The notes under the pieces were generated by a model. It was not told where the DNA came from. It worked only from the letters and a program-made list of their open reading frames with translations, and did not search any database. Shown in pieces: positions 1 through 64,000 of a stretch of 64,000 bases of DNA (positions are counted from its first letter, which is position 1; each line of letters opens with the position of its first letter). The translations under genes were made by a program, and so were the position numbers. This DNA comes from a bacterium (lineage in GTDB: Bacteria > Hydrothermota > UBA3073 > JACQXS01 > JAQTXJ01), in assembly GCA_028716385.1 (NCBI GenBank), contig JAQUPX010000003.1, positions 248,001-312,000 on the forward strand. The letters are read 5' to 3'.

Positions 1-1380
1 AGTCTTTGTTACGTCATCCAGATAACTAATTACATCATTATATGCGCTAAGAAATGTTTGCACTTCTGATTTTACCGATTCCGTATCGGAACCAACCGTA
101 ATCGTTACTGTCGGCGTAGCCTGAACTTTTATCAAATTCAATGTTACGCCTGTAACTGCATCCGCAACCGTATTTGATTGCCTTTCCATAGATTCCGTAT
201 TAATGGTAAACTTGGAATTAAGTTCTGATTCGGCATAAACATATCCGCCTTCCGTATCTGATTTTAGAGTTATTCTATTAAGACCTGTAGTATTAGGTGC
301 ACCATCACCAATAAGGTTTCCCGTTACATCCTGGAGAGTAACAGTATAATCATTGCCCGTTTCTTCACTCATAATTGTAAGCCTTGATGTATCAGAAGTA
401 GGATGAATCACGGTTGCAGTAACTCCCGAATCTGTATACCCGGAACCACCTGCTGTATCCGTCTTTTGTGTTGTTTTGTTAAGACCGGTAGTGTTATGCG
501 AACTATTCCCGACAAGATTTCCTGTCACATCCTCAAGAGTAACGGTATAATCATTACCCGTTTCTTTACTCATAACCGTAATTCTTGATGTACTTGAAGT
601 TGGATGAGTCACCGTCGCAGTAACTCTAGAATCTGCCGCATTTATAGCCGCTACCATATTATCCATAATTGTATCGTTTGTATCACTCGCAGAAACAGCT
701 ACAGAAATATCACTACTTGCAACACCTTCCACCAACACTTTAAATTTATATGTCCCGGCATCCTCAGTCGCTTCTCCATACGCTTCGTCGCCATCTAAAT
801 CCAAATCTTCCCATATATCCGTCTCCGTACTTGTAAATCTATCTGATGCCTGAGTTGAACTCTGGGCTGTATTTATGGCAGTTGCCATATTTGTTAGAAT
901 TGTTTCGTTTGTATCACTCGCGGAAACACTTACTGCAATATTAGGGCTTGCAACACCTTCCGTAAGCACATTAAATTTATATGTCCCCGCACCTAAACTT
1001 AAATTTCCCCATATATCTGTTGTTGTGTTTGTAAATTTATCTGATATCTGGATTGAATTTTTAGCTAATTGGGAAATAGTCGTATTATATTTTCCCAATG
1101 CGGCACTACTATCAACAGATGCGGTAAGAACCGTATCATCTGAAGAAGTTGCCGATTTACTATTGAAAAAATTGGTTGTTGTCGTTGTATTTTTAATGTT
1201 CGCTGCCTGACTTTTTAATGTATTTAATTTAGAAAGTAAAGTTGATAAAACCGAATTTGTAGACTGGATTATTGATTTTTTAGCCCTTAATAGCGTGAGA
1301 GGTTCTTCGAGCTTTGTCCTGTAAGTTTGAATCATCGCACTTAGAGAACTTGAAATCGAACTACTTGATGTTGTTGCCAT
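1..1380 (-). CDS. fliD: Flagellar filament cap protein FliD (hook-associated protein 2), 3' end outside window
   Basis: The reading frame is open from the ATG at 1380 to base 1 (460 codons), so the C-terminus lies beyond the window. The N-terminus starts MATTSSSSISSSLSAM and runs into a coiled-coil-like stretch (MIQTYRTKLEEPLTLLRAKK), the layout of FliD, which caps the growing filament and folds exported flagellin. It sits directly downstream of fliS and flagellin, the usual arrangement. The middle contains two in-tandem duplications: a flagellin-hook-IN-like module with GTYKFxVLxEGVAS at about residues 114-180 and again at 180-250, and a module with SRxTxMSxETGNDYTVTL at about 261-290 and again at 328-357 (spacing 67 residues). 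Upstream of the ATG only a weak GGGAT is available as ribosome site. The family identity is secure; the length of the missing part is unknown. Confidence 0.9.
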   Translation of the reverse strand, partial: MATTSSSSISSSLSAMIQTYRTKLEEPLTLLRAKKSIIQSTNSVLSTLLSKLNTLKSQAANIKNTTTTTNFFNSKSATSSDDTVLTASVDSSAALGKYNTTISQLAKNSIQISDKFTNTTTDIWGNLSLGAGTYKFNVLTEGVASPNIAVSVSASDTNETILTNMATAINTAQSSTQASDRFTSTETDIWEDLDLDGDEAYGEATEDAGTYKFKVLVEGVASSDISVAVSASDTNDTIMDNMVAAINAADSRVTATVTHPTSSTSRITVMSKETGNDYTVTLEDVTGNLVGNSSHNTTGLNKTTQKTDTAGGSGYTDSGVTATVIHPTSDTSRLTIMSEETGNDYTVTLQDVTGNLIGDGAPNTTGLNRITLKSDTEGGYVYAESELNSKFTINTESMERQSNTVADAVTGVTLNLIKVQATPTVTITVGSDTESVKSEVQTFLSAYNDVISYLDDVTKT

Positions 1381-1419
1381 TTTTTTCTTTTATCCCAATT
1401 TTTTCATTATGTCAATTTT

Positions 1420-1752
1420 TTAAAGTCCTTCGCTAAATTTCTGAAGATTAAAAGCTTTGACCCATGACTCTTTAAGTCCTTGCAATATATGCATTGGTTC
1501 GCCAAAATGTCCTTTTCTTGCTTCCATCATAGCATATTGATAAAGTCTGAAAAGTCTTGCCGGTATTTCTCCATGGTCAAAATTTAACGAATCTATGAGT
1601 TCCGCTATTACTTCCAAAACTCTTCCTTTATCTTTGGCTATACATGCCGATACTCCTATATCATATAATTTTACTATTAATTCTTCTTTTGATAACCCCA
1701 AAATTTCTTCTTTAACAAAAGTATTTGACGCGACACTTGGCATTTCTCTCAT
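1420..1752 (-). CDS. fliS: Flagellin export chaperone FliS
   Basis: A 110-residue all-helical protein matching FliS in size and in its key stretches: SKEELIVKLYDIGVSAC near the N-terminus and the C-terminal LKESWVKAF. FliS binds the C-terminal helices of flagellin in the cytoplasm and prevents premature polymerisation before export. It lies between flagellin and fliD, where FliS normally is, and is preceded by a good ribosome site (GGAGAT, 6 nt before the ATG). An intrinsic terminator separates it from flagellin, so FliS-FliD are probably made from read-through or from a promoter I could not recognise. It is divergent from model FliS in the extreme N-terminus. Confidence 0.85.
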   Translation of the reverse strand: MREMPSVASNTFVKEEILGLSKEELIVKLYDIGVSACIAKDKGRVLEVIAELIDSLNFDHGEIPARLFRLYQYAMMEARKGHFGEPMHILQGLKESWVKAFNLQKFSEGL

Positions 1753-1781
1753 TTTATCTCCTTTATTTCTCTCCGTTGATC

Positions 1782-1834
1782 AAAAAAACAATGCTACAGG
1801 GGAAGAAGAAACCTTCAACACCTGTAGCAATTGT
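1782..1834 (-). terminator. Intrinsic terminator after flagellin
   Basis: On the minus strand a stem of about 13 bp (arms at 1834-1821 and 1800-1788, core GCTACAGG/CCTGTAGC, one bulged T) is followed immediately by seven T residues (1788-1782). It begins 15 nt after the flagellin stop codon. This would end most flagellin transcripts before fliS. Confidence 0.85.
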
Positions 1835-1848
1835 TTTATTGTTTTTCA

Positions 1849-2721
1849 TTACTGTCCTAGTAATCCGAGTACGAATGAAGGCGCTGTATTCGCCTGTGCA
1901 AGTCCGGCTACTGCCGCTTGCTGTAATATCGTGTATTTCGTTATTGCTAACTGTTCTTCGGCCTCGTCAGCGTTCATTATTCTCGAGTATGTCGCCCAAA
2001 CATCGGTTTCATGCTCTGCAATTCTCGCTTCTTTTATTGAAAGCCGCTCTTCATAAGTTCCGATGATATTAACAGCGGACTTATCTACTTTTGCTACAGC
2101 GGTTATAAGTGAAGCAAGTAATGAAGCTGCTGCCGTTATAGTAGAAACACTCATTGTAGTAATAGACGCAACTCCCGTTAACTGCTTGAAAGTTAATCCA
2201 CTTGCCAAGCCGTGAACCGTAAATGAGAGTTTGCTTGTGCCTGCATCGCTTGTCGGGCCAACCCAAACCGATCTATTGGCTGAGTAACTACCCTTCAAAA
2301 GATGCAAACCTCTATACTGAGTCTGTTCTACCGTCTGGTCTATTTCCCTTGCAAGGCCCTTGAGTTCAAGTAGCACATTGGCTCTATCATCTGCTGATAA
2401 TAAATCCGATGCTGCTTGTTCGCAAAGAGTTGACATCTGTACGAGCGTGTCTTTAATAGCTACTGCTCCTGTTTCCGCAGTAGAAAAAAGATTTGATGTA
2501 TCCTGCACATTTTTTAATGCACGATTCCATCTTGCTGCTGTCCCCTCTAATTCCTTTGCAATGGAATATTCCGCCGGTCCTTCTCCCACTGAGTTTAACC
2601 GCTTGCCTGTGGCAAGTCTGAGTTGGTGAATACCCAGTTCTCGGTTAACGTTATTCAGTGCATTTGCTGCATTCATCGCGCCTATATTGGTGCGAATTCT
2701 TGCTAAGTCTCCGTATGGCAT
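1849..2721 (-). CDS. fliC: Flagellin, filament subunit
   Basis: A 290-residue flagellin. The conserved N-terminal D0/D1 region carries RIRTNIGAMNAANALN, LATGKRLNSVGEGPAEYSIA and a long helical run to about residue 140. The C-terminal D0 helix reads LAITKYTILQQAAVAGLAQ and ends NTAPSFVLGLLGQ, which is the export and polymerisation signature. The central variable region (about residues 145-205) is short and Ser/Thr rich, offering sites for O-glycosylation; the pseudaminic-acid operon in the same window makes that likely (inference). The start is secured by a strong ribosome site GGAGGTGATG at 2731-2740, nine bases upstream. Transcription comes from the sigma-28 promoter at 2749-2775. Only one flagellin is visible here; others may exist elsewhere. 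Confidence 0.95.
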   Translation of the reverse strand: MPYGDLARIRTNIGAMNAANALNNVNRELGIHQLRLATGKRLNSVGEGPAEYSIAKELEGTAARWNRALKNVQDTSNLFSTAETGAVAIKDTLVQMSTLCEQAASDLLSADDRANVLLELKGLAREIDQTVEQTQYRGLHLLKGSYSANRSVWVGPTSDAGTSKLSFTVHGLASGLTFKQLTGVASITTMSVSTITAAASLLASLITAVAKVDKSAVNIIGTYEERLSIKEARIAEHETDVWATYSRIMNADEAEEQLAITKYTILQQAAVAGLAQANTAPSFVLGLLGQ

Positions 2722-2748
2722 TTATATTTCCATCACCTCCTGAATTGA

Positions 2749-2775
2749 TTATCGCCTACTTTCTCCAAAACTTTA
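2749..2775 (-). promoter_or_regulatory. Sigma-28 (FliA) promoter of flagellin
   Basis: Minus strand: -35 element TAAAGTTT (2775-2768), an 11-nt spacer, then -10 element GGCGATAA (2756-2749). The enterobacterial FliA consensus is TAAAGTTT-N11-GCCGATAA, so only one base differs. The predicted start at about 2742 puts the ribosome site (2740-2731) right at the 5' end of a roughly 21-nt leader. The cognate sigma factor is encoded at 23930-24679. Confidence 0.92.
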
Positions 2776-2999
2776 GAAAAAAATTAAAAATTCTTAATTT
2801 ATTTTTTTATGCACGGGGACAAACAACCGAAAACATATATATAGAGTTGATTTAAGGGAATATGAGCAGTTTTATAAACTTAGCGGCTTTACATAGGCAA
2901 TTCTGTTATCCGTGTTAATTTCTTAGATACTCTTCTTTTTTCTTTCCGGATATTCTGATATACTCTCTGTTACCGATTTTCCGATTAACAAATATACGA

Positions 3000-4457
3000 T
3001 TAACGAATCCGTTTCTCTATCCTCTTCACTTTCGTAAATACCTCCACCGCCTTATTTTCATTCCCGGACTTCTGGTAACAAATGGCAAGGTTTTTTAATG
3101 CCGGAACAAATTCGGAATTCAATTCAAGAGCTCTCTCAAACTGATATATAGCTTTATCATAAGCCCCTTTTAACATATGCCCAAATCCAAGTTTATTATA
3201 AACATCACAAGTCTTTTGCCCCAACAGAATTGCTTTTTCAAAACAATCACATGTCTCATCAACATTTAGAGTTTTCAATAACAAGTCTCCCAATAAAACA
3301 TATAAAACCGGATTATCAGGTTGAATACTTATTGCACCTCTATAAGATTCCATTGCTTTTTCTAATTCGTTCTGCTGGGTATAAATCCTGCTTAATTTTA
3401 GATACGGCACAACATAATTTTTATCCGTCTCTATTGTCTTTTTATAATAGAACATCGCTTTATCCTTTAATCCCGCAGATTCATAAACTTCCCCGAGCAT
3501 TTCATATATTACCTGCGGTGTCATTTCCATATAAAACAACCTGCGTTGGATAAGCTGACATTTCTTTAACGCAATTTTTAATTCCCTTACCGCATCATCA
3601 TATTCTCCTTTTAATGCATAAGAATGGGCAGCATGAACGTTAAACATACATTCTTTGGGATATAATTTCATTGATTTGTTACACCATTCAAGCGCCTTAT
3701 CCGGTTCTTTTTTCCCATTATAAGCATCTATAATGTATATATGTGCAAATAACCTAAAATGCGGATACGGGATATCCGAATTAATAACTTTACGAAAATG
3801 CTTAATCGCCGAACTCTCGTATCCCATTGCATGATATTTTGAAGCAAGATAGAAATTAACAACCGGCGAATCAGGTTCTCTTTTATGCCATTCCCTTAGT
3901 ATCTTTATGCGCCCTCTTTTCTTTTTTAATTCTCCTGAAAGATACCCAACATGATATATAAAGATATCCGTGATTTTTACCTTAAAATTATGCTTACGAA
4001 TGGATTCTTCTATGTCATTATGAATTATCCCACTATAACAAATCCCGGGAACGTTCTTAAAAAGTCTTATTAATATGTTTACGTCAAAAGCCGGGGAATT
4101 GGCTATGAAAAAATTTCTTGTGCTAATCGTATATGCATCGTATTCGGGTTTCTCTAGCAATGCCTTTATTTTATTTCTATTGTCTTCATCTATATATTCA
4201 TCCGCATCTATAATAAGTATCCATTCTTTTGTTGCATATTTTAATGATTCGTTTCGCGCCGCCGAAAAATCATCGCACCATTTGAAATAATATGTTTTCG
4301 CCCCGTAACTTTTTGCAACTTCTACCGTTTTATCGCTCGAACCCGTATCTACTATTATTATCTCATCCGCTAAATCCTTAAAACTATCCAGACACCTTGG
4401 TAAATTTTTCTCCTCATTCTTCACTATCATACATAATGATACACTTTGTCTTTCCAT
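3000..4457 (-). CDS. Family 2 glycosyltransferase with C-terminal TPR repeats
   Basis: A 485-residue protein. Residues 1 to about 220 form a GT-A family 2 domain: SLCMIVKNEEKNLPRCLDS, IVDTGSSDKT and the metal-binding DADE motif (IDADEYID). From about 245 on, the protein consists of tetratricopeptide repeats (for example GEVYESAGLKDKAMFYYKK, LGFGHMLKGAYDKAIYQFE), which usually mediate protein contacts. No signal peptide. GT2-TPR proteins are often found near flagellin genes and glycosylate surface or flagellar proteins; that role is inferred from the neighbourhood. A ribosome site AAGGGG precedes the ATG. Acceptor and donor sugar cannot be told from sequence. Confidence 0.85.
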   Translation of the reverse strand: MERQSVSLCMIVKNEEKNLPRCLDSFKDLADEIIIVDTGSSDKTVEVAKSYGAKTYYFKWCDDFSAARNESLKYATKEWILIIDADEYIDEDNRNKIKALLEKPEYDAYTISTRNFFIANSPAFDVNILIRLFKNVPGICYSGIIHNDIEESIRKHNFKVKITDIFIYHVGYLSGELKKKRGRIKILREWHKREPDSPVVNFYLASKYHAMGYESSAIKHFRKVINSDIPYPHFRLFAHIYIIDAYNGKKEPDKALEWCNKSMKLYPKECMFNVHAAHSYALKGEYDDAVRELKIALKKCQLIQRRLFYMEMTPQVIYEMLGEVYESAGLKDKAMFYYKKTIETDKNYVVPYLKLSRIYTQQNELEKAMESYRGAISIQPDNPVLYVLLGDLLLKTLNVDETCDCFEKAILLGQKTCDVYNKLGFGHMLKGAYDKAIYQFERALELNSEFVPALKNLAICYQKSGNENKAVEVFTKVKRIEKRIR

Positions 4458-4509
4458 ATAAATTCCCCTTACTTATTATTCTTTAAATACCCACTTATAC
4501 TCCTCATTT

Positions 4510-4536
4510 GTCATTCCCGCGTAAGCGGGAATCCAG
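4510..4536. repeat. Short palindrome ATTCCCGC-GTAA-GCGGGAAT (dRS3-like)
   Basis: Between two glycosyltransferase genes lies ATTCCCGC, a GTAA tetraloop, and the exact complement GCGGGAAT, flanked by GTC and CCAG. The same words occur as dispersed repeats in many bacterial genomes and resemble the Neisseria dRS3 element. No T-run follows, so it is not a classical terminator. Confidence 0.75.
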
Positions 4537-4549
4537 TATTTTTGCTATT

Positions 4550-5518
4550 TTATTCTCTTATTAAATCTTCTACAAGTTTATTAACAACTTTTAACTGTTT
4601 TTCCGATGAATAATGTTTATCAATAAATTCTCTATATTCTACTGATTTATAATCTTTAGAAAACACCAACTTTCTGCATTCTTCGGGCGTCTCGAATAAA
4701 TACTTCTCGGGATAAATCTCATTCGCTCCCGGGAAATAATGAATAATGGGTTTTATTCCCCTTGCCATAGCTTCCATTATTCCCATCCCCTGGCTTTCCC
4801 TGATACTCGTGGAAATAATAAAGTTTTTATCTTCCAACCAGTCATTTACATCTTTTATAACCCCATAAAAAGTTACTTTCTTTTCTAAATTCCACAATTT
4901 AATAATATGTTTAATATAATCTTTTATTTCAAGCGTAAGAGGAGTGCCATCGTCAAAATCCCCGGCAATATGCAAGTTATATTTTGGCTCTTTATTTATT
5001 ATCTCTTTAAAACATTGTAATAATAAAGGAATATTCTTCACGGGACGGGAACTGCCTATAAATGCAATATTGTATCCCTGTTTTCTATTCTTAAAAACAA
5101 ATTTATCCATATCTACCCCGTTGGGAATAACTGCCGTTTCAACTCTTTCTTCAAGAAAAGGCACTAATGTTTTTGTCCTTTCCCTTATATGGTCTGCAAC
5201 AAAAATCAACCTATCAACTCCTCCCCATCTTACTTTTGAAGGCGTCCCGACATAAGCTTCATAACTATGCAATCTGCAAATAACTTTACATACTTTAGGT
5301 CTCTGGGTTACATACGCTAAAATAGGTTTACACCACTCAAACCAGGAAACATCACTCCATTCCATAATATCGTATAATTCTTCCACTGTCTTCCCGGAAA
5401 ACACTTTTGTTTCATACTTTTCAGATAAAATCTTGATAATTGGTTCTACGAAACAAGATTCCCCGGAATCAGCAATAAAAGCAATTCTTGGCTTCCCTGA
5501 TTCGTTTTTAATACTCAT
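4550..5518 (-). CDS. Family 4 (GT-B fold) glycosyltransferase
   Basis: A 322-residue protein with the GT4 C-terminal Rossmann signature: VIPNGVDMDKFV, NIAFIGSSRPVKNIPLLLQ, LHIAGDFDDG and the nucleotide-sugar binding segment SIRESQGMGIMEAMARG (about residues 240-256). It is cytoplasmic, without membrane segments, and would move a sugar from a nucleotide donor to an unidentified acceptor. It follows the NTase gene at a distance and precedes the GT2-TPR gene in the same direction. There is no ribosome site; a promoter-like TTTACA-N16-TATCAT ends 7 nt upstream of the ATG, so the mRNA may be leaderless. The N-terminal domain is compact compared with most GT4 enzymes. Confidence 0.85.
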   Translation of the reverse strand: MSIKNESGKPRIAFIADSGESCFVEPIIKILSEKYETKVFSGKTVEELYDIMEWSDVSWFEWCKPILAYVTQRPKVCKVICRLHSYEAYVGTPSKVRWGGVDRLIFVADHIRERTKTLVPFLEERVETAVIPNGVDMDKFVFKNRKQGYNIAFIGSSRPVKNIPLLLQCFKEIINKEPKYNLHIAGDFDDGTPLTLEIKDYIKHIIKLWNLEKKVTFYGVIKDVNDWLEDKNFIISTSIRESQGMGIMEAMARGIKPIIHYFPGANEIYPEKYLFETPEECRKLVFSKDYKSVEYREFIDKHYSSEKQLKVVNKLVEDLIRE

Positions 5519-5830
5519 TTTATGTATGATAAATTAAAATATGACATTGTAAAGTATAAAAATTATTTTCCATACACAATTCTATCTGTTTATACTTCTG
5601 AACGGAGTATAGCGAAATGAATAATCCTTCCATTGATTTTTTTTGGGGAGTCGGTCAATTCTTATGTTTATTAATAACACTTCGTGGATAAAAATTTTTA
5701 ATCCAAAATCTCTAATCTAAGAATTAATAACCCACACCCCGGAGGGGCGAGAAATTCCAAGTTAAAATGTTTTCTCAGTATCCCTATGTATATTTGTCCT
5801 TTGTGGTGAGATTGTTCTTTCTTTCTAAAT
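5519..5830. other. AT-rich intergenic region, 312 bp
   Basis: Holds the putative promoter of the GT4 gene at its left edge and a short inverted repeat CCCCGGAGGGG near 5736. I see no open frame with coding character, no RNA gene and no clear terminator. Confidence 0.5.
5526..5553 (-). promoter_or_regulatory. Candidate vegetative promoter of the GT4 gene, leaderless
   Basis: Minus strand TTTACA (5553-5548), 16-nt spacer, TATCAT (5531-5526). Each hexamer has five of six consensus bases. The expected start at about 5519 is one base before the ATG at 5518, which has no ribosome site. Confidence 0.5.
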
Positions 5831-6658
5831 TTAAAAGGCATATTCCATACAATCGTCAAGATTCTTCACCCAACTTCCTTTCCACCCCAATTCTTGCAGA
5901 CCTTCAACCAATATGCTCTTAATACCCCTTAGATTTTTCACCGGCACCAATTCCCTAAAATATTTCCCTTCAGGTATTCTGATTATTTCCTCTATGTTCG
6001 ATACCGCTCCGGAAACAAGAGGTAGTATTTTCTTTGTAATGGTTGTGTCTTGAGCAACCCTGAAAAGCCATTTTGTATAAGGAACGGGAAGTTGTTCGGC
6101 ATAGCAGGATATTTTGAATACGCTTTCCAATACTTTGCCGATAGATATTATTGATGTGTACGTATCGCCATTTCTTGGTGCCATTACCAGGCTTCCTGCC
6201 TTTGAAAGAATGTACCTTCCGATTTCCGGTTTGAGTTTCTGCTCGGCAACTTTTCTCGGATACTTTTTGCATTTATTTTTTAGAACGGAAAAATCTTTAT
6301 ATTGCCCGACAAGAATCTTGCTTTCCTTAATAAGCCAGATTATCGGGTCTTTCCAGTTTTCTACGTTCTTTCTCAAGTCTCCAATATCTTTGAAAGTAAA
6401 GTGTGCTTCCGCATCTCCCCTATCAACAAATATCTGTCCGGTCTTTCTGTATATATCTTTGTCTTTGGCATTAAGTTTTTCTTTTTTCCCGATAATCCAG
6501 ATGTCAAGGTCAGACCAACTATCCATATATCCTGCAGCTCTGCTCCCCACAAGCAGTGCTACGGAGTCATTTCCAAGTTTCTTATGAAAACCCAACGCCT
6601 GCTCTAAAAACTTATGTTCGGATTTTTTAATCAAATCACAATCAAAAATATTCATATT
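5831..6658 (-). CDS. Nucleotidyltransferase-domain protein (MNT/KNT type)
   Basis: The catalytic signature of the DNA polymerase-beta-like nucleotidyltransferase fold is near the N-terminus: VGSRAAGYMDSWSDLDIWII, giving the GSx...SDxD metal-binding pattern. The rest is helical, as in stand-alone enzymes of the DUF4037/aminoglycoside nucleotidyltransferase-like group. The target is unknown; possibilities are a small molecule, a protein (AMPylation) or an RNA. An ATG also exists at 6667, but the one at 6658 has GGGGA 5-6 nt upstream, so I prefer 6658 (275 aa). It is a single gene with no operon partner. Confidence 0.7.
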   Translation of the reverse strand, partial: NMNIFDCDLIKKSEHKFLEQALGFHKKLGNDSVALLVGSRAAGYMDSWSDLDIWIIGKKEKLNAKDKDIYRKTGQIFVDRGDAEAHFTFKDIGDLRKNVENWKDPIIWLIKESKILVGQYKDFSVLKNKCKKYPRKVAEQKLKPEIGRYILSKAGSLVMAPRNGDTYTSIISIGKVLESVFKISCYAEQLPVPYTKWLFRVAQDTTITKKILPLVSGAVSNIEEIIRIPEGKYFRELVPVKNLRGIKSILVEGLQELGWKGSWVKNLDDCMEYAF

Positions 6659-6667
6659 TATCCCCAT

Positions 6668-7081
6668 AATTCCATTTTATCTAATGATATATTTATCGTA
6701 GGAATAACAAAAGTCAACCCCAAATTATTTTTTTGTTATCTGCGAAAATCTGCGTTTAAAAATTCTTTTCTATTAGCTGTTTTTTTCTCGTGTTAATCTT
6801 GTATTAATCCTATTCTTATTTTTTGTATTTTTATTTTAATCTTGTGAAAATCTGTATAATCTCGTGGTTTCAATTTCGTGTTTTTCTTTGTATTTTCGTA
6901 CTTTCGTGATAAATTCTTTCTGTTGTTTGTATTCCGTTACAACAAGTTACTATAAATCTCTATCAATTACTACTGGTTACTATTTTCTTTTATTATTGAC
7001 AACTTACTTATGCTATACTACCTTATCGCATTATAATAATGGCAAAAAATATCTAAACTTTATCAATAAAAAGGAGTCAAA
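6668..7081. other. Intergenic region with degenerate ATCTGCG/AATCTTGTG words
   Basis: 414 bp, very AT-rich. It contains phrases such as TTATCTGCGAAAATCTGCG, GTGTTAATCTTGTATTAATCC and GTGAAAATCTGTATAATC. The same phrases recur in the gaps near 9750-10040, 11465-11650, 17455-17520 and 22510-22650. At the right edge is the ribosome site AAAGGAG of the PfkB gene. No gene seen. Confidence 0.55.
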
Positions 7082-7990
7082 ATGTCTATTTTAGTTATTG
7101 GTTCGGTAGCCCTTGATACTATCGAAACGCCTTTCGGCAAACGTAAAGACATACTCGGCGGGTCTGCAACTTATTTCTCTTACAGCGCAAGCTTTTTTAC
7201 CGGTGTAAACCTTGTCGCCGTTATCGGTGACGATTTCCCCAAAAAACACATCGGGCTTCTGAAATCCCGCGGAATCAACCTTGACGGGTTAAAAGTGATA
7301 AAAAATGGCAAGACTTTTCGTTGGAGCGGTTCTTATAAGTATGATATGAACGAAGCCACTACCCATTCTACCGATCTCAATGTTTTCGAAACGTTCAACC
7401 CTCAAATTCCCGAACGTTATAAAAACAGCGAATATGTTCTCCTTGCAAACATTGACCCCGACCTCCAGCTTAATGTTTTATCGCAGGTAAAGAAACCGAA
7501 ACTCATCGCTGCAGATTCAATGAACCTTTGGATAAACACAAAGAAACCTTCCTTAATGAAACTGCTGAAAAAAATAGATATATTTATTATCAATGAGGGC
7601 GAGGCGCGCTTGTTTACGAAACAGCCCAGCCTGATTAAAGCAGGAAGAATGATTCTTGGTTACGGTCCAAAACACGTCGTTGTAAAAAAAGGCGAACATG
7701 GGTGTCTTCTTTTTTCAAAGAACGGTTTCTTTTCTGCTCCTGCGTATCCGATTGAAGACATTTTTGATCCGACCGGTGCCGGAGACACTTTTGCCGGTGG
7801 CTTTATCGGATATCTTGCCAAACTGAATAAAACACACACCGAACACGATTTGAGAAAAGCCATAGTTTACGGAAGCGTAATGGCATCTTTTAATGTTGAA
7901 AGTTTTTCTCTCGAAAGACTGAAAAAGCTGACCGACAAAGAAATTCAAGCTCGGTATAAACAATTCAAAGAATTCACACACATAAAATAA
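7082..7990 (+). CDS. PfkB-family carbohydrate kinase
   Basis: A 302-residue ribokinase-fold kinase. The N-terminal substrate lid region has ILGGSATYFSYSASFF and the C-terminal PfkB signature 2 is DPTGAGDTFAGGFIGYLA (about residues 227-244), containing the catalytic base Asp and the anion hole GAGD. It phosphorylates a sugar or nucleoside-like alcohol with ATP in the cytoplasm. Specificity cannot be assigned: the protein resembles the adenosine/fructokinase-like group annotated only as PfkB. The start has a clear ribosome site AAAGGAG. It is monocistronic, with the lipoprotein gene following after 120 bp. Confidence 0.88.
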   Translation: MSILVIGSVALDTIETPFGKRKDILGGSATYFSYSASFFTGVNLVAVIGDDFPKKHIGLLKSRGINLDGLKVIKNGKTFRWSGSYKYDMNEATTHSTDLNVFETFNPQIPERYKNSEYVLLANIDPDLQLNVLSQVKKPKLIAADSMNLWINTKKPSLMKLLKKIDIFIINEGEARLFTKQPSLIKAGRMILGYGPKHVVVKKGEHGCLLFSKNGFFSAPAYPIEDIFDPTGAGDTFAGGFIGYLAKLNKTHTEHDLRKAIVYGSVMASFNVESFSLERLKKLTDKEIQARYKQFKEFTHIK

Positions 7991-8011
7991 ACATATACGA
8001 TTTTAGATTTT

Positions 8012-8054
8012 CCAGCAGAGCTGGATAACCAGCCCTAGAAGATTCAAGGGCTGG
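8012..8054. repeat. Two-hairpin element containing GGATAACC
   Basis: A first hairpin CCAGC-AGA-GCTGG (8012-8024) is joined by ATAA to a second one, CCAGCCCT...AGGGCTGG (8029-8054). The junction GAGCTGGATAAC is the exact reverse complement of GTTATCCAGCTC at 17325-17336, so this is an inverted copy of the element family also seen at 9871 and 22292. It has no T-run but could still end or stabilise the PfkB transcript. Confidence 0.6.
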
Positions 8055-8110
8055 TAATAGAGTGTGGATTTTGGAGAGAACAGAATTATAAATAGCTTTA
8101 ATAACTAAAA

Positions 8111-8851
8111 ATGAGGAATCTTATCTATATAGTTTTTATTTTTTTCTTTTGTGGATGTGTCTCTTCACATAGTTCATTGAAACAAAAAGATTTTGATTCC
8201 ATCAAGAAATGCGCTTGTGTTAATATACTTAAAGAACCAAAAATCTCCTGCACTGTTAACACTCCCGTTAGTGTATTAGGAAGCGATTTAATAAACGCCC
8301 CGTCAACTTTTGCAGGTACCAATGATACTAAAAAAGAAATAAGTAAATTACTGGATAATTTTAATATGGATAAATTATTTTCCTTTAAAATGTATGAGTC
8401 GTTTTCTACAGAAGCTCATTTGTCATTGGTCCCTCCCGATAGTACGGATACCCTGTCCTGGATAAAAAAAATTAAGTCATCTCCGACGGAGGAAACTGTT
8501 TATAATTACCCGTTCCAAAAAGGAAATGTTTATACTCCTTTTCTAAAAGAAAAATTTGATTGTGTGCTGGAGACTATTATTAATTCATATGAATTAGAAA
8601 GAACAGTCCGTTATGAAATAGATAAAATAAAAGTAACTCCGAACATAAAAATTAAACTTAAAGTTACTGCCAGATTGGTTCGTATTAAGGATAGTAAAAT
8701 TTTATGGACGACAAATGTTTATACGATATTGGATAATTCTTGCGAATACGATAAATTAATAGCCGATGGAGGTGTTGAATTACGAAAAAAATTGGTAGAA
8801 ACAGCCGACATTTCTGTAAATAAATTGCTTGAAAAATTTTTAGTTAAATGA
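8111..8851 (+). CDS. Putative outer-membrane lipoprotein
   Basis: A 246-residue protein beginning MRNLIYIVFIFFFCGCVSS: a short hydrophobic signal ending in a lipobox (FCGC), so it should be lipidated and exported. The C-terminal half has alternating strands and the phrase TARLVRIKDSKILWTTNVY, a pattern seen in LpoB/CsgG-like accessory lipoproteins, though the similarity is too weak to assign a family. Its stop overlaps the start of the next gene (ATGA), so the two are translated together and may work together at the envelope. No ribosome site is visible in front of the ATG. Function unknown. Confidence 0.65.
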   Translation: MRNLIYIVFIFFFCGCVSSHSSLKQKDFDSIKKCACVNILKEPKISCTVNTPVSVLGSDLINAPSTFAGTNDTKKEISKLLDNFNMDKLFSFKMYESFSTEAHLSLVPPDSTDTLSWIKKIKSSPTEETVYNYPFQKGNVYTPFLKEKFDCVLETIINSYELERTVRYEIDKIKVTPNIKIKLKVTARLVRIKDSKILWTTNVYTILDNSCEYDKLIADGGVELRKKLVETADISVNKLLEKFLVK

Positions 8852-9675
8852 AAAACTTTTTAATAATTCCATTGCTCTTTGTTTTTTTAGTTGTCCCGGT
8901 AAATGTATTTTCTCAAAAAGACTCTACAATGATTTTGCAGGATTCTGCCTCCGAGGCATTAATAAAATGTCCTGTCTGCGATTATAAGAATAAAAGTAAA
9001 AATATTTATTGTCAGGTATGTGGAGTATTACTAAGGTCGGAAGAGAAAAGAGATTCTTTAAAAAGTACTTTCTCTGCCCAAAATATACTTAAAAATGATA
9101 CGGCTTACAAGAAAAAGGAAAAATATATTGGATTTAAAATATATACCCCTATGGAAAAAGAAGTTTTTATGCAATGTGGAAATCCTTTGCCATGGGCTTA
9201 TGGGGTGGGTGGAATTATTAGTTTTGAAAAACTAAATGAGCGTAGAATGGGATGGGGGTCCGATGTGGGATATTATTTCACATCAAATAATGTAATAGTC
9301 ACTGTTTATAATTCTGCAACAGGAAACATACTCGGGTATGTTAACGCTGAATATGGATATTACGGTATGAAGACAAATACTTATTATAAATGGAAAGGGA
9401 TGAGGATGCCTTTCTGGGTATCTGTGGGTTTACCTGTGTGGGTGGGAGAGTTTTTTGCAAGTATAGAAGAACTTAAAACATACGAGGACTTATGTATTGT
9501 AGGTGTTGGCGGAGATATTTCCGTAGGCGCAGATATTAATCCTAAAAATAAAGTTTTTCTCAGCCCCGAATTAAAAGTTCAATTAATTCCTTCTTTTTTT
9601 AGCGAAGAAGGAAAATTCCATAGGACTTTTTTATTAAGCATCCAGATGTTGTTAGGTTTGAATTTTAAATTTTGA
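8848..9675 (+). CDS. Exported protein with zinc ribbon and probable beta-barrel
   Basis: A 275-residue protein with a signal peptide (MKNFLIIPLLFVFLVVPVNV, cleavage after VFSQ region). Right after it comes a four-cysteine zinc ribbon, CPVCDYKNKSKNIYCQVCG (about residues 41-59). From about 95 on there are many aromatic amphipathic strands (GWGSDVGYYFTSNN, NAEYGYYGMKTNTYYKW) and the protein ends LLGLNFKF, the aromatic C-terminus typical of outer-membrane barrels. It overlaps the preceding lipoprotein gene by 4 nt (ATGA). A zinc ribbon on an exported protein is unusual. I know no named family; the function is unknown. Confidence 0.6.
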   Translation: MKNFLIIPLLFVFLVVPVNVFSQKDSTMILQDSASEALIKCPVCDYKNKSKNIYCQVCGVLLRSEEKRDSLKSTFSAQNILKNDTAYKKKEKYIGFKIYTPMEKEVFMQCGNPLPWAYGVGGIISFEKLNERRMGWGSDVGYYFTSNNVIVTVYNSATGNILGYVNAEYGYYGMKTNTYYKWKGMRMPFWVSVGLPVWVGEFFASIEELKTYEDLCIVGVGGDISVGADINPKNKVFLSPELKVQLIPSFFSEEGKFHRTFLLSIQMLLGLNFKF

Positions 9676-9870
9676 ACTTACGTTTTAACTTGATGTTTCC
9701 TTGTAACTTGCTACGTATGGTGTGTATACATATGTCATTTACGTCTATCTGCAGTTAAATTTTTTCTCTGTATTAATCCTGTAAATCCTGCTTGCCTACA
9801 GGTTTGTTTGGTAGGTCTTAATTTCATTTTTTAGCTGTTTTTCTGTTTGTTTTATCTCGTCCAGTCTCTT

Positions 9871-9924
9871 ACTTGGACTTTGCATCGCAAGAGCATTAGT
9901 CCAAGTTATCCCGCAAAGCGGGGT
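9871..9924. repeat. Two-hairpin dispersed element, copy 1
   Basis: Arms ACTTGGACT (9871-9879) and AGTCCAAGT (9898-9906) are exact complements. They are followed by TATCCCGC-AAA-GCGGGG (second hairpin, 9908-9922). The same architecture recurs at 22292-22362 and 17242-17342. Confidence 0.7.
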
Positions 9925-9984
9925 TCAAATCCCTGTTGAATTTTTCTGTATTCTGTTCTTTTGTTTTTCTTTTCTACGAAAATC

Positions 9985-10000
9985 CCTGCCTGTCGGCAGG
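9985..10000. repeat. CCTGCC-type mini-palindrome
   Basis: CCTGCC-TGTC-GGCAGG, one of the CCTGCC-n-GGCAGG palindromes found between and inside genes of this window. Confidence 0.75.
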
Positions 10001-10133
10001 CAAGTGTGTTCAAAAATTCTTTGTTATCTGTGCTCTCTGCTTTTATCCTCTATGCCCGGAGTTTGTCCCGCTTATTTAGTGCGAATATTTTTATTGACTT
10101 TTCTTAAAATAGCATTAGAAAATATATTACATT

Positions 10134-11411
10134 ATGGGAGTAACGGCAATTGTAGGTGCTAACTGGGGCGATGAAGGCAAAGGCAAGATTACGGATTATC
10201 TGGCAGAACAGTCGGATATTGTTGTACGTTTCCAGGGTGGCAATAATGCCGGACATACAATAATTAACGATTACGGGAAGTTTGCGCTTCACCTGCTCCC
10301 ATCAGGGGTGTTTTATTCACATATTACCAATATCCTTGGACCCGGGGTTGCATTAAATATACCCTTTTTCCTGGAAGAGTTAAGCAATTTAGTTGCTCGT
10401 GGAGTTCCTGCTCCTTCTATACGAATATCAAACCGTGCTCAGGTAATTCTTCCATATCATATATCTTTGGATGAATATGAAGAGGAAAGGCTTGCTGACC
10501 AACAATTCGGTTCTACAAAATGCGGCATTGCTCCTTTTTATTCTGATAAATACTTGAAAGTCGGCATACAGGTAGCGGATTTATTTAATGAAAAGTATCT
10601 TAGAAACAGACTTGAAAAATCATTAGTCATTAAGAATATTCTTTTCGAACATCTATATAATAAACCTAAAATTTCTATTGATGAACTGCTTCCCGTTTTA
10701 CTAAAAGATGGAGAACGTATTAAACCTTACGTATGCGATACGGTATCTTTATTGCAGAATGCATTAAAAGAAAATAAAAAAATTCTTCTGGAAGGCCAAC
10801 TTGGCACACTGCGTGACCCGGACCACGGTATTTATCCATATTCTACGTCTTCATCTCCACTCGCCGGATTTGGTTCAATAGGAGCAGGCGTTCCTCCTTA
10901 TTCAATTACCAGAATTATTGCTGTGGTAAAAGCTTACTCTAGTTGTGTTGGTGCGGGACCGTTTGTTTCAGAAATTTTCGATGAGTCAGCGAATGAACTT
11001 CGTGAAAGAGGAGGCTCCTCCGGCGAATATGGTGCGACAACCGGCCGCCCTCGAAGAGTCGGATGGTTTGATGTAGTCGCCACCCGATACGGCTGTCTTA
11101 TGCAGGGAGCAACGGAAATCGCCTTGAGTTTGCTGGATGTCCTGAGTTATCTTGATGAAATTCCTATTTGCATGAGTTATGATATAAATGGCAGTATTAC
11201 CGGGGATTTCCCTTTATCCGTACAACTTGATAAAGCAAAACCTGTTCTTAAAAAAATGCCCGGGTGGAAAACTGATATTTCAGGTGTTCGTTCATTTGAG
11301 GAACTACCTAAAAATGCAAAAACTTATGTAGAAAATATTGAAAAATTAATAGAAATCCCCGTGAAATGGATATCCGTTGGTCCCAAGAGAAATGCTATGA
11401 TTAAAAGATAA
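10134..11411 (+). CDS. purA: Adenylosuccinate synthetase
   Basis: A 425-residue enzyme joining IMP and aspartate with GTP to make adenylosuccinate, the first committed AMP step, in the cytoplasm. The N-terminal glycine-rich loop GANWGDEGKGKITDYLAE and GGNNAGHT carry the catalytic Asp and His; the IMP site region STKCGIAPFYSDK, LLEGQLGTLRDPDHGIYP and the C-terminal GTP-site region all match PurA. The length is normal (about 430). It is a housekeeping gene alone on the plus strand. There is no ribosome site; TATATT lies 5 bases before the ATG, suggesting a leaderless mRNA. Confidence 0.96.
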   Translation: MGVTAIVGANWGDEGKGKITDYLAEQSDIVVRFQGGNNAGHTIINDYGKFALHLLPSGVFYSHITNILGPGVALNIPFFLEELSNLVARGVPAPSIRISNRAQVILPYHISLDEYEEERLADQQFGSTKCGIAPFYSDKYLKVGIQVADLFNEKYLRNRLEKSLVIKNILFEHLYNKPKISIDELLPVLLKDGERIKPYVCDTVSLLQNALKENKKILLEGQLGTLRDPDHGIYPYSTSSSPLAGFGSIGAGVPPYSITRIIAVVKAYSSCVGAGPFVSEIFDESANELRERGGSSGEYGATTGRPRRVGWFDVVATRYGCLMQGATEIALSLLDVLSYLDEIPICMSYDINGSITGDFPLSVQLDKAKPVLKKMPGWKTDISGVRSFEELPKNAKTYVENIEKLIEIPVKWISVGPKRNAMIKR

Positions 11412-11522
11412 CCTCTATTCTGTTCAATTACTCATTATACCCAATAATAAAAATAAAATTTCTATTTTTCGTGCTAATCTTTGGCTAATATCTTCTATGT
11501 TTTTTTGTTATCTTCGAAAGTC

Positions 11523-11542
11523 CCTGCCTGCCGTCAGGCAGG
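11523..11542. repeat. CCTGCC-type mini-palindrome
   Basis: CCTGCCTGCCGTCAGGCAGG in the gap between purA and flhX. The surrounding 11412-11663 also carries the degenerate words ATCTGCGGTTAAA and TCTGTGGTTAATC. Confidence 0.75.
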
Positions 11543-11663
11543 TGCGTCCATCTGCGGTTAAAATTTCTTTAATCTGTTTATTTGTTTGTTCTCTGAGTTC
11601 TCTGTGGTTAATCTTTCTGTTTAGTGGTTTCGTGCTTTTGTGGCAGATCTTCTTGCAGGTTAT

Positions 11664-11942
11664 TTATGTCTTATTGCCTAATGTCCTATCCAACGAATAT
11701 ATAAACGCCAGTATCTGTGCTACTACCGGGTATAACTCTTCCGGGATGTAATCCCCGATGTCGAGTTTCATCAACATAGAAATCAATTCCTTATCCTCAT
11801 ATATCGTAATGCCTTGCTCCTTTGCGATTTCAATGATTTTTTCGGCAAGTATCCCGCTTCCTTTTGCTACTACTAACGGTGCCCTGTCTTGAGAGTGTTC
11901 GTATTTTAATGCAACGGCTTTATTTAAAGGCTTATCTTTCAT
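11664..11942 (-). CDS. flhX: FlhB C-terminal-domain homologue (FlhX / YlqH type)
   Basis: A 92-residue protein equivalent to the cytoplasmic C-terminal half of FlhB after the autocleavage site: KAVALKYEHSQDRAPLVVAKGSG followed by AEKIIEIAKEQGITIYEDKE and the terminal VAQILAFIYSLDR. In B. subtilis the comparable ylqG-ylqH pair and in others FlhX can stand in for the FlhB C-domain in the export switch. No membrane part and no NPTH motif. An upstream in-frame ATG at 11960 exists, but the ATG at 11942 overlaps the stop of the preceding gene (TAATG), so coupled translation is likely. Confidence 0.85.
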   Translation of the reverse strand: MKDKPLNKAVALKYEHSQDRAPLVVAKGSGILAEKIIEIAKEQGITIYEDKELISMLMKLDIGDYIPEELYPVVAQILAFIYSLDRTLGNKT

Positions 11943-12646
11943 TAAGCGAGCGCCTCCCATCCTGTTCGGCTTAGTGTCTCTTTATTCATCTGTTTTGTCT
12001 TTGTTTGCACCGAAATTGCAGGACTCCAGTCAATATCCTTGATAGCCTGTTCCAGTTTACGAATGTCCGATTTTATGTGAGAACTTGCTTCCGGCGTTTC
12101 TGCGCACATAACGATGTTTACTTTCTTTTTGTCCGATTCTTTATTCGTATACAACATGGTTTCCACGACTCCGAGGTTTTCCGTTTCCGTGGAAAAATAA
12201 AATTCTTCCGACTTTCCCCCGCCCGGTTTTGTTTTTTTGTTCCCGAATCTTATTATATAACTATTATCGGCTATGTTGATTGGAATGGCAAACTTCTCTT
12301 CCCAGTCCGGGTTATTGTCTTGCGCGGGAATGTTTTCTTTCGTGGAGGTTGATTTTTCTATGTTTTTGTCTATGGGTTTTTCCAGTATTTCCAGTATGAG
12401 CGGTATAGTGTTCTCACGGCTTTTAACCCATAGTTTTAGTTTTTCGCCTTGTTTGAATTTTAAAGAAGTTTCGGCGATTAAGTCGTTATCAAGTAATTTT
12501 ATGGCTACTTTATTATTCCCGAGTATTTTTGTAACTGTTGCATATATGATACTATCTGCTTTTAATGCAGGAATGGAGATGGTTTTTTGCCCTCCTACAG
12601 CAGATAGAATTTTTAGAAGAGACAAATTAGTAGCGTTAATATTCAT
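11942..12646 (-). CDS. FliK/YlqG-like flagellar protein
   Basis: A 234-residue protein with an N-terminal beta-rich part (IYATVTKILGNNKVAIKLL, LKLWVKSRENTIPLILEIL) and a C-terminal half (TMLYTNKESDKKKVNIVMCAE...HIKSDIRKLEQAI) that resembles the C-terminal domain of hook-length control proteins. It is coupled to flhX (TAATG). In Firmicutes the same pairing, a FliK-like gene directly before an FlhB C-domain gene, is known as ylqG-ylqH, which supports the assignment more than raw similarity. It is separate from the real fliK at 38550. A vegetative promoter lies 50 nt upstream. Confidence 0.6.
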   Translation of the reverse strand: MNINATNLSLLKILSAVGGQKTISIPALKADSIIYATVTKILGNNKVAIKLLDNDLIAETSLKFKQGEKLKLWVKSRENTIPLILEILEKPIDKNIEKSTSTKENIPAQDNNPDWEEKFAIPINIADNSYIIRFGNKKTKPGGGKSEEFYFSTETENLGVVETMLYTNKESDKKKVNIVMCAETPEASSHIKSDIRKLEQAIKDIDWSPAISVQTKTKQMNKETLSRTGWEALA

Positions 12647-12695
12647 TTTTTGTCCAGCTTTGCTATATTTTTCTTTCTGTTTTCACAGGAAAGTA

Positions 12696-12724
12696 AGTAT
12701 GCTAATATAAATACGCTTTGTCAA
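12696..12724 (-). promoter_or_regulatory. Vegetative promoter of the FliK-like/flhX pair
   Basis: Minus strand TTGACA (12724-12719), 17-nt spacer, CATACT (12701-12696). The -35 is perfect and the -10 has four of six bases. The spacer AAGCGTATTTATATTA is shared base for base with the promoter at 17205-17233. Confidence 0.7.
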
Positions 12725-12794
12725 TTTTTTCCCTGCCGGACTCCTAGTCTTCTTTGTAGATTATGTTTGGCAGGTGTGTCCAAACTTTTCTTTA

Positions 12795-14498
12795 TTACTT
12801 CACTAATACAATTTTTCCTGTCTTGGTAAAATTGTCTGCTTTTAAACGGTAAAGATAAATACCCGCGCTTTGTGATTTAGTGTTCCATTGAATCTTCTTA
12901 TTTCCCACAGTTTCTACCGCATTTACTAAAGTATTTATTTTCTTCCCGGCAATGTCATATATCTCTAACTTTACACTCATCTCTATAGGCAAAGCAAATT
13001 CTATCGTAACAATTTGTGAATAAGGTTTAGCATAAGTCTTAACGATTAATTTGTTATTTGTTAAATCATTTGCCGTTTCTTCCACGCTTGACGGACAAAA
13101 TGTATGTTTCAATGGCACTTGAGCAAGCCATGTATTGTGCCAAATCCAACTGGGAAGTTCTTTTCTCGGAACGGTAAGGTCGTCGTTAATGTTGGTAATG
13201 TGATAGTTATATTCATTCATTAGGTTTCTTAAATCTTTCCATCCTGTGGAACTCAATGCTCCGAATCCATAAACTCCATAAATAGCGACTAATTCGCTGT
13301 GCCCGTCATTGTTTATATCCGCTACGCCCGGAAATTCATACGCCGTGCGCGAAGAAAATTGAGTATTACGATAAAAAGGATTTCCGCTGCCGTCAGGATG
13401 TTTACCATCAGCCCCATTGAATACTTCAAGAAAATTTCCACACCATGCCGCCACTCTGAGATTATCCTCTATCTCCCAGATAAACGCTCCTTCCGCGGAA
13501 CCACCCCATATGTTGTCATACGCCGGTTCTTGCCATACCATATCTATCCCTGTTCTGGCTACATTCTCCCGAACACAATACAATCTTTGCGTAGACGTAT
13601 CTGTCAAACCTTTTGCATAAGAAAACATAAGCATTTCCGGCAGAGAATCAGGAAGAAAATCAAGGTCTGCAATTGCTATGGCAGACCGCACGCCATATCC
13701 AATCGGTGTCACTCGCGCACCCCATTTTAGACTGCCGTCTTTTTCAAAGCAAAATATGCTGTCTCCCCCTGAAGAAACAATCTCCGGCTCACAATCGCTA
13801 TTCAAATCTGCAATGCTTATTTCACCGCCTACGCCAACACTATCGGATTCCCAACGCAAACTGCCGTCAGTCCCATTTAAACAGAAAATCCTGCCCTTGC
13901 TCGTTGTGAGAATTGCAGGCGCAAGCGTAGTATCTATTCTTTCAATAACGGGAGTTGTAACGCCTGCCAGAGTATCTCCAACAAAATATGTCCATTTTAT
14001 ACTGCCGTTACTGTTAAGACAAAATAGAATTCCGCGAGGACTTCCAAATAATATTTCAGGGTCTCCCGTAGTATCTACATTTGCTATGGCAGGTGAGCCT
14101 CCATAACGTGAAGCCGACCCCATAGGAAAACTCCATTTTAAACTGCCGGTGGCAGCATTTAAACAGTAAAGTTTTATCCCTTCATTCGCAACTACAACCG
14201 ATGCCGTATCACTGTTGTCTATTATAGCCACTGCAGGCGAACAAAAATTCATATAAGAAGGGCTTCCCATAAAATATGACCATCTCAAAGTTCCGGTGCT
14301 GTTTAGAGAATAAATTTTTCCTATATTATCCGTAAACATAATTTCGCAAAGACTGTCGCCGCTTACATCCGCAATAGCCGGGCTGGAAAGTGTTATTGCC
14401 CAACTGTCATAAGACCACAACGTATCCGGACTTCCCCAGTTAGCTTGCAATTGAGAAGCAAAAAACAATACACAGAAAAACATAAACCCTTTTTTCAT
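12795..14498 (-). CDS. Secreted FG-GAP/PQQ-like beta-propeller with C-terminal sorting domain
   Basis: From the ATG at 14498 (ribosome site GGAGGTAAG directly upstream; an ATG at 14540 is in frame but has none) the protein has 567 residues. A signal peptide (MKKGFMFFCVLFFASQLQA) is followed by repeated blades of about 45-50 residues with PAIADVSGD, PAIANVDTTGD, ISIADLNSD and similar Asp-rich calcium-binding loops. The last 85 residues form an immunoglobulin-like sorting domain (LEIYDIAGKKINTLV ... AGIYLYRLKADN ... GKIVLVK) like that used for type IX-type secretion. It is a cell-surface or released protein of unknown ligand. Confidence 0.82.
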   Translation of the reverse strand: MKKGFMFFCVLFFASQLQANWGSPDTLWSYDSWAITLSSPAIADVSGDSLCEIMFTDNIGKIYSLNSTGTLRWSYFMGSPSYMNFCSPAVAIIDNSDTASVVVANEGIKLYCLNAATGSLKWSFPMGSASRYGGSPAIANVDTTGDPEILFGSPRGILFCLNSNGSIKWTYFVGDTLAGVTTPVIERIDTTLAPAILTTSKGRIFCLNGTDGSLRWESDSVGVGGEISIADLNSDCEPEIVSSGGDSIFCFEKDGSLKWGARVTPIGYGVRSAIAIADLDFLPDSLPEMLMFSYAKGLTDTSTQRLYCVRENVARTGIDMVWQEPAYDNIWGGSAEGAFIWEIEDNLRVAAWCGNFLEVFNGADGKHPDGSGNPFYRNTQFSSRTAYEFPGVADINNDGHSELVAIYGVYGFGALSSTGWKDLRNLMNEYNYHITNINDDLTVPRKELPSWIWHNTWLAQVPLKHTFCPSSVEETANDLTNNKLIVKTYAKPYSQIVTIEFALPIEMSVKLEIYDIAGKKINTLVNAVETVGNKKIQWNTKSQSAGIYLYRLKADNFTKTGKIVLVK

Positions 14499-14763
14499 CT
14501 TACCTCCGACGAAATTTAAAACAGCAACTGTTTTTGTCATCGTTTTTATTAATTATTATCAGCTTACAATATATTTAAAATGGAAATAGAAAAAGTCAAG
14601 AGGCAAAATGTTTTTCCGAAATATTTAATTTTATAATTTTTTTCATCTGTTTATCCCTTAACCCTAAAACTTTTTTGTTCTTCAAGTTTATTCGTGCCCT
14701 TAGTCTGTTACTGTTTTTTAATCTCTCGGAGTTACTTCTCTGTTCGGTTTGTACCGTCTAGGA

Positions 14764-15936
14764 TTATCCCGCAAAAAGCTTTAAATTCTCTTTCAGGTAT
14801 AATTTCTGTTTGCTGTCAAGTAATTCGGTGTTTATTGAAAATACTAACACGCTGTTTGTACACTTTTCTCTTAATTTTTCTAACCAACTTGCTGTTTTCT
14901 TCCACCCGTTAACCATTATAATTTCATTAAGACAATCCACAAGTATTACAGCCGTTTTTGTTTTCTTTATGAAATCTAAAATCGTGGAACTCATAAATTC
15001 AATATCTTTATACCCAATTGTATCTTTTTCGCTTCCCTTAAAAGTTATATGGATTATAGGGGTATATAATATTTTATATTCCTCTCTTATTTTTTCAGCC
15101 GGGAATTTACTAAAACATAAGCCGGGTATTCCGTGTGAAATCTGATCTATAAATACTTTATAAGCCCTGTTGGAATTTTCTTCTTTTGTGAAATAAATAG
15201 TCCCTTTTTCTAATTTAAACATTAAAGGAGCAGACGTATCGTTTTCTTTTACGGGACTAATAAATAATTTATACCTAAAAATAGAATAGAAAGTGCTGCC
15301 CGCCCATACTATGGTAATTCCCGTTCCAAGTTCAGGTAGGAGAATACCATATAAAGGAAAAACAACATTGGATAATGTCCCTATTAACCATGCGGTTGTG
15401 TATCCCAAAAGTATAGGTCTGACCTGTTTTTTCTCTGGCGGAGTTCCTTTTCTTAATATATAAAGGAATAAAGAAACCGCAAAAAGATATAGAATTGTAT
15501 AATAACTGCTATACGTCCATGCAAATTTTCCCGGGAGACTTGTATACCCCCAGTACATTTTTACCGCTTCGTTTATATAGATTGAGTCTGTGAATAAAAA
15601 CAAATATAAAAACAAAAGTGGCGGCAAATACAAAAATAAGTATGTAAAAATATTTTTCAGGTATTTTTCCTTTCTTGCAAAAATTATTGCAAAATGAAGA
15701 TAAAAACTCATCATAAAACACCAACCGGGACCTCCGAATTTTATCCATAAAAAAGCTGTTTCCTGCGTATCGGAAATTCTGTGTCCGAATTCACTTATTC
15801 CCCATATTGCAAAAGAAAAAGCCGTTAGCGCAAAAAGTTTATTTAATAGTTTTTTCGGGCTTTTGCAACATACATATAATCCAAGTATAAGATTAAGAAG
15901 TCCCGCAACAAGAGAACATAATGCCCAAATATTCAT
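14764..15936 (-). CDS. Membrane sensor-like protein: 7TM N-domain plus DUF835 (copy A)
   Basis: A 390-residue protein. Residues 1 to about 215 contain seven hydrophobic segments, as in the N-terminal 7TM domain of some histidine kinases. The C-terminal part from about 240 (GTIYFTKEENSNRAYKVF, GIPGLCFSKFP, TAVILVDCLNEIIMVNGW, VLVFSINTELLD) is a DUF835 domain, a cytoplasmic module mostly seen in archaea and a few bacteria. There is no kinase or output domain. It is a tandem duplicate of the gene 51 bp upstream; the DUF835 halves are far more alike than the membrane halves. Likely signalling, mechanism unknown. Confidence 0.8.
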   Translation of the reverse strand: MNIWALCSLVAGLLNLILGLYVCCKSPKKLLNKLFALTAFSFAIWGISEFGHRISDTQETAFLWIKFGGPGWCFMMSFYLHFAIIFARKEKYLKNIFTYLFLYLPPLLFLYLFLFTDSIYINEAVKMYWGYTSLPGKFAWTYSSYYTILYLFAVSLFLYILRKGTPPEKKQVRPILLGYTTAWLIGTLSNVVFPLYGILLPELGTGITIVWAGSTFYSIFRYKLFISPVKENDTSAPLMFKLEKGTIYFTKEENSNRAYKVFIDQISHGIPGLCFSKFPAEKIREEYKILYTPIIHITFKGSEKDTIGYKDIEFMSSTILDFIKKTKTAVILVDCLNEIIMVNGWKKTASWLEKLREKCTNSVLVFSINTELLDSKQKLYLKENLKLFAG

Positions 15937-15987
15937 TTAATTAAATAATATCAACCTTTCTGTCCGCTCAGTACTCTAAAATCGTGC

Positions 15988-17160
15988 TTATCCCGCGAAA
16001 AACCTCAAATTCTCTTTCAGGTATAATCTTTGCTTTTTATCCAGTAATTCGGTATTTATTGAAAATAATAATACACTGTTTGTACACTTTTCTTTTAATC
16101 TTTCTAACCAGCATAATGTTTTTTCCCACCCGTTAATCATTATAATTTCATTAAGACAATCCACAAGTATCACGGCCGTTTTTGTTTTCTCTATGAAATC
16201 TAAAATCGTGGAACTTATAAATTCAATGTCTTTATACCCAATCGTATCTTTTTCTCTTCCCTTGAAAGTTACATGGATTATAGGAGTGTATAATATTTTG
16301 TACTCCTCTCTTATTTTTTTAGCCGGGAATTTACTAAAACATAAACCGGGTATTCCGTGCGAAACCTGGTCTATAAATACTTTATAAGCCCTGTTGGAAT
16401 TTTCTCCTTTTGTGAAATAAACAGTTCCTTTTTCTAAATTAAATATTAAAGGGATAGATGTTTCGTCCTCTTTTACCGGGATAATAAATAATTTATACTT
16501 TAAAATAGAATAAAAAGCTCCCGTTGCTGTGGTTAGAGCAATAATTGTTCCAAGTTCAGGAATAAGAATGCCATGCCAAGGAAAGATAACGTTTGACAGT
16601 GTCCCGATTATTAATGTAGCTGTATATCCCCAAAGCATAGGTATTACCTGTTTTTTTTCAATAGTAGTGCCATACTTTAATACTTGAATGAATAAATAGA
16701 TTCCCCAAAAGTAGGAAATCGTATAATAAGCGGTATATACCCAGATGAATTTTCCCGGGAGACTTGTATATCCCCAGTACATTTTTGTCGCTTCATTTAT
16801 ATAGATTAAGTCGGTGCTTAAAAATAAATGTAAGAATAAAAGACAGGGCGCATATAAAATTATGTAAGCGGAAACCTTCTTTAAATAATTAGTTTTTCGT
16901 GCAAATAATAATGCAAAGTGGATGTAAAAACCTACCATAAAGCACCAACCGAACCCGCCTGCTTTTATCCATAAAAGAGCTGTTTCCGGGGTATTGGCAA
17001 TTCTGTGCCCAAATTCACTTATTCCCCATATTGCAAGGGAAAGTGCAAATAGTGCAAAAATTCTGTTTAATGGATGCCGGGGATTTTTACAATACACATA
17101 TAACCCCAGAGTAAGATTAATTAGCCCCGTAATAAGAGAACATAATGCCCAAATATTCAT
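15988..17160 (-). CDS. Membrane sensor-like protein: 7TM N-domain plus DUF835 (copy B)
   Basis: Same length (390 aa) and layout as copy A. Both begin MNIWALCSL and end with almost the same DUF835 domain (TAVILVDCLNEIIMINGW, SINTELLDKKQRLYLKENL). The seven membrane segments differ more (for example LGTIIALTTATGAFYSIL here versus LGTGITIVWAGSTFYSIF). Copy B is the promoter-proximal member: a TTGACA-N17-CATACT promoter lies 45 nt upstream, and copy A is presumably cotranscribed. Neither start has a ribosome site, but both share the sequence TTAATTAAATG. Confidence 0.8.
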   Translation of the reverse strand: MNIWALCSLITGLINLTLGLYVYCKNPRHPLNRIFALFALSLAIWGISEFGHRIANTPETALLWIKAGGFGWCFMVGFYIHFALLFARKTNYLKKVSAYIILYAPCLLFLHLFLSTDLIYINEATKMYWGYTSLPGKFIWVYTAYYTISYFWGIYLFIQVLKYGTTIEKKQVIPMLWGYTATLIIGTLSNVIFPWHGILIPELGTIIALTTATGAFYSILKYKLFIIPVKEDETSIPLIFNLEKGTVYFTKGENSNRAYKVFIDQVSHGIPGLCFSKFPAKKIREEYKILYTPIIHVTFKGREKDTIGYKDIEFISSTILDFIEKTKTAVILVDCLNEIIMINGWEKTLCWLERLKEKCTNSVLLFSINTELLDKKQRLYLKENLRFFAG

Positions 17161-17204
17161 TTAATTAAAGAATTTCTTAAACATAGAGTCGTTCTTATCG
17201 TTCA

Positions 17205-17233
17205 AGTATGATAATATAAATACGCTTTGTCAA
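17205..17233 (-). promoter_or_regulatory. Vegetative promoter of the DUF835 gene pair
   Basis: Minus strand TTGACA (17233-17228), 17-nt spacer, CATACT (17210-17205). It is nearly identical, spacer included, to the promoter at 12696-12724, so the two transcription units probably share control. Confidence 0.7.
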
Positions 17234-17241
17234 TTTTTTTT

Positions 17242-17342
17242 ACTTAGAGTTTGCGACATAGGAGCATTATAGGAAGCTCTTAGAACTTTAGTTTTTAGAG
17301 ATGCCTATCCTGAGGGACTCTAAGTTATCCAGCTCAACCGGA
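17242..17342. repeat. Two-hairpin dispersed element, long copy
   Basis: Arms ACTTAGAGT (17242-17250) and ACTCTAAGT (17317-17325) are exact complements with a 66-nt interior, followed by TATCC...GGAT as second arm pair. It is related to the elements at 9871 and 22292, with a longer interior. Confidence 0.6.
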
Positions 17343-17699
17343 TTACGGATTTATTAGTTCCTTGCCTGCTGCTCTAGAGGGAAGCGTTAGCGACATCTCA
17401 ACCAAGCGAGATTATCCAGTTTTGCGATACTATAATCTTTGTAGTTTAAAGTCTGTTTTTTTATCCGTGTGAATCCGTGTCCGTTATCCGTGGCTACAAT
17501 TCCTCTTTTGTGTCTTTTTTCTCTGGGGTGAATTTCCCTTCTCTCTTTCTCTGCAAGAATTCCGCTGTAGGTCGGAAAGGACTACAATAGCGTTCCATCT
17601 TCTTTCTTAGAGGATAAAAAACTTGACATATTGCTATATATAGAGAAATTTAGGATAATATTCATTCTAAATAAAAAAATGAAATAGTAAGGAGGCAAA

Positions 17700-20426
17700 A
17701 TGAATAACTATAAATGTATGTTAATCGTTTTTGCATTGTCTGTTTCTGCAGTCTATGGAAGCAGATGGAGCTATACAAACGACCTTATCGTAGGAAACTC
17801 AGGGTTTGAGTGTGCCGGATTGCCTGACGGAAGAGTAATGATAATGGGCGGATTAAACGAAAGCGGTTATTACCAAACCTTCATCCCTGCAACAGGAAAA
17901 TGGACAAGAACGGCTCTACCTGCAAGCTCTAGTCATGACATGGCTATTTTACTTTATAATGGTAAAATGTTGTATTTATCCGGATCGAATTTCTGGTTTT
18001 TCCAGCCGGATAGCAATAATTGGCGCAGCGCAGGCGTAAGTCTCCCAAGCTGGAGCAGTTGGAATTGCTATACAATGTTAAAAGATGGACGGGTGCTTAT
18101 CATTTATAATGGACAGAATTGCCAACTCTATGATTATAGCTCTAATACTGTGAGTGCGACCGGATCAACCAGCGTAATACACGGCACGGCAGTGGAAGTC
18201 CTCCTGCCAAACGGAAAGGTCCTTCTATCGGGTGGACAGGCAGTAGGTATTAAAACATGCGAACTATATGATCCGGCATTGGGCTTATGGAGCCTCACGG
18301 ATCCTATGAAATTTAACAGAACAACACATGTAGGCGTTCTTCTTCCGCCCCCCTGGGATAAAGTGTTAATGACCGGGAAACACGAGCCAACCGAACTATA
18401 TGATCTGATGTCAGAAACATGGAGCTCGACGGATACTATGGAAGAACCGGAGGCAACCATAGAAGCGCTGGCATTATTGCCAAACGGAAAAGCTTTGGTA
18501 GCAGGAGGATCCGACTTGAAAACTTGCAGGCTCTTTGACCCGGACGCGGAACAATGGACTACCGTAGACCTTATGAACATCGCAAGAGACCATTTCTCTT
18601 TATCAATATTATATACGGGAAAAATATTGGCAATGGGAAGTCAAACGTCCGGCTACCCCACACAATGCGAAATATACGATCCCTCCAATGGATTCTGGCA
18701 AACAAAGGCAGAAACACTTAACACTGCCCGTCAGTATGCCACAACTACGATTTTACCCATAAAACATACGGCTAACTGTTCGACAAACGTTCTTATAAGC
18801 GGTGGTGAAAATACAGGCGGTACAGCGCTTAGTTCTTGCGAATTGTATAATTATAAAAATGGAATAATAGCAGTTACAGGCTCCCTCAATACTGCCAGAA
18901 CTCATCATACAACTGTCTTGCTTGCATCAACAACGGGAGAAGTCCTTGCCGCAGGAGGCAAAAATACGGTTGCTTTAAGTTCCTGTGAAATATTCGACCA
19001 GACAACACAAGTGTGGAATTCAACGGGCGCAATGGCAGCGGCAAGATTTGACCATAGCGCAACGTTACTCGGAGACGGAAGAGTTTTGGTAACGGGAGGA
19101 GAAGGAGCAGGTTATTTAAATACTTGCGAGGTATTTAACAGTGGAGCATGGTCATCGGCAGGAACAATGACAACGGCAAGAGCAAGACACAATGCGATAA
19201 TATTACTTAATGGAAATATAATGGTAATCGGTGGAGAAACAACGGGAGGCGTACCGACAGCTACCTGTGAAATCTGGAATGGTACAGACTGGACAACGGT
19301 ACCGGCAGCATCAATGTCTACGGCACGAAGTTTACATACGGCAACATTATTACAATCGGGCAAAGTATTGGTAGTCGGAGGAAGAGGAGCAGGCGGAACG
19401 GCATTAAACAGTTGTGAAATATATGACCCGGATCTAAATACGTGGACTGCGGAGACAAATTTGAATACCGCAAGATACGGACATAATACGATTTTTCTTT
19501 ATTCGGGGATTGTGTTAGTTACTGGTGGAACGGATGGGACGAATTATTTTGCATCATCCGAATTATGGGACCCGGCAGCAGAGTTGGACAGGGCAACGGG
19601 AAAACACGGTTGGAAAGTATCTGCTAATCTAGGAACGGGAAGAGCATATCATTCGTCAATTCTTGTGCCGTACCTGAAACCTTATGTTTATACAATAGGT
19701 GGATCTAACGGAGGAGGGGCGCTAAGTTCTGTTGAGCAATATGATATAGGGCTTGGTTACCAGAGTATATGGCAGTCAACAATAACAAATTATAAATCGG
19801 TTACACAAATATCGTCTACTATGAATATGTCAGGAACGCTATTACGCGGAGTATCCGAAGCAGACGGAGGAAACTACTGTCATGTCGCATCTAATGACCA
19901 TCCGATTATATCGCTTGTACGCGCAGGAGGAGGAAACTGGCAGGGAAACGGCGGAGGAGAAATAATGCTTATGCCGCATAGTACATCCTGGGACAGCGCA
20001 CATACAAATGTCGTAGGATTACCAACGGTATCGGGATATTACAGGTTATGGTCAATAGTAAACGGGATTCCTTGTAAATGGGATTGGAACTGCAGTGCAG
20101 GAAAAGAAGAGGGGAATCCGGGATTAAAGGTAATGGGGTTACAAATATATCCCAATCCTGCTACTACACAAACGGGTGTTAATTTTAAGTTATTAGGGGG
20201 CAGCGGAGAACAGGCTGTTAGCTTGCAAATATATGACTTAACGGGAAGGCTAGTTAAGAAGTTGTTAATTTCTTCTAAGCAAGGGGGATCCGATTCAAAA
20301 GGGAGTTTTACTGCTATCTGGGATGGAATAAATAATGACGGCAAAAAAGTAAAAAGCGGAATTTATTTCTATTCTATCAAATGTAAAGATTCGGAATATA
20401 AAGGGAAATTTGCTATTTTGAAATAG
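17700..20426 (+). CDS. Large secreted Kelch-repeat protein with C-terminal sorting domain
   Basis: A 908-residue protein with signal peptide (MNNYKCMLIVFALSVSAVYG). It has about a dozen Kelch motifs: repeated LLPNGKVLLSGG, GDGRVLVTGGEGAG, ILLNGNIMVIGGETT, each about 48 residues, enough for two beta-propellers. Several blades pair a cysteine (SSCELYN, NTCEVFN, NSCEIYD). Residues from about 820 on are a sorting-type domain (LQIYDLTGRLVKKLL ... SGIYFYSIKCKDSE ... KFAILK). Ribosome site AAGGAGG is strong. Probably cell-surface exposed and binding, not catalytic; a galactose-oxidase-like role is possible because the fold overlaps, but no catalytic Cys-Tyr pair could be pinned down. Confidence 0.85.
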   Translation: MNNYKCMLIVFALSVSAVYGSRWSYTNDLIVGNSGFECAGLPDGRVMIMGGLNESGYYQTFIPATGKWTRTALPASSSHDMAILLYNGKMLYLSGSNFWFFQPDSNNWRSAGVSLPSWSSWNCYTMLKDGRVLIIYNGQNCQLYDYSSNTVSATGSTSVIHGTAVEVLLPNGKVLLSGGQAVGIKTCELYDPALGLWSLTDPMKFNRTTHVGVLLPPPWDKVLMTGKHEPTELYDLMSETWSSTDTMEEPEATIEALALLPNGKALVAGGSDLKTCRLFDPDAEQWTTVDLMNIARDHFSLSILYTGKILAMGSQTSGYPTQCEIYDPSNGFWQTKAETLNTARQYATTTILPIKHTANCSTNVLISGGENTGGTALSSCELYNYKNGIIAVTGSLNTARTHHTTVLLASTTGEVLAAGGKNTVALSSCEIFDQTTQVWNSTGAMAAARFDHSATLLGDGRVLVTGGEGAGYLNTCEVFNSGAWSSAGTMTTARARHNAIILLNGNIMVIGGETTGGVPTATCEIWNGTDWTTVPAASMSTARSLHTATLLQSGKVLVVGGRGAGGTALNSCEIYDPDLNTWTAETNLNTARYGHNTIFLYSGIVLVTGGTDGTNYFASSELWDPAAELDRATGKHGWKVSANLGTGRAYHSSILVPYLKPYVYTIGGSNGGGALSSVEQYDIGLGYQSIWQSTITNYKSVTQISSTMNMSGTLLRGVSEADGGNYCHVASNDHPIISLVRAGGGNWQGNGGGEIMLMPHSTSWDSAHTNVVGLPTVSGYYRLWSIVNGIPCKWDWNCSAGKEEGNPGLKVMGLQIYPNPATTQTGVNFKLLGGSGEQAVSLQIYDLTGRLVKKLLISSKQGGSDSKGSFTAIWDGINNDGKKVKSGIYFYSIKCKDSEYKGKFAILK

Positions 20427-20452
20427 AATAGAAGTAGAGAACTGAAAATTAT

Positions 20453-20611
20453 TTACCTTATAACTGTAAGTTTTTTGGTAGTTTTTGTTCCGTTTGCATT
20501 TAGAGTCAGAAAATAAACTCCTGCTTTTAGTTCTTTTGCATTGAGGGCTGTGGTATAAGTGCCCGCAGGTTTTTGTTCGTTGATAAGGGTTTTGAATAAA
20601 AAACAATATCC
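20453..20611 (-). pseudogene. Orphan C-terminal sorting-domain fragment
   Basis: Read on the minus strand, 20611 to the TAA at 20453 encodes a fragment with EQKPAGTYTTALNAKELK and AGVYFLTLNANGTKTTKKL, ending TVIR. This is the end of a typical secretion/sorting domain. It has no start codon and no upstream domain; it directly follows, in another frame, the stop codon of the beta-helix gene, which already has its own sorting domain. It is best read as a remnant of a deleted neighbour or of a recombination between paralogous 3' ends. Confidence 0.7.
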
Positions 20612-20630
20612 GGAATAACGCCTAAAGTTT

Positions 20631-22280
20631 TTACCTTAGTATAAGGATTTTCCTTGAAGATATAAAGTTCTCCGTCTGGATTTTCACAAAATAAATCCCG
20701 GAAGATACCTTATTTCCTGAGACATTTTTAAAATCCCATCTTGTCTTATAATTTCCGGCATCTCTTTTCATATCAACTAGTGTCTTTATTAATCCACCGG
20801 TGCAGTCATATATTTTCAACTTTAAATTCGAAGCATAAGGCAAACCATAATAAATGTCTATCCCTGAACTAAAAGAAGTAACAATACCGGAGGAAAGGCC
20901 TAAATTAAAGGTCAGGCAGGTAGAAGCTTCACTAATCCCAATCATTCCCGTCCACGGACTATAATCGACATAATTAGATACTGCATCTCCGGTCCCTGGT
21001 CCTACCCCGGAAGGTCCGGTAGAATCACCCCACCAGTTGTTTTCGGCATTGACGGTTACTAAAGAATAAGCATTATAAACTCCGTCATCAGTATTATCCA
21101 TAATCGTATTATAATTTATAATCGGAGTAGCCGAATCTGAACAATAAATCCCGGAACCGTTATTTGTGATTATGTTATTCATAATTAACGCCGGGGATTT
21201 ATATATATCAATTCCATAAGAAGTATGTCTTATAATTGAGTTAGTAATTTTGCAAGTATCAGTATTATATCCCAAATATATACCACAATATCCATATTCA
21301 ATCCTACAATAATCAAACACTGAGGTCTTTCTACTATAGTCAATCTTAATGCTTTGCCAATCTCCTGCTTGAGGCGAAGAACCGGCTGAAGTGAAAATAA
21401 TGCTGTCGTTAATAGTTCCCTCTGCAATAATAGCTCCTGTCACTTCTATACCGGAGTAGCCATCAGCAATAAAGTTTACTGTTGTCCCGGGTTCTATAGT
21501 TAAAGTAGCGCCTGTATCTACGACATCCGTAGTAGTTCTAATAAAGAATGGTAAATTCTTCCCCCATGTCCCGCTTTTTGTCATAGTCCCGCCTTGGATT
21601 CCAATTCCATCATACATATTGCCGGAAGCAGTATTCCCCGAAATAGTCGGAATACAGCTCATATCCATATTAATTGCAAAACTGCCGTTGTTAGTAATGC
21701 TGTTATTAGTGATAGTTGGTTCGCAGGAGTTATAAATATTAATCCCATATGAGGTATTGTCCGTAATCGTATTATTGGAGATAATCGGGGATGAATACCA
21801 TTCTACACCAATCCCGTGCGCTGAACTTTTCCGTATAATACAATTAGTAATTTCACAAAAACCCGTTATACTATTAAAATAATTTCCGACTAAAACGCTT
21901 GCATCTCCCCAACTCCCGCCGTATTCAACTATACAATAATCCATTATTGAATGAGTTGTGTCCCTGAAAAAAATGCACTGCCAGTCCCCGCTGTCCGGAG
22001 ATACTCGATTTGATGTAAATAAAATATTGGCTGATGAATTTCCGTCAGCTATAAAAGTCCCTAAAATACTTATATTGCACCAGCCGTCAAATCTTACTTC
22101 TACCCCGGGTTCTACTGTTAATATGGAATCTTCAGGAACGGTTATGTTCCCCTTTACTATGTAAGGACTGCCTGACAGGCTCCATACTCCGGATTCATTC
22201 CCGGTTACGTCAGTAGCAGATGCATTGCCACAAAAGGCAAACATTAACATTCCTGCAATTAAAATATTGAAATTTTTCAT
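20631..22280 (-). CDS. Secreted right-handed beta-helix protein with sorting domain
   Basis: A 549-residue protein with signal peptide (MKNFNILIAGMLMFAFCGNASA). It is built of short helix turns of about 22-24 residues: PIISNNTITDNTSYGINIYN, PTITNNSITNNGSFAINM, ALIMNNIITNNGSGIYC, as in PbH1 (pectate-lyase-like) repeats. The N-terminal repeat block is itself duplicated (ITVPEDSILTVEPGVEVRF versus TTDVVDTGATLTIEPGTTV). The C-terminus (LKIYDCTGGLIKTLV ... SGIYFVKIQTEN ... RKILILR) is a sorting-type domain. Probably a surface protein or polysaccharide-active enzyme; no catalytic residues are identifiable. Confidence 0.82.
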   Translation of the reverse strand: MKNFNILIAGMLMFAFCGNASATDVTGNESGVWSLSGSPYIVKGNITVPEDSILTVEPGVEVRFDGWCNISILGTFIADGNSSANILFTSNRVSPDSGDWQCIFFRDTTHSIMDYCIVEYGGSWGDASVLVGNYFNSITGFCEITNCIIRKSSAHGIGVEWYSSPIISNNTITDNTSYGINIYNSCEPTITNNSITNNGSFAINMDMSCIPTISGNTASGNMYDGIGIQGGTMTKSGTWGKNLPFFIRTTTDVVDTGATLTIEPGTTVNFIADGYSGIEVTGAIIAEGTINDSIIFTSAGSSPQAGDWQSIKIDYSRKTSVFDYCRIEYGYCGIYLGYNTDTCKITNSIIRHTSYGIDIYKSPALIMNNIITNNGSGIYCSDSATPIINYNTIMDNTDDGVYNAYSLVTVNAENNWWGDSTGPSGVGPGTGDAVSNYVDYSPWTGMIGISEASTCLTFNLGLSSGIVTSFSSGIDIYYGLPYASNLKLKIYDCTGGLIKTLVDMKRDAGNYKTRWDFKNVSGNKVSSGIYFVKIQTENFISSRKILILR

Positions 22281-22662
22281 CTTTCCCCCTTACTTGGAGT
22301 CTCTGATCCGCCTGAGGCAGAAGGATTACTCCAAGTTACCCTGCATATTCATTGTGCAGGGTAGCAAAATCCTATATACTATACTAAACAACTAATTGAT
22401 GCCCTCAGAATCTATATTTGTCAATCTCTTTATGAATTAAAAATCCAGTGTCGGCAAACTATTCAATGGGAGAGATGTCAAACTCTAAATTACTATTCTT
22501 TTCTATTCTTGTTAATCCATATTCGTTATCCGTGGTAGAAAGCTCTTTGGAAATAGCCTTTAGATTTTCTTATCCAGCTTGCAGGTTATCCTGAAGGAAG
22601 TGAAAGACAATTTTTTTGTTTATCTGCGGTTTATCTGCGTCCAAAAATTCTCTGTTCCCTTT
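22281..22662. other. Intergenic region with repeats
   Basis: 382 bp. It contains the two-hairpin element (22292-22362) and degenerate words near 22510-22650 (TTAATCCATATTCGTTATCCGTGG, TTATCTGCGGTTTATCTGCG, TTATCCAGCTTGCAGGTTATCC). No gene. Confidence 0.6.
22292..22362. repeat. Two-hairpin dispersed element, copy 2
   Basis: Arms ACTTGGAGT (22292-22300) and ACTCCAAGT (22328-22336), then a second hairpin CCCTGCA...TGCAGGG (22339-22361). The loop of the first hairpin holds a TCCGCC-TGA-GGC mini-palindrome (22307-22319), so one repeat appears nested in another. Confidence 0.7.
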
Positions 22663-23643
22663 CTACTGTTTACTCTCTACTTCTTGCTGAGCTGTATACC
22701 CTTTCTTTCTCAGGTTAAGAACAAGTTCTACTTCGCCTTTCCCTATGTTGAGTTTTTTAGCTATTTCTTCCTGTGTATTCCCTGCATCCCTCAATTCATA
22801 AATACTTTTATGAAAATCCCTGGGGTCGGGCTGAGATATTTTTTTACCTTTGATATCTTTGGAAAGAGAGGCAAGCGTGTTTTCTATCTTACTCATAGCT
22901 TTGACTAAAGTATCCTGGGCCGTTTGTTCCTGTACGCGAAATTGTCTTTCTGGAGACGGGTTTTGCCTTTCCACAGTCTGTGGAGGCTCAGTTTTTTTAT
23001 ACGATGGAACATCCTGCCCCGGTGACAATACTTGTGGTGTTGCTACCGGCTTTGTTAGCTTTGGAGTATTAGAGTGTCTTCCTATCTGCGAGGCAAGCAA
23101 AACAATGATAATAAATAAAAAAATTGCAATAACAACAAGTAGCATTCTTGTCGAATTATAATTAGCTGAATTTCTTAATGCAATGTTTTCTTTCCTTTCT
23201 ATCCGTGTTCCCATATCATTCACCTTCTGGTTCAACATTTCTGTCTGCATTGCAATGCTGTCTATTTTTTCTTCCATATTTCCCACATAAACTCTATCCA
23301 AAGTATCTTTCCCGGAACTACTAAAAGGCGATAAAGCTTTTATTTCCTTGAATTCTTTTAACTCGGAGTTGTAAAGACTAAATTGATTCTCTATTTTGTT
23401 TACTTTGTTTGTTATGTTTTGAACTTCCCGTCCTATGCCCCTTGTGGTATCAATTACATATCTTTTTAACCGCGTTTCTATAATTTGTTTCTCTATAATT
23501 AATGTATCTAATTTCTGATTGGGTTTAGGTGCCTCTGCTGTGACAGTAGATACCATAGACAATAAAATTGCGATTAATATATAAAAATACAAAGCAGGAT
23601 TAATAATTTTATGCGCTAATATCAATGATTTTTCCTTTTTCAT
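22663..23643 (-). CDS. Membrane protein with C-terminal HTH, last gene of flagellar operon
   Basis: The ATG at 23643 has a good ribosome site (AAGGAGAGG) and yields 326 residues; the frame is open further upstream but overlaps the preceding gene. Segments: signal/TM about 14-34, a coiled-coil region about 40-165, TM 167-187 (MLLVVIAIFLFIIIVLLAS), a Pro/Gln-rich linker, and a C-terminal helix-turn-helix-like part (LRDAGNTQEEIAKKLNIGKGEVELVL). The C-terminal part resembles DUF6115 and the end of B. subtilis SwrB, which also follows the sigma-D gene and activates flagellar assembly. The two-pass layout differs from SwrB. It may sense envelope state; inferred from position. Confidence 0.65.
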   Translation of the reverse strand: MKKEKSLILAHKIINPALYFYILIAILLSMVSTVTAEAPKPNQKLDTLIIEKQIIETRLKRYVIDTTRGIGREVQNITNKVNKIENQFSLYNSELKEFKEIKALSPFSSSGKDTLDRVYVGNMEEKIDSIAMQTEMLNQKVNDMGTRIERKENIALRNSANYNSTRMLLVVIAIFLFIIIVLLASQIGRHSNTPKLTKPVATPQVLSPGQDVPSYKKTEPPQTVERQNPSPERQFRVQEQTAQDTLVKAMSKIENTLASLSKDIKGKKISQPDPRDFHKSIYELRDAGNTQEEIAKKLNIGKGEVELVLNLRKKGYTAQQEVESKQ

Positions 23644-23911
23644 TTTCTTCCTCTCCTTCTTGATTATTGGTAGATAGATTTTGGTTCTCGTTAGATTGGT
23701 TTTGGTTTCCTTTTTTCTTCTTCTTTGCCTCTGCTTCTTGTTTATCGTCTTCACTTACTTTTTTTGCTTTGTCGGATTCCTTTTCTTCCTTTACTACAAG
23801 ATGCTCTAATTGGTGGGCAAATTTGTTTTCGTCTTCTGCTTTTTTTACTTTATGAGCATCCGGCGTAGTTGCAGCAGGAACCATGCTCACATCGGTTATC
23901 GGTTGTACCAT
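23609..23911 (-). CDS. Small, highly charged protein of the flagellar operon
   Basis: 100 residues, no membrane segment, very rich in Lys, Glu, Asp and Asn (EEKESDKAKKVSEDDKQEAE, NQNQSNENQNLSTNNQEGEE), therefore largely disordered. It lies 18 nt after fliA and its 3' end overlaps the start of the membrane HTH gene by 35 nt, so it is part of the operon. I do not recognise a family. It could be an anti-sigma or export cofactor, but nothing in the sequence shows FlgM features. Confidence 0.6.
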   Translation of the reverse strand: MVQPITDVSMVPAATTPDAHKVKKAEDENKFAHQLEHLVVKEEKESDKAKKVSEDDKQEAEAKKKKKGNQNQSNENQNLSTNNQEGEEENEKGKIIDISA

Positions 23912-23929
23912 ATATTTATTTTCGTTCCC

Positions 23930-24679
23930 TTAAGAATTTTTCTTTAATACTTTTTTTAAGTATAAAATAATTTCTGTATGTAGTTGACATACTCTTGACT
24001 CCGATAAATCCAGCGTTTTCGCTATTTCTTTGTAAGTTAAATCTTCATAATAATAGAGAGTTATCAATAATCTCGATTTCTCCGGCAACCCATTTAGCAT
24101 TTTGAGAAGATTTTCCTTTCTTTCTTCATCCTGAACAACGGAAAGTAATCCCGGTTCTTTACTTGCAATGGAGTCTTCATTGCTTATCCCGTCTTCATCC
24201 TGGGATAAATCAAAACTAATCAATTGCGGTGTTCTCGTCTCTTCTAATAGTTTATGAAATTTTTCTTTTGTTGTGCCCAGTTCATTTATCACTTCTTCTT
24301 CTGTCGGCATTCTGTGCAGTTTTTCGGATAATTTCGAATATGTTGTTTCAAGAGTCCTGATTTTTTCCTCTGTACCTGCAGATTTCCAGTCCAAAGCTCT
24401 GAAGCCGTCAAGTATTGTTCCTCTTATACGATAGAACGCATAAGTTTTGAATTTAACTCCTTTTGTTGGGTCGTAACTATCGATCGCTTTAATTAAGCCT
24501 ATTATTCCCTGGGATATTACGTCTTCTATATCTATGGCAGTTGGTAGATACAAGGCGAATCTATTTGCTACCCAACGAACAAAAGGAATCCATTTCTTTA
24601 TTTCTTCTTCTTTTGCTTTAGGAGTTTGTGCCGCCTTGTATTGTGAAATAGCATTATTATGTTTCGGCATTTGCGTCAA
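23930..24679 (-). CDS. fliA: Flagellar sigma factor FliA (sigma-28)
   Basis: A 249-residue FliA/WhiG-type sigma factor: region 2 (FVRWVANRFALYLPTAIDIE, ISQGIIGLIKAIDSYDP, VKFKTYAFYRIRGTILDGFR), region 3 (KLHRMPTEEEVINELG) and region 4 (LPEKSRLLITLYYYEDLTYK and SRVCQLHTEIILYLKK). It directs RNA polymerase to late flagellar promoters, such as the near-consensus one before flagellin at 2749-2775. The frame opens at a TTG (24679) that overlaps the flhG stop (TTGA) with GAGG four bases upstream; an ATG at 24670 is the alternative. It follows flhF-flhG as in many flagellar operons. No anti-sigma factor FlgM is visible in the window. Confidence 0.93.
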   Translation of the reverse strand: MTQMPKHNNAISQYKAAQTPKAKEEEIKKWIPFVRWVANRFALYLPTAIDIEDVISQGIIGLIKAIDSYDPTKGVKFKTYAFYRIRGTILDGFRALDWKSAGTEEKIRTLETTYSKLSEKLHRMPTEEEVINELGTTKEKFHKLLEETRTPQLISFDLSQDEDGISNEDSIASKEPGLLSVVQDEERKENLLKMLNGLPEKSRLLITLYYYEDLTYKEIAKTLDLSESRVCQLHTEIILYLKKVLKKNS

Positions 24680-25890
24680 TCTACCTCAACAGGTTCGTCA
24701 TTTTGGATTTTATTTATAAGAATATTGGAAGGGCGAAATTGGGGAATCTTATTTTCTTTTATTTCCATAGAATCCTGTAATCCCGGTATATAATACTTTC
24801 TTCCTTTTCTTATTTTATTCCTAAATAGACCAAATCCCTGTATTCTAACTTCTTCATCCTTACCAAGAGTATCTGTAATAGTCAAGAGGATTTTTTCTGT
24901 TATCTCAATACTTTTTTTTTTAGACACTTCAAGAGAAGAGGATATTGTAGAGGCAAGCTCTTTTTTGCTGGTTTTTTTTGTCTGTACTGATGACTTCGTG
25001 GTTGGCTTATCTTCCTGCTCGGCAGGTAATACACCTGAGATGGACTGCTCGATAGGCAGGGCAGAAACTTCCGTTATTCTTTCAAATAAACTTTTCGCTC
25101 CTTCTTGTCTGCTTTTTAATGCCTTTATCCCGTTTGCAATCTTTTTGATACACACGGATGCTCTGGAATATGGTTTAGCTGTTATAAATGGTCTCTGGGA
25201 TTCCACTGCTTCGCCGACTGCAGGGTCTTCATATACAAACCCAAAATTTTCTATTTCAAGTTTCAGAAATTTAGATGTTAATAATCCTATTCGTTCCACC
25301 GTATCGGTCGCCTGCTTTTCACTTTTTACCCTGTTTACGATTATTTTTATGCTGGGTGAGTTTTTGTTCATAGTTACAACTTTTATCGTTGCATAAGCAT
25401 CTGCAAGGGAAGTTAATTCAGGGGTCGTTATGATCACGACCTCATCCGAAACTAAAAGAAAATCTCTTACATTTTTTGATATCCCGGCAGCTGTGTCTAT
25501 GAATATAAAATCAAATTCGTTTTCTAATTCCGTAAATGCTTTTATAAATTTATTGCTTTTTTCACTGTCTAAATCTGCAAGCTCCTCTATACCACTTGCT
25601 GCAGGTATTATTTTTAAATTACATGGCCCGTTTACTATTATATCTTTTAATTCTTTATTCCCTAAAATTACGTCTTTTATGTTGAAATCCGGGGATATTC
25701 CAAATAATAAATCTACATTTGCAAGAGATAGGTCGGCATCAAGTAATAATATGTTAAGTCCTTCGTTGGCAAGACAAACTGCTATATTTACTGCAATATT
25801 TGTTTTGCCTACGCCACCTTTACCTGACGTAAAACCAATGATTTTAGGTCCGTTTACAATTTCCCTCAGTTTGCTTGCCTGATCCGTCAT
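24676..25890 (-). CDS. flhG: FlhG (MinD-like ATPase) fused to a C-terminal HU/IHF DNA-binding domain
   Basis: 404 residues. The first about 265 are FlhG/YlxH, the MinD-type ATPase that counts and places flagella with FlhF: deviant Walker A SGKGGVGKTN (22-31), LLDADLSLANVDLLFG, IDTAAGISKNV, IIVNRVKSE. A charged linker (about 277-306) contains two palindrome-encoded phrases (ALPIEQ, VLPAEQ). Residues about 307-404 align along their whole length with HU/IHF: SKKELASTISSSLEVSKK, the turn EEVRIQGFGLFR, the basic arm RKGRKYYIPGLQDSM, and NKIPQFRPSN. I know of no described FlhG with this domain. IHF-type bending between enhancer and sigma-54 promoter is the obvious possible job (inference). flhF ends 1 nt upstream. 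Confidence 0.9.
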   Translation of the reverse strand: MTDQASKLREIVNGPKIIGFTSGKGGVGKTNIAVNIAVCLANEGLNILLLDADLSLANVDLLFGISPDFNIKDVILGNKELKDIIVNGPCNLKIIPAASGIEELADLDSEKSNKFIKAFTELENEFDFIFIDTAAGISKNVRDFLLVSDEVVIITTPELTSLADAYATIKVVTMNKNSPSIKIIVNRVKSEKQATDTVERIGLLTSKFLKLEIENFGFVYEDPAVGEAVESQRPFITAKPYSRASVCIKKIANGIKALKSRQEGAKSLFERITEVSALPIEQSISGVLPAEQEDKPTTKSSVQTKKTSKKELASTISSSLEVSKKKSIEITEKILLTITDTLGKDEEVRIQGFGLFRNKIRKGRKYYIPGLQDSMEIKENKIPQFRPSNILINKIQNDEPVEVD

Positions 25891-25891
25891 T

Positions 25892-27274
25892 TTATTTTTC
25901 CCACCTTTCTTTTAACTCCCAGATATGAGATATTATCTTTGAACTGTTTGCTCGTTCTATATCATCTGGTATGGATTGTCCCGTTGTTAGATATGAAATT
26001 GGTTTTTTGGATAAAAAAGGCGATTCTAATAATGTGCCGAAAGACGAAGTCTCATCCAATTTTGTGAAAACTAATTTTCCCGGACATAAAACATCGTAGT
26101 TTTTTATAATGTCTGCAATGTCTTTAGTTTTCGTAGTAAGCGAGATAACAAGATGTATCTCATCGGGTTTTATAAGATTGAAAAATGTGCAAAGTTCGGA
26201 TATGTATTTTTCGTTCTTTTGACTGCTTCCGGCGGTGTCTATGAAAATAACGTCCATATCTTTAAACTTTTCTAAAGAATTAGGAAAATCCATAGCCGAA
26301 AAAACTACCTCTATAGGAATGTCTACTATTTTAGCAAAAGTATTAAGTTGCTCAACCGCCGCAAGCCTATATGTATCAATCGTAATTAAAGCCACTTTTA
26401 GCTTATCGTATATGGTAAAATTACTTGCAATTTTTGCTATTGTTGTTGTCTTCCCTGTCCCGGTTGGGCCAATAAAGGCTATTAAATACGGAACATTCCG
26501 CTTTGTAACTGATTGTGATGGTGAAGATGTTTTCTCTCCGCCTGATGCGGACTTGCCATTAGATTTACCTGATGCGGGCTCGACAGACAGGTAATCTAAA
26601 ATAGGTTTTAGAGATATAGGAGAACTAGAAATTAGAGAGGAAAGTAAAGATTTAATACTCTCTTCGGAGGAAGAAGTCCCGGTCGATTTGTCCATAGAAG
26701 GTAATAAATTTAGCTTGCTATTAATTAAATTAGTAATAATTGAGGCGGTGTCTGCTTGAATACCTGAAGCAACTAATTTATTAAAGAGTGGTGGAAAATT
26801 TACTGCCTCAGAACATTGAATAAGAGAAGACAGGTCGGATACTTGCTTCCCAAACGAATGGATTTGATTCTTAAGTTCGGATAATTGGGATTCAACATTA
26901 GATAACTGCCCGCTGTCGGGTACGTTTTTCCCATTTTGACGAGAGTCAGGCGAAAAACCTGCAAATTTTGAAGGAGTGTCCGTATTAAATGCGTAATCGC
27001 CACCGGCTTGCCTGCCGTTAGGCATGGAACGGGATGTCCCATTAGAATTATCTTGTCCATTGACAGAGATGTTTTTCCCTCCTGCTTGCTCGTTAGGCAG
27101 GGAGACATTCGTATCTGCTTTTACTCCGGGTAAATCTGTGGCTGCAAGCATTTCTATTTCTTCCGTGTCTTCTATTCTATTTGTAGCAAGTATAACTGCA
27201 TCCGGACCAAGGTCTTGTTTGACCATTTCGATTCCTTCTTTAATACTTTTTGCTCTATATTTCTTTATGTTCAA
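25892..27274 (-). CDS. flhF: Flagellar GTPase FlhF
   Basis: A 460-residue SRP-type GTPase that determines where flagella are placed. The N-terminal B domain (YRAKSIKEGIEMVKQDLGP, AVILATNR) is followed by a disordered linker (about 50-120) and, after a helical N part, the G domain from about 263: IGPTGTGKTTTIAKIASNF, TIDTYRLAAVEQLNTFAKIV, IDTAGSSQKN, VFTKLDETSSFG. The start is a TTG at 27274 preceded by GGGAGGTGA. The linkers contain at least four mini-palindromes read in frame (peptides SLPNEQAGG, NGTSRSMPNGRQAGG, SVEPASGK, KSASGGEK). It is coupled to flhG and follows flhA. Confidence 0.95.
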   Translation of the reverse strand: MNIKKYRAKSIKEGIEMVKQDLGPDAVILATNRIEDTEEIEMLAATDLPGVKADTNVSLPNEQAGGKNISVNGQDNSNGTSRSMPNGRQAGGDYAFNTDTPSKFAGFSPDSRQNGKNVPDSGQLSNVESQLSELKNQIHSFGKQVSDLSSLIQCSEAVNFPPLFNKLVASGIQADTASIITNLINSKLNLLPSMDKSTGTSSSEESIKSLLSSLISSSPISLKPILDYLSVEPASGKSNGKSASGGEKTSSPSQSVTKRNVPYLIAFIGPTGTGKTTTIAKIASNFTIYDKLKVALITIDTYRLAAVEQLNTFAKIVDIPIEVVFSAMDFPNSLEKFKDMDVIFIDTAGSSQKNEKYISELCTFFNLIKPDEIHLVISLTTKTKDIADIIKNYDVLCPGKLVFTKLDETSSFGTLLESPFLSKKPISYLTTGQSIPDDIERANSSKIISHIWELKERWEK

Positions 27275-27285
27275 GCTGTCACCTC

Positions 27286-27316
27286 CCTGCCGTTAGGCAG
27301 GTCCCGCTATAGCGGG
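27286..27316. repeat. Pair of palindromes forming the end of flhA
   Basis: CCTGCCGTTAGGCAGG (27286-27301) next to CCCGCTATAGCGGG (27303-27316). Read on the minus strand they supply the last codons of flhA (PAIAGPA) and its TAA stop, then run directly into the flhF ribosome site. Confidence 0.85.
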
Positions 27317-29359
27317 ATTAATTTCTCCTAATGAATTTATTGGTACTCTTGAATCAAGTTCCGAAAAAGATAAAACTACTAAATTGGGAAAAATAGGCGT
27401 TATAAGTTTCCTTAAATAATTTCGTAATCTCGGCGAAGATATAATGATTGGTTGGTAGTTCTGTAAAGCAAGTTTTTCTATCCATTTTGATATTTCAATA
27501 AATAATGATTGGGCAAGCTTTGGCTCAATAGAAAAACCTGAATCTGTATGATTCTTCTCGATTGAATCTAAAATAAGTTGTTCGAATCTGGGCTCTATTG
27601 AAACACAATTGATTTTACCATTGGAATCTTTATATTGTTGAGAAATATTACGCTTAAGCGCCTGACGGGTAAATTCGGTAAGCTGGTCAATGTCTTTAGT
27701 TACCGGAGCATAATCTGCAAGTGCCTCAAGAATGGTAACGGTGTCTCGGATAGATATCCTTTCCGCAAGTAGGTTTTGGAAGACTTTCTGGATGTCGCCG
27801 ATTTTCATTATGTTTGGAATAAGTTCGTTCACAACTGCCGGATGGGTTTCTTTTGCCCTATCAATAATTACTTGAGCTTCTTGTCTGCCGAGAAGCTCGT
27901 TAGCATATGATTTTATGGTCTCCTGGAGATGCGTCGTAACAACAACCGAAGGCTCAACTATCGTATATCCAAGCGCTTCGGCTCTGTTTCGTTCCTTCCT
28001 TGTAATCCAGTAAGCAGGTAAATTAAATACCGGCTCTGTCGTTTCTTCCTCATCTAATTTCTGTTTGGCAGAACCCGGGTTCATAGCAAGTAACCCTTGC
28101 AAAAATACTTTACCTTTTGCAATTTCAGTCCCTTTGACTTTAATAACATATTCTTCAGGTTGAAGTTCAAGATTGTCTCTAATACGCACAGGAGGGACAA
28201 CAAACCCCAATTCAGAGGCAATTCTTTTCCGCAAAAAGCCGATCCTGTCAAGCAAATCGCCTCCCTTTTCTTTATCCACTAAATTGATATTGCCGTAGCC
28301 AAGCTCTATTTCAATCGGGTCAATTCGTAATGTTTTGTTCCAGTCTTCTACTTCTTCTGCCTTACCGGTAGATAGCGTCGGCTTATTCGATACCTCTGTA
28401 GTCGTACTTTTTTGAATTAAATAACCAATGCCGCCAATAAGCGCGGAAAGAAAAAAGAATGGGAAAAAAGGAAAACCGGGCACTATCGCACAAACAAATA
28501 ACGCACCCGACACAATAAATAAAACCTTAGAGTTAACAAGCATTTGAGAAATTATATCTCTGCCAAGGTCAGACTCCGATGCCATCCTTGTAACAAGAAT
28601 ACCGGATGCAGTAGCGATTATGATAGCAGGTATTTGAGCAACAAGTCCGTCTCCGATAGTAAGAATAGTATAAATGCCAACGGCAGATTGAGCCGGCATA
28701 TGTCTTTGAAATATTCCTATACATAAACCACCGACAATGTTAATAGCCGTAATAAGTAAGCCGGCAACAGCATCTCCTCTGATAAATTTAGATGCTCCGT
28801 CCATAGCTCCGTAAAAGTCGGTTTCTCTGCGAATCTCAATCCTTCTCTCTTTTGCTTCTGTTTCGGTAATTAAGCCGGTGTTAAGGTCTGCATCTATGGC
28901 CATTTGCTTCCCGGGCATACCGTCCAATGTGAATCTTGCCGCAACTTCAGCAATTCTTGTCGCACCTTGCGTAATTACGACAAATTGAATTATTATTATG
29001 ATGATAAAAATTACTACCCCGACAATATAATTTCCTCCTACAACAAAATTTCCGAAAGCGTATATAACTTTCCCTCCATCTGCATTCAAAAGAATGGAAC
29101 GAGTAACTGCCACATTCAATCCAAGCCTTAAAAGTGTGGTGAGAAGCAAAATAGAAGGAAAAGAAGCGATATCCAGCGGTTTATGGATATACATAGTCGA
29201 TACGATAAGCAAAAGAGAAAAAGCAATGTTGAAAATTATGAAAATATCAATAATAAAAGTGGGAAGCGGGACGATAAGAATGGCTATAATAGTAAGAACA
29301 CCGATTGCAACAACAATAGTGCCTTGTTTCGCAAGCCTTTCCGTAAAAAGATTATTCAT
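27293..29359 (-). CDS. flhA: Flagellar export gate protein FlhA
   Basis: A 688-residue inner-membrane protein of the type III export gate. Eight membrane segments fill residues 1 to about 310 (VVAIGVLTIIAILIVPLP, FIIDIFIIFNIAFSLLLI). Between TM segments 4 and 5 lies the conserved FHIPEP-type loop, with LLLTTLLRLGLNVAVTRSIL and MPGKQMAIDADLN before and in it. The cytoplasmic domain (about 330-688) recruits substrates and chaperones (DYAPVTKDIDQLTEFTRQAL, PIIISSPRLRNYLRKLI). Its last eight residues are encoded by palindromic repeats. No ribosome site is evident before the ATG; a CCGCCTCAGGCGG palindrome lies 20 nt upstream. Confidence 0.96.
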   Translation of the reverse strand: MNNLFTERLAKQGTIVVAIGVLTIIAILIVPLPTFIIDIFIIFNIAFSLLLIVSTMYIHKPLDIASFPSILLLTTLLRLGLNVAVTRSILLNADGGKVIYAFGNFVVGGNYIVGVVIFIIIIIIQFVVITQGATRIAEVAARFTLDGMPGKQMAIDADLNTGLITETEAKERRIEIRRETDFYGAMDGASKFIRGDAVAGLLITAINIVGGLCIGIFQRHMPAQSAVGIYTILTIGDGLVAQIPAIIIATASGILVTRMASESDLGRDIISQMLVNSKVLFIVSGALFVCAIVPGFPFFPFFFLSALIGGIGYLIQKSTTTEVSNKPTLSTGKAEEVEDWNKTLRIDPIEIELGYGNINLVDKEKGGDLLDRIGFLRKRIASELGFVVPPVRIRDNLELQPEEYVIKVKGTEIAKGKVFLQGLLAMNPGSAKQKLDEEETTEPVFNLPAYWITRKERNRAEALGYTIVEPSVVVTTHLQETIKSYANELLGRQEAQVIIDRAKETHPAVVNELIPNIMKIGDIQKVFQNLLAERISIRDTVTILEALADYAPVTKDIDQLTEFTRQALKRNISQQYKDSNGKINCVSIEPRFEQLILDSIEKNHTDSGFSIEPKLAQSLFIEISKWIEKLALQNYQPIIISSPRLRNYLRKLITPIFPNLVVLSFSELDSRVPINSLGEINPAIAGPA

Positions 29360-29378
29360 AATTTAATTATAACTCAAT

Positions 29379-29391
29379 CCGCCTCAGGCGG
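29379..29391. repeat. CCGCC-TCA-GGCGG mini-palindrome
   Basis: Perfect palindrome in the 52-bp gap between flhB and flhA; the same word occurs at 41556-41570 and, degenerate, inside fliO and fliK. Confidence 0.8.
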
Positions 29392-29411
29392 TTCTCTTCA
29401 TATTTATCCAT

Positions 29412-30497
29412 TTAAGACGCACTAATTTTATCTCCGTCATGGCGTGATGTTACATTTTTTAATTTATAGACATACGCTATAATTTCTGCAACTGCCTGGT
29501 ATAATTTAACCGGAATTTGGTCACCTATATCGCAAGTAGTAAATAACAACCTCGCAAGCGGCTTGTTTTCAATAATAGGAATATCGTGTTTGTTCGCAAT
29601 CTCTCTGATTTTCTTGGCTACGTCGCCGCCACCTTTTGCAACTACAACCGGTGCCGAATCTTTAGGCTGGTCATATCGTATCGCAATGGCTATTTTTGTC
29701 GGGTTTGTTATAATAACGGTTGCCTTAGGAACTTCCTGCATCATTCTCTGTCTTGCTAGTTCTCGTTGTTTTGCCCTAATCCTGCTCTTGATTTCAGGAG
29801 GCCCTTCCATTTGCCTCATCTCTTCTTTTACTTCCTGGGATGTCATCCTTATGCTTTTTTCATAATTCCATTTCTGGAAAATATAGTCCGATACCGCTAT
29901 GACTAAAAATACAAGAATTGTATTAAGAATTAGTTTGAACAGCGTTGCAGCTAAAAAACTTGACTGGGCTTCGGCAGAAGAATTGGTAAGCGATAATATT
30001 GGAGCGATGATTCCTTTTATACCAAGGAAAATGACGATTCCAATGAGGAATAATTTCAATAAAGACTTAAGTAAAGTAAAATAAGCATTGGGGCTAAATA
30101 AGTTCTTGGCACCCTGAGCCGGATTTATTGCTCCCCACTTAACGGCAAGCGCTTCAGGTGCATATACCCATCCACCAAGAATGAGCGAACCAATGATATC
30201 AACGAGAATAAGAACCGCAAAAAAAGGAATAAAGAAAGGTAATAAATTTTTCATAGAAAAAGTGATTATAGATAAAGTAGTCTTTTCATTGAGAGACATA
30301 AGCATTCCACTGCCGAAAAAATATTTTGTTATGTTTGCAATCCCTCCTGCAAGTTTTCCTCCAATAATAGGAAATAAAAATAAACTAACAATTAGAAGCA
30401 AAACGGTACTCGTTTCCGTGCTTCTTGGCACATTACCTTTTTGCCTCTCTTTGCCGCGACGCATACCGGTCGCCGGTAGTGTTCTGTCTTCGTCCAT
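29412..30497 (-). CDS. flhB: Flagellar export switch protein FlhB
   Basis: 361 residues. Four membrane segments in the first about 215 (LLLIVSLFLFPIIGGKLAGG, FIPFFAVLILVDIIGSLIL, LLKLFLIGIVIFLGIKGIIA, LFKLILNTILVFLVIAV), then a linker helix (MTSQEVKEEMRQMEGPPEIK) and the cytoplasmic switch domain with TVIITNPTKIAIAIRYDQPK. Autocleavage in FlhB occurs between Asn and Pro of NPTH; here the motif is NPTK, so the position after Thr is Lys. FlhB switches export from hook to filament substrates together with FliK (38550). Gap to flhA 52 bp, to fliR 30 bp. Confidence 0.95.
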   Translation of the reverse strand: MDEDRTLPATGMRRGKERQKGNVPRSTETSTVLLLIVSLFLFPIIGGKLAGGIANITKYFFGSGMLMSLNEKTTLSIITFSMKNLLPFFIPFFAVLILVDIIGSLILGGWVYAPEALAVKWGAINPAQGAKNLFSPNAYFTLLKSLLKLFLIGIVIFLGIKGIIAPILSLTNSSAEAQSSFLAATLFKLILNTILVFLVIAVSDYIFQKWNYEKSIRMTSQEVKEEMRQMEGPPEIKSRIRAKQRELARQRMMQEVPKATVIITNPTKIAIAIRYDQPKDSAPVVVAKGGGDVAKKIREIANKHDIPIIENKPLARLLFTTCDIGDQIPVKLYQAVAEIIAYVYKLKNVTSRHDGDKISAS

Positions 30498-30527
30498 AAT
30501 TTATTACCTTTGTCTGTTTCTCATTTT

Positions 30528-31286
30528 TTAAGACCTGAATAAATTGTATATAGTTGGTTCTAATTTATAAATCATCTTTGTAATTGTTATAGCTATGTAA
30601 GGTAACGATACTGCCATAAGCCATAGCCCGACAGCAATACTAAGTGGAATTGAAGCCATAAGAATATCAAATTCAGGAATAGCCCGCGCAATAAGCCCAA
30701 GAGAAATCGAAATTAGCAATAAAATACCTATAATGGGTGCACCTATTTCAAATCCTACCCTGAAAATACTGCTGCCTGTAGCAATAAATTGTTCCATAAA
30801 AGAATTGCTTATCGAAAAAGTCCCGAGAGGTAGTAATTTGAAAGTTTGCCTTACCGCATTTAGAACGATAAGATGCCCGTTTACACAAAGGAAAAGCATC
30901 ATAGCAAATAAATAGTTAAATTGAGCGATAACGGGTATTTCTATTCCAAAAGTAGGGTCAACCATTTCTGCTAACCACATCCCCATTTGAAATCCCATAA
31001 TGGAACCTGCTAATTGCACACCCATAAAAATGAAAAGTACTACCGAACCAATAGCTACACCTATTAATATTTCTCTTGAGATAATAAGAATTAATGTAAT
31101 AATAGAATCCGGATTTGGTACTTCTATATTTAAAACAGGCGTAAGTAAAAAGGCAATACATAAGGCAAGCGTTATCTTTCCGGTGGCAGGGAAACCCCTG
31201 TCCCCAAGAATAGGAGAAGTGATAATAACGCCAAGCGTTCTGAAAAATATAAAAATACCTTTCATAAGAGTTATCTCTAATATCAT
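30528..31286 (-). CDS. fliR: Flagellar export component FliR
   Basis: 252 residues with six to seven hydrophobic segments, for example FRTLGVIITSPILGDRGFPA near the start, ILIGVAIGSVVLFIFMGVQLAGS, and QFNYLFAMMLFLCVNGHLIV. FliR forms, with FliP and FliQ, the helical export channel core. It lies 2 bp after fliQ in the standard order fliP-fliQ-fliR-flhB-flhA. Confidence 0.94.
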   Translation of the reverse strand: MILEITLMKGIFIFFRTLGVIITSPILGDRGFPATGKITLALCIAFLLTPVLNIEVPNPDSIITLILIISREILIGVAIGSVVLFIFMGVQLAGSIMGFQMGMWLAEMVDPTFGIEIPVIAQFNYLFAMMLFLCVNGHLIVLNAVRQTFKLLPLGTFSISNSFMEQFIATGSSIFRVGFEIGAPIIGILLLISISLGLIARAIPEFDILMASIPLSIAVGLWLMAVSLPYIAITITKMIYKLEPTIYNLFRS

Positions 31287-31288
31287 AA

Positions 31289-31558
31289 TTATTTAATTAG
31301 ATGGTCCATCTGGGCGAACATCCTTGCTGTAAATTCTACCAGCTTTGTTAACATCCATGGCATAGTAAAATACATTACAGCGCCTACTGCCAGTATTTTA
31401 GGCACGAACGATAATGTCATTTCTTTTATTGCAGTAACCGCTTGAAAAATAGATATAAGAACTCCTATCACTAATCCTGCAAGTAACATAGGTAAAGATA
31501 AAACAAGCGTTGTAATTAAAGTATCCTTGAAAATAGCAATTGCCATTCCTTGATCCAT
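31289..31558 (-). CDS. fliQ: Flagellar export component FliQ
   Basis: 89 residues, two membrane hairpin helices (ITTLVLSLPMLLAGLVIGV and LAVGAVMYFTMPWMLTKLVE) joined by the conserved loop ISIFQAVTAIKEMTLSFVPK. Four copies join FliP and FliR in the export gate. The length is the family norm. Confidence 0.95.
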   Translation of the reverse strand: MDQGMAIAIFKDTLITTLVLSLPMLLAGLVIGVLISIFQAVTAIKEMTLSFVPKILAVGAVMYFTMPWMLTKLVEFTARMFAQMDHLIK

Positions 31559-31570
31559 AGTTATCTTAAG

Positions 31571-32380
31571 TTATCTAAAACTTGTAATTAAAGATTTTAC
31601 GATTAAATCCCAACCATTAACAAGAATGAATAATAATAATTTTAAAGGCGCTGAAATCATCATAGGTGGCACCATAAACATCCCCATAGATAGCAATATG
31701 GATGCTAAAACTAAATCTATGATTAAAAAAGGCAAGTATATTAAAAAACCCATCTCAAATGAAATTCTTAATTCGGAAGTAATAAACGCCGGCATAATTG
31801 TAGTAAATGGAATTTCCGCTACGGTTGTTGGCTTTTTTCCCTCCGCAAAATGAACGAATAATGCTAAATCTTCTTCCCTTACTTGCTTTAACATAAAAGT
31901 GCGGAGTGGAGCAATGCCTCTATCTATAGCTTCTTTTGAAGAAATATCTTTGTTTATATAAGGAGTAATTGCATCGTTATACATCGTTTCAAAAGTAGGT
32001 TTCATTATGTAAAAAGTCATAAATAATGCAAGCGCTATCAATACCTGGTTCGGAGGTACTGATCGGGTCGTTAAGGCGTTTCGTAGCATTGAAAAAACAA
32101 TTATTATACGGGTGAAGGAAGTAAGCGTTAAAAGTAAAAAAGGAATCAACGGAATAAGCGTCAACGCTATCGCAATTTGTATCGGTGGAGTGAAATCATC
32201 AAAACTAACTGCTTTTGCTGCTAAAAGTGGTTGCGCTATGAACAGTAAAAAAATAAATAAAACAGGTGCTAATATAGACGAATAATGAGGATAAGAAAGA
32301 ATCTTGTTTTGCATCCACCGCCATGGTGAGACGTTCCATTTTAATAACCTGACTGCCGTCAGGCAAGTTAATTTTTTCAT
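31571..32380 (-). CDS. fliP: Flagellar export component FliP
   Basis: 269 residues. Characteristic FliP stretches: LLTLTSFTRIIIVFSMLRNAL, the conserved TTRSVPPNQVLIALALFMTF, MPAFITSELRISFEMGFLIY and the final SMGMFMVPPMMISAPLKLLL. A signal-like hydrophobic segment (SILAPVLFIFLLFIAQPLLA) is near residue 40. The first about 20 residues (MKKLTCLTAVRLLKWN) are encoded by a mini-palindrome (32348-32367). The ATG at 32380 has AGGA upstream in the end of fliO and only 2 nt separate the genes; an ATG at 32314 would give the more usual signal-peptide start and cannot be excluded. Confidence 0.94.
   Translation of the reverse strand: MKKLTCLTAVRLLKWNVSPWRWMQNKILSYPHYSSILAPVLFIFLLFIAQPLLAAKAVSFDDFTPPIQIAIALTLIPLIPFLLLTLTSFTRIIIVFSMLRNALTTRSVPPNQVLIALALFMTFYIMKPTFETMYNDAITPYINKDISSKEAIDRGIAPLRTFMLKQVREEDLALFVHFAEGKKPTTVAEIPFTTIMPAFITSELRISFEMGFLIYLPFLIIDLVLASILLSMGMFMVPPMMISAPLKLLLFILVNGWDLIVKSLITSFR
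32348..32367. repeat. CCTGCC-type palindrome inside the fliP 5' end
   Basis: CCTGACTGCCGTCAGGCAAG, an imperfect copy of the CCTGCCTGCCGTCAGGCAGG word seen at 11523-11542. Read in the fliP frame it encodes LTCLTAVRL. Confidence 0.75.
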
Positions 32381-32382
32381 TT

Positions 32383-32937
32383 TTATCCTAATAATCCGGA
32401 CCCCTTCTTTTCCGCCTCAGGTGGAGTCCCCCCTGATGTGTCTTTTTTCACGCTGGAAGTGGACTTGCCTCTTAAAGTAAATCCCTTTAAGTATTGGGCA
32501 AATATCCCTTCTTTTGAGCCTTCTTTAAGGGATTTTATTGTGGATGGTTCTTTTATTTCTGATAATATGTTTATGTTGTCTCCGCTTACCCCTAATATAA
32601 GTATCCGCTCAGGAACCTCAACTACATAAATAGCTTGTTTTGAGTTCAGTGCGGATTTCGCGATTACATTAATAATTTTTTCGTCCCCGGTTTTTCCAAA
32701 TAATCCGTTTTTGCTGGAAAATTTGCGCATAAGCCATATAATTATGAACATTATACCGATTACAATAATGAGACTCCCAATAGCTCTGAAAATCATCCCG
32801 GAAAATGAAACTATACCATTGGTCGGAACAATTAAAGTTTTATATACGGGCGCAACAGAGGAATCACTTATAATCTGTCTGCCGGTAGCCCCCCCTGAGG
32901 CGGACTGGTTTAATATAAAAAATATTAAATTATTCAT
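32383..32937 (-). CDS. fliO: Flagellar biosynthesis protein FliO
   Basis: 184 residues with one membrane segment (IGSLIIVIGIMFIIIWLMRKF, about 53-73) followed by the FliO domain (KIINVIAKSALNSKQAIYVVEVPERILILGVS). FliO stabilises FliP during gate assembly. The N-terminal QSASGGATGR and the C-terminal DTSGGTPPEAEKK are encoded by TCCGCCTCAGG-type mini-palindromes (32891-32904 and 32411-32425). It sits between fliN and fliP as usual. Confidence 0.88.
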   Translation of the reverse strand: MNNLIFFILNQSASGGATGRQIISDSSVAPVYKTLIVPTNGIVSFSGMIFRAIGSLIIVIGIMFIIIWLMRKFSSKNGLFGKTGDEKIINVIAKSALNSKQAIYVVEVPERILILGVSGDNINILSEIKEPSTIKSLKEGSKEGIFAQYLKGFTLRGKSTSSVKKDTSGGTPPEAEKKGSGLLG

Positions 32938-32989
32938 TTTTTTCTCTCTCTTGCCGCCGAAGCGGGATGTCTCATTCTAATTGCCATAC

Positions 32990-33373
32990 TTATTTCCCCA
33001 GTTGTTGAATTCTTTCTTCCGGGTTTATAAGAGCTGTTATGCGAACTCCAAATCTTTCTTCAATAACTATGATTTCGCCCCTGGCAAATATTCTGTTGTT
33101 AATTAAAATATCTACTGTCCCACCCGCGATACTATCCAGTTCTACGATTGAACCTGGACCGGTATTTAAAAGTTCCTGTATGGACATACTCGTTTTCCCA
33201 AGTCTGACGGAAACTTCCATCGGAACATCTAAAATGCCCTCAATATTAGATACTTTGGGTGGCATACCTTCTTCCGGAGCAACTTCTTCAAATTTCGCTT
33301 TTTTCGCAGTTACTTTTTTCTCTGGCGATGTAGCAATCTTCTCTTCCGGAACGTTATCTTCTTTTGGACACAT
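32990..33373 (-). CDS. fliN: Flagellar motor switch protein FliN
   Basis: 127 residues: a charged N-terminal extension of about 45 residues, then the SpoA fold domain (GILDVPMEVSVRLGKTSMS, LNTGPGSIVELDSIAGGTVD, ILINNRIFARGEIIVIEERF, GVRITALINPEERIQQL). FliN makes the lower C-ring and binds the export ATPase complex through FliH. Ribosome site AAGGAGGTAAG is strong. Gap to fliO is 52 bp and contains a CCGCCGAAGCGGG palindrome. Confidence 0.95.
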   Translation of the reverse strand: MCPKEDNVPEEKIATSPEKKVTAKKAKFEEVAPEEGMPPKVSNIEGILDVPMEVSVRLGKTSMSIQELLNTGPGSIVELDSIAGGTVDILINNRIFARGEIIVIEERFGVRITALINPEERIQQLGK

Positions 33374-33377
33374 TTTC

Positions 33378-34340
33378 TTACCTCCTTTTATATGGATTCG
33401 TAATTTTAGATGCCATTCTCATTTTATAAACTCCCGGTTTACCAAACCATTTCTTTTTATCTTCTACATAAACAACTATTTCACTGTCTGTATGAAGGTT
33501 TAACGGTATTATATCCCCTGCTTTCAATTCCAATAAATCAGAAACGTGGATGCTTGACCGTCCAAGTTCTACAAAAACATTGACTCTTACATGCATTAAT
33601 ATTTGTTTGATTTTTTCCTGGAGTTCAACATTGACGGTTTTTCTCGTTGCACGATCGTGAGTTATAACATCGGCAATGAGAGCCCTTGCAACTTCTGTAG
33701 AATATGCAAGCCGCAGAGACATAGTAATATCGTCAAGTGTTAAGGAAAAAGAGACACTAAGAATGGGAGCGGTAGATTCCGGAGGGGCGATAGTTAATGG
33801 GTTGGTTTGCTGAGATACTACTTTTGCAGATACTGCAACATATTTTCCCCATGCTTTTTCAAGGTCAGTAAGTAATGTTCTGGCAATTTTAGGCATAGCT
33901 GCGCGTTCAATAATGGTTATGTCAGGTGGATTTTTTGCGATTCTTCCGTTTCCTCCAAATTCCATATCTACGAGCGTGTGGACAAACGAGGGGGATATTT
34001 CCATAAATACATCCCCAACCGCAGGGTCAAGTTTGAACATAAGAATGTAAGTAGGATTAGATGCCGAAGAGATAAACTCACCAAGTGTGCTGACTTCCGG
34101 CTCGGAAGTTATCATATTGACGAAGTTTCCGGTTCTCGTAGAAATTGATTGTTCAAAAAGAAAATCAAAATATTCATTGATTTCTTTAAATATAGGAAAG
34201 TGGTCTCTTGTAATACCCAGATATCTTTTGATATCGTATTCTTCTATCTTTTTCTCTTTAGTAGGAGTATCTGTCTTACTTTTAGGAACAGTTTTTAACA
34301 AAGTGGAAATTTCTTCCTGCGACAATATTCTTTCTTCCAT
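33378..34340 (-). CDS. fliM: Flagellar motor switch protein FliM
   Basis: 320 residues. The N-terminus EERILSQEEISTLL corresponds to the start of FliM before the CheY-binding core; the middle domain has FVNMITSEPEVSTLGEFISS and MEISPSFVHTLVDMEFGGNG, including the GGNG-type FliG contact loop; the C-terminal SpoA domain reads VNVFVELGRSSIHVSDLLEL. FliM bridges FliG and FliN and reverses the motor. It directly follows motA; fliL, often in between, is absent. Confidence 0.95.
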   Translation of the reverse strand: MEERILSQEEISTLLKTVPKSKTDTPTKEKKIEEYDIKRYLGITRDHFPIFKEINEYFDFLFEQSISTRTGNFVNMITSEPEVSTLGEFISSASNPTYILMFKLDPAVGDVFMEISPSFVHTLVDMEFGGNGRIAKNPPDITIIERAAMPKIARTLLTDLEKAWGKYVAVSAKVVSQQTNPLTIAPPESTAPILSVSFSLTLDDITMSLRLAYSTEVARALIADVITHDRATRKTVNVELQEKIKQILMHVRVNVFVELGRSSIHVSDLLELKAGDIIPLNLHTDSEIVVYVEDKKKWFGKPGVYKMRMASKITNPYKRR

Positions 34341-34356
34341 TAGTTTCTTTTCCTAT

Positions 34357-35136
34357 TTATTCTTCCTCTTTCATTCTTTTTCTTCTTTCTCTTACATCCG
34401 GAGGCAAGAATGCGCTTAGTTGGTCTTCTATCACAAGTGTCGGTTCCCCGGACTGTATTGCTAGAATTCCTTTTATTATCAATCTCTTCTCTAACGTTTC
34501 CTCCTGCGTTAACCCTTCCAATTTCCCCGCTATCGGAAGAAAAATTAAATTCGCAAGTATTACCCCATAAAAAGTTGATACAAACGCTACTGCTATGCTC
34601 GAGCCAATCACTGATGAATCGCTTGCAGAACGCCCTATTTGAATTAGTCCGATTAGTGTGCCAAGTATTCCAAAAGCCGGTGCAAATTTTCCCCCGGCTT
34701 TAAATATTCCGATTCCTTTGCTGTGCCTTAACTCTAAATTTTCTACTTCTGTTTCCAATAATTTTTGAGTCCTGTCAAGGGGACTTCCATCAACTACACA
34801 CCTGAGAGCAATTTTGAGAAATTTGTCTTCAACTTTTTTCAGGTCGTCTTCAAGCGCAATGAACCCGTCCCTACGAGCTTTTTTGCTCATTTCTAATAAC
34901 AGATTGATTGTTTTTATGGGCGCAATGGGCTTATGTATAAAAGCTTTAGCCGTAACTTTGAGTATTCGGATGACATCCGTGAATTGGTAATTAATAAGCA
35001 CGGCTGCAAGTGTCCCACCGCCGGTAATCATTATCGAAGGGATATCAACGAAAATTCTGGCTGAGCCATCCTGTAATATGGCAGTGAACAATAGAAAAAA
35101 TCCTATCGCTACTCCTGCAATCGTTGTTATATCCAT
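34357..35136 (-). CDS. motA: Flagellar stator protein MotA
   Basis: 259 residues. Four membrane segments: two at the N-terminus (TTIAGVAIGFFLLFTAIL, PSIMITGGGTLAAVLI) and two after about 145 (KFAPAFGILGTLIGLIQIG and SIAVAFVSTFYGVILANLIF), with the cytoplasmic loop between carrying RDGFIALEDDLKKVEDKFL. MotA and MotB form the ion-driven stator that turns FliG. No motB follows; the next gene is fliM after 16 bp. MotB must come from elsewhere in the genome. The gene is separated from flgE by a 15-bp stem-loop. Confidence 0.94.
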   Translation of the reverse strand: MDITTIAGVAIGFFLLFTAILQDGSARIFVDIPSIMITGGGTLAAVLINYQFTDVIRILKVTAKAFIHKPIAPIKTINLLLEMSKKARRDGFIALEDDLKKVEDKFLKIALRCVVDGSPLDRTQKLLETEVENLELRHSKGIGIFKAGGKFAPAFGILGTLIGLIQIGRSASDSSVIGSSIAVAFVSTFYGVILANLIFLPIAGKLEGLTQEETLEKRLIIKGILAIQSGEPTLVIEDQLSAFLPPDVRERRKRMKEEE

Positions 35137-35173
35137 ATTTTATTCTTCTTTTTCCTTTCCAAACCTTACCATA

Positions 35174-35205
35174 GGGTAGATAGGAGCACATGCTCCTATC
35201 TACCC
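35174..35205. other. Perfect 15-bp stem-loop between flgE and motA
   Basis: GGGTAGATAGGAGCA, a 2-nt centre, TGCTCCTATCTACCC. It has no T-run on either side, so it is not a simple terminator. It may set RNA stability or processing between the hook gene and the stator/switch genes. Confidence 0.7.
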
Positions 35206-35238
35206 ATTATGCTACACTCTATAATTCCCAACTAACTA

Positions 35239-37287
35239 CTATGTTCGTTTCAAGTTTACTAATTCACTTAACATTGTATCGCCCAGTGATATTGTTTTGG
35301 AATTTGCTTCAAAACCTCTCTGTGCGATTATCATTTCTATGAATTCGTTTGCCATATCTACATTGGATTGTTCCAGATACCCTGCAGATATACTTGTATC
35401 AGGCAAAGTTACTCCTGCTTTTCCAAGAACTGCTGCACCGGAGTTGACATCTTCCTGCCATAGAGAATTACCCGCTTTCTTTAATCCTGCGGGATTGGTG
35501 AAATTTGCAAGAGAGACTTCAGCCAACGTTCTCGTTATACCATTGGTAAAACTACCGATTATCTCACCATTACCGTTTACGGCTATGGTCGACAATCTTC
35601 CCATTGTATATCCATTTTGATGAGACATTATGGTCGTAGTCGGGCTTTCAAATTGAGTAATACCGTCAAGTGCGCCAACGGTTCCTGCGTTGAAATTTAT
35701 GGTTACGGGATTCGTAGCTCCATTTTCAGGGTCAAAAGAGAAAGCAGTTGCTCCCCCTGTATATCCAAAGGATGCTAAGCTACCATTGCTGTTAAAACCA
35801 ACATTCCCTGCTCCGCCACTCAATATTGTCCCGTTATCAATACTTGCAGTCCAATGCCATAAATTCGATGTGATTTCGTCTTTTTGAAATTCCACTGTTA
35901 CGGTGTGAGACCCACCGAGAGAATCATATACCGCAAAAGATGTCGTATGGGTTATGTCCGTTGCTGCTTGGGATTGAGAAAGTCCCATTGCACTGTTAAA
36001 TACCGTATTCCCTGCTTCAGTGATTGATGCCGTCAATGCATCGTCTGTCCCTTTATCCCCTTCTATTACAAGTTGCCCATTAGTGTCTATGCTTGCATTC
36101 CCGGTTGTTATTCCAAAATCTGTCTCTACCCAGCCGCATAAAGTGTTTAGCGTGGTCGCTGCAAGTACTCCATGTGTCGTATTTACCGAGCTTGCTCCAT
36201 TTGTTCCTGAGAATATCAAAGTATCACCGGCAGCTAATCCTAAATTGGTTCCTGCTAACGAATATAAGTCCTCAAGAGTATCCGTGCCGGTTGCCGTATG
36301 TAAAAAGTTGTCCGAATCCATATTTCCTGCGGCTAACGTTCCATTATAAGAAGAAAACATATTTTTCAATATGTCATCCGTAGAATCAAACGTGGCCGTT
36401 GTTGCTACTGCGGCAGTCGTCCATCTAAGCGAGGTGTCTGCACCTGCTCCTGTTCCCGGGACAACCGTTACCGTGTCTGCTGCATGTCCTGCTAGCCCTG
36501 TTACAAAGCTTTGCAATTCTGCTGCAAGCCCGGATAAACTATGAAATCTGTTGTCTGAAGCCGTCCCATCACTACTGATATCATAAGATAATGTCTTTGA
36601 CGTTCCGTTTACCGTGAATGTTACGGTATCATTTGAATCTAATGCCATCTTCGAGCCTGTGCCATTGGAAAGGCCATTAACCGCATCCGTAGATAATGCA
36701 TCTCCTAACATTATTTCAGAATTTAAAATAGTTCCTAATGGATTTTCTTCCATGTTAAGGTTGCAGGTGAATTTAGCTTCTGTTGTGGCCTTCGCCGGGT
36801 CTTTTACACCGAGAGGAAGTACTATGTTCTCTATGCTTGTCCCGGATGTTATATTCCCGTCGCTATCTGCCATTTTCCCCTGAAGTAAAAGTCCGTCCGC
36901 TGTTACCATATGACCTATGGAATCGAGACTAAATGCACCGTTCCTTGTATAATAAGTTGCTCCGGAAGTATCACGTACCGTAAAAAATCCGTTTCCCTGT
37001 ATGGCAAGGTCAGTAGATACACCAGTAGATGACAACGAGCCTTGCGTAAAGATGTTATCAATAGAAGAAACGTTGACACCTGTGCCGATTTGAGACGGGT
37101 TTATTCCTCCCATATCATCATCAGCTCTACGTGCAGAAGATATAAAACGAGATAAAGCTTCTTCAAAAGTAGTTCTTCCTGCTTTAAATCCTATCGTATT
37201 TACATTAGCAAGATTATTGCTAATCACATCAAGTTTCAGGAGATGGGCTCTAAGTCCGCTTGCTCCCGTATATAATGCTCCAATCAT
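35239..37287 (-). CDS. flgE: Flagellar hook protein FlgE
   Basis: 682 residues, on the long side for FlgE. Conserved rod/hook N-terminus (MIGALYTGASGLRAHLLKLD, VISNNLANVNTIGFKAGRT) and C-terminus (LEQSNVDMANEFIEMIIAQR, GFEANSKTISLGDTMLSELV). The middle (about 150-540) is a variable surface region rich in Thr/Ser/Gly, with a recognisable D1/D2 part near QNGYTMGRLSTIAVNGNG. A very good ribosome site AGGAGGAGG precedes the ATG. A sigma-54 promoter lies 34-49 nt upstream, so the hook gene can be raised independently of the upstream operon. Confidence 0.95.
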   Translation of the reverse strand: MIGALYTGASGLRAHLLKLDVISNNLANVNTIGFKAGRTTFEEALSRFISSARRADDDMGGINPSQIGTGVNVSSIDNIFTQGSLSSTGVSTDLAIQGNGFFTVRDTSGATYYTRNGAFSLDSIGHMVTADGLLLQGKMADSDGNITSGTSIENIVLPLGVKDPAKATTEAKFTCNLNMEENPLGTILNSEIMLGDALSTDAVNGLSNGTGSKMALDSNDTVTFTVNGTSKTLSYDISSDGTASDNRFHSLSGLAAELQSFVTGLAGHAADTVTVVPGTGAGADTSLRWTTAAVATTATFDSTDDILKNMFSSYNGTLAAGNMDSDNFLHTATGTDTLEDLYSLAGTNLGLAAGDTLIFSGTNGASSVNTTHGVLAATTLNTLCGWVETDFGITTGNASIDTNGQLVIEGDKGTDDALTASITEAGNTVFNSAMGLSQSQAATDITHTTSFAVYDSLGGSHTVTVEFQKDEITSNLWHWTASIDNGTILSGGAGNVGFNSNGSLASFGYTGGATAFSFDPENGATNPVTINFNAGTVGALDGITQFESPTTTIMSHQNGYTMGRLSTIAVNGNGEIIGSFTNGITRTLAEVSLANFTNPAGLKKAGNSLWQEDVNSGAAVLGKAGVTLPDTSISAGYLEQSNVDMANEFIEMIIAQRGFEANSKTISLGDTMLSELVNLKRT

Positions 37288-37320
37288 ATTTTTCCTCCTC
37301 CTTATGCTCCGTTTTAACAG

Positions 37321-37336
37321 AGCAAACTAAATGCCG
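37321..37336 (-). promoter_or_regulatory. Internal sigma-54 promoter of flgE
   Basis: Minus strand CGGCAT (-24), 5-nt spacer, TTGCT (-12); consensus is TGGCAC-N5-TTGCW, so GG and GC are in the right register and two less critical positions differ. Predicted start about 37310, leader 23 nt with the ribosome site in it. The -24 box overlaps one arm of an inverted repeat ATGCCGT...ACGGCAT (37331-37356), a possible operator. Confidence 0.75.
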
Positions 37337-37392
37337 TATCAGTCATTCAACGGCATAAAGAGGCTTCCTCGCCACTATAGCGAGGTCCGGCC

Positions 37393-37806
37393 TCAAGCAA
37401 TTACAACCGAATCAATGGAAGTAAAAATGCGCTGTTGAAGCTCATCTTTACTTATAACAGTAACTACTGTCTGACTTGCTTTCCCGTCAGGTAGATTTTT
37501 TAGAGCGACCAGATATGCGGTGTTGTCCATAAGAACAAGACATTCTTTTGCCCCCTTGGCGCTGGCTTTATCTATTGCAGATTGCAGCCTCGAAACATTC
37601 TCCGTGCTGGTTGGAATATTTCTGGATTGTATTCTCGTATTGGCATGGTTTGAAAGTTGAATCCCTTTCTCCTTTAATAGTTCGGCAAAACTTGTTGAAC
37701 CTGTCCCTTGTATCTGCCCTGACTTACCATCAGACGCTCCGCCCGATACGGGTGTAATTTGTCTCTTTGTGTTAACAGAATTAGTTACCGTTAATTTATC
37801 TACCAT
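37393..37806 (-). CDS. Flagellar operon protein, TIGR02530 family
   Basis: 137 residues with the TIGR02530 pattern: SFAELLKEKGIQLSNHANTR, IQSRNIPTS, RLQSAIDKASAKGAKECLVL and the end VVTVISKDELQQRIFTSIDS. The family is found only in flagellar operons between flgD and flgE; its role is not established, probably in hook assembly. It is 30 bp after flgD, and a palindrome hairpin (37367-37385) follows its stop. Confidence 0.88.
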   Translation of the reverse strand: MVDKLTVTNSVNTKRQITPVSGGASDGKSGQIQGTGSTSFAELLKEKGIQLSNHANTRIQSRNIPTSTENVSRLQSAIDKASAKGAKECLVLMDNTAYLVALKNLPDGKASQTVVTVISKDELQQRIFTSIDSVVIA

Positions 37807-37836
37807 CTCATCACCTCCTTTTACCTCTTTACACCC

Positions 37837-38496
37837 TTATTCAGATATTTCATAAATAGTGCTAAAAGAAACTTCTATGCCATTTATAAGAAGCACGGGA
37901 TTTCCATTGACAAATTTTACTCCCGTTACTTTGCCGCTGATAAATGGAGCAGCCGTTACCGAACTTCCCTCTGTATCCACAGCAGAAACTGAAAAAGTAT
38001 ATTCCCCAGCAGCTAAAGCATTGCCCGATGAATCTTTCCCATCCCACAGCATTTGATTGTCCCCGGAACCTTGCCATTTTGAATCCAATGTTCGAACTAA
38101 ATTCCCGTCAGAATCGTAAATGCTTACAGTTGCTTCAGCAGCCCCGGAAAGCGAATAATTAATAGGAACCGATGTGTTTTCGGTAAGAGAAATGGAATTG
38201 CCCGTTGCTTTAATGCTTTTCCCGATGAAATCGGTAGCGGACGAGTTATTCAAAGACGCAAGCGCAAGATAGTTAGCCTGAAGAGTGCTATTAATGTTTT
38301 GCAGCTGCTCCAAACTTGAGAACTGAGCGAGTTGAGCAAGAAATGCTTTATCGTCAAGGGGATTGGTAGGGTCTTGATATTTAAGTTGAGTTGTGAGAAG
38401 CTTTAAAAATTCATCTCTCCCTGTAGCATCAGTGGAAGCAACAGCTGTCGTCGTGCCGGCGCCTGTAGAAATAAGGCTTGATATGTCTGTCATCAT
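37837..38496 (-). CDS. flgD: Hook capping/scaffold protein FlgD
   Basis: 219 residues from the ATG at 38496, which has GGAGGTGATTAAA in front; the frame is open to a GTG at 38505, but that GTG is part of the ribosome site. N-terminal FlgD signature [20 protein letters not shown] and [19 protein letters not shown], then the immunoglobulin-like FLG domain ([40 protein letters not shown]) and a tudor-like end. FlgD caps the growing hook. The C-domain resembles the sorting domains of the secreted proteins in this window in fold only. Confidence 0.95.
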
Positions 38497-38549
38497 TTTA
38501 ATCACCTCCTTTGTTTACCCGAAAATGTTCGGGAACCCGGAACCCGGGC

Positions 38550-40256
38550 TTAAATAAATAAATCAATTTTTCCTTGTTCATAAGCTAAGTTAATACCTGA
38601 TGGAACTATATTTCTATCAAAATCAGATTCGTCTTTAAGAGAAGATGGTGTAGATAATCTAGAATGATTATTCCCGGACAAAGGTTGATGGGTATTATTA
38701 GAAGCATCTTGATTAAGAGAAATATTAAATTCTTGAATAGTAATGCCTTCGGAAAGAAGCGCAGACTTGAGTTGCGAAATGTTCGACTCTAACAATTGTT
38801 TGGTCGTAATATTATCAACAAAAAGTTTAAGCTCTGATATAGAAGTTTTGTCTTGATTAGAATTATTGTGCGAAATTAAACTTACTTTTAATTTACCTAA
38901 ATGTTCCGGTTTGAGATTGAAAGTAGTTGTTACCAAATCCCCTGTTTTGCTTGTTGTTAAAAAGGTTTTTATATAATTTGAGATAAATGGAAAATTAGAT
39001 TGAAATGCTGCTTGAGTCGTGGGAGAACCTGTAATGAAATTTTTAGGTGTAATATCAACAGTAGATGTAGTAACTTTTGACTGAAAAATATCAGTTGGCA
39101 ATGGTTCCGAACCGTTAGAAACGGATTTCAGAGACCCCGTTTTGGCGGTGGGTTGGAATTGCTTTTCCCCTGCGCTTTGCTCCGGATTGCTAAGATTATC
39201 CGTATGTTTGTCATTTGCCCTGCGCGCATCCGAATGAGTCTCAGAATATAGTTGACCGACTGACTCTTTAATAGATATATTTTTAGATAAATTGTTGTCA
39301 GTGTTAATTTTTTTACCCGTTTCATTATCAGTTTTCTCCGTCAGGATAGGATGTCGCATATTTAGTCCCGTTTTTGCAGTGGAAGAAGATATTTTGCTGT
39401 CAGTTTGCTTAATAGACGTTTCCTCTGAACGTTGCTTAACGGAAAGTCCGTTTAAGGCGGATTCAGAGATTGTTTTATTTCCTGCCGATTGAGTTTGCTC
39501 GCTTGTCTTTTCCGATATTTTGCCCGTTAAGTCGGGACGGAACTGTGATTGAATTTTGCTTGCAGTGTTTTTTGTAGAGAATAGTAAAGGTGTTTGTTTA
39601 TTTGATTCGGAAAGATTAACAGGAGTTTCGGAGATACCGTAAGGAGAAACTGATAATTTATCAAGCTTGACCCGAGAAGAATTCCCATTAGATGACAAAT
39701 GAAATATTCCGTCTTGTCGCTGATTTGTAGCATTTAATTTGTTTGCCTTGAAGACTTTCGGGGTGGAAATGGAGGATTCAACTCCTGATGTTGCAGACCC
39801 CGCTTTTTGTTGAGTGAACTTGTGAACGAAATCCGCCCGGGGCGGAACGGTAGTCATAGAACTTGTCTCCTTGGAGAAAAGCGTAGTTGATATGCTTTTG
39901 TCAGTTTTTTGATGCCCTGTTAGAGATTCCGCAAGTAAAAGTTTTTTAGAAGCAAGTGGAGTTTTTGTTGTATTGTTTAACGAGACAGAAACAGAATGCG
40001 AATTCGTATTTAACTGAGCAGAAATATCATTATTTGCTGTAGATATTTTTATTGAAGAACCTGTAAGGGAAGGCGCACCCGGGACAGTTAAAAGCTTAAA
40101 CAATTCATCATTAAAGCTTATCTTATTGTCCTGATGTTTTTCGCTTTTTATATTATCAATAGACTTAAAGTGGATGTTTTTAAGTAAATTTGTCTTTGCC
40201 TTTCCTTTTAAAACAGGCAGACAGTTTTGAGAAATTATATTGGTATTATTATTCAT
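38550..40256 (-). CDS. fliK: Hook-length control protein FliK
   Basis: 568 residues. Most of it is a Ser/Thr/Lys-rich disordered ruler; the C-terminal globular domain (about 440-530) has VTTTFNLKPEHLGKLKVSLI and LLESNISQLKSALLSEGITI, the FliK core that signals FlhB to switch. The first 8 nt overlap the preceding motE-like gene and no ribosome site is seen, so translation is coupled. The phrase TVPPRADF in the ruler is encoded by a TCCGCCCGGGGCGGA palindrome (39832-39846). Confidence 0.85.
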   Translation of the reverse strand: MNNNTNIISQNCLPVLKGKAKTNLLKNIHFKSIDNIKSEKHQDNKISFNDELFKLLTVPGAPSLTGSSIKISTANNDISAQLNTNSHSVSVSLNNTTKTPLASKKLLLAESLTGHQKTDKSISTTLFSKETSSMTTVPPRADFVHKFTQQKAGSATSGVESSISTPKVFKANKLNATNQRQDGIFHLSSNGNSSRVKLDKLSVSPYGISETPVNLSESNKQTPLLFSTKNTASKIQSQFRPDLTGKISEKTSEQTQSAGNKTISESALNGLSVKQRSEETSIKQTDSKISSSTAKTGLNMRHPILTEKTDNETGKKINTDNNLSKNISIKESVGQLYSETHSDARRANDKHTDNLSNPEQSAGEKQFQPTAKTGSLKSVSNGSEPLPTDIFQSKVTTSTVDITPKNFITGSPTTQAAFQSNFPFISNYIKTFLTTSKTGDLVTTTFNLKPEHLGKLKVSLISHNNSNQDKTSISELKLFVDNITTKQLLESNISQLKSALLSEGITIQEFNISLNQDASNNTHQPLSGNNHSRLSTPSSLKDESDFDRNIVPSGINLAYEQGKIDLFI

Positions 40257-41067
40257 TGATTTTTTTAGAATTAAGGTTTTTTATAAGTTTAGCTGCTCTG
40301 CCCGGGTTCATAACACCTAATATCTCAGAGACCTTTTTCGGTTTCATTTTTGATAATAAATCAATAACGGTATTATCGTCTAGGCTATCCATAATTGCAC
40401 TCATTCCCTCGGGTTCCATAGCTTCCAGAGTTTTGGTAAGTTTACGTTCGGATTCTTTGACAATACTGTCATTTACGCGCTTTGTTTCTAATAATTGTTT
40501 TTCAAGCATTGCCTTGTCTTCCGCTTGTTTTATGGCGATATCAAGTTGTGATGAATTAGCATTTTGAGGTGCTTCATTTTGCGAAGCTTCCGTGTTATCG
40601 GATTGAGTAAGATTAGAATCGGCTTTTAATTGGTTGGTATCTGCTTTTGAAAGAGTAGACGTGGATGTATCCGTGAGCAAAGAATCGGTCTTGAATGTAT
40701 CAGCCAAAGCAACTTTGGAAGAGTCTACTTGTTTGGTTACGGTTTTTTTTGACATAAGTTTTGGTTTTAATATAAAAAATCCTGCCGCCGCGGCAATGAT
40801 AACTACAGCACCTATAATAATTAATAATAACATTTTTTTAGGAGGTTTTTTCCCGCTAGCATCTTTCCCATCTGTTTTCTTTTCTTTTTCTCTCTCATCT
40901 CTTTCGTCTCTGGATTTATTTTTTTTACCGCCCGGGGCTTTTTTAGGGAATTTAATGGAAAAACCACCTTTTTTAGACTTTGTTTTTTTCCCTGCCTCTT
41001 TTTTAGTGCTATCCGGGGCAGCAGATTCAGAGTTTGTTACCTCTTGCTTTTGTTCTTCGTCAGCCAT
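40249..41067 (-). CDS. MotE/YlxF-like protein with MgtE N-terminal-type domain
   Basis: 272 residues: a basic cytoplasmic N-terminus (about 1-78), one membrane segment (MLLLIIIGAVVIIAAAAGFF), a Gln/Asp/Ser-rich spacer, a coiled coil (about 165-205) and a C-terminal helical MgtE_N/FliG-like domain (LEAMEPEGMSAIMDSLDDNT, LLSKMKPKKVSEILGVMNPG). Proteins of this layout between fliJ and fliK are called MotE, FlbB or YlxF and act as periplasmic stator or assembly factors. The basic N-terminal extension is longer than usual. It overlaps fliK by 8 nt. Confidence 0.8.
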   Translation of the reverse strand: MADEEQKQEVTNSESAAPDSTKKEAGKKTKSKKGGFSIKFPKKAPGGKKNKSRDERDEREKEKKTDGKDASGKKPPKKMLLLIIIGAVVIIAAAAGFFILKPKLMSKKTVTKQVDSSKVALADTFKTDSLLTDTSTSTLSKADTNQLKADSNLTQSDNTEASQNEAPQNANSSQLDIAIKQAEDKAMLEKQLLETKRVNDSIVKESERKLTKTLEAMEPEGMSAIMDSLDDNTVIDLLSKMKPKKVSEILGVMNPGRAAKLIKNLNSKKINE

Positions 41068-41083
41068 AATTATATTCCTTAGT

Positions 41084-41097
41084 TCCGCTTTGGCGGA
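41084..41097. repeat. TCCGC-TTTG-GCGGA mini-palindrome
   Basis: TCCGCTTTGGCGGA in the 30-bp gap just downstream of the fliJ stop codon. Confidence 0.7.
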
Positions 41098-41544
41098 TTA
41101 TCTTCTTAAGTTCTGATTGTTATGAACGTATTTAGCACATTCATCTTCAATCGCTTGTTCCCACTTATTTCGCTCATAATCAAATTCTTCTATTTTTTTC
41201 TCTTTTAATTTTTCAAAAATACGCCGGGCTTTAGATGCTTCAACGAGTTCAATCCTTTTTTGTTCGCTTGAAAGTATCCTTTCCTCAATTAATTTTTCAG
41301 CATTTTTTATGTGGAAATTTAAAGCTACTATATACTTATCATATAATAACCTTGTATATACGTCCTCCTCCTGAAGTTCAGCCATCTCTTCAAGTTGGCA
41401 AAGTTTATATTTTTTCAACCGGGAAGCTTTTATTTGAGCCTCAAGGAGCAACCGCATAGCTTGTGCAAGCTCCTGTTTCTTCATCTCTTCTATATTTTTT
41501 TTATAACTCATAACTTTATCAAGTCTAAATTCAAATCTTTTCAT
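41098..41544 (-). CDS. fliJ: Flagellar export chaperone/stalk protein FliJ
   Basis: 148 residues, entirely helical coiled coil (FEFRLDKVMSYKKNIEEMKK at the start, KARRIFEKLKEKKIEEFDYE near the end), the size and composition of FliJ. FliJ is the central stalk inside the FliI ATPase ring and links it to FlhA. It follows fliI by 17 bp. Sequence conservation in the family is low, so the assignment rests mainly on position, length and the FxFRLxxVLxxK-type start. Confidence 0.85.
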   Translation of the reverse strand: MKRFEFRLDKVMSYKKNIEEMKKQELAQAMRLLLEAQIKASRLKKYKLCQLEEMAELQEEDVYTRLLYDKYIVALNFHIKNAEKLIEERILSSEQKRIELVEASKARRIFEKLKEKKIEEFDYERNKWEQAIEDECAKYVHNNQNLRR

Positions 41545-41555
41545 TATTTATCAGT

Positions 41556-41570
41556 TCCGCCTCAGGCGGA
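41556..41570. repeat. TCCGCC-TCA-GGCGGA palindrome holding the fliI stop codon
   Basis: Perfect 15-nt palindrome. On the minus strand TCC GCC TGA GGCGGA gives the last two codons of fliI (Ser, Ala) and its TGA stop. Confidence 0.85.
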
Positions 41571-42881
41571 TTTACTAAGCTCAATTAATTGTTGGACGGT
41601 TTGTTTATATTCTGTTTTTGAATCAATTTCTTGTTCTGCAAAATCATTAATTTTGTCAATCATATCTATTGCATGGTCTATTTTAGGATTGGAATGTCTG
41701 ACATAAGCCCCAATATTTATAAGGTCTTCAGTTTCTTTATGTAATGCAAGAATGTCCCTTGTTGATTTTGCCGCATTATTGTGTTCTTTGGGAACAATGT
41801 CTATCATTAGTCTTGAAATGCTGGAAAGAATGTCTATAGCCGGATAATGATTTGCATGAGCAAGTTTTCTTGAAAGAACGATATGTCCATCAAGAATTGC
41901 CCTTACGGCATCCGATATCGGCTCATCCATATCTCCCTGCTCAACAAGAACCGTGTAAAAGCCCGTAATACTGCCAGTATCAGACATCCCTGAACGTTCA
42001 AGAAGTTTTGGCAAAAGTGCAAAAACCGAAGGAGTAAAGCCTTTCGTTGTTGGAGGCTCACCAATGGATAATCCTATTTCTCTTTGTGCTATTGCTATAC
42101 GAGTTATAGAATCCAATAATAATAATACGTTATAACCCTTATCTCTGAAATATTCTGCTATCGTAGTAGCTGTAAATGCTCCTTTTAATCTTATAAGAGC
42201 CGGCTGTTCGGAAGTAGAAACAACTACTACCGATTTGCTAAGCCCTTCTTTTAAATCTTTTTCAATAAAATCCTTAACTTCCCTGCCTCTTTCTCCTGTA
42301 AGCCCAATTATGTTTATATCAGCTTTACAATACCTCGCAATCATACCCAGTAATGTGCTTTTTCCTATGCCGCTGCCGGAAAATATTCCTACCCTTTGCC
42401 CTTTTCCACATGTTAAAAAGCCATCTATTGCTTTTATCCCGGTAGGCAATACTTCTTTTACTCTTGAACGCTTTAAAGGATGCGGAGCTACATTATAAAC
42501 ACACCTGTTCTCTGAACTTAGAAGGGGACCTTTATCATCTATTGGATTGCCAAGCCCGTCTAATACTCTTCCAAGAAGGTTATTGCCAACAGGTATTTCT
42601 AATGGTTTGCCTGTTGTAATAACTTCAGTATCGGGAGAGATGCCATCCATTGAGCCAAGTGGCATAAGAAGTGTATTATCTCCCTTGAAACCAACTACTT
42701 CGGTTTTTATGCTTTCGTGAGCATTGTTATTATTTATTAGATTACAAACTTCGCCAATTGCTGCATGAAGTCCGCGTGCTTCAATTATAAGACCTGTCAC
42801 TCCGGTGACTTTACCACTATGAGATATAAAATCCGTATTTTCTATTTTCGTTAAATATTTATCCAATAAAAGTTCAGTCAT
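41562..42881 (-). CDS. fliI: Flagellar export ATPase FliI
   Basis: 439 residues, homologous to the F1-ATPase beta subunit. Walker A GIFSGSGIGKSTLLGMIARY (about 166-185), the catalytic GLTGERGREVKDFIE, Walker B VLLLLDSITRIAIAQREIGL, and the P-loop partner region VFALLPKLLERSG. It energises export by hexamer cycling with FliH and FliJ. The length is normal. The stop codon is provided by a palindromic repeat. fliH lies 69 bp upstream; the gap holds an inverted repeat CAAGCT...AGCTTG. Confidence 0.96.
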   Translation of the reverse strand: MTELLLDKYLTKIENTDFISHSGKVTGVTGLIIEARGLHAAIGEVCNLINNNNAHESIKTEVVGFKGDNTLLMPLGSMDGISPDTEVITTGKPLEIPVGNNLLGRVLDGLGNPIDDKGPLLSSENRCVYNVAPHPLKRSRVKEVLPTGIKAIDGFLTCGKGQRVGIFSGSGIGKSTLLGMIARYCKADINIIGLTGERGREVKDFIEKDLKEGLSKSVVVVSTSEQPALIRLKGAFTATTIAEYFRDKGYNVLLLLDSITRIAIAQREIGLSIGEPPTTKGFTPSVFALLPKLLERSGMSDTGSITGFYTVLVEQGDMDEPISDAVRAILDGHIVLSRKLAHANHYPAIDILSSISRLMIDIVPKEHNNAAKSTRDILALHKETEDLINIGAYVRHSNPKIDHAIDMIDKINDFAEQEIDSKTEYKQTVQQLIELSKSA

Positions 42882-42950
42882 ATATTATTACATTCCAACT
42901 CAAGCTTTCCTGTTTACCTTCAGACAGATAGCTTGAAAACAATATGCTTA

Positions 42951-43526
42951 TTATAATTCCTCTAATTTTTTGAGTTTGGATTCAATAGTTGCATCTATTT
43001 TCCCGACACTAGTTTCTATTAAACAACCTCCCCGGGATATGTTTTCGTCTGCTATTATTTGAAATTTTGAAACATAAGGAAGCGAAGCCAGCCATTCGCT
43101 CTCTTTTGATTTTATAATGTCAAAATCTACGGGATTAACTTTAATTATAACCCTCTCTTCTTCTCTTATCCGCTTTATCGCATCGCTTACAGTATCAACA
43201 ATTACTTTAGAATTTTCACTTATCTCTATCTCTATAACTTTTTTAGCTATCTCTTTTACTAATTTAAATACGGTTATTTCCGATGATTTTAAAAGCTTCT
43301 CTTTTTCCTCTAAAAAAGAATGAACTAAAAATTCTAATTTTTCTTTAGTGTTTTGTAATTCATTTTTAGCCATTGTTAACCCTTTCTCTGTGCCTTTTAT
43401 GATCCCATCTTTAAAACCTTCCTCGTAAACTTTGTTCCAAAAATCTAGATTTTTAGACGCATTTGGCCTGCTGCCATTAAAAGATATGTTTTTTAGTGGC
43501 ATATCTGTTTTTATTGTATATTCCAT
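42951..43526 (-). CDS. fliH: Flagellar export ATPase regulator FliH
   Basis: 191 residues: an N-terminal stretch, a glycine-containing coiled coil (VYEEGFKDGIIKGTEKGLTM) and the C-terminal FliH/SctL domain (LVKEIAKKVIEIEISENSKV, VIIKVNPVDFDIIKSKESEW, IADENISRGGCLIETSVGKI, DATIESKLKKLEE). It binds and restrains FliI and docks it at FliN. It lies 9 bp after fliG. Confidence 0.9.
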   Translation of the reverse strand: MEYTIKTDMPLKNISFNGSRPNASKNLDFWNKVYEEGFKDGIIKGTEKGLTMAKNELQNTKEKLEFLVHSFLEEKEKLLKSSEITVFKLVKEIAKKVIEIEISENSKVIVDTVSDAIKRIREEERVIIKVNPVDFDIIKSKESEWLASLPYVSKFQIIADENISRGGCLIETSVGKIDATIESKLKKLEEL

Positions 43527-43535
43527 AAGTTATTA

Positions 43536-44516
43536 TTATTTCTTTGATAACGTAACTTTACCTTCTTCATCAAGCCTTCGTATTATTTCTACAACTTTTC
43601 TTTGAGATTCTTCTATTTCTGCTAATCTTAAAGCGCCAAGCGTTTCAAATTCTTCCATCAGTTCTTCTTTTGCCCTTTCCGATACATTAGCTAAAATCTT
43701 ATTTTTTATCTTATCATTGGCTCCTTTTAATGCCACAACAAGAGTATGCCTGTCTATCTCACGAATAATTTGTTGAAGCGCTTTATCTTCCATATCTGCA
43801 ATGTCATCAAATGTAAATATTAAATCTTTCATCCTGTTTGCCATGTCGGAATCTTTTTCCCCTATGGACCTTAATATATTTTGAGCTTCCGCTCCACCAA
43901 TATAAGATACAATTGTAGATGCAATACCAATTCCACTTGAACGACGAATCTCTTCTTTCGATGTTGCTAATCTTAACTTAATCCTTAAGCTCTGTGCTAT
44001 TACATTAACTACCTCCGGGGAAACATTGTCGAGCTTGGTCATTTTGTTTATGACTGCCTCCATTGTTTCGGGAGGCAAGTCTCTCAAAATCATTGATGCT
44101 TTTGCCGGAGGAATAGTCCTCAAAGTTATTGCTATCGTTTGTGGTTGGTCATTTTTTATTGCATCAAGAAGGGCGAAAGGATCTGCATTCTGAAGGATTT
44201 CTAATGCCTTCTTGTCGCTTTCTCCACCGTAATCTCCTACTATTTCGGAATATTCCATATTACCTAATACCTGGTTTAGAAGCGCACTTGCCCTGGTCTG
44301 GTTGCCCATAATAGGTTGTTCCGTCATTAATTCATTGAATTCGGATAATACATTTTTTACGTCTCTTGGCGAAACATTTCCAAGCTGGGCTATTTCTTTT
44401 GCTACTGATTTTATTTCTTCCGGAGATAATTGTTTCAAAACTTCAACTGCAACACTATCATCAAGCCATGCAATAATAACTGCTGCTTTTTGTGGCCCTG
44501 TTAGTTCTTCTGCCAT
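43536..44516 (-). CDS. fliG: Flagellar motor switch protein FliG
   Basis: 326 residues. N-domain (GPQKAAVIIAWLDDSVAVEV, LKQLSPEEIKSVAKEIAQLG), middle domain with ILQNADPFALLDAIKNDQPQ and the hydrophobic patch ITLRTIPPAKASMILRDLPP, C-domain with the torque helix FETLGALRLAEIEESQRKVV carrying alternating charges that meet MotA. All conserved parts and length are present. It abuts fliF (7 bp). Confidence 0.96.
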   Translation of the reverse strand: MAEELTGPQKAAVIIAWLDDSVAVEVLKQLSPEEIKSVAKEIAQLGNVSPRDVKNVLSEFNELMTEQPIMGNQTRASALLNQVLGNMEYSEIVGDYGGESDKKALEILQNADPFALLDAIKNDQPQTIAITLRTIPPAKASMILRDLPPETMEAVINKMTKLDNVSPEVVNVIAQSLRIKLRLATSKEEIRRSSGIGIASTIVSYIGGAEAQNILRSIGEKDSDMANRMKDLIFTFDDIADMEDKALQQIIREIDRHTLVVALKGANDKIKNKILANVSERAKEELMEEFETLGALRLAEIEESQRKVVEIIRRLDEEGKVTLSKK

Positions 44517-44523
44517 ATATTAT

Positions 44524-45996
44524 TTATTTCAATAATCTTTTTATTACCCCCGCAAGCATATTGGGGTTCTCAGTTACGGTCTTCGTAAAATCTTCTTTTA
44601 GTTTGTTGAAATCTGTTTTCTCTCCCTGGGGCCCTTCTGTTGCCATGTTTTCAGCCGTCTGATTTCTTGCAGCCGTTTTCCCGTTAGCAACAGGTCGACT
44701 GGTACTAGGACGACTAATTGCCGGCATAGAACCCAATAACCGGATTAAAAACATAAGAACTACAATGATTACTATTCCGGTTACTATAGGCGTTATAAGT
44801 GGTTGTATAATAACTAAAATAGGTATTCCTTCATCCTTTTTGGGTAATTCAATAACAGGCGCTCCAAATGGAACGGAAGTAACTTCTATAGAATCTCCTC
44901 TTGTTAATGTATACCCTACTGCATTTTTTACAAGAGATTGGAACTTCATTAAATCGATTTCACTACGAGGGGTATATTTGTAAGATTTTTTCCCGTTTTC
45001 TTCTACAAGTTCATATGTCCCATTGATTAAAGCCGAAACGGAAAGCCTGTTTATGGTTCCGGCACGATTGATTACCTGCTGAACACTTTTTGTTATTTCA
45101 TAATTTGTTACGGAACTTTTTTCTCCATTAGCTCCGCCGGAACGTTTTTCCTCGCTTCTTACTACCTGTCCTTCCGGGTCATATTTTTCGTTAGTCTCTA
45201 CTATATTGGTAAAATTAATGTCTGCATTTACTTTCACAATTACATTGCTGTAGCCTACGGCTTTTTCAAGTAAAGCTTGAGCTTTTTGTGCAAGATAACG
45301 CTCTACATCGCGCTTTGTCTCTAATTGAGTACTTGATAAAATGGCAATGTTGTCCGCATCACTGCTAGTTCCGCCGTGTAAAAGATCCCCCGAATAATCA
45401 AGTATGGTTACATTTTGCGCTTCTAAACCTTCCACGGATGAAGCAATAAGATGAGCAATGCCCTTTATCTGTGATTCGGAGAGAGGACTTTTCAATCGTA
45501 ACACGACTGATGCGCTTGGCGATTTCTGGTCTTCTTTAAATAATCGTTCCTTTGGTGTAACAAGATGAACTCTTACACTGCTGACTTCTTCTATACTCTG
45601 AATAGTTCGTACAAGCTCTCCTTCAAGCGCGCGTTTATAATTTATTTCTTCTACAAATGCGGTTGTCCCAAGATTGTTTTTGTCAAATATTTCATAACCT
45701 ACCGTTCCGCCTTTGGGAATCCCTTTTGATGCTAAATTTAGCCTGGATTCATAAACCTGAAGTTCAGGAACAAGAATTTTTGTGCCCCCATCCATTATTT
45801 TGTAAGGAATGCGAAGCTCTTTAAGATTTTTTGTTATCTCGCCTGCTTCTTTCAAACTGAGTTCCGAATAAAGAGTGACAAATTTTTCATTTTTAGTTTT
45901 CATTGTTGGAACAACCATAAAAGATGCTATAGCTGTTATAATTATTCCAATAAAAAGAACTTTTTGTAATACCCCAAGTTTGCTCCAGAATTTCAT
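44524..45996 (-). CDS. fliF: Flagellar MS-ring protein FliF
   Basis: 490 residues. An N-terminal membrane segment (VLFIGIIITAIASFMVVPTM), the ring-building motifs (YSELSLKEAGEITKNLKELR, YEIFDKNNLGTTAFVEEINY, RALEGELVRTIQSIEEVSSV, RVHLVTPKERLF), and a C-terminal membrane segment (ITPIVTGIVIIVVLMFLIRL) followed by a short cytoplasmic tail ending NPNMLAGVIKRLLK, the FliG-binding end. It forms the MS ring that houses the export gate. Slightly shorter than E. coli FliF because the beta-collar loop is reduced. Confidence 0.96.
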   Translation of the reverse strand: MKFWSKLGVLQKVLFIGIIITAIASFMVVPTMKTKNEKFVTLYSELSLKEAGEITKNLKELRIPYKIMDGGTKILVPELQVYESRLNLASKGIPKGGTVGYEIFDKNNLGTTAFVEEINYKRALEGELVRTIQSIEEVSSVRVHLVTPKERLFKEDQKSPSASVVLRLKSPLSESQIKGIAHLIASSVEGLEAQNVTILDYSGDLLHGGTSSDADNIAILSSTQLETKRDVERYLAQKAQALLEKAVGYSNVIVKVNADINFTNIVETNEKYDPEGQVVRSEEKRSGGANGEKSSVTNYEITKSVQQVINRAGTINRLSVSALINGTYELVEENGKKSYKYTPRSEIDLMKFQSLVKNAVGYTLTRGDSIEVTSVPFGAPVIELPKKDEGIPILVIIQPLITPIVTGIVIIVVLMFLIRLLGSMPAISRPSTSRPVANGKTAARNQTAENMATEGPQGEKTDFNKLKEDFTKTVTENPNMLAGVIKRLLK

Positions 45997-46008
45997 AGTT
46001 TTATTTTA

Positions 46009-46028
46009 CCTGCCTACCGTCAGGCAGG
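46009..46028. repeat. CCTGCCTACCGTCAGGCAGG mini-palindrome
   Basis: In the 84-bp gap between fliE and fliF, 13 nt upstream of the fliF start codon. Confidence 0.8.
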
Positions 46029-46080
46029 AATAAAATATTCCCCTCGTTATTATCTTGTTCATATTGTTACACTTTAAATA

Positions 46081-46368
46081 TTATATCTGTGTGCGCATCA
46101 CTTCTTCGTAAGCTGTCTGTAATCTATTCCGAAGTTCAAGCATAAGTTGGAAACTTATTTGTGCCTCTTGAGTTGCTATCATTACCTTATGAATGTCTAC
46201 TTCTTTCCCGGAAGTAAATTTCTCTATAGAATTGTCTGCTTCCTTTTGTAGGTCATTAACCTCTTTAACAAAATTCTCTAAAACAGATTTAAAATCAACA
46301 GATTTATTCGATTTTGCCGCTTCTAATTTTGCAAGAGCTTCGAATTGAATTCTACTGATTTTATCCAT
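46081..46368 (-). CDS. fliE: Flagellar hook-basal body protein FliE
   Basis: 95 residues with the FliE core: SVDFKSVLENFVKEVNDLQK and the C-terminal VMIATQEAQISFQLMLELRN, RLQTAYEEVMRTQI. FliE joins the MS ring to the rod. Ribosome site AGGAGG precedes the ATG. It lies in the normal order flgB-flgC-fliE-fliF. Confidence 0.94.
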   Translation of the reverse strand: MDKISRIQFEALAKLEAAKSNKSVDFKSVLENFVKEVNDLQKEADNSIEKFTSGKEVDIHKVMIATQEAQISFQLMLELRNRLQTAYEEVMRTQI

Positions 46369-46422
46369 AAAACCTCCTATCCCTTCCTAAAGCGGATACC
46401 GGTAACGTACTTATCCCAAATT

Positions 46423-46440
46423 CCTGCCTACCGGCAGGCA
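46423..46440. repeat. CCTGCCTACCGGCAGGCA mini-palindrome
   Basis: In the 106-bp gap between flgC and fliE, in the same class as the 46009 and 11523 copies. Confidence 0.75.
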
Positions 46441-46474
46441 AGCAAAGTCTAAAATCTAAAATCCGCATTTCTTT

Positions 46475-46978
46475 TTATCTCCCTATGTCAAGCGCTGTTC
46501 TTGCCATTGATTTACTTGCATTAATTGATGCAACGTTTGCTTCATAAGCCCTTTTGGCTATTATCATATCCGTAAGTTCTTTAGTTATATCTACATTAGG
46601 TAATTTTACATACCCATCCTTATCTGCATCCGGGTGAGAAGGATTATATACTGTCTTAAATGGAGTAACCGTGTCTTCAATTACTTCGTCTACCTCTACC
46701 CCCTGTCTTTGCAGTGTGGATTCTGATTCCAAAGCATCAAGCGATGGCATATGATGAGGATGTGTCAAAGAAAGAGGCGTTTTGGTAGCTTCCAGTCCAC
46801 TAAGATGCTGTGAAAAATTATCCTCCGATTTCAATAAAACCTCGTGTCTGCGATAAGGTCCGCCTGAAAAACTACGGGTCGTATTTATATTTGCAATATT
46901 GTTTGCTACTTGATTTAGTTTGACACGCTGCGCATAAAGTCCGGATGCGCTTATGTCAATTCCCGGAAACCATCCCAT
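46475..46978 (-). CDS. flgC: Flagellar proximal rod protein FlgC
   Basis: 167 residues. N-terminal rod motif (GIDISASGLYAQRVKLNQVA, NNIANINTTRS) and C-terminal motif (GYVKLPNVDITKELTDMIIA, KRAYEANVASINASKSMART). The insert between them is slightly longer than in E. coli FlgC. It follows flgB by 24 bp. Confidence 0.95.
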   Translation of the reverse strand: MGWFPGIDISASGLYAQRVKLNQVANNIANINTTRSFSGGPYRRHEVLLKSEDNFSQHLSGLEATKTPLSLTHPHHMPSLDALESESTLQRQGVEVDEVIEDTVTPFKTVYNPSHPDADKDGYVKLPNVDITKELTDMIIAKRAYEANVASINASKSMARTALDIGR

Positions 46979-47002
46979 ATAATAACCCCCATTTTATTTT
47001 TG

Positions 47003-47413
47003 TTATTGTCTTCTTATACTTAGCGTTAAAAGCCTGTATTTGAAAGAAATTAAGTTAACATACGTATCCCAATCTAAAGAATTTTTTGCAAGCGAAACTA
47101 TTTCTTTATCTATTTCTATATTGTTGACCTTCCCTGCCGGAATCGGATCAGTTGATGTTTCAACCACGGGATTTACGTTGTTAATGTCGTTGTTAGCCCT
47201 GCCAACGGGTAAATGATTTTGATTTGTACGTGCACCGGATAATTTGAACCCGAGTTTTTCGTCAAGAAGTTCTTCAAACTTTACTTTTGATGAAGAATAT
47301 CCCGGGGTGGAGACGTTAGAAATATTCTGGGCAATTACCTTGTTTCTCAAAGCACTAACATCCAACCCTTTTTTTGAAGCACCAAAACCCATATCGTTAA
47401 AAATACTATTCAT
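47003..47413 (-). CDS. flgB: Flagellar proximal rod protein FlgB, first gene of the operon
   Basis: 136 residues. Rod-protein N-terminus (ALRNKVIAQNISNVSTPGYS) and C-terminus (NIEIDKEIVSLAKNSLDWDT, YVNLISFKYRLLTLSIRRQ). The sigma-54 promoter at 47431-47446 predicts a transcript start at 47420, so the leader is only about 7 nt and no ribosome site exists before the ATG. A second ATG at 47392 also lacks a ribosome site. It heads the roughly 25-kb flagellar operon. Confidence 0.94.
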   Translation of the reverse strand: MNSIFNDMGFGASKKGLDVSALRNKVIAQNISNVSTPGYSSSKVKFEELLDEKLGFKLSGARTNQNHLPVGRANNDINNVNPVVETSTDPIPAGKVNNIEIDKEIVSLAKNSLDWDTYVNLISFKYRLLTLSIRRQ

Positions 47414-47430
47414 AGTAATATATTATTAAT

Positions 47431-47446
47431 AGCAAATTTCGTGCCA
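47431..47446 (-). promoter_or_regulatory. Sigma-54 promoter of the flagellar operon (flgB)
   Basis: Minus strand TGGCAC-GAAAT-TTGCT, an exact match to the TGGCAC-N5-TTGCW consensus. The -12 C at 47432 puts the transcript start at about 47420, 7 nt before the flgB ATG. Confidence 0.92.
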
Positions 47447-47456
47447 AATTTAACAT

Positions 47457-47471
47457 TACCTATAATAGGTA
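47457..47471. promoter_or_regulatory. Palindrome upstream of the flgB promoter, possible operator
   Basis: TACCTAT-A-ATAGGTA, a perfect 15-nt dyad beginning 11 nt upstream of the -24 box. Its position and symmetry fit a regulator site, but no factor can be named. Confidence 0.4.
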
Positions 47472-47531
47472 TATAAAATAATAATTTCTTTAAAACCCAA
47501 TTTTTTTATAATAGGCAAAAAATTCCACCCG

Positions 47532-48581
47532 TTAGTCAATTATTTCCCCATCTTTTTTATATTGCCTGATTTTTTCTCTTATTGTCCGGATACTTACTTT
47601 TAACATTTTTGCTGTATTTGTCCGGTTCCCATTATTCTTTTTTAATGTCTCAATAATAACTTTCTTTTCTATTTCCTCTAATGATAATCCGATAAGTCCG
47701 TTTAATTGTACCTCACTTGAGTTATTGGAAAGATTGAGATGTGAAGTGAGAACAGAGGGAGAAGAATTAAGAATCACTGCCCTCTCTATTACATTTTCAA
47801 GTTCTCTTACATTGCCCGGCCAATTATAATTCAAAAGAATTTTTAATGCATCTGTTGAAATGGAATTTACCTGTTTATTGTAAAAAGTAGAGTATTTTCT
47901 TAAAAAATAAGCTGCAAGAACGGGAATATCCTCTTTTCTTTCCCTCAATGGTGGAATGTTAACGCTTACTACATTTAACCTGTAAAAAAGGTCTTCCCTG
48001 AGTTTTTGTTTTTCAATGGCTTCTTTTGGATTAAGGTTTGTTGTGGCAATTATCCTCACATCTACTTTTATTTCTTCGGAACCACCTACTCTAAAAAACC
48101 TAAATTCCTGTAATACACGAAGTAATTTTGCCTGGAGCATAAGCCCCATCTCTGAAATTTCGTCAAGAAGCAGAGTTCCCCCATTAGCAAGTTCAAATTT
48201 TCCTTTTCTTTTTTCTAATGCCCCGGTAAAGGCTCCTTTTTCATGACCAAAAAGCTCACTTTCCAACAACCCTTCGGAAATAGCCGCACAATTTATGGAA
48301 ATAAAAGGCTTATCTTTACAATTACTCTCGTAATGTATTGCCCTTGATACAAGTTCTTTCCCTGTTCCTGATTCCCCATATACTAAAACAGAAGCCCTGC
48401 TCTTCGCAACTGCACGAATTATTTCGTAGATTTCTTTCATTCCATCCGTTCTACCAACAAGCGGACCAAATCCATAAGACAGGTTCGCACGTTCAACCTT
48501 TTCCTGCAAAACCTTATACGCACCCTCTAAACGTTCTGCAGCAACATTGAATTCCGAAAATAATTCTGTCAGTTTAGCCAT
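47532..48581 (-). CDS. Sigma-54 enhancer-binding protein without receiver domain (flagellar regulator 1)
   Basis: 349 residues: a short coiled-coil N-terminus (LFSEFNVAAERLEGAYKVLQ), a complete AAA+ domain (Walker A VYGESGTGKELVSRAIHYES, GAFTGA loop in LFGHEKGAFTGALEKRKG, Walker B GGTLLLDEISEM, sensor RIIATTNLN, R-finger region LRERKEDIPVLA) and a Fis-type helix-turn-helix (NRTNTAKMLKVSIRTIREKI). Lacking a receiver, it may be constitutively active or controlled by partners such as FlhG. It has its own consensus sigma-54 promoter 17-32 nt upstream and lies just upstream of the flgB promoter, so it probably drives the operon and possibly itself. Confidence 0.92.
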   Translation of the reverse strand: MAKLTELFSEFNVAAERLEGAYKVLQEKVERANLSYGFGPLVGRTDGMKEIYEIIRAVAKSRASVLVYGESGTGKELVSRAIHYESNCKDKPFISINCAAISEGLLESELFGHEKGAFTGALEKRKGKFELANGGTLLLDEISEMGLMLQAKLLRVLQEFRFFRVGGSEEIKVDVRIIATTNLNPKEAIEKQKLREDLFYRLNVVSVNIPPLRERKEDIPVLAAYFLRKYSTFYNKQVNSISTDALKILLNYNWPGNVRELENVIERAVILNSSPSVLTSHLNLSNNSSEVQLNGLIGLSLEEIEKKVIIETLKKNNGNRTNTAKMLKVSIRTIREKIRQYKKDGEIID

Positions 48582-48597
48582 AGACAGATATTATAAT

Positions 48598-48613
48598 AGC
48601 AACAAATGTGCCA
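48598..48613 (-). promoter_or_regulatory. Sigma-54 promoter of enhancer-binding protein 1
   Basis: Minus strand TGGCAC-ATTTG-TTGCT, an exact consensus match. The -12 C at 48599 predicts a start at about 48587, leaving 6 nt before the ATG at 48581 and no ribosome site. Confidence 0.92.
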
Positions 48614-48624
48614 ATATATAAAAT

Positions 48625-49145
48625 CACCCAACCCAACACCCCAAAACCACTATCCAGCAAGCATTCACACCACTACACAAATAACCGCGTTCCAAATAGA
48701 CACAGGGGCAAATTGACACAGTTAGGTGTAGCATTTTGCCTCTGAGCTGCTTTAACCTAACAACAAATAACCTTGAGCTGTGGCTTTTTGTCTCGTATTA
48801 CAGTGGGGCATTTGTTCCTATATGTCACTTTGCTACAGTGTAGCATTTAGTCACAGTACAGTGTAGCATTTTGGGACTAGATCGCTTTTGCTTTATAATA
48901 AATACTCTCCAACTGTGGCTTTTTGTCTCGTATTGCAGTGGGGCATTTGTTCCTATATGTCACTTCGCTACAGTGTGGCAATTAGTCACAGTACAGTGTG
49001 GCAATTTGGAACTATGCTGTTTTGTGGCGATAAATGTCGATCTTTGGGTGTAGCTTTGTGCCACATTATTGTAATTAATTGTGTTGTAGTGGTGTTGTGT
49101 TGAATGTATTTTAGGGGTGGGGTGTTGTTTTTGGCTTTTGTATTA
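48625..49145. repeat. Array of TGTGGCATTT-type motifs with inverted flanks
   Basis: A roughly 520-bp noncoding block upstream of the promoter at 48598. Two long direct repeats start at 48778 and 48913 (period 135 nt, 7 differences in about 107 nt). Inside and around them the motif GTGTRGCATTTNGTC or close variants occurs about twelve times, for example at 48725, 48778, 48801, 48837, 48859, 48913, 48937, 48972, 48994, 49024 and 49048; near 48695-48720 it is in the opposite orientation. TGTGGCAATTAGTCACA (48974-48990) is an imperfect dyad. The outer 55 nt on each side are imperfect inverted repeats (CACACCACTACAC at 48665 versus GTGTTGTAGTGGTGTT at 49081). Likely an enhancer array for the sigma-54 activators; a mobile-element origin is also possible. 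No open frame. Confidence 0.75.
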
Positions 49146-49154
49146 GGCGGGATT

Positions 49155-50498
49155 TTATTGTGTTACGTTTTGCGTTTGGGATAATTGGGATATTATTTTG
49201 TATCTTTTAAGTTTCCTGTATAATGTTTTGCGGTCTATGCCGAGTAATTTTGCTGTTTTGAGTTTGTTGTTACCCGTTTGGGCGAGTGTTCTCTGGATGA
49301 GACTTTTTTGTGTATCATCCCATAAAACGGATTTTCGGTTTGGCATAAATCCTTTGCTTCCTCTTATTTTTAGAGGGATATCTGTTAATTTAATTAAACT
49401 GTTATTGCTGCTTGTAACGCAGGCGCTCTCTATTACATTTTCTAATTCTCTGATGTTTCCGGGCCAATCGTAAGAACATAGCGCCTCAAGGACTTCATCT
49501 GAAATCTGTTTTTTGTTTTGTCCTTTAGTTAAATTCAAAAAATGTTCTATTAGGAGAGGAATGTCTTCTCTTTTTTCTCTCAGTGGAACGGCTATTATAG
49601 AAACGACAAATAGTCTATGAAAAAAATCTTCTCTTATTTTTCCTTGTAAAACTGCTCTTTCAAGATCTTTGTTTGTAGCCGTAATAATACGACAATCAAT
49701 TTTATAATTTTGAGCGCTTCCGATAGACCTGACTTCTTTTTCTTCAAGAACTCTTAAGAGTTTTATCTGAATACTGTGAGGAATTTCCGCTATTTCATCA
49801 AGGAATATGGTTCCTTTTTCGGCTGCCCTAAAGATACCGGGATTATCTCGAGATGCGCCGGAATAAGCGCCCTTTACATGACCAAATAGTTCTGTCTCAA
49901 ATAGATTTTCCGGAATAGCACTGCAATTTACAGGTATAAATTTTGCATCTTTACGGAGGGAAAGATTATGAATGGTTCGCGCTATTAATTCTTTGCCGGT
50001 ACCGTTTTCTCCTTGAATACACACTGTGGAATTTGTTGGCGCCACATTTAAAATTTCCGAATAGAGTTGTTGCATTTTGGGAGAAACTCCTATTAACAAA
50101 CCAAGTCCGGTCCTTTCAAAAGGCTGTTCTTTAGTTACTACTTTATTCACACTTTCTAACACTTCTTTTTTATTGAGAGGTTTTGTTAAATAATCTAAAA
50201 CCCCGAACTTAATGCCACGAATCGCAATTTCAACTTTCGGAGTTGTAGATGTTAAAATAATATTTATCTCGGGATTCATTGCCGCCTTAAATTTCTGAAA
50301 AATATCTATTTCAATTTTATCTTTATTTTCCGTATCAAAAAAGGCAATATTAAAAAATATACTTTCAAGAAACTTGAAAAAATCTTTTACATTTGTGCAT
50401 TCTGTTATTTCAAAATTGAAATCTTTCAGGATGTTTCTTATACTGTCGCATCCTTCGTCAGAGGAATCATAAACAAGAACTTTATAATTATTATTCAT
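49155..50498 (-). CDS. Sigma-54 response regulator (flagellar regulator 2)
   Basis: 447 residues: an N-terminal receiver-like domain (1 to about 120) with candidate phospho-Asp D55 (IAFFDTENKD), Lys in DYLTKPLNKK, but only one acidic residue of the usual pair (VLVYDSSDE). Then the AAA+ domain: Walker A IQGENGTGKELIARTIHNLS, the sigma-54 contact loop as GHVKGAYSGASRDNPG (GAYSGA instead of GAFTGA), Walker B GTIFLDEIAEIP, sensor RIITATNKD, and a Fis-type HTH (NNKLKTAKLLGIDRKTLYRK). No histidine kinase gene is adjacent. It lies upstream of the motif array and of regulator 1 in the same direction. Confidence 0.9.
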   Translation of the reverse strand: MNNNYKVLVYDSSDEGCDSIRNILKDFNFEITECTNVKDFFKFLESIFFNIAFFDTENKDKIEIDIFQKFKAAMNPEINIILTSTTPKVEIAIRGIKFGVLDYLTKPLNKKEVLESVNKVVTKEQPFERTGLGLLIGVSPKMQQLYSEILNVAPTNSTVCIQGENGTGKELIARTIHNLSLRKDAKFIPVNCSAIPENLFETELFGHVKGAYSGASRDNPGIFRAAEKGTIFLDEIAEIPHSIQIKLLRVLEEKEVRSIGSAQNYKIDCRIITATNKDLERAVLQGKIREDFFHRLFVVSIIAVPLREKREDIPLLIEHFLNLTKGQNKKQISDEVLEALCSYDWPGNIRELENVIESACVTSSNNSLIKLTDIPLKIRGSKGFMPNRKSVLWDDTQKSLIQRTLAQTGNNKLKTAKLLGIDRKTLYRKLKRYKIISQLSQTQNVTQ

Positions 50499-50561
50499 AA
50501 AAAATTTGTCTAAGTTTTTATCACCGCTATCTGTATGAGGCGGAGATGTCCCATTTTATAA

Positions 50562-50780
50562 TTATGTTTTGGGTTTTTCCTCATATTCACAAACTATATG
50601 AATTTTACGCCCGCATGTGCATATTATATCTATACTGTGAACTATACCATTTGCTTTGTTTATAGTGATTCCAGGTTCTTGTAGCCCCGATTCGTTTGTT
50701 TTTTCATTAGAAGTGTTTTGGGATAACCCGATGTCTTGTTCGCCCTCAATTATAATTTCATCTCTCTTGATAATTGCCAT
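50562..50780 (-). CDS. Small conserved-cysteine protein next to the flagellar regulators
   Basis: From the ATG at 50780 the protein has 72 residues; the frame is open to a TTG at 50882, but a TTGACT-type promoter element and very AT-rich DNA lie inside that extension, so the shorter form is preferred. The N-terminal part is polar; the C-terminal half, ITINKANGIVHSIDIICTCG followed by RKIHIVCEYEE, has the cysteine pattern CxCG-x6-C and looks like a small zinc or protein-binding beta unit. It is 63 bp upstream of regulator 2 and probably cotranscribed. I do not recognise the family. Confidence 0.55.
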   Translation of the reverse strand: MAIIKRDEIIIEGEQDIGLSQNTSNEKTNESGLQEPGITINKANGIVHSIDIICTCGRKIHIVCEYEEKPKT

Positions 50781-50976
50781 TCTAATAAAATAATTAATCT
50801 TAATATTTAAAAAGTCAAGGATTTTTATAATCCGTTCTTGCGATTGAAAAATAGTTAGTTCTTTGCCTATTATCTTGGTCAAAGTGGAGTATTTTGTTAT
50901 TGAACTTATTGGTACAAGGCATTAACTGAAAAAAGTTATAATAAAATTGAAAATATGACGCCAAGCCATAAAAGAA

Positions 50977-51005
50977 TTGACAAAAAATTTTAAGAAAGTA
51001 ATTAT
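50977..51005 (+). promoter_or_regulatory. Candidate promoter of the pseudaminic-acid operon
   Basis: TTGACA (50977-50982), 17-nt spacer, AATTAT (51000-51005, four of six -10 bases), about 75 nt before the pseB ATG. The gap is very AT-rich, so a chance match is possible. Confidence 0.4.
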
Positions 51006-51079
51006 TAAATAGACTAAAATTAAAATATTATAAAAGTGTATGGGATTAATATAATATTTATGTCTTTAATGGAGGAATA

Positions 51080-52081
51080 ATGAATTTTTCAGATAAAACC
51101 GTATTAATTACCGGAGGAACAGGTTCTTTCGGAAGAAAATTTACAGAGATTATCCTTAAAAAGTATAAACCTAAAAAGGTGATTATTTTCAGTAGGGATG
51201 AGTTTAAACAATACGAAATGGCGAAAATTTTTCCAAAAGATAAATACCCAATTCGTTTTTTTATAGGAGACATACGAGATAAAGATAGACTTGTGCGGGC
51301 TTTTGAAGGTGTGGATTATGTAATTCATGCGGCGGCTTTGAAACAGGTTCCCGCATTAGAATATAATCCTTTTGAAGCGGTGAAAACAAATATATTAGGG
51401 GCACAAAATATCGTTGAAGCTGCAATAGAAACGAATGTGAAAAAAGTGGTGGCTCTTTCTACTGACAAAGCCGTAAATCCAATTAATCTTTATGGCGCTA
51501 CAAAACTTGCTATGGAAAAGATATTCATTACCGCAAGTTCTTATGCCGGAGCTAAAAACATTAAGTTTTGTGTCGTTAGATATGGAAATGTTGTTGGGAG
51601 CAGGGGAAGCGTTATTCCTTTCTTTCTAAATCTTGCAAAACAAGGCGTTAAAAAACTTCCTTTGACTGATGAAAGGATGACAAGATTTTGGATTACTTTA
51701 GAACAAGGTGTGGACTGGGTCATTGATATCTTAAAGGATTCTAAGGGAGGGGAAATATTTGTACCTAAAATTCCAAGTATGCGAATAGTAGACCTTGTAA
51801 AAGCAATTTCTGGCAATAATTTATATAAAATAATAGGGATAAGACCGGGGGAAAAAATACATGAAACTCTTATAAATGAGGACGAAGGACGCAGTACTAT
51901 CGATATGGGAAAATATTTTATAATATTATTCCAATTTGAGTTTGAAATAGAAAGTCGGTTGTATTATAAAGGAATACCAAAAGTTCCGGAGAATTTTATC
52001 TATAGAAGCAATATTAATGATAAATGGTTATCTGCCGGAGAATTGAAAAAAATGATGAAACGTATAGAGGTGGAACAGTGA
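51080..52081 (+). CDS. pseB: UDP-GlcNAc 4,6-dehydratase/5-epimerase PseB
   Basis: 333 residues of the extended short-chain dehydrogenase type. NAD-binding VLITGGTGSFGRKFTEIIL at the N-terminus, the CapD-family HAAALKQVPALEYNPFEAVK with Lys in place of the usual Tyr catalytic arrangement, and RYGNVVGSRGSVIPFF. It makes the first intermediate of pseudaminic acid, UDP-2-acetamido-2,6-dideoxy-L-arabino-hexos-4-ulose. Ribosome site ATGGAGGA precedes the ATG. It starts a plus-strand operon whose genes mostly overlap or lie within a few bases. Confidence 0.93.
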   Translation: MNFSDKTVLITGGTGSFGRKFTEIILKKYKPKKVIIFSRDEFKQYEMAKIFPKDKYPIRFFIGDIRDKDRLVRAFEGVDYVIHAAALKQVPALEYNPFEAVKTNILGAQNIVEAAIETNVKKVVALSTDKAVNPINLYGATKLAMEKIFITASSYAGAKNIKFCVVRYGNVVGSRGSVIPFFLNLAKQGVKKLPLTDERMTRFWITLEQGVDWVIDILKDSKGGEIFVPKIPSMRIVDLVKAISGNNLYKIIGIRPGEKIHETLINEDEGRSTIDMGKYFIILFQFEFEIESRLYYKGIPKVPENFIYRSNINDKWLSAGELKKMMKRIEVEQ

Positions 52082-53223
52082 TTTCATACGGAAGACAGCT
52101 TATAGAAAAGGATGACATAGAAGAAGTTGTAAAAGTTTTAAAGTCAGATTTCTTGACCCAGGGCCCAAAGATAGAAGAATTTGAAAAAAATATAGCCGGG
52201 TATTGCAATTGTAAATACGCTGTTGTTTTTAATTCCGGGACTTCTGCTTTACAAGGAGCATATTTTTCTTTGGAATTAAAAAAAGGATGTGAATTTATTA
52301 CATCACCTAATACTTTTGTTGCTACATCTAACGCCGGGATTGATGTCGGGCTTAATCCCATTTTTGTGGATATAGAAAAAGATACCGGTAATATTGATGT
52401 GTCTAAAATAGAGCGAAATATTACCAGAAAGACAAAACTAATCGTCCCTATCCATTATGCAGGGCATCCTGTTGATATGGAAAAAATTTATCAGATAGCC
52501 CAAAAATATAAACTTTATGTAATAGAAGATGCCTGTCATTCATTGGGTGCAAAATATAAGGGAGAAAAAGTTGGAAGTTGTAAATATTCGGATATGGCTG
52601 TTTTAAGTTTTCACCCTGTCAAACATATCACAACAGGAGAAGGCGGGGCAGTTTTGACAAACAGTAAAAAGTATTTTGAAAAATTAAAAATGTTTAGAAA
52701 TCATGGTATTACAAAAGAGAATTTTATAAATAAAAGTGCAGGAGAATGGTATTATGAAATGCAGTTTTTAGGGCATAACTATCGAATGACGGATATACAG
52801 GCGGCACTTGGAATATCACAGTTGAAAAAATTGAATAGATTTGTGAAAAAGAGAAGGGAAATAGTAAAAGCTTATGAAAAAGCATTTAAAAATAACTCGT
52901 ATTTTGATATACCCGTAGAAAAAGGTTACGCTTATTCATCGTATCATCTTTACTCTATATGGTTAAAAGATAAATATAAGAATAGAAAAAAAGATATTTT
53001 TTCAGAAATGAGAAAAAAAGGGTTAGGAGTTCAAGTTCATTATATCCCTGTTTATTTACAGCCATATTATCAAACTCTGGGATTTAAAAAAGGAATATGC
53101 CCAATAGCTGAAGATTTTTATCAGAGAGAAATAAGCATTCCTATTTATCCATCAATGACAACAGAAAATATAAGTTTTGTAATAGAAAAACTATTTAAAG
53201 TATTTGAAGAAGTTAACTTATGA
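52078..53223 (+). CDS. pseC: PLP-dependent aminotransferase PseC
   Basis: 381 residues from a GTG at 52078 (GTGA overlap with pseB, ribosome site AGAGGTGG); the frame is open further upstream without a better start. A DegT/DnrJ/EryC1-type aminotransferase: YGRQLIEKDDIEEVVKVLKS, FNSGTSALQGAYFSLELKKG, IEDACHSLGAKYKGEKVGSC, the PLP lysine in SFHPVKHITTGEGGAVLTN, and NYRMTDIQAALGISQLKKL. It aminates C4 of the PseB product. This enzyme pairs with PseB in all known pseudaminic routes. Confidence 0.93.
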   Translation: MISYGRQLIEKDDIEEVVKVLKSDFLTQGPKIEEFEKNIAGYCNCKYAVVFNSGTSALQGAYFSLELKKGCEFITSPNTFVATSNAGIDVGLNPIFVDIEKDTGNIDVSKIERNITRKTKLIVPIHYAGHPVDMEKIYQIAQKYKLYVIEDACHSLGAKYKGEKVGSCKYSDMAVLSFHPVKHITTGEGGAVLTNSKKYFEKLKMFRNHGITKENFINKSAGEWYYEMQFLGHNYRMTDIQAALGISQLKKLNRFVKKRREIVKAYEKAFKNNSYFDIPVEKGYAYSSYHLYSIWLKDKYKNRKKDIFSEMRKKGLGVQVHYIPVYLQPYYQTLGFKKGICPIAEDFYQREISIPIYPSMTTENISFVIEKLFKVFEEVNL

Positions 53224-54110
53224 ATAAAATTGCATTAGGAACTGCACAATTGGGCATGAATTATGGTATTAGCAATAAAAGAGGTAAAATTCCCCCAAAA
53301 GAGGTATTTGAAATTTTAACAAAAGCCATAGATTTTGAAATAGATGTTCTTGATACTGCGTATGTTTATGGAACAAGTGAAGATGCAATAGGGAAGTTTT
53401 TACTAGAAAATAAAGCGAATATAAAAATTATAACCAAACTTCCCTCAATAGGTGATGAGTACTCAAAAGAAAAGATATATAATTTTTTCCGCACTTCTTT
53501 AAATAGATTGAAACAGAAAAATATATTTTGTTATATGGTGCATGATGTTGCTGATATTTTGAATGACAAAGCCAATTTCATATCAAAAACATTTGAAGAC
53601 TTAAAAAAAGAAAAATTAATAGAAAAAATAGGGGTTTCAGTATATGATAAAAAAGAAATAGATTTTGTTTTGAGAAACTTTGAATTTGATATTATTCAGT
53701 TGCCTTTTAGTATTTTTGACCAGAGATTGTTACAAGATTCTACGATAAAAATGTTAAAAGAAAAAGGGAAAGAAATTTATGCAAGGTCTATTTTTCTGCA
53801 GGGAGTAATATTTTTAGAGAAAGAAAATATCCCGAATCAGATTAAAGATATTGCCGTACATATAAAAAAACTTGAACAACTCGGGCACAAAATAAAATTA
53901 TCTAAAGAAGAAATCGCTTTATTGTTCGTTTATTCTAATAGCTATATTGACAGGGTTGTTATTGGTATCGATAATATTATGCAACTAGAGAGAAATATGG
54001 ATATATTGAAAAAACTAGAGTATTTTAAATCTATAACTAAAACAACTGATTTTGAGGAGATTAGAATAAATAATCCTATTTTAGTCAATCCTGGAAAATG
54101 GAAGGAGTAA
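53220..54110 (+). CDS. Aldo/keto reductase of the sugar operon
   Basis: 296 residues of the AKR TIM barrel: ALGTAQLGMNYGISNKRGKI, the catalytic Asp and Tyr in DTAYVYGTSEDAIGKF, His in YMVHDVAD, and the cofactor strand IGVSVYDKKEID, IDRVVIGIDNIMQLERNMDI. It is not a core enzyme of pseudaminic acid synthesis; similar reductases occur in sialic-acid-like clusters, where their step is unclear. It overlaps pseC by 4 nt (ATGA). Confidence 0.85.
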   Translation: MNKIALGTAQLGMNYGISNKRGKIPPKEVFEILTKAIDFEIDVLDTAYVYGTSEDAIGKFLLENKANIKIITKLPSIGDEYSKEKIYNFFRTSLNRLKQKNIFCYMVHDVADILNDKANFISKTFEDLKKEKLIEKIGVSVYDKKEIDFVLRNFEFDIIQLPFSIFDQRLLQDSTIKMLKEKGKEIYARSIFLQGVIFLEKENIPNQIKDIAVHIKKLEQLGHKIKLSKEEIALLFVYSNSYIDRVVIGIDNIMQLERNMDILKKLEYFKSITKTTDFEEIRINNPILVNPGKWKE

Positions 54111-54114
54111 TAAA

Positions 54115-54900
54115 ATGAGCATATTATTTTGTTTTAAGTTAGACAAAAAGGTTGTTCTTATTACCGGGGGATGTGGTCACTTAGGAAAAAGTATTAGTAA
54201 AGGATTGGCTGAGGCAGGTGCGATAGTTATAGTTGGACAAAAAGATCCTGATAAATATTACCGGGTTTTCGGCGAACAAAAATATTCAAATATTTCCGTT
54301 ATAGAATTGAATGTTTCTTCCCCTGTTTCTATAAAAAATGCGTATGAAAAAATACAAAAAAAGTACGGGAAAATAGACGTGCTTATTAACAATGCTTTTT
54401 ATTCAAAAGGAAACTTTCCTGAAAAAATAACAAATGAAGAGTGGAATTATGGAATTGACGGAACGTTAAATAGCGTATTTAGATGCGTAAAGGAAGTTCT
54501 GCCTTATATGAGAAAAGCCAAAAAAGGAAATATAATCAATATCGCATCAATGTATGGAGTTGTATCTCCCGATTTTAAGATTTACGAAAATAACCCGGAG
54601 TATTTTAACGCACCCAATTATGGTGTAGCTAAAGCAGGAGTGATTCAATTTACAAAATATTATGCAGTTTATCTTGCGAAATATAATATTAGGGTCAATT
54701 GTATCTCTCCGGGGGCATTCCCATCCATTGAAGTGCAAAAAAGTAAAGGTTTCATAGAGAAGCTGTCAAAAAAGATTCCTATGGGTAGAATAGGCAATCC
54801 GGATGATTTAAAAGGGGTTATTGTGTTTCTTTCTTCAGATGCTTCTTCTTATGTTACAGGTCAAAATATTATTGTAGATGGAGGTTGGACTCTTTGTTGA
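54115..54900 (+). CDS. Short-chain dehydrogenase of the sugar operon
   Basis: 261 residues. Classical SDR: VVLITGGCGHLGKSISKGLA (NAD-binding), NNA motif (VLINNAFYSKGNFPEKIT), catalytic Ser in IINIASMYGVVSPD, Tyr and Lys in NYGVAKAGVIQFTKYYAVYL, and the C-terminal SSDASSYVTGQNIIVDGGW. Comparable to PtmA-type enzymes in Campylobacter flagellin-sugar loci, which lie next to a cytidylyltransferase as here. Substrate unknown. Confidence 0.85.
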   Translation: MSILFCFKLDKKVVLITGGCGHLGKSISKGLAEAGAIVIVGQKDPDKYYRVFGEQKYSNISVIELNVSSPVSIKNAYEKIQKKYGKIDVLINNAFYSKGNFPEKITNEEWNYGIDGTLNSVFRCVKEVLPYMRKAKKGNIINIASMYGVVSPDFKIYENNPEYFNAPNYGVAKAGVIQFTKYYAVYLAKYNIRVNCISPGAFPSIEVQKSKGFIEKLSKKIPMGRIGNPDDLKGVIVFLSSDASSYVTGQNIIVDGGWTLC

Positions 54901-54914
54901 AAAATAAAACATCA

Positions 54915-55745
54915 ATGAAAATAGGTGCGATAATTCAAGCCAGGGTTGGTTCTACAAGATTTCCCAATAAGGTTTTATTGCCGTTGCCTTATAATTCCAA
55001 TATATCCGTGCTTGAACAGATAATAAAAAGGATAAAAAAAAGTAAAATAATAAAAGAAGTAGTAATAGCAACTACAAATAAAAAAGCAGATAATATTATA
55101 GAATCCCTTTCAAATAAATTGGGTATCAAATGTTTTAGAGGAAATGAATCTGATGTGTTATCAAGATTTTTTTATGCGGCAAAAGAAAATAATCTGGATA
55201 TTATTGTAAGGTTAACAGGGGATAATCCATGTATTGATTATACATTAATCGATTTGATACTAAAACTTCATATAAAAGGAAATAATGATTATACAGAGAC
55301 AAAATTTTATCCGGTGGGAACAAATGTAGAGGTACTCTCTTTTAAAGCCATAGAAAAAGCGTTTATTGAAGCTTCAACTCCTTTTGAAAGAGAGCATGTA
55401 ACTCCATATATACATTCCAATCCTAATAAATTTAAAGTAGTTATAAAAGATGCTCCAAAAAAATATTATTATCCCGATATCAGAATAACTCTTGATACCG
55501 AAGAAGATTATGCTTTGCTTTGCGCAGTATATGATTATTTATATCCCAAGAATGAATATTTTAATGCGTATGATATAGTAAATCTCTTTAAAAAGAAACC
55601 ATGGTTAAAACGGATAAATGAAAAAATAGTTCAAAAGAAAATATGTTATTCCCTAAAAGAAGAAATTAAAGAAGCTGTAAAAGTTTTAGAATTACAGGAT
55701 TTAAAAAAAGCAAGCACTCTTTTGAGAAAATATTTAGAAAAATGA
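54915..55745 (+). CDS. pseF: CMP-sugar cytidylyltransferase (PseF type)
   Basis: 276 residues from the ATG at 54915, chosen because the family begins MKIGAIIQARxGSTRxPxKV as here; a TTG at 54897 overlapping the previous stop is the alternative and has the better placed GGAGG. The CTP-binding signature AIIQARVGSTRFPNKVLLPL, RGNESDVLSRFFYAAKE and RLTGDNPCIDYTLIDLILK are present. It activates the nine-carbon sugar to CMP-sugar. The approximately 80-residue C-terminal tail is helical. Confidence 0.88.
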   Translation: MKIGAIIQARVGSTRFPNKVLLPLPYNSNISVLEQIIKRIKKSKIIKEVVIATTNKKADNIIESLSNKLGIKCFRGNESDVLSRFFYAAKENNLDIIVRLTGDNPCIDYTLIDLILKLHIKGNNDYTETKFYPVGTNVEVLSFKAIEKAFIEASTPFEREHVTPYIHSNPNKFKVVIKDAPKKYYYPDIRITLDTEEDYALLCAVYDYLYPKNEYFNAYDIVNLFKKKPWLKRINEKIVQKKICYSLKEEIKEAVKVLELQDLKKASTLLRKYLEK

Positions 55746-56731
55746 AAGTAGTTATAATTACAGAAGGTGGTTTAAGTATAGGATTAGGACATATAACAAG
55801 ATGTCTTTCTTTTTATCAAGCTTTTGAGGAAAATGGAATAGTTCCGGAATTGATAATAAATAGTAATAATAGTATTGGAGACTTATTGAAAGGCAAAAGA
55901 TACAAAATATTTAATTGGCTTAAAGAAACAAAGAAATTATTTGATTTGACTAAAAATGTTTCCATAGTTATAGTTGATTCATATTTAACAAGCGCGAAAT
56001 TCTATGAAGATATATCTAAATTAGTAAAAACTCTTGTTTTCATAGATGACAACAAAAGAATTGAGTATAAAAGCGGAATTGTGGTGAATGGCGCTATATA
56101 TGCTGAAAAAATTAAGTATCCTAAAAAAGATGGGGTAACATATCTTTTAGGTAATAAGTATACGCCTTTAAGAAAAGAATTTTGGGATGCCTCTGAAAAG
56201 AAAATACGAGAAAAAATAGAAAGCATAATGATTACCTTTGGCGGAGAGGACTCAGAGAATATGACTATTAAAATATTAAAACTGCTGAATAAAAACTATC
56301 CTAAAATAGTTAAAAATGTCGTAATTGGAAAAAGTTTTAAAAATGTAGAGAAAATAGAAAGGGTAAGGGATAAAACTACAGAACTTCTATATCATCCCGG
56401 TGCAGAGAAAATGAAAAAAGTAATGTTGAAATCTGACATCGCAATCTCTGCCGGTGGGCAAACTTTATATGAGCTTGCAAGAATAGGAGTGCCTACAATA
56501 GGAATTTGTATGGCAGAAAATCAGTTAGGTAATTTAAAAGGATGTGAAAAAGCCGGATTTTTAGAATATATTGGGTGGTATAACAAAGCTAATTTGATAG
56601 GGAAATTAAATGATTCTATACAATATTTAGAAAGTATGAAAATAAGAAGAACTAAATCTAAGATAGCAAAAAAATGTGTTGATGGAAAAGGTGCAAAAAG
56701 GATTATTAAAGAAATTTTAAAAGAAATATAG
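55742..56731 (+). CDS. pseG: UDP-sugar hydrolase PseG
   Basis: 329 residues, GT-B fold. The N-terminal EGGLSIGLGHITRCLSFYQA with the catalytic His of GxGHxxR, IVIVDSYLTSAKFYED, LLGNKYTPLRKEFWD, and the C-terminal AISAGGQTLYELARIGVPTI and MAENQLGNLKGCEKAG. PseG removes UDP to free 2,4-diamido-trideoxy-altrose. It overlaps pseF by 4 nt (ATGA). The usual partner PseH (acetyltransferase) is not in the operon. Confidence 0.92.
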   Translation: MKVVIITEGGLSIGLGHITRCLSFYQAFEENGIVPELIINSNNSIGDLLKGKRYKIFNWLKETKKLFDLTKNVSIVIVDSYLTSAKFYEDISKLVKTLVFIDDNKRIEYKSGIVVNGAIYAEKIKYPKKDGVTYLLGNKYTPLRKEFWDASEKKIREKIESIMITFGGEDSENMTIKILKLLNKNYPKIVKNVVIGKSFKNVEKIERVRDKTTELLYHPGAEKMKKVMLKSDIAISAGGQTLYELARIGVPTIGICMAENQLGNLKGCEKAGFLEYIGWYNKANLIGKLNDSIQYLESMKIRRTKSKIAKKCVDGKGAKRIIKEILKEI

Positions 56732-56739
56732 AAATTACA

Positions 56740-57780
56740 ATGAAAAAAATAAAAATTGGCAATAAATGGGTAGGCGAGGGAAATCCCTGTTTTATTATTG
56801 CTGAAATAGGGGCTAATCATAACCAGGATATAGAAATAGGGAAAGAACTTATAGATGTCTCTTGTGAGGCCGGAGTTGATGCCATAAAATTTCAATCATT
56901 TACTGTTAAAAATTGGATTTCAAAAAGCATGAAATCATTCCCAACGTTACCGTCAGGTGTGGATATTAAAAAGGAACTGAAGAAATGTGAGCTTTCTTAT
57001 ACAATGTATGAAAAATTTAAACAATATGCTAAAAACAAGGGGGTAATATGTTTTTCAACTCCGTCTCATAAGGAAGATATTGACAAGCTAATGGCAATAG
57101 GGATTCCTGCTATTAAATTTGGTTCAGTGCAGATAACAGATTTACCAACCATAGAATATGCAGCTAAAAGAAAAAAGCCTATTATGTTATCAACCGGTGC
57201 TTCCAGGATGAAAGAAATTAAAGAAGCTTTAGATACTATTTATTCTACAGGAAATAAGGATGTTATTTTACTTCACTGTACTTCTTTGTACCCTACCCCG
57301 ATAGACAAAGTAAATTTGCGAGCAATGCTTACCTTGATGAAGAATTTTGATGTACCAATTGGATATTCCGACCACACACTTGATCCTGTATTAGTTCCTA
57401 CTGCAGCGGTGGCATTAGGGGCATGTATTATTGAAAAACATATAACATTAGACAGAAATCTCAAAGGTCCTGACCATCCATTTGCTTTGGAACCACAAGA
57501 GTTAAAAGAAATGGTAAAAGCCATAAGAAATACAGAGACTCTTTTAGGTTCGGGCATTAAACAACAATTGCCGGAGGAAAAAGAGATGGCAAAAATGGGA
57601 CGACGTAGCATTGTTGCTAAAATAAAAATTCCAAGTAGAACTCGAATATCTCGAGAAATGCTTACCCTAAAGCGTCCTGGATATGGGATTGAGCCTAAAT
57701 ATATAAATAAAATTATTGGTAGAACTTCGAAAAAGAATATCGAAGAAGATACCATTATTTTATGGGATATGCTATCATGA
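56740..57780 (+). CDS. pseI: Pseudaminic acid synthase PseI (NeuB family)
   Basis: 346 residues. NeuB TIM barrel (CFIIAEIGANHNQDIEIGKE, GVDAIKFQSFTVKNW, STPSHKEDIDKLMAIGIPAI, KFGSVQITDLPTIEYAAK, IGYSDHTLDPVLVPTAAVAL, EKHITLDRNLKGPDHPFALE) and a C-terminal SAF antifreeze-type domain (RRSIVAKIKIPSRTRISREM). It condenses the hexose with phosphoenolpyruvate. 8 bp after pseG, overlapping the formyltransferase gene by 4 nt. Confidence 0.93.
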   Translation: MKKIKIGNKWVGEGNPCFIIAEIGANHNQDIEIGKELIDVSCEAGVDAIKFQSFTVKNWISKSMKSFPTLPSGVDIKKELKKCELSYTMYEKFKQYAKNKGVICFSTPSHKEDIDKLMAIGIPAIKFGSVQITDLPTIEYAAKRKKPIMLSTGASRMKEIKEALDTIYSTGNKDVILLHCTSLYPTPIDKVNLRAMLTLMKNFDVPIGYSDHTLDPVLVPTAAVALGACIIEKHITLDRNLKGPDHPFALEPQELKEMVKAIRNTETLLGSGIKQQLPEEKEMAKMGRRSIVAKIKIPSRTRISREMLTLKRPGYGIEPKYINKIIGRTSKKNIEEDTIILWDMLS

Positions 57781-58535
57781 AAATTTTATATATGGGGAAT
57801 AATTATGTAGGCTATGAAATTATAAGATGGTTAAGCGATAAAAAAGAAAATATTGTTGGTTTAGTAATACATCCGAAGGAAAATGAAAAATATACAAAAG
57901 ATATGATAAAAGTATCCGGTGTAAAAAAAGAAAATATTTTCTTGGGGAATAAACTTAATGAAAAGGTTTGTATAAATGCGTTTAAAAAACTAAAACCGGA
58001 TATTATTTTATCAGTATTTTTTAATTATATTTTAGGAGAAGGTATTTTGAATATCCCGCCCAGAGGATGTGTGAATTTGCATCCGGGATATTTACCATTT
58101 AATAAAGGGCAATTTCCAAATGTGTGGAGTATTATTGAAGGAACGCCTGCGGGAGTTACTATGCATTATATGGATAAAAAGATAGACACAGGAGATATTA
58201 TTGCTCGTAAGAAAGTAAATGTAGAGTTTGAGGATACTGGCGAGACCCTGTATTTAAAATTAGAAAAGGCAAGTATTGAATTGTTTAAGAAAAATTGGAA
58301 TATCTTAAAGACTGGGAAAAATAAGCGATTCAAACAACAAAAAGGAGGAACTTATCATAAAACCGCTGATGTGAAAAAAATAGATATTATTGATTTGAAC
58401 AAAAGCTATAAAGCCAAGGATTTAATAAACATATTAAGAGCAAGAACATTTCCACCTTATGAAAGTGCTTATGTTAAATTAAAGGATAGCAAAGTTTATA
58501 TAAGAATAGCTATGAAAAAGGTGAAAGATGTATAA
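57777..58535 (+). CDS. Sugar N-formyltransferase
   Basis: 252 residues from the ATG at 57777 (ATGA overlap with pseI; the frame opens 15 nt earlier). The formyltransferase fold is recognised by the Asn-His-Asp catalytic set: CVNLHPGYLPFNKGQFPNVW and GVTMHYMDKKIDTGDIIARK, as in methionyl-tRNA formyltransferase, ArnA and the sugar N-formyltransferases VioF/WlaRD. The C-terminal part (ADVKKIDIIDLNKSYKAKDL ... RARTFPPYESAYVKL) fits the sugar-specific group. It would use N10-formyl-tetrahydrofolate to formylate an amino sugar; with pseH absent, an N-formyl pseudaminic acid is a reasonable guess. Confidence 0.82.
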   Translation: MKILYMGNNYVGYEIIRWLSDKKENIVGLVIHPKENEKYTKDMIKVSGVKKENIFLGNKLNEKVCINAFKKLKPDIILSVFFNYILGEGILNIPPRGCVNLHPGYLPFNKGQFPNVWSIIEGTPAGVTMHYMDKKIDTGDIIARKKVNVEFEDTGETLYLKLEKASIELFKKNWNILKTGKNKRFKQQKGGTYHKTADVKKIDIIDLNKSYKAKDLINILRARTFPPYESAYVKLKDSKVYIRIAMKKVKDV

Positions 58536-59568
58536 ACCAAGGGTTCTTTTTACCAGTGTGGGAGGGTTAGTTGTCCCTAATATGATAAAGTCTTTAAGAG
58601 AAGCATTTCACAATAACATATATATAATAGGGGTAGATATTAATTCTAATGCAGTTGGATTTCATTTTACAGATAAAAACTATATTGTTTCAAAAGGAAA
58701 TGAGAATGGGTATACGGAAAAATTATTAAGTATCTCAAAAAAAGAGTCAATAGATGTTATTCTTCCACTCTCAGATGAAGAACTTCTTGCTCTTGCAAAA
58801 GATAAATCTAAATTTGAAAGAGAAGGAATTCAGGTTGCTTGTTCGGAATATAATATTGTTAAAACAGCTATGGATAAAGCTTTCATGTTACAATATTTAG
58901 AAAAAGAAGGATTACCTTGCCCGGAGTATCGTATACCTAGTAACCTTAAAGAGTTAGAAAGAGACATTAAATCTCTTGGTTATCCAAATAAAAAAGTAGT
59001 ATTTAAACCCAGAAAATCAAGAGGGGCAAGGGGATTCTGGATATTGAATGCTAATCTTCATAAGCGTCGCATGATACTTGAAGATCGTGATCGCCAAGAA
59101 ATCACATTAGAGTGGTTATTAGAATCTTTAAAAGATAATAATAAGTTCCCGGATATTCTGGCAATGGAGTATTTACCTGGAGATGATTTTAATGTAGATG
59201 TGCTATCATGGAAAGGAAAACCGATTTATACAATACCAAATGAAAGAATGTTGCCAAAGCATGGTCCTGTACGTGTAGGGCATATTAGAAAAAATAAAAA
59301 AGTTGAAACTCTTGTAAAACAGGTAGTAGAAAGTTTCAAGTTTGATTATTATGTAAATGTTGAAGTTGCATACAGGAGTGGGACAAAGGCAAACCCTTTT
59401 GTTTATGAGATAAATCCAAGAATATCTGCTGCGGTAGTAGCCAATAAAGCTGCCGGAATTGATATTTTGACTATGGGCGTTAAATTAGCGTTAAAAAAAG
59501 ACTTCTCAAAAAATATTAACTTTAAGGAAACTCAAATGATTAGGTATTGGAATGAGTTGTTTTTTTAA
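58528..59568 (+). CDS. ATP-grasp enzyme of the sugar operon
   Basis: 346 residues. Pre-ATP-grasp domain (VLFTSVGGLVVPNMIKSLRE, ILPLSDEELLALAKDKSKF) and ATP-grasp core (KKVVFKPRKSRGARGFWILN, ILAMEYLPGDDFNVDVLSWK, FVYEINPRISAAVVANKAAG with the metal-binding ExN). The same architecture as CarB-like and PylC-like ligases found in surface-sugar loci. It may attach an amino acid or another acyl group to an amino sugar; substrate unknown. It overlaps the formyltransferase gene by 8 nt. Confidence 0.8.
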   Translation: MYKPRVLFTSVGGLVVPNMIKSLREAFHNNIYIIGVDINSNAVGFHFTDKNYIVSKGNENGYTEKLLSISKKESIDVILPLSDEELLALAKDKSKFEREGIQVACSEYNIVKTAMDKAFMLQYLEKEGLPCPEYRIPSNLKELERDIKSLGYPNKKVVFKPRKSRGARGFWILNANLHKRRMILEDRDRQEITLEWLLESLKDNNKFPDILAMEYLPGDDFNVDVLSWKGKPIYTIPNERMLPKHGPVRVGHIRKNKKVETLVKQVVESFKFDYYVNVEVAYRSGTKANPFVYEINPRISAAVVANKAAGIDILTMGVKLALKKDFSKNINFKETQMIRYWNELFF

Positions 59569-59601
59569 GACAAACAAAACTGTTTTTAATAGAAGAGAAA
59601 A

Positions 59602-60906
59602 ATGGACAATAAAAAAATTATTCTCTGTTATCCATCAATAAATAGATATCGTTCGGAAAGACCTTATCATTGGTTCCCATTCTCTGTCCTTCCTATTGCT
59701 CAAGCTCTTTCAAATTGTGGTTATCATCCAGTAGTTCTTGATTATCGTGTGGAAAAAAATGCTTATCAAAAATTAATAAAACATTTAAAAGATGCTATTT
59801 GGGTTGGTATTAGTTCAATGTCAGGATATCAGATTGCAGGTGGATTGAGAATAGCAAAAAATGTTCGAAAAATTAACCCTAATATTCCTATAATTTGGGG
59901 AGGATGGCATCCAACAATATTGCCTGAAGAAACAGTTAATAATCCTTTTGTAGACATTGTAGTTGCCGGAAATGGGGAAAAAACTATTGTTGAAATAGCA
60001 GATGCTATAAAACGTAAAAGAAGTATAAAGAATATAAAGGGGATAGCCTATAAGAGTGGTAGAAATGTTGTTTTCACAGGATATAAGAATCCTACCGACA
60101 TACAGGATGATGCGCAACAATACAGTAAGTATATTAATATCCAGTCATATATAAATCCTAAAACTATGGCGCTGGGATACTTTTCTGGGTATGGATGCGT
60201 ATTCAAATGTGCTTTTTGCTCTCGTCATTTTATGACAAAAAAATATTTACCTTATCCCGTAAAAAAGGTAATGGAAGATATAAGTTATTTTGTCAACCGA
60301 TATAGTTTTAAAAAAATACATTTTCAAGATGATAATTTTTTCATTAATCCTGCGCGAGTATTGCAAATTGCCCAAAACTTAATCAAATCAGGACATAGTC
60401 TGGAATGGTGGGCAAATGCGAGAACTGATGTTATATATAAGTTAACTAAAAAAGAAACAGGGATTTTAGTTAGATCCGGGCTTGCAACTCTATTTATCGG
60501 TGTGGAATCTGCTTCCCAACGAATGCTTGATACAATGAATAAAGGAACAAAAACCGAGGATATCATGAGAACTAATGGTGCTATAAAAAACTTCAATGTT
60601 GCCCTTCATTTGTCGTATATATTTGGTGTACCTGGGGAGACCATTGAAGACCTAAAATTGACTATCCGACAAATAAAAGCCTTAAAAAATGAAAATAAAA
60701 ATGTGCAGGTGCAAACTTGCTTTTATCAACCATATCCCGGAACAGAATTATATCAAAAGGCATTGGAATTAGGTTATGAAAAGACAACCGGATTAGAAAA
60801 GTGGAGCCTTTTAAAACCACAAGAAAAATTTAATAAAATGCCGTGGATGAGTGAAAAAGAATTGAGGTTATATAGAAAAGAATTCAACAGTTTTTTTGGA
60901 GGATAA
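59602..60906 (+). CDS. Cobalamin-binding radical SAM protein
   Basis: 434 residues. The N-terminal B12-binding Rossmann domain (WFPFSVLPIAQALSNCGYHP, IPIIWGGWHPTILPEETVNN, DIVVAGNGEKTIVEIADAI), then the radical SAM domain with the 4Fe-4S motif CVFKCAFC (about residues 200-207) and VKKVMEDISYFVNRYSFKKI, FIGVESASQRMLDTMNKGTK, LSYIFGVPGETIEDLKLTIR. Such enzymes methylate unactivated carbon or rearrange substrates. In this operon it probably modifies the sugar (inference). The end EFNSFFGG carries the GGAGGA ribosome site for the following micro-ORF. Confidence 0.85.
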   Translation: MDNKKIILCYPSINRYRSERPYHWFPFSVLPIAQALSNCGYHPVVLDYRVEKNAYQKLIKHLKDAIWVGISSMSGYQIAGGLRIAKNVRKINPNIPIIWGGWHPTILPEETVNNPFVDIVVAGNGEKTIVEIADAIKRKRSIKNIKGIAYKSGRNVVFTGYKNPTDIQDDAQQYSKYINIQSYINPKTMALGYFSGYGCVFKCAFCSRHFMTKKYLPYPVKKVMEDISYFVNRYSFKKIHFQDDNFFINPARVLQIAQNLIKSGHSLEWWANARTDVIYKLTKKETGILVRSGLATLFIGVESASQRMLDTMNKGTKTEDIMRTNGAIKNFNVALHLSYIFGVPGETIEDLKLTIRQIKALKNENKNVQVQTCFYQPYPGTELYQKALELGYEKTTGLEKWSLLKPQEKFNKMPWMSEKELRLYRKEFNSFFGG

Positions 60907-60911
60907 ATATA

Positions 60912-60962
60912 ATGACTGAAAATAACTATCTCGTAATTTCTTTAAGTATAGAAATGTTTTGA
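60912..60962 (+). CDS. 16-codon leader micro-ORF
   Basis: ATG at 60912, preceded by GGAGG, encodes MTENNYLVISLSIEMF and stops one base before the methyltransferase ATG at 60964. That next gene has no ribosome site of its own, so ribosomes probably reach it by termination-reinitiation. The peptide itself has no recognisable role and may be the start of a deleted gene. Confidence 0.4.
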   Translation: MTENNYLVISLSIEMF

Positions 60963-60963
60963 T

Positions 60964-62166
60964 ATGAATAAATGTATTGTATGTGGTTCTAGAAATTTCA
61001 AAAAAGTAATTTCTTTTCCCTCCATACCTGTTTTAGTGGGATGTGGTACAGTTGAGATGCATAACAAAATTCCTAACCTTCGTCAGGATTTGACGGTTGC
61101 GTATTGTCAAAAATGTGGTTTACTTTTTAATAGATTCCCCCAAAATGGCTTATCTTGGAATGTGTTTTACAAGTATTTTTCTCACCCAACTACTTTTTCT
61201 GTGGAAAAAAAAGATGACGCGAAAGAATTTTTTGATTTTATATTGTCGTATGTACATAAGGCAGGAAGAGCATTGGAAATCGGTTGTCATGATGGCTATT
61301 TCTTATCACTGTTATCTAAAAAGAGATGGGATGTTTACGGTTGTGAACCAAGTCCTGCTTCTGATATAGCCCGAGAGAAATATTCCATTAAAATCAACAA
61401 ATCAATGTTTTCTCCAAAGGATTATGAAAAATCATCATTTGATTTAATAATACTTAGAAACTTACTCGTGTGTGTGCCAGATCCTTCACAATTGTTGATG
61501 GAATGTCGAAAACTTTTGAAAAAAAATGGAATCATTGCTATTGAGAATCCTAATATTGATATGTGGATGGATTTTGAAACCTTTGCTCTCAGACATGACG
61601 TATTGTATTATTTTACTTCCCAACAACTGCAAAATATAATATCTGCCAGAAAATATACTATACTATATAGTAAATTAGGGAAAAGCAAAAGAAATTTTAT
61701 ATTGGCAAGTGTAAAAGATAATACTTCTAATGGGAAAAAAGGAGGTATATATCCCAATCAAAGTTGTTTAAATGAAACAAGAGAATTTATCTTGAAATAC
61801 GAGGAGAACTTACAAGAATTTAAGAAGAAATTTTATAATTTTTTAGCAGAGTGGAAAAAGACAAAACAAAAAATAATAATGGCTGGAGCAGGTTCTCACT
61901 CACAATTTTTAATATCATTGTTTGATATTGAAAATAATATATCTTTCGTTATTGATAATGACCCATTGAAAAATAACAAGTTCCTTTTAGGTTATAATTT
62001 ACAGGTGTTTTCTCCTGAGATCTTAAAGAAGGAAAAAGTAGATATCATTATTGCTTCTACCGGTAAAAGCTTGCAAAATAGTCTTATTCATTCACTAAAA
62101 AAATATAAGAAGAATTATTCTAAAATATTAAGATTATATCCAAGAGTAGAGTATGAAACTTTTTAA
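60964..62166 (+). CDS. NovU/TylC3-type C-methyltransferase
   Basis: 400 residues in three parts: an N-terminal zinc-binding segment (CIVCGSRNF ... VAYCQKCGLLFNRF), a SAM-binding Rossmann domain (RALEIGCHDGYFLSLLSKKR, FDLIILRNLLVCVPDPSQLL) and a C-terminal Rossmann-like domain (IIMAGAGSHSQFLISLFDIE, FVIDNDPLKNNKFLLGYNLQ). This triple layout is the family of deoxysugar C-methyltransferases, which add a methyl to C3 of a ketosugar. It probably makes or modifies a branched sugar of the same glycan. Translation is likely coupled to the 16-codon ORF. Confidence 0.85.
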   Translation: MNKCIVCGSRNFKKVISFPSIPVLVGCGTVEMHNKIPNLRQDLTVAYCQKCGLLFNRFPQNGLSWNVFYKYFSHPTTFSVEKKDDAKEFFDFILSYVHKAGRALEIGCHDGYFLSLLSKKRWDVYGCEPSPASDIAREKYSIKINKSMFSPKDYEKSSFDLIILRNLLVCVPDPSQLLMECRKLLKKNGIIAIENPNIDMWMDFETFALRHDVLYYFTSQQLQNIISARKYTILYSKLGKSKRNFILASVKDNTSNGKKGGIYPNQSCLNETREFILKYEENLQEFKKKFYNFLAEWKKTKQKIIMAGAGSHSQFLISLFDIENNISFVIDNDPLKNNKFLLGYNLQVFSPEILKKEKVDIIIASTGKSLQNSLIHSLKKYKKNYSKILRLYPRVEYETF

Positions 62167-62181
62167 AAACAGGAGATGTTA

Positions 62182-62874
62182 ATGGAAAAAAAGATATTAG
62201 TAGTAGTAGCTCATCCTGACGATGAGGTTTTAGGATGTGGAGGAACTATAGCAAAGTATAATAAGCTCGGGAATGAAATAAGTTTACTTATTCTTGGAGA
62301 GGGTATTACTTCGAGAGATAAAGTTAGAAATCCCCAAAAAAGAGTAACCGAATTGAACTCTTTAAAAATATATACAAAAGAAGCATCTAAAATTCTTGGA
62401 ATAAAAAAAGTATTTACTTTTAACTTCCCGGATAATCGTTTTGATACGGTTGCTGTGTTGGATATTGTAAAAGCGATAGAAGAGGTAACAAATAAAGTTA
62501 ACCCGGAAGTTATTTATACCCACCATCAAGGAGATTTAAATATTGACCATCAAATTACTTTTAAGGCAGTACTTACAGCTTGCCGTCCAATTTATGGAGA
62601 AACCGTTAAGGAAATATATTCTTTTGAAATCCCTTCATCTACCGAGTGGAGTGCTTCAGATGATAGCCACTTTTTTAATCCGAATGTTTTTATAGATATT
62701 TCTAATACATTTAACAAAAAAATAGAAGCAATGAAAGCATATAAAAGCGAATTGCGTGAATATCCTCATCCGAGGTCAACGAAAGCTTTAGAAATTATTG
62801 CGAGACGGTGGGGAATTGTTGTAGGTAAAAAACTCGTTGAAGCATTTCTGTTGATTAGAAGTATTAAGGAATAG
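62182..62874 (+). CDS. PIG-L-type LmbE deacetylase
   Basis: 230 residues from the ATG at 62182, seven bases after AGGAG; an ATG at 62176 is too near the ribosome site. The metal-binding signature VVAHPDDEVLGCGGTIAKYN (His, Asp, Asp), and the third ligand region TYTHHQ-like IYTHHQGDLNIDHQITFKAV. LmbE enzymes remove an N-acetyl group from GlcNAc derivatives. It is the last gene of the operon and would deacetylate a sugar intermediate; no signal peptide. Confidence 0.87.
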   Translation: MEKKILVVVAHPDDEVLGCGGTIAKYNKLGNEISLLILGEGITSRDKVRNPQKRVTELNSLKIYTKEASKILGIKKVFTFNFPDNRFDTVAVLDIVKAIEEVTNKVNPEVIYTHHQGDLNIDHQITFKAVLTACRPIYGETVKEIYSFEIPSSTEWSASDDSHFFNPNVFIDISNTFNKKIEAMKAYKSELREYPHPRSTKALEIIARRWGIVVGKKLVEAFLLIRSIKE

Positions 62875-63070
62875 TGCTTATAGTTTTTTAACTTGTTGCC
62901 TCTCAATTTAGTGTGTAAAAATTAAACCTCTAAATAGATATTTACAAATAAAATCATCATTTCTTTGCCTATTTGGTAGGAAAAATTTTCCCCATACAAG
63001 ATGTTCTCATATTTGTAACAAAACTTTTAGATATTTATATTATAAGGTAAATACAGAATATTTTAACAAA

Positions 63071-63086
63071 TGGCACAGAACTTGCT
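63071..63086 (+). promoter_or_regulatory. Sigma-54 promoter of the last glycosyltransferase
   Basis: TGGCAC-AGAAC-TTGCT, an exact consensus match on the plus strand. The -12 C at 63085 predicts a start at 63097, six bases before the ATG at 63103; no ribosome site. The 196 bp upstream (62875-63070) hold no gene; activator sites are not obvious. Confidence 0.9.
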
Positions 63087-63102
63087 AAAAATAATACGTA
63101 TT

Positions 63103-64000
63103 ATGAAGAAAATACTATTTATAGCACACGACTTGTATCCTCCTTTAAGAGGTGCAGAAAAGAGTAGTTTAACGTTGCTTGAGCACTTAAGCGAGGAAGG
63201 ATTTGATACCTATGCCTTTTGTATTGAAAAAGACAGAAGCAGAAAAGTAGAAAGGAATGGAGTAACAATAAGCACTTTTAGTGAATTGTTAAGTCTTACG
63301 AAAAGCATAGAGACTTTATTACCGGATATGATTTTTACGCAGTTTGATTTTGCTCCTTTTGCAGTGAGTGTAGCTAAAAGATTAAATATTCCGGTGGTTC
63401 TTTTTGTCCATGGTATGGATTATTTTTGTCATGTCCCGTTATATGCAGAAATATGCGATAGAAACTGCAAAAACTGTAATTATTACAATTTGTATGAGCC
63501 TACGTTGGTAAGAAATCGTGAGATGCTTCAACAGGCGGATGCAATTATATCAAATTCCGAATATACAAGGCAGGTGCTAAAAGAATTTACAAATATGGAA
63601 TCGGAAGTGATTTATCCGTTTATAAATTATGATGAAATTATATGTGAAGAGATATTTGTACCTCAAAAGTATATTACTATGTATCAGCCTGAAGTTCGCA
63701 AGGGTATTTTAACTCTTTTTGAAATCGCCAGGTTAATGCCGGAAGAACAGTTTTTGACCGTAGGACAGGGGGTAAAACTTAAACTACCAAACGTAAGGTA
63801 TATGGGGTATACTCCTCCAAAATATTTTTATTCCACTACTAAATTATTGGTTGTCCCTTCGGTAATAGGAGAAACTTTTGGTATGATAATCGTAGAAGCC
63901 TTGCTTAACGGAATACCTGTTGTTGCGGGTAGAATTGGTGGAATTCCTGAAGCTGCGGGACCGGGAGCCATATTAATAGATGATTTTTTGAATCCGGACA
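63103..64000 (+). CDS. Family 4 glycosyltransferase, 3' end outside window
   Basis: The frame is open from the ATG at 63103 to the window end (299 codons). N-terminal GT-B domain: FIAHDLYPPLRGAEKSSLTL, with a Cys-rich insert (EICDRNCKNCNYYN) common in one GT4 subgroup, then the C-terminal domain beginning QADAIISNSEYTRQVL, VPSVIGETFGMIIVEALLNG with the conserved ExFGxxxxEA, and GIPVVAGRIGGIPEAAG. It probably transfers the pseudaminic-acid-type sugar or another glycan, perhaps to flagellin, since it is controlled by a sigma-54 promoter like the flagellar genes (inference). Confidence 0.87.
   Translation, partial: MKKILFIAHDLYPPLRGAEKSSLTLLEHLSEEGFDTYAFCIEKDRSRKVERNGVTISTFSELLSLTKSIETLLPDMIFTQFDFAPFAVSVAKRLNIPVVLFVHGMDYFCHVPLYAEICDRNCKNCNYYNLYEPTLVRNREMLQQADAIISNSEYTRQVLKEFTNMESEVIYPFINYDEIICEEIFVPQKYITMYQPEVRKGILTLFEIARLMPEEQFLTVGQGVKLKLPNVRYMGYTPPKYFYSTTKLLVVPSVIGETFGMIIVEALLNGIPVVAGRIGGIPEAAGPGAILIDDFLNPD

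Follow-up and report, generated by a model that had tools for sequence, protein, structure and literature searches.

We identified, in an uncultured bacterium of the phylum Hydrothermota, a gene in which FlhG, the ATPase that governs the number and placement of flagella, is fused to a C-terminal domain of the HU/IHF fold. The gene, here named flhG-HU, lies in a flagellar cluster within the 64,000-nucleotide stretch of DNA that was analysed (the window; Table 1). The fusion claimed by a preliminary description of the window is real: it combines a match to PF00216, an HU fold in the predicted structure and an uninterrupted open reading frame. Such an evolutionary fusion suggests a common site of action for FlhG and an HU/IHF-type protein. 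Judging from its domains, the product, from a family normally tied to the membrane, probably holds DNA too. In our leading reading, advanced tentatively, FlhG would sit anchored on DNA, act on the sigma-54 activators of flagellar genes and bend their promoters.

Domain architecture of FlhG-HU

Table 1. Domains of FlhG-HU and features of the surrounding flagellar locus (window coordinates). G001, G002 and G007 are related genomes.
Feature	Coordinates	Strand	Residues	Basis and remarks
flhG-HU	24676..25890	-	404 aa without stop	Single open reading frame; homologous frames in G001, G002 and G007
DQASKLR, matching the FlhF-stimulating enhancer-helix motif DQAxxLR	25864..25884	-	3-9	Sequence; motif per PMC12826062
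MinD/FlhG-type ATPase, deviant Walker A GKGGVGKT	25105..25848	-	15-262	AAA_31 2e-22; fold matches
GAKSLFERITEV, short amphipathic helix where FlhG carries its membrane-targeting sequence	25063..25098	-	265-276	Alignment, model, hydrophobic moments
Flexible linker	24970..25062	-	277-307	Length and sequence differ among species; dN/dS 0.33; pLDDT <50
HU/IHF domain	24706..24969	-	308-395	Profile, PDB search, fold; arm at about 357-380, intercalation proline P369
fliA-like flagellar sigma factor	23930..24679	-		Sequence and position; 4-bp overlap between its start and the flhG-HU stop
flhF, SRP-type GTPase	25892..27274	-		PF00448 3.5e-40; directly upstream of flhG-HU
flhA	27293..29359	-		PF00771 1.1e-264
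Exact sigma-54 promoter match	47431..47446	-		Upstream of a long flagellar gene run (rod genes to fliA)
Sigma-54 activator	47532..48581	-		AAA+ and HTH_8, no receiver domain; GAFTGA intact
Exact sigma-54 promoter match	48598..48613	-		Upstream of the activator gene 47532-48581; identical site in G001
Second sigma-54 activator	49155..50498	-		Receiver, AAA+, HTH_8; GAYSGA replaces the GAFTGA loop; upstream of the first activator

For the N-terminal half, Pfam placed a MinD/ParA-type ATPase at about residues 16-255. The best fold match of the full-length model was a solved FlhG (4rz2, E 1e-22), followed by FleN (5j1j), and the other top matches included 7ejw and the FleQ-FleN complex 8p53. In common with FlhG/FleN (YlxH, MinD2), the protein has a MinD-type ATPase, a DQAxxLR helix (DQA.KLR is invariant in all four known fusions) and a gene directly downstream of flhF. 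However, FlhG is a single-domain protein according to a 2025 review (PMC12826062), and the ordinary protein ends at its membrane-targeting helix, about 256 residues past Walker A. Here a linker and an HU domain come after the helix, which makes FlhG-HU a variant of FlhG.

For the C-terminal half, PF00216 (Bac_DNA_binding) aligns to residues 308-395 across positions 2-89 of its 90-position profile (E 3e-15 for the full-length protein), and the isolated domain scored 60 bits (E 2.4e-16) versus a curated cut-off of 22.4 bits. A six-frame scan of the whole genome recovered the domain independently at 59.5 bits, along with five free-standing ordinary HU genes at 91-107 bits; fused domains scored 59-69 bits across four genomes. 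Searching PDB sequences with phmmer returned 30+ HU/IHF chains (best 1.8e-10), and the significant matches were solely HU, IHF and HU-type proteins. The alignment behind the full-length model was too shallow to judge the HU half, and the C-terminal domain was folded separately with AlphaFold2 on 25 HU/IHF sequences. These were HUs of related genomes, because a search for viral HU homologues gave almost nothing. The isolated domain is predicted to be an HU with a mean pLDDT of 91. All 50 PDB fold matches listed for it are HU, IHF or HU-type, with query-normalised TM-scores of up to 0.82 to HU (1p71, 5lvt) and 0.77 to IHF (1ihf).

The landmarks named in the preliminary description (the QGFGLF turn, the basic arm RNKIRKGRKYYIPG and the PQFRPSN end) are all correct. 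It had assigned the C-terminal 98 residues to HU/IHF; the full domain is indeed present, but the domain proper comprises 88 residues and is followed by a 9-residue tail. The domain fits the general HU/IHF family, and IHF proper was rejected, as the isolated domain reached 33-46 bits versus cut-offs of 111-120 for the IHF equivalog models (himA/hip). Whereas a free HU is a small stand-alone protein, this one is the C-terminal domain of an ATPase, and it shares 22-28% identity with the free HUs that its own genome encodes.

With the HU/IHF family (PF00216) the domain shares the complete fold, the arm and the intercalating proline. P369 and R361 are invariant in the alignment of 25 fused and free HUs, and the basic arm with R361, R364, K365 and P369 is kept in all four fusions. 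From an alignment of the arm with Bacillus HU, we take R361, R364 and P369 to be the counterparts of R55, R58 and P63, and Y367 and N389 to stand in place of HU residues R61 and K83. Because these two positions are replaced, the affinity for DNA or the mode of binding may differ from that of classical HU.

Conservation and distribution

The fusion occurs in frame in four species of two families. FlhG-HU is 91% identical to its homologue in the congener G001, and 52% and 50% identical to those of two species of another family, with linkers ranging from about 25 to over 100 residues. In a phylogenetic tree the four fused HU domains group on a single branch, separate from the 21 free HUs (support 99/96), showing that they share one origin.

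Could the join be an error of assembly or a frameshift that merged two genes? The relatives are draft or metagenome-assembled genomes, one of them named as a MAG, which leaves such an artefact conceivable in principle. However, homologues that are 91% to 50% identical, in frame in four of four species, with differing linkers, a single HU clade and purifying selection, rule it out, and we give it practically no credence. A frameshift revealing two separate genes in other assemblies, which the preliminary description had named as grounds for refutation, was thus not found.

Selection was estimated between pairs of species with simple Nei-Gojobori counts over short stretches. Between the two congeners, dN/dS was lowest in the ATPase (0.024), intermediate in the HU domain (0.12) and highest in the linker (0.33); between the other two species the values were, in the same order, 0.07, 0.28 and 0.29. 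The ATPase and HU parts are under purifying selection, the linker much less so, and the HU domain evolves faster than the ATPase. In the two congeners no potential start codon (ATG, GTG or TTG) occurs in frame from residue 251 up to the HU domain, which in them is consequently made solely as part of FlhG.

The faster evolution of the HU domain bears on the idea that its main task is constitutive dimerisation of FlhG, or binding to some other HU-fold protein, with DNA binding being unimportant. HU is a strong dimer, and the changes to Y367 and N389 would fit such a role. However, a pure dimeriser would not have to retain the arm, and the basic arm with its arginines, lysine and proline persists in every fusion. 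We consider this role unlikely, and favour a domain that still engages DNA.

Within the phylum, flhA scored above its family cut-off in 4 of 147 genomes, exactly the four that encode FlhG-HU. Flagella, as judged by flhA, are confined to one order, a rarity that could reflect late acquisition by transfer or else extensive loss. With FlhG-HU in each of the flagellated genomes found, this lineage offers a natural test of whether FlhG acts on DNA.

Outside the phylum, we searched even samplings of the phyla of a Holophagaceae genome (the Acidobacteriota side) and of a Lachnospiraceae genome (the Bacillota side). FlhG/MinD matches at 1e-40 or better were found in 95 of 396 and 302 of 399 genomes, respectively, and among the matches listed none covered the HU part. 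Because the 1e-40 threshold could hide a separate HU match, we inspected 40 control FlhG loci of both phyla, picked mainly for long open frames (nearly all at least 350 residues). All 40 end 242-269 residues past Walker A, versus 373-445 in the fusions; their length is due to upstream reading frame, and the HU profile scored below 1 bit in them, versus 101-108 bits for the fusions. Among plasmid records none covers 80% of FlhG-HU, and the matches listed stop by residue 277; rare fusions may exist in phyla sampled solely via plasmid records. A widespread, previously described architecture can be set aside, as no HU was found on FlhG in the samples searched. The preliminary description knew of no report of such a fusion. 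Our search of openly accessible literature likewise returned none of FlhG joined to an HU domain or of an HU domain fused to MinD, in keeping with the single-domain FlhG of the 2025 review.

Sigma-54 promoters, membrane and nucleoid

As the preliminary description had proposed, the genomic setting places flhG-HU near sigma-54 regulation: the gene belongs to a same-strand flagellar run downstream of the 47431 promoter, and two sigma-54 activators adjoin. The promoter count was revised, in that both activators are present but three sigma-54 matches in the window are exact (47431, 48598 and 63071) rather than the four promoters counted. Matches with at most two mismatches number 34, above all of 100 shuffled sequences (mean 20), and solely the three exact ones are convincing. 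For the match at 47431, a site with one mismatch lies near the corresponding gene pair of G001. The neighbouring pair of activator genes also occurs in G001 and G007. The activator at 47532-48581 is 99% identical in G001 and 65% identical in G007. The second activator, given its altered loop, may make weak contact with sigma-54 or may regulate the first.

FlhG-HU brings together components known from Pseudomonas. There, FleN dimers bind FleQ, stimulate its binding to DNA and inhibit its ATPase; FleN also participates in DNA bending, and the fleSR promoter is drawn with IHF (PMC10723142). FleN-like and IHF-like parts in one chain are therefore a reasonable reading of FlhG-HU. The two systems have in common an FlhG-family ATPase, a sigma-54 activator, an HU-fold bender and flagellar promoters (PMC10723142); FleN and IHF are separate proteins in Pseudomonas, whereas here their counterparts form one polypeptide and contact with the activator is putative.

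We propose that a working FlhG, a MinD-type ATPase that regulates FlhF, gained its own DNA-binding and DNA-bending module. ATP-dependent dimerisation of FlhG, together with the dimeric nature of HU, would bring two HU domains together, and the pair would bind DNA with little sequence preference, most likely anchoring FlhG there. The flexible linker, at about 25 to over 100 residues, would let the ATPase half reach its partners. So anchored, FlhG could restrain the sigma-54 activator of the flagellar operon at the promoter, as FleN does FleQ, while supplying the bend that IHF provides elsewhere. Once the C-ring (FliM, FlhF) is complete, it would pull FlhG away from the DNA and so alter transcription.

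Consistent with action at promoters are the recovery of the HU domain in profile, PDB sequence and fold comparisons, its invariant P369 and R361, its constraint relative to the linker within the genus (dN/dS 0.12 versus 0.33) and its production in the congeners solely as part of FlhG. The exact sigma-54 sites and the activator pair in the flagellar cluster, a pair shared with two relatives, point the same way, as do the roles of FleN and IHF in Pseudomonas. Several observations argue against it. The R61 and K83 positions of HU are replaced, the domain falls below the IHF equivalog cut-offs, and no exact IHF consensus site was found within 47400-50600. The genome also encodes five free HU proteins, which could provide the bend at these promoters by themselves. 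In addition, contact between FlhG and an activator is characterised in monotrichous species only; almost nothing is known of links between FlhG and transcription outside them, according to the 2025 review (PMC12826062), and it is on this question that FlhG-HU bears. We hold the promoter role, which the preliminary description had raised as a union of flagellar counting and promoter architecture in one polypeptide, as the foremost of the candidates, short of probable.

The membrane-targeting region raises a second possibility. The full-length model has a helix at 268-276, and each of the four fusions retains an amphipathic SLFERI helix, so membrane binding has probably not been lost. However, alignment with ordinary FlhGs and hydrophobic moments indicate that this helix falls short of its Bacillota counterparts in length and hydrophobicity, and the HU domain comes after it. 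The HU domain might give FlhG the nucleoid as a positioning matrix, ParA-like, either alongside the membrane or instead of it. FlhG-HU would then keep flagellar assembly or FlhF activity off the nucleoid, or else anchor the flagellar pole to the chromosome, with no promoter specificity. The long, variable linker and the little sequence preference of HU binding would suit this, and ParA-type ATPases use nucleoid DNA whereas MinD/FlhG types use the membrane (PMC10241942). Against a replacement of the membrane stands the retention of the amphipathic helix. We regard the nucleoid role as the other strong candidate, somewhat less likely than action at promoters.

Like ParA, McdA, PomZ and MipZ, FlhG-HU would pair a deviant Walker A ATPase with DNA binding, but its ATPase itself is of the MinD/FlhG type. 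In that group DNA is contacted through basic residues of the ATPase, as described for ParA, McdA and ParC (PMC10241942); here binding is predicted to occur via the added HU domain. FlhG-HU could thus be a hybrid positioning ATPase, of the membrane class and also using chromosomal DNA, in which the nucleoid sets the number or place of flagella, or in which membrane-bound assembly is physically linked to flagellar transcription. We offer this as a conjecture of limited confidence. ParA/MinD ATPases are currently sorted by the surface that they use, nucleoid or membrane, with FlhG placed among the membrane users; if the hybrid exists, the division between nucleoid-using ParA and membrane-using MinD/FlhG breaks down.

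Other features of the window

The third exact sigma-54 match (63071-63086) is on the plus strand near the end of the window. In the 540 bp between the activator genes, a motif like GTGTGGCATTTTG is repeated about ten times in one direction at 48726-49060. A similar array lies near the corresponding genes in G001, and a few degenerate copies are present in G007. The copies may be sites, upstream of the 48598 promoter, at which an activator binds.

A gene named from its sequence as FliM (33378-34340) encodes a protein starting LSQEEISTLL, which we take to resemble the N-terminal FliM motif bound by FlhG in other species.

Elsewhere in the window, two adjacent genes at 14764-17160, apparently a duplication, encode proteins of 390 aa each that combine a 7TM histidine-kinase sensor region with DUF835 in place of a kinase domain. 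Two large beta-propeller or kelch-like secreted proteins are also encoded, one (12795-14540) with a Por_Secre_tail sorting domain and the other (17700-20426) ending in a tail that looks similar.
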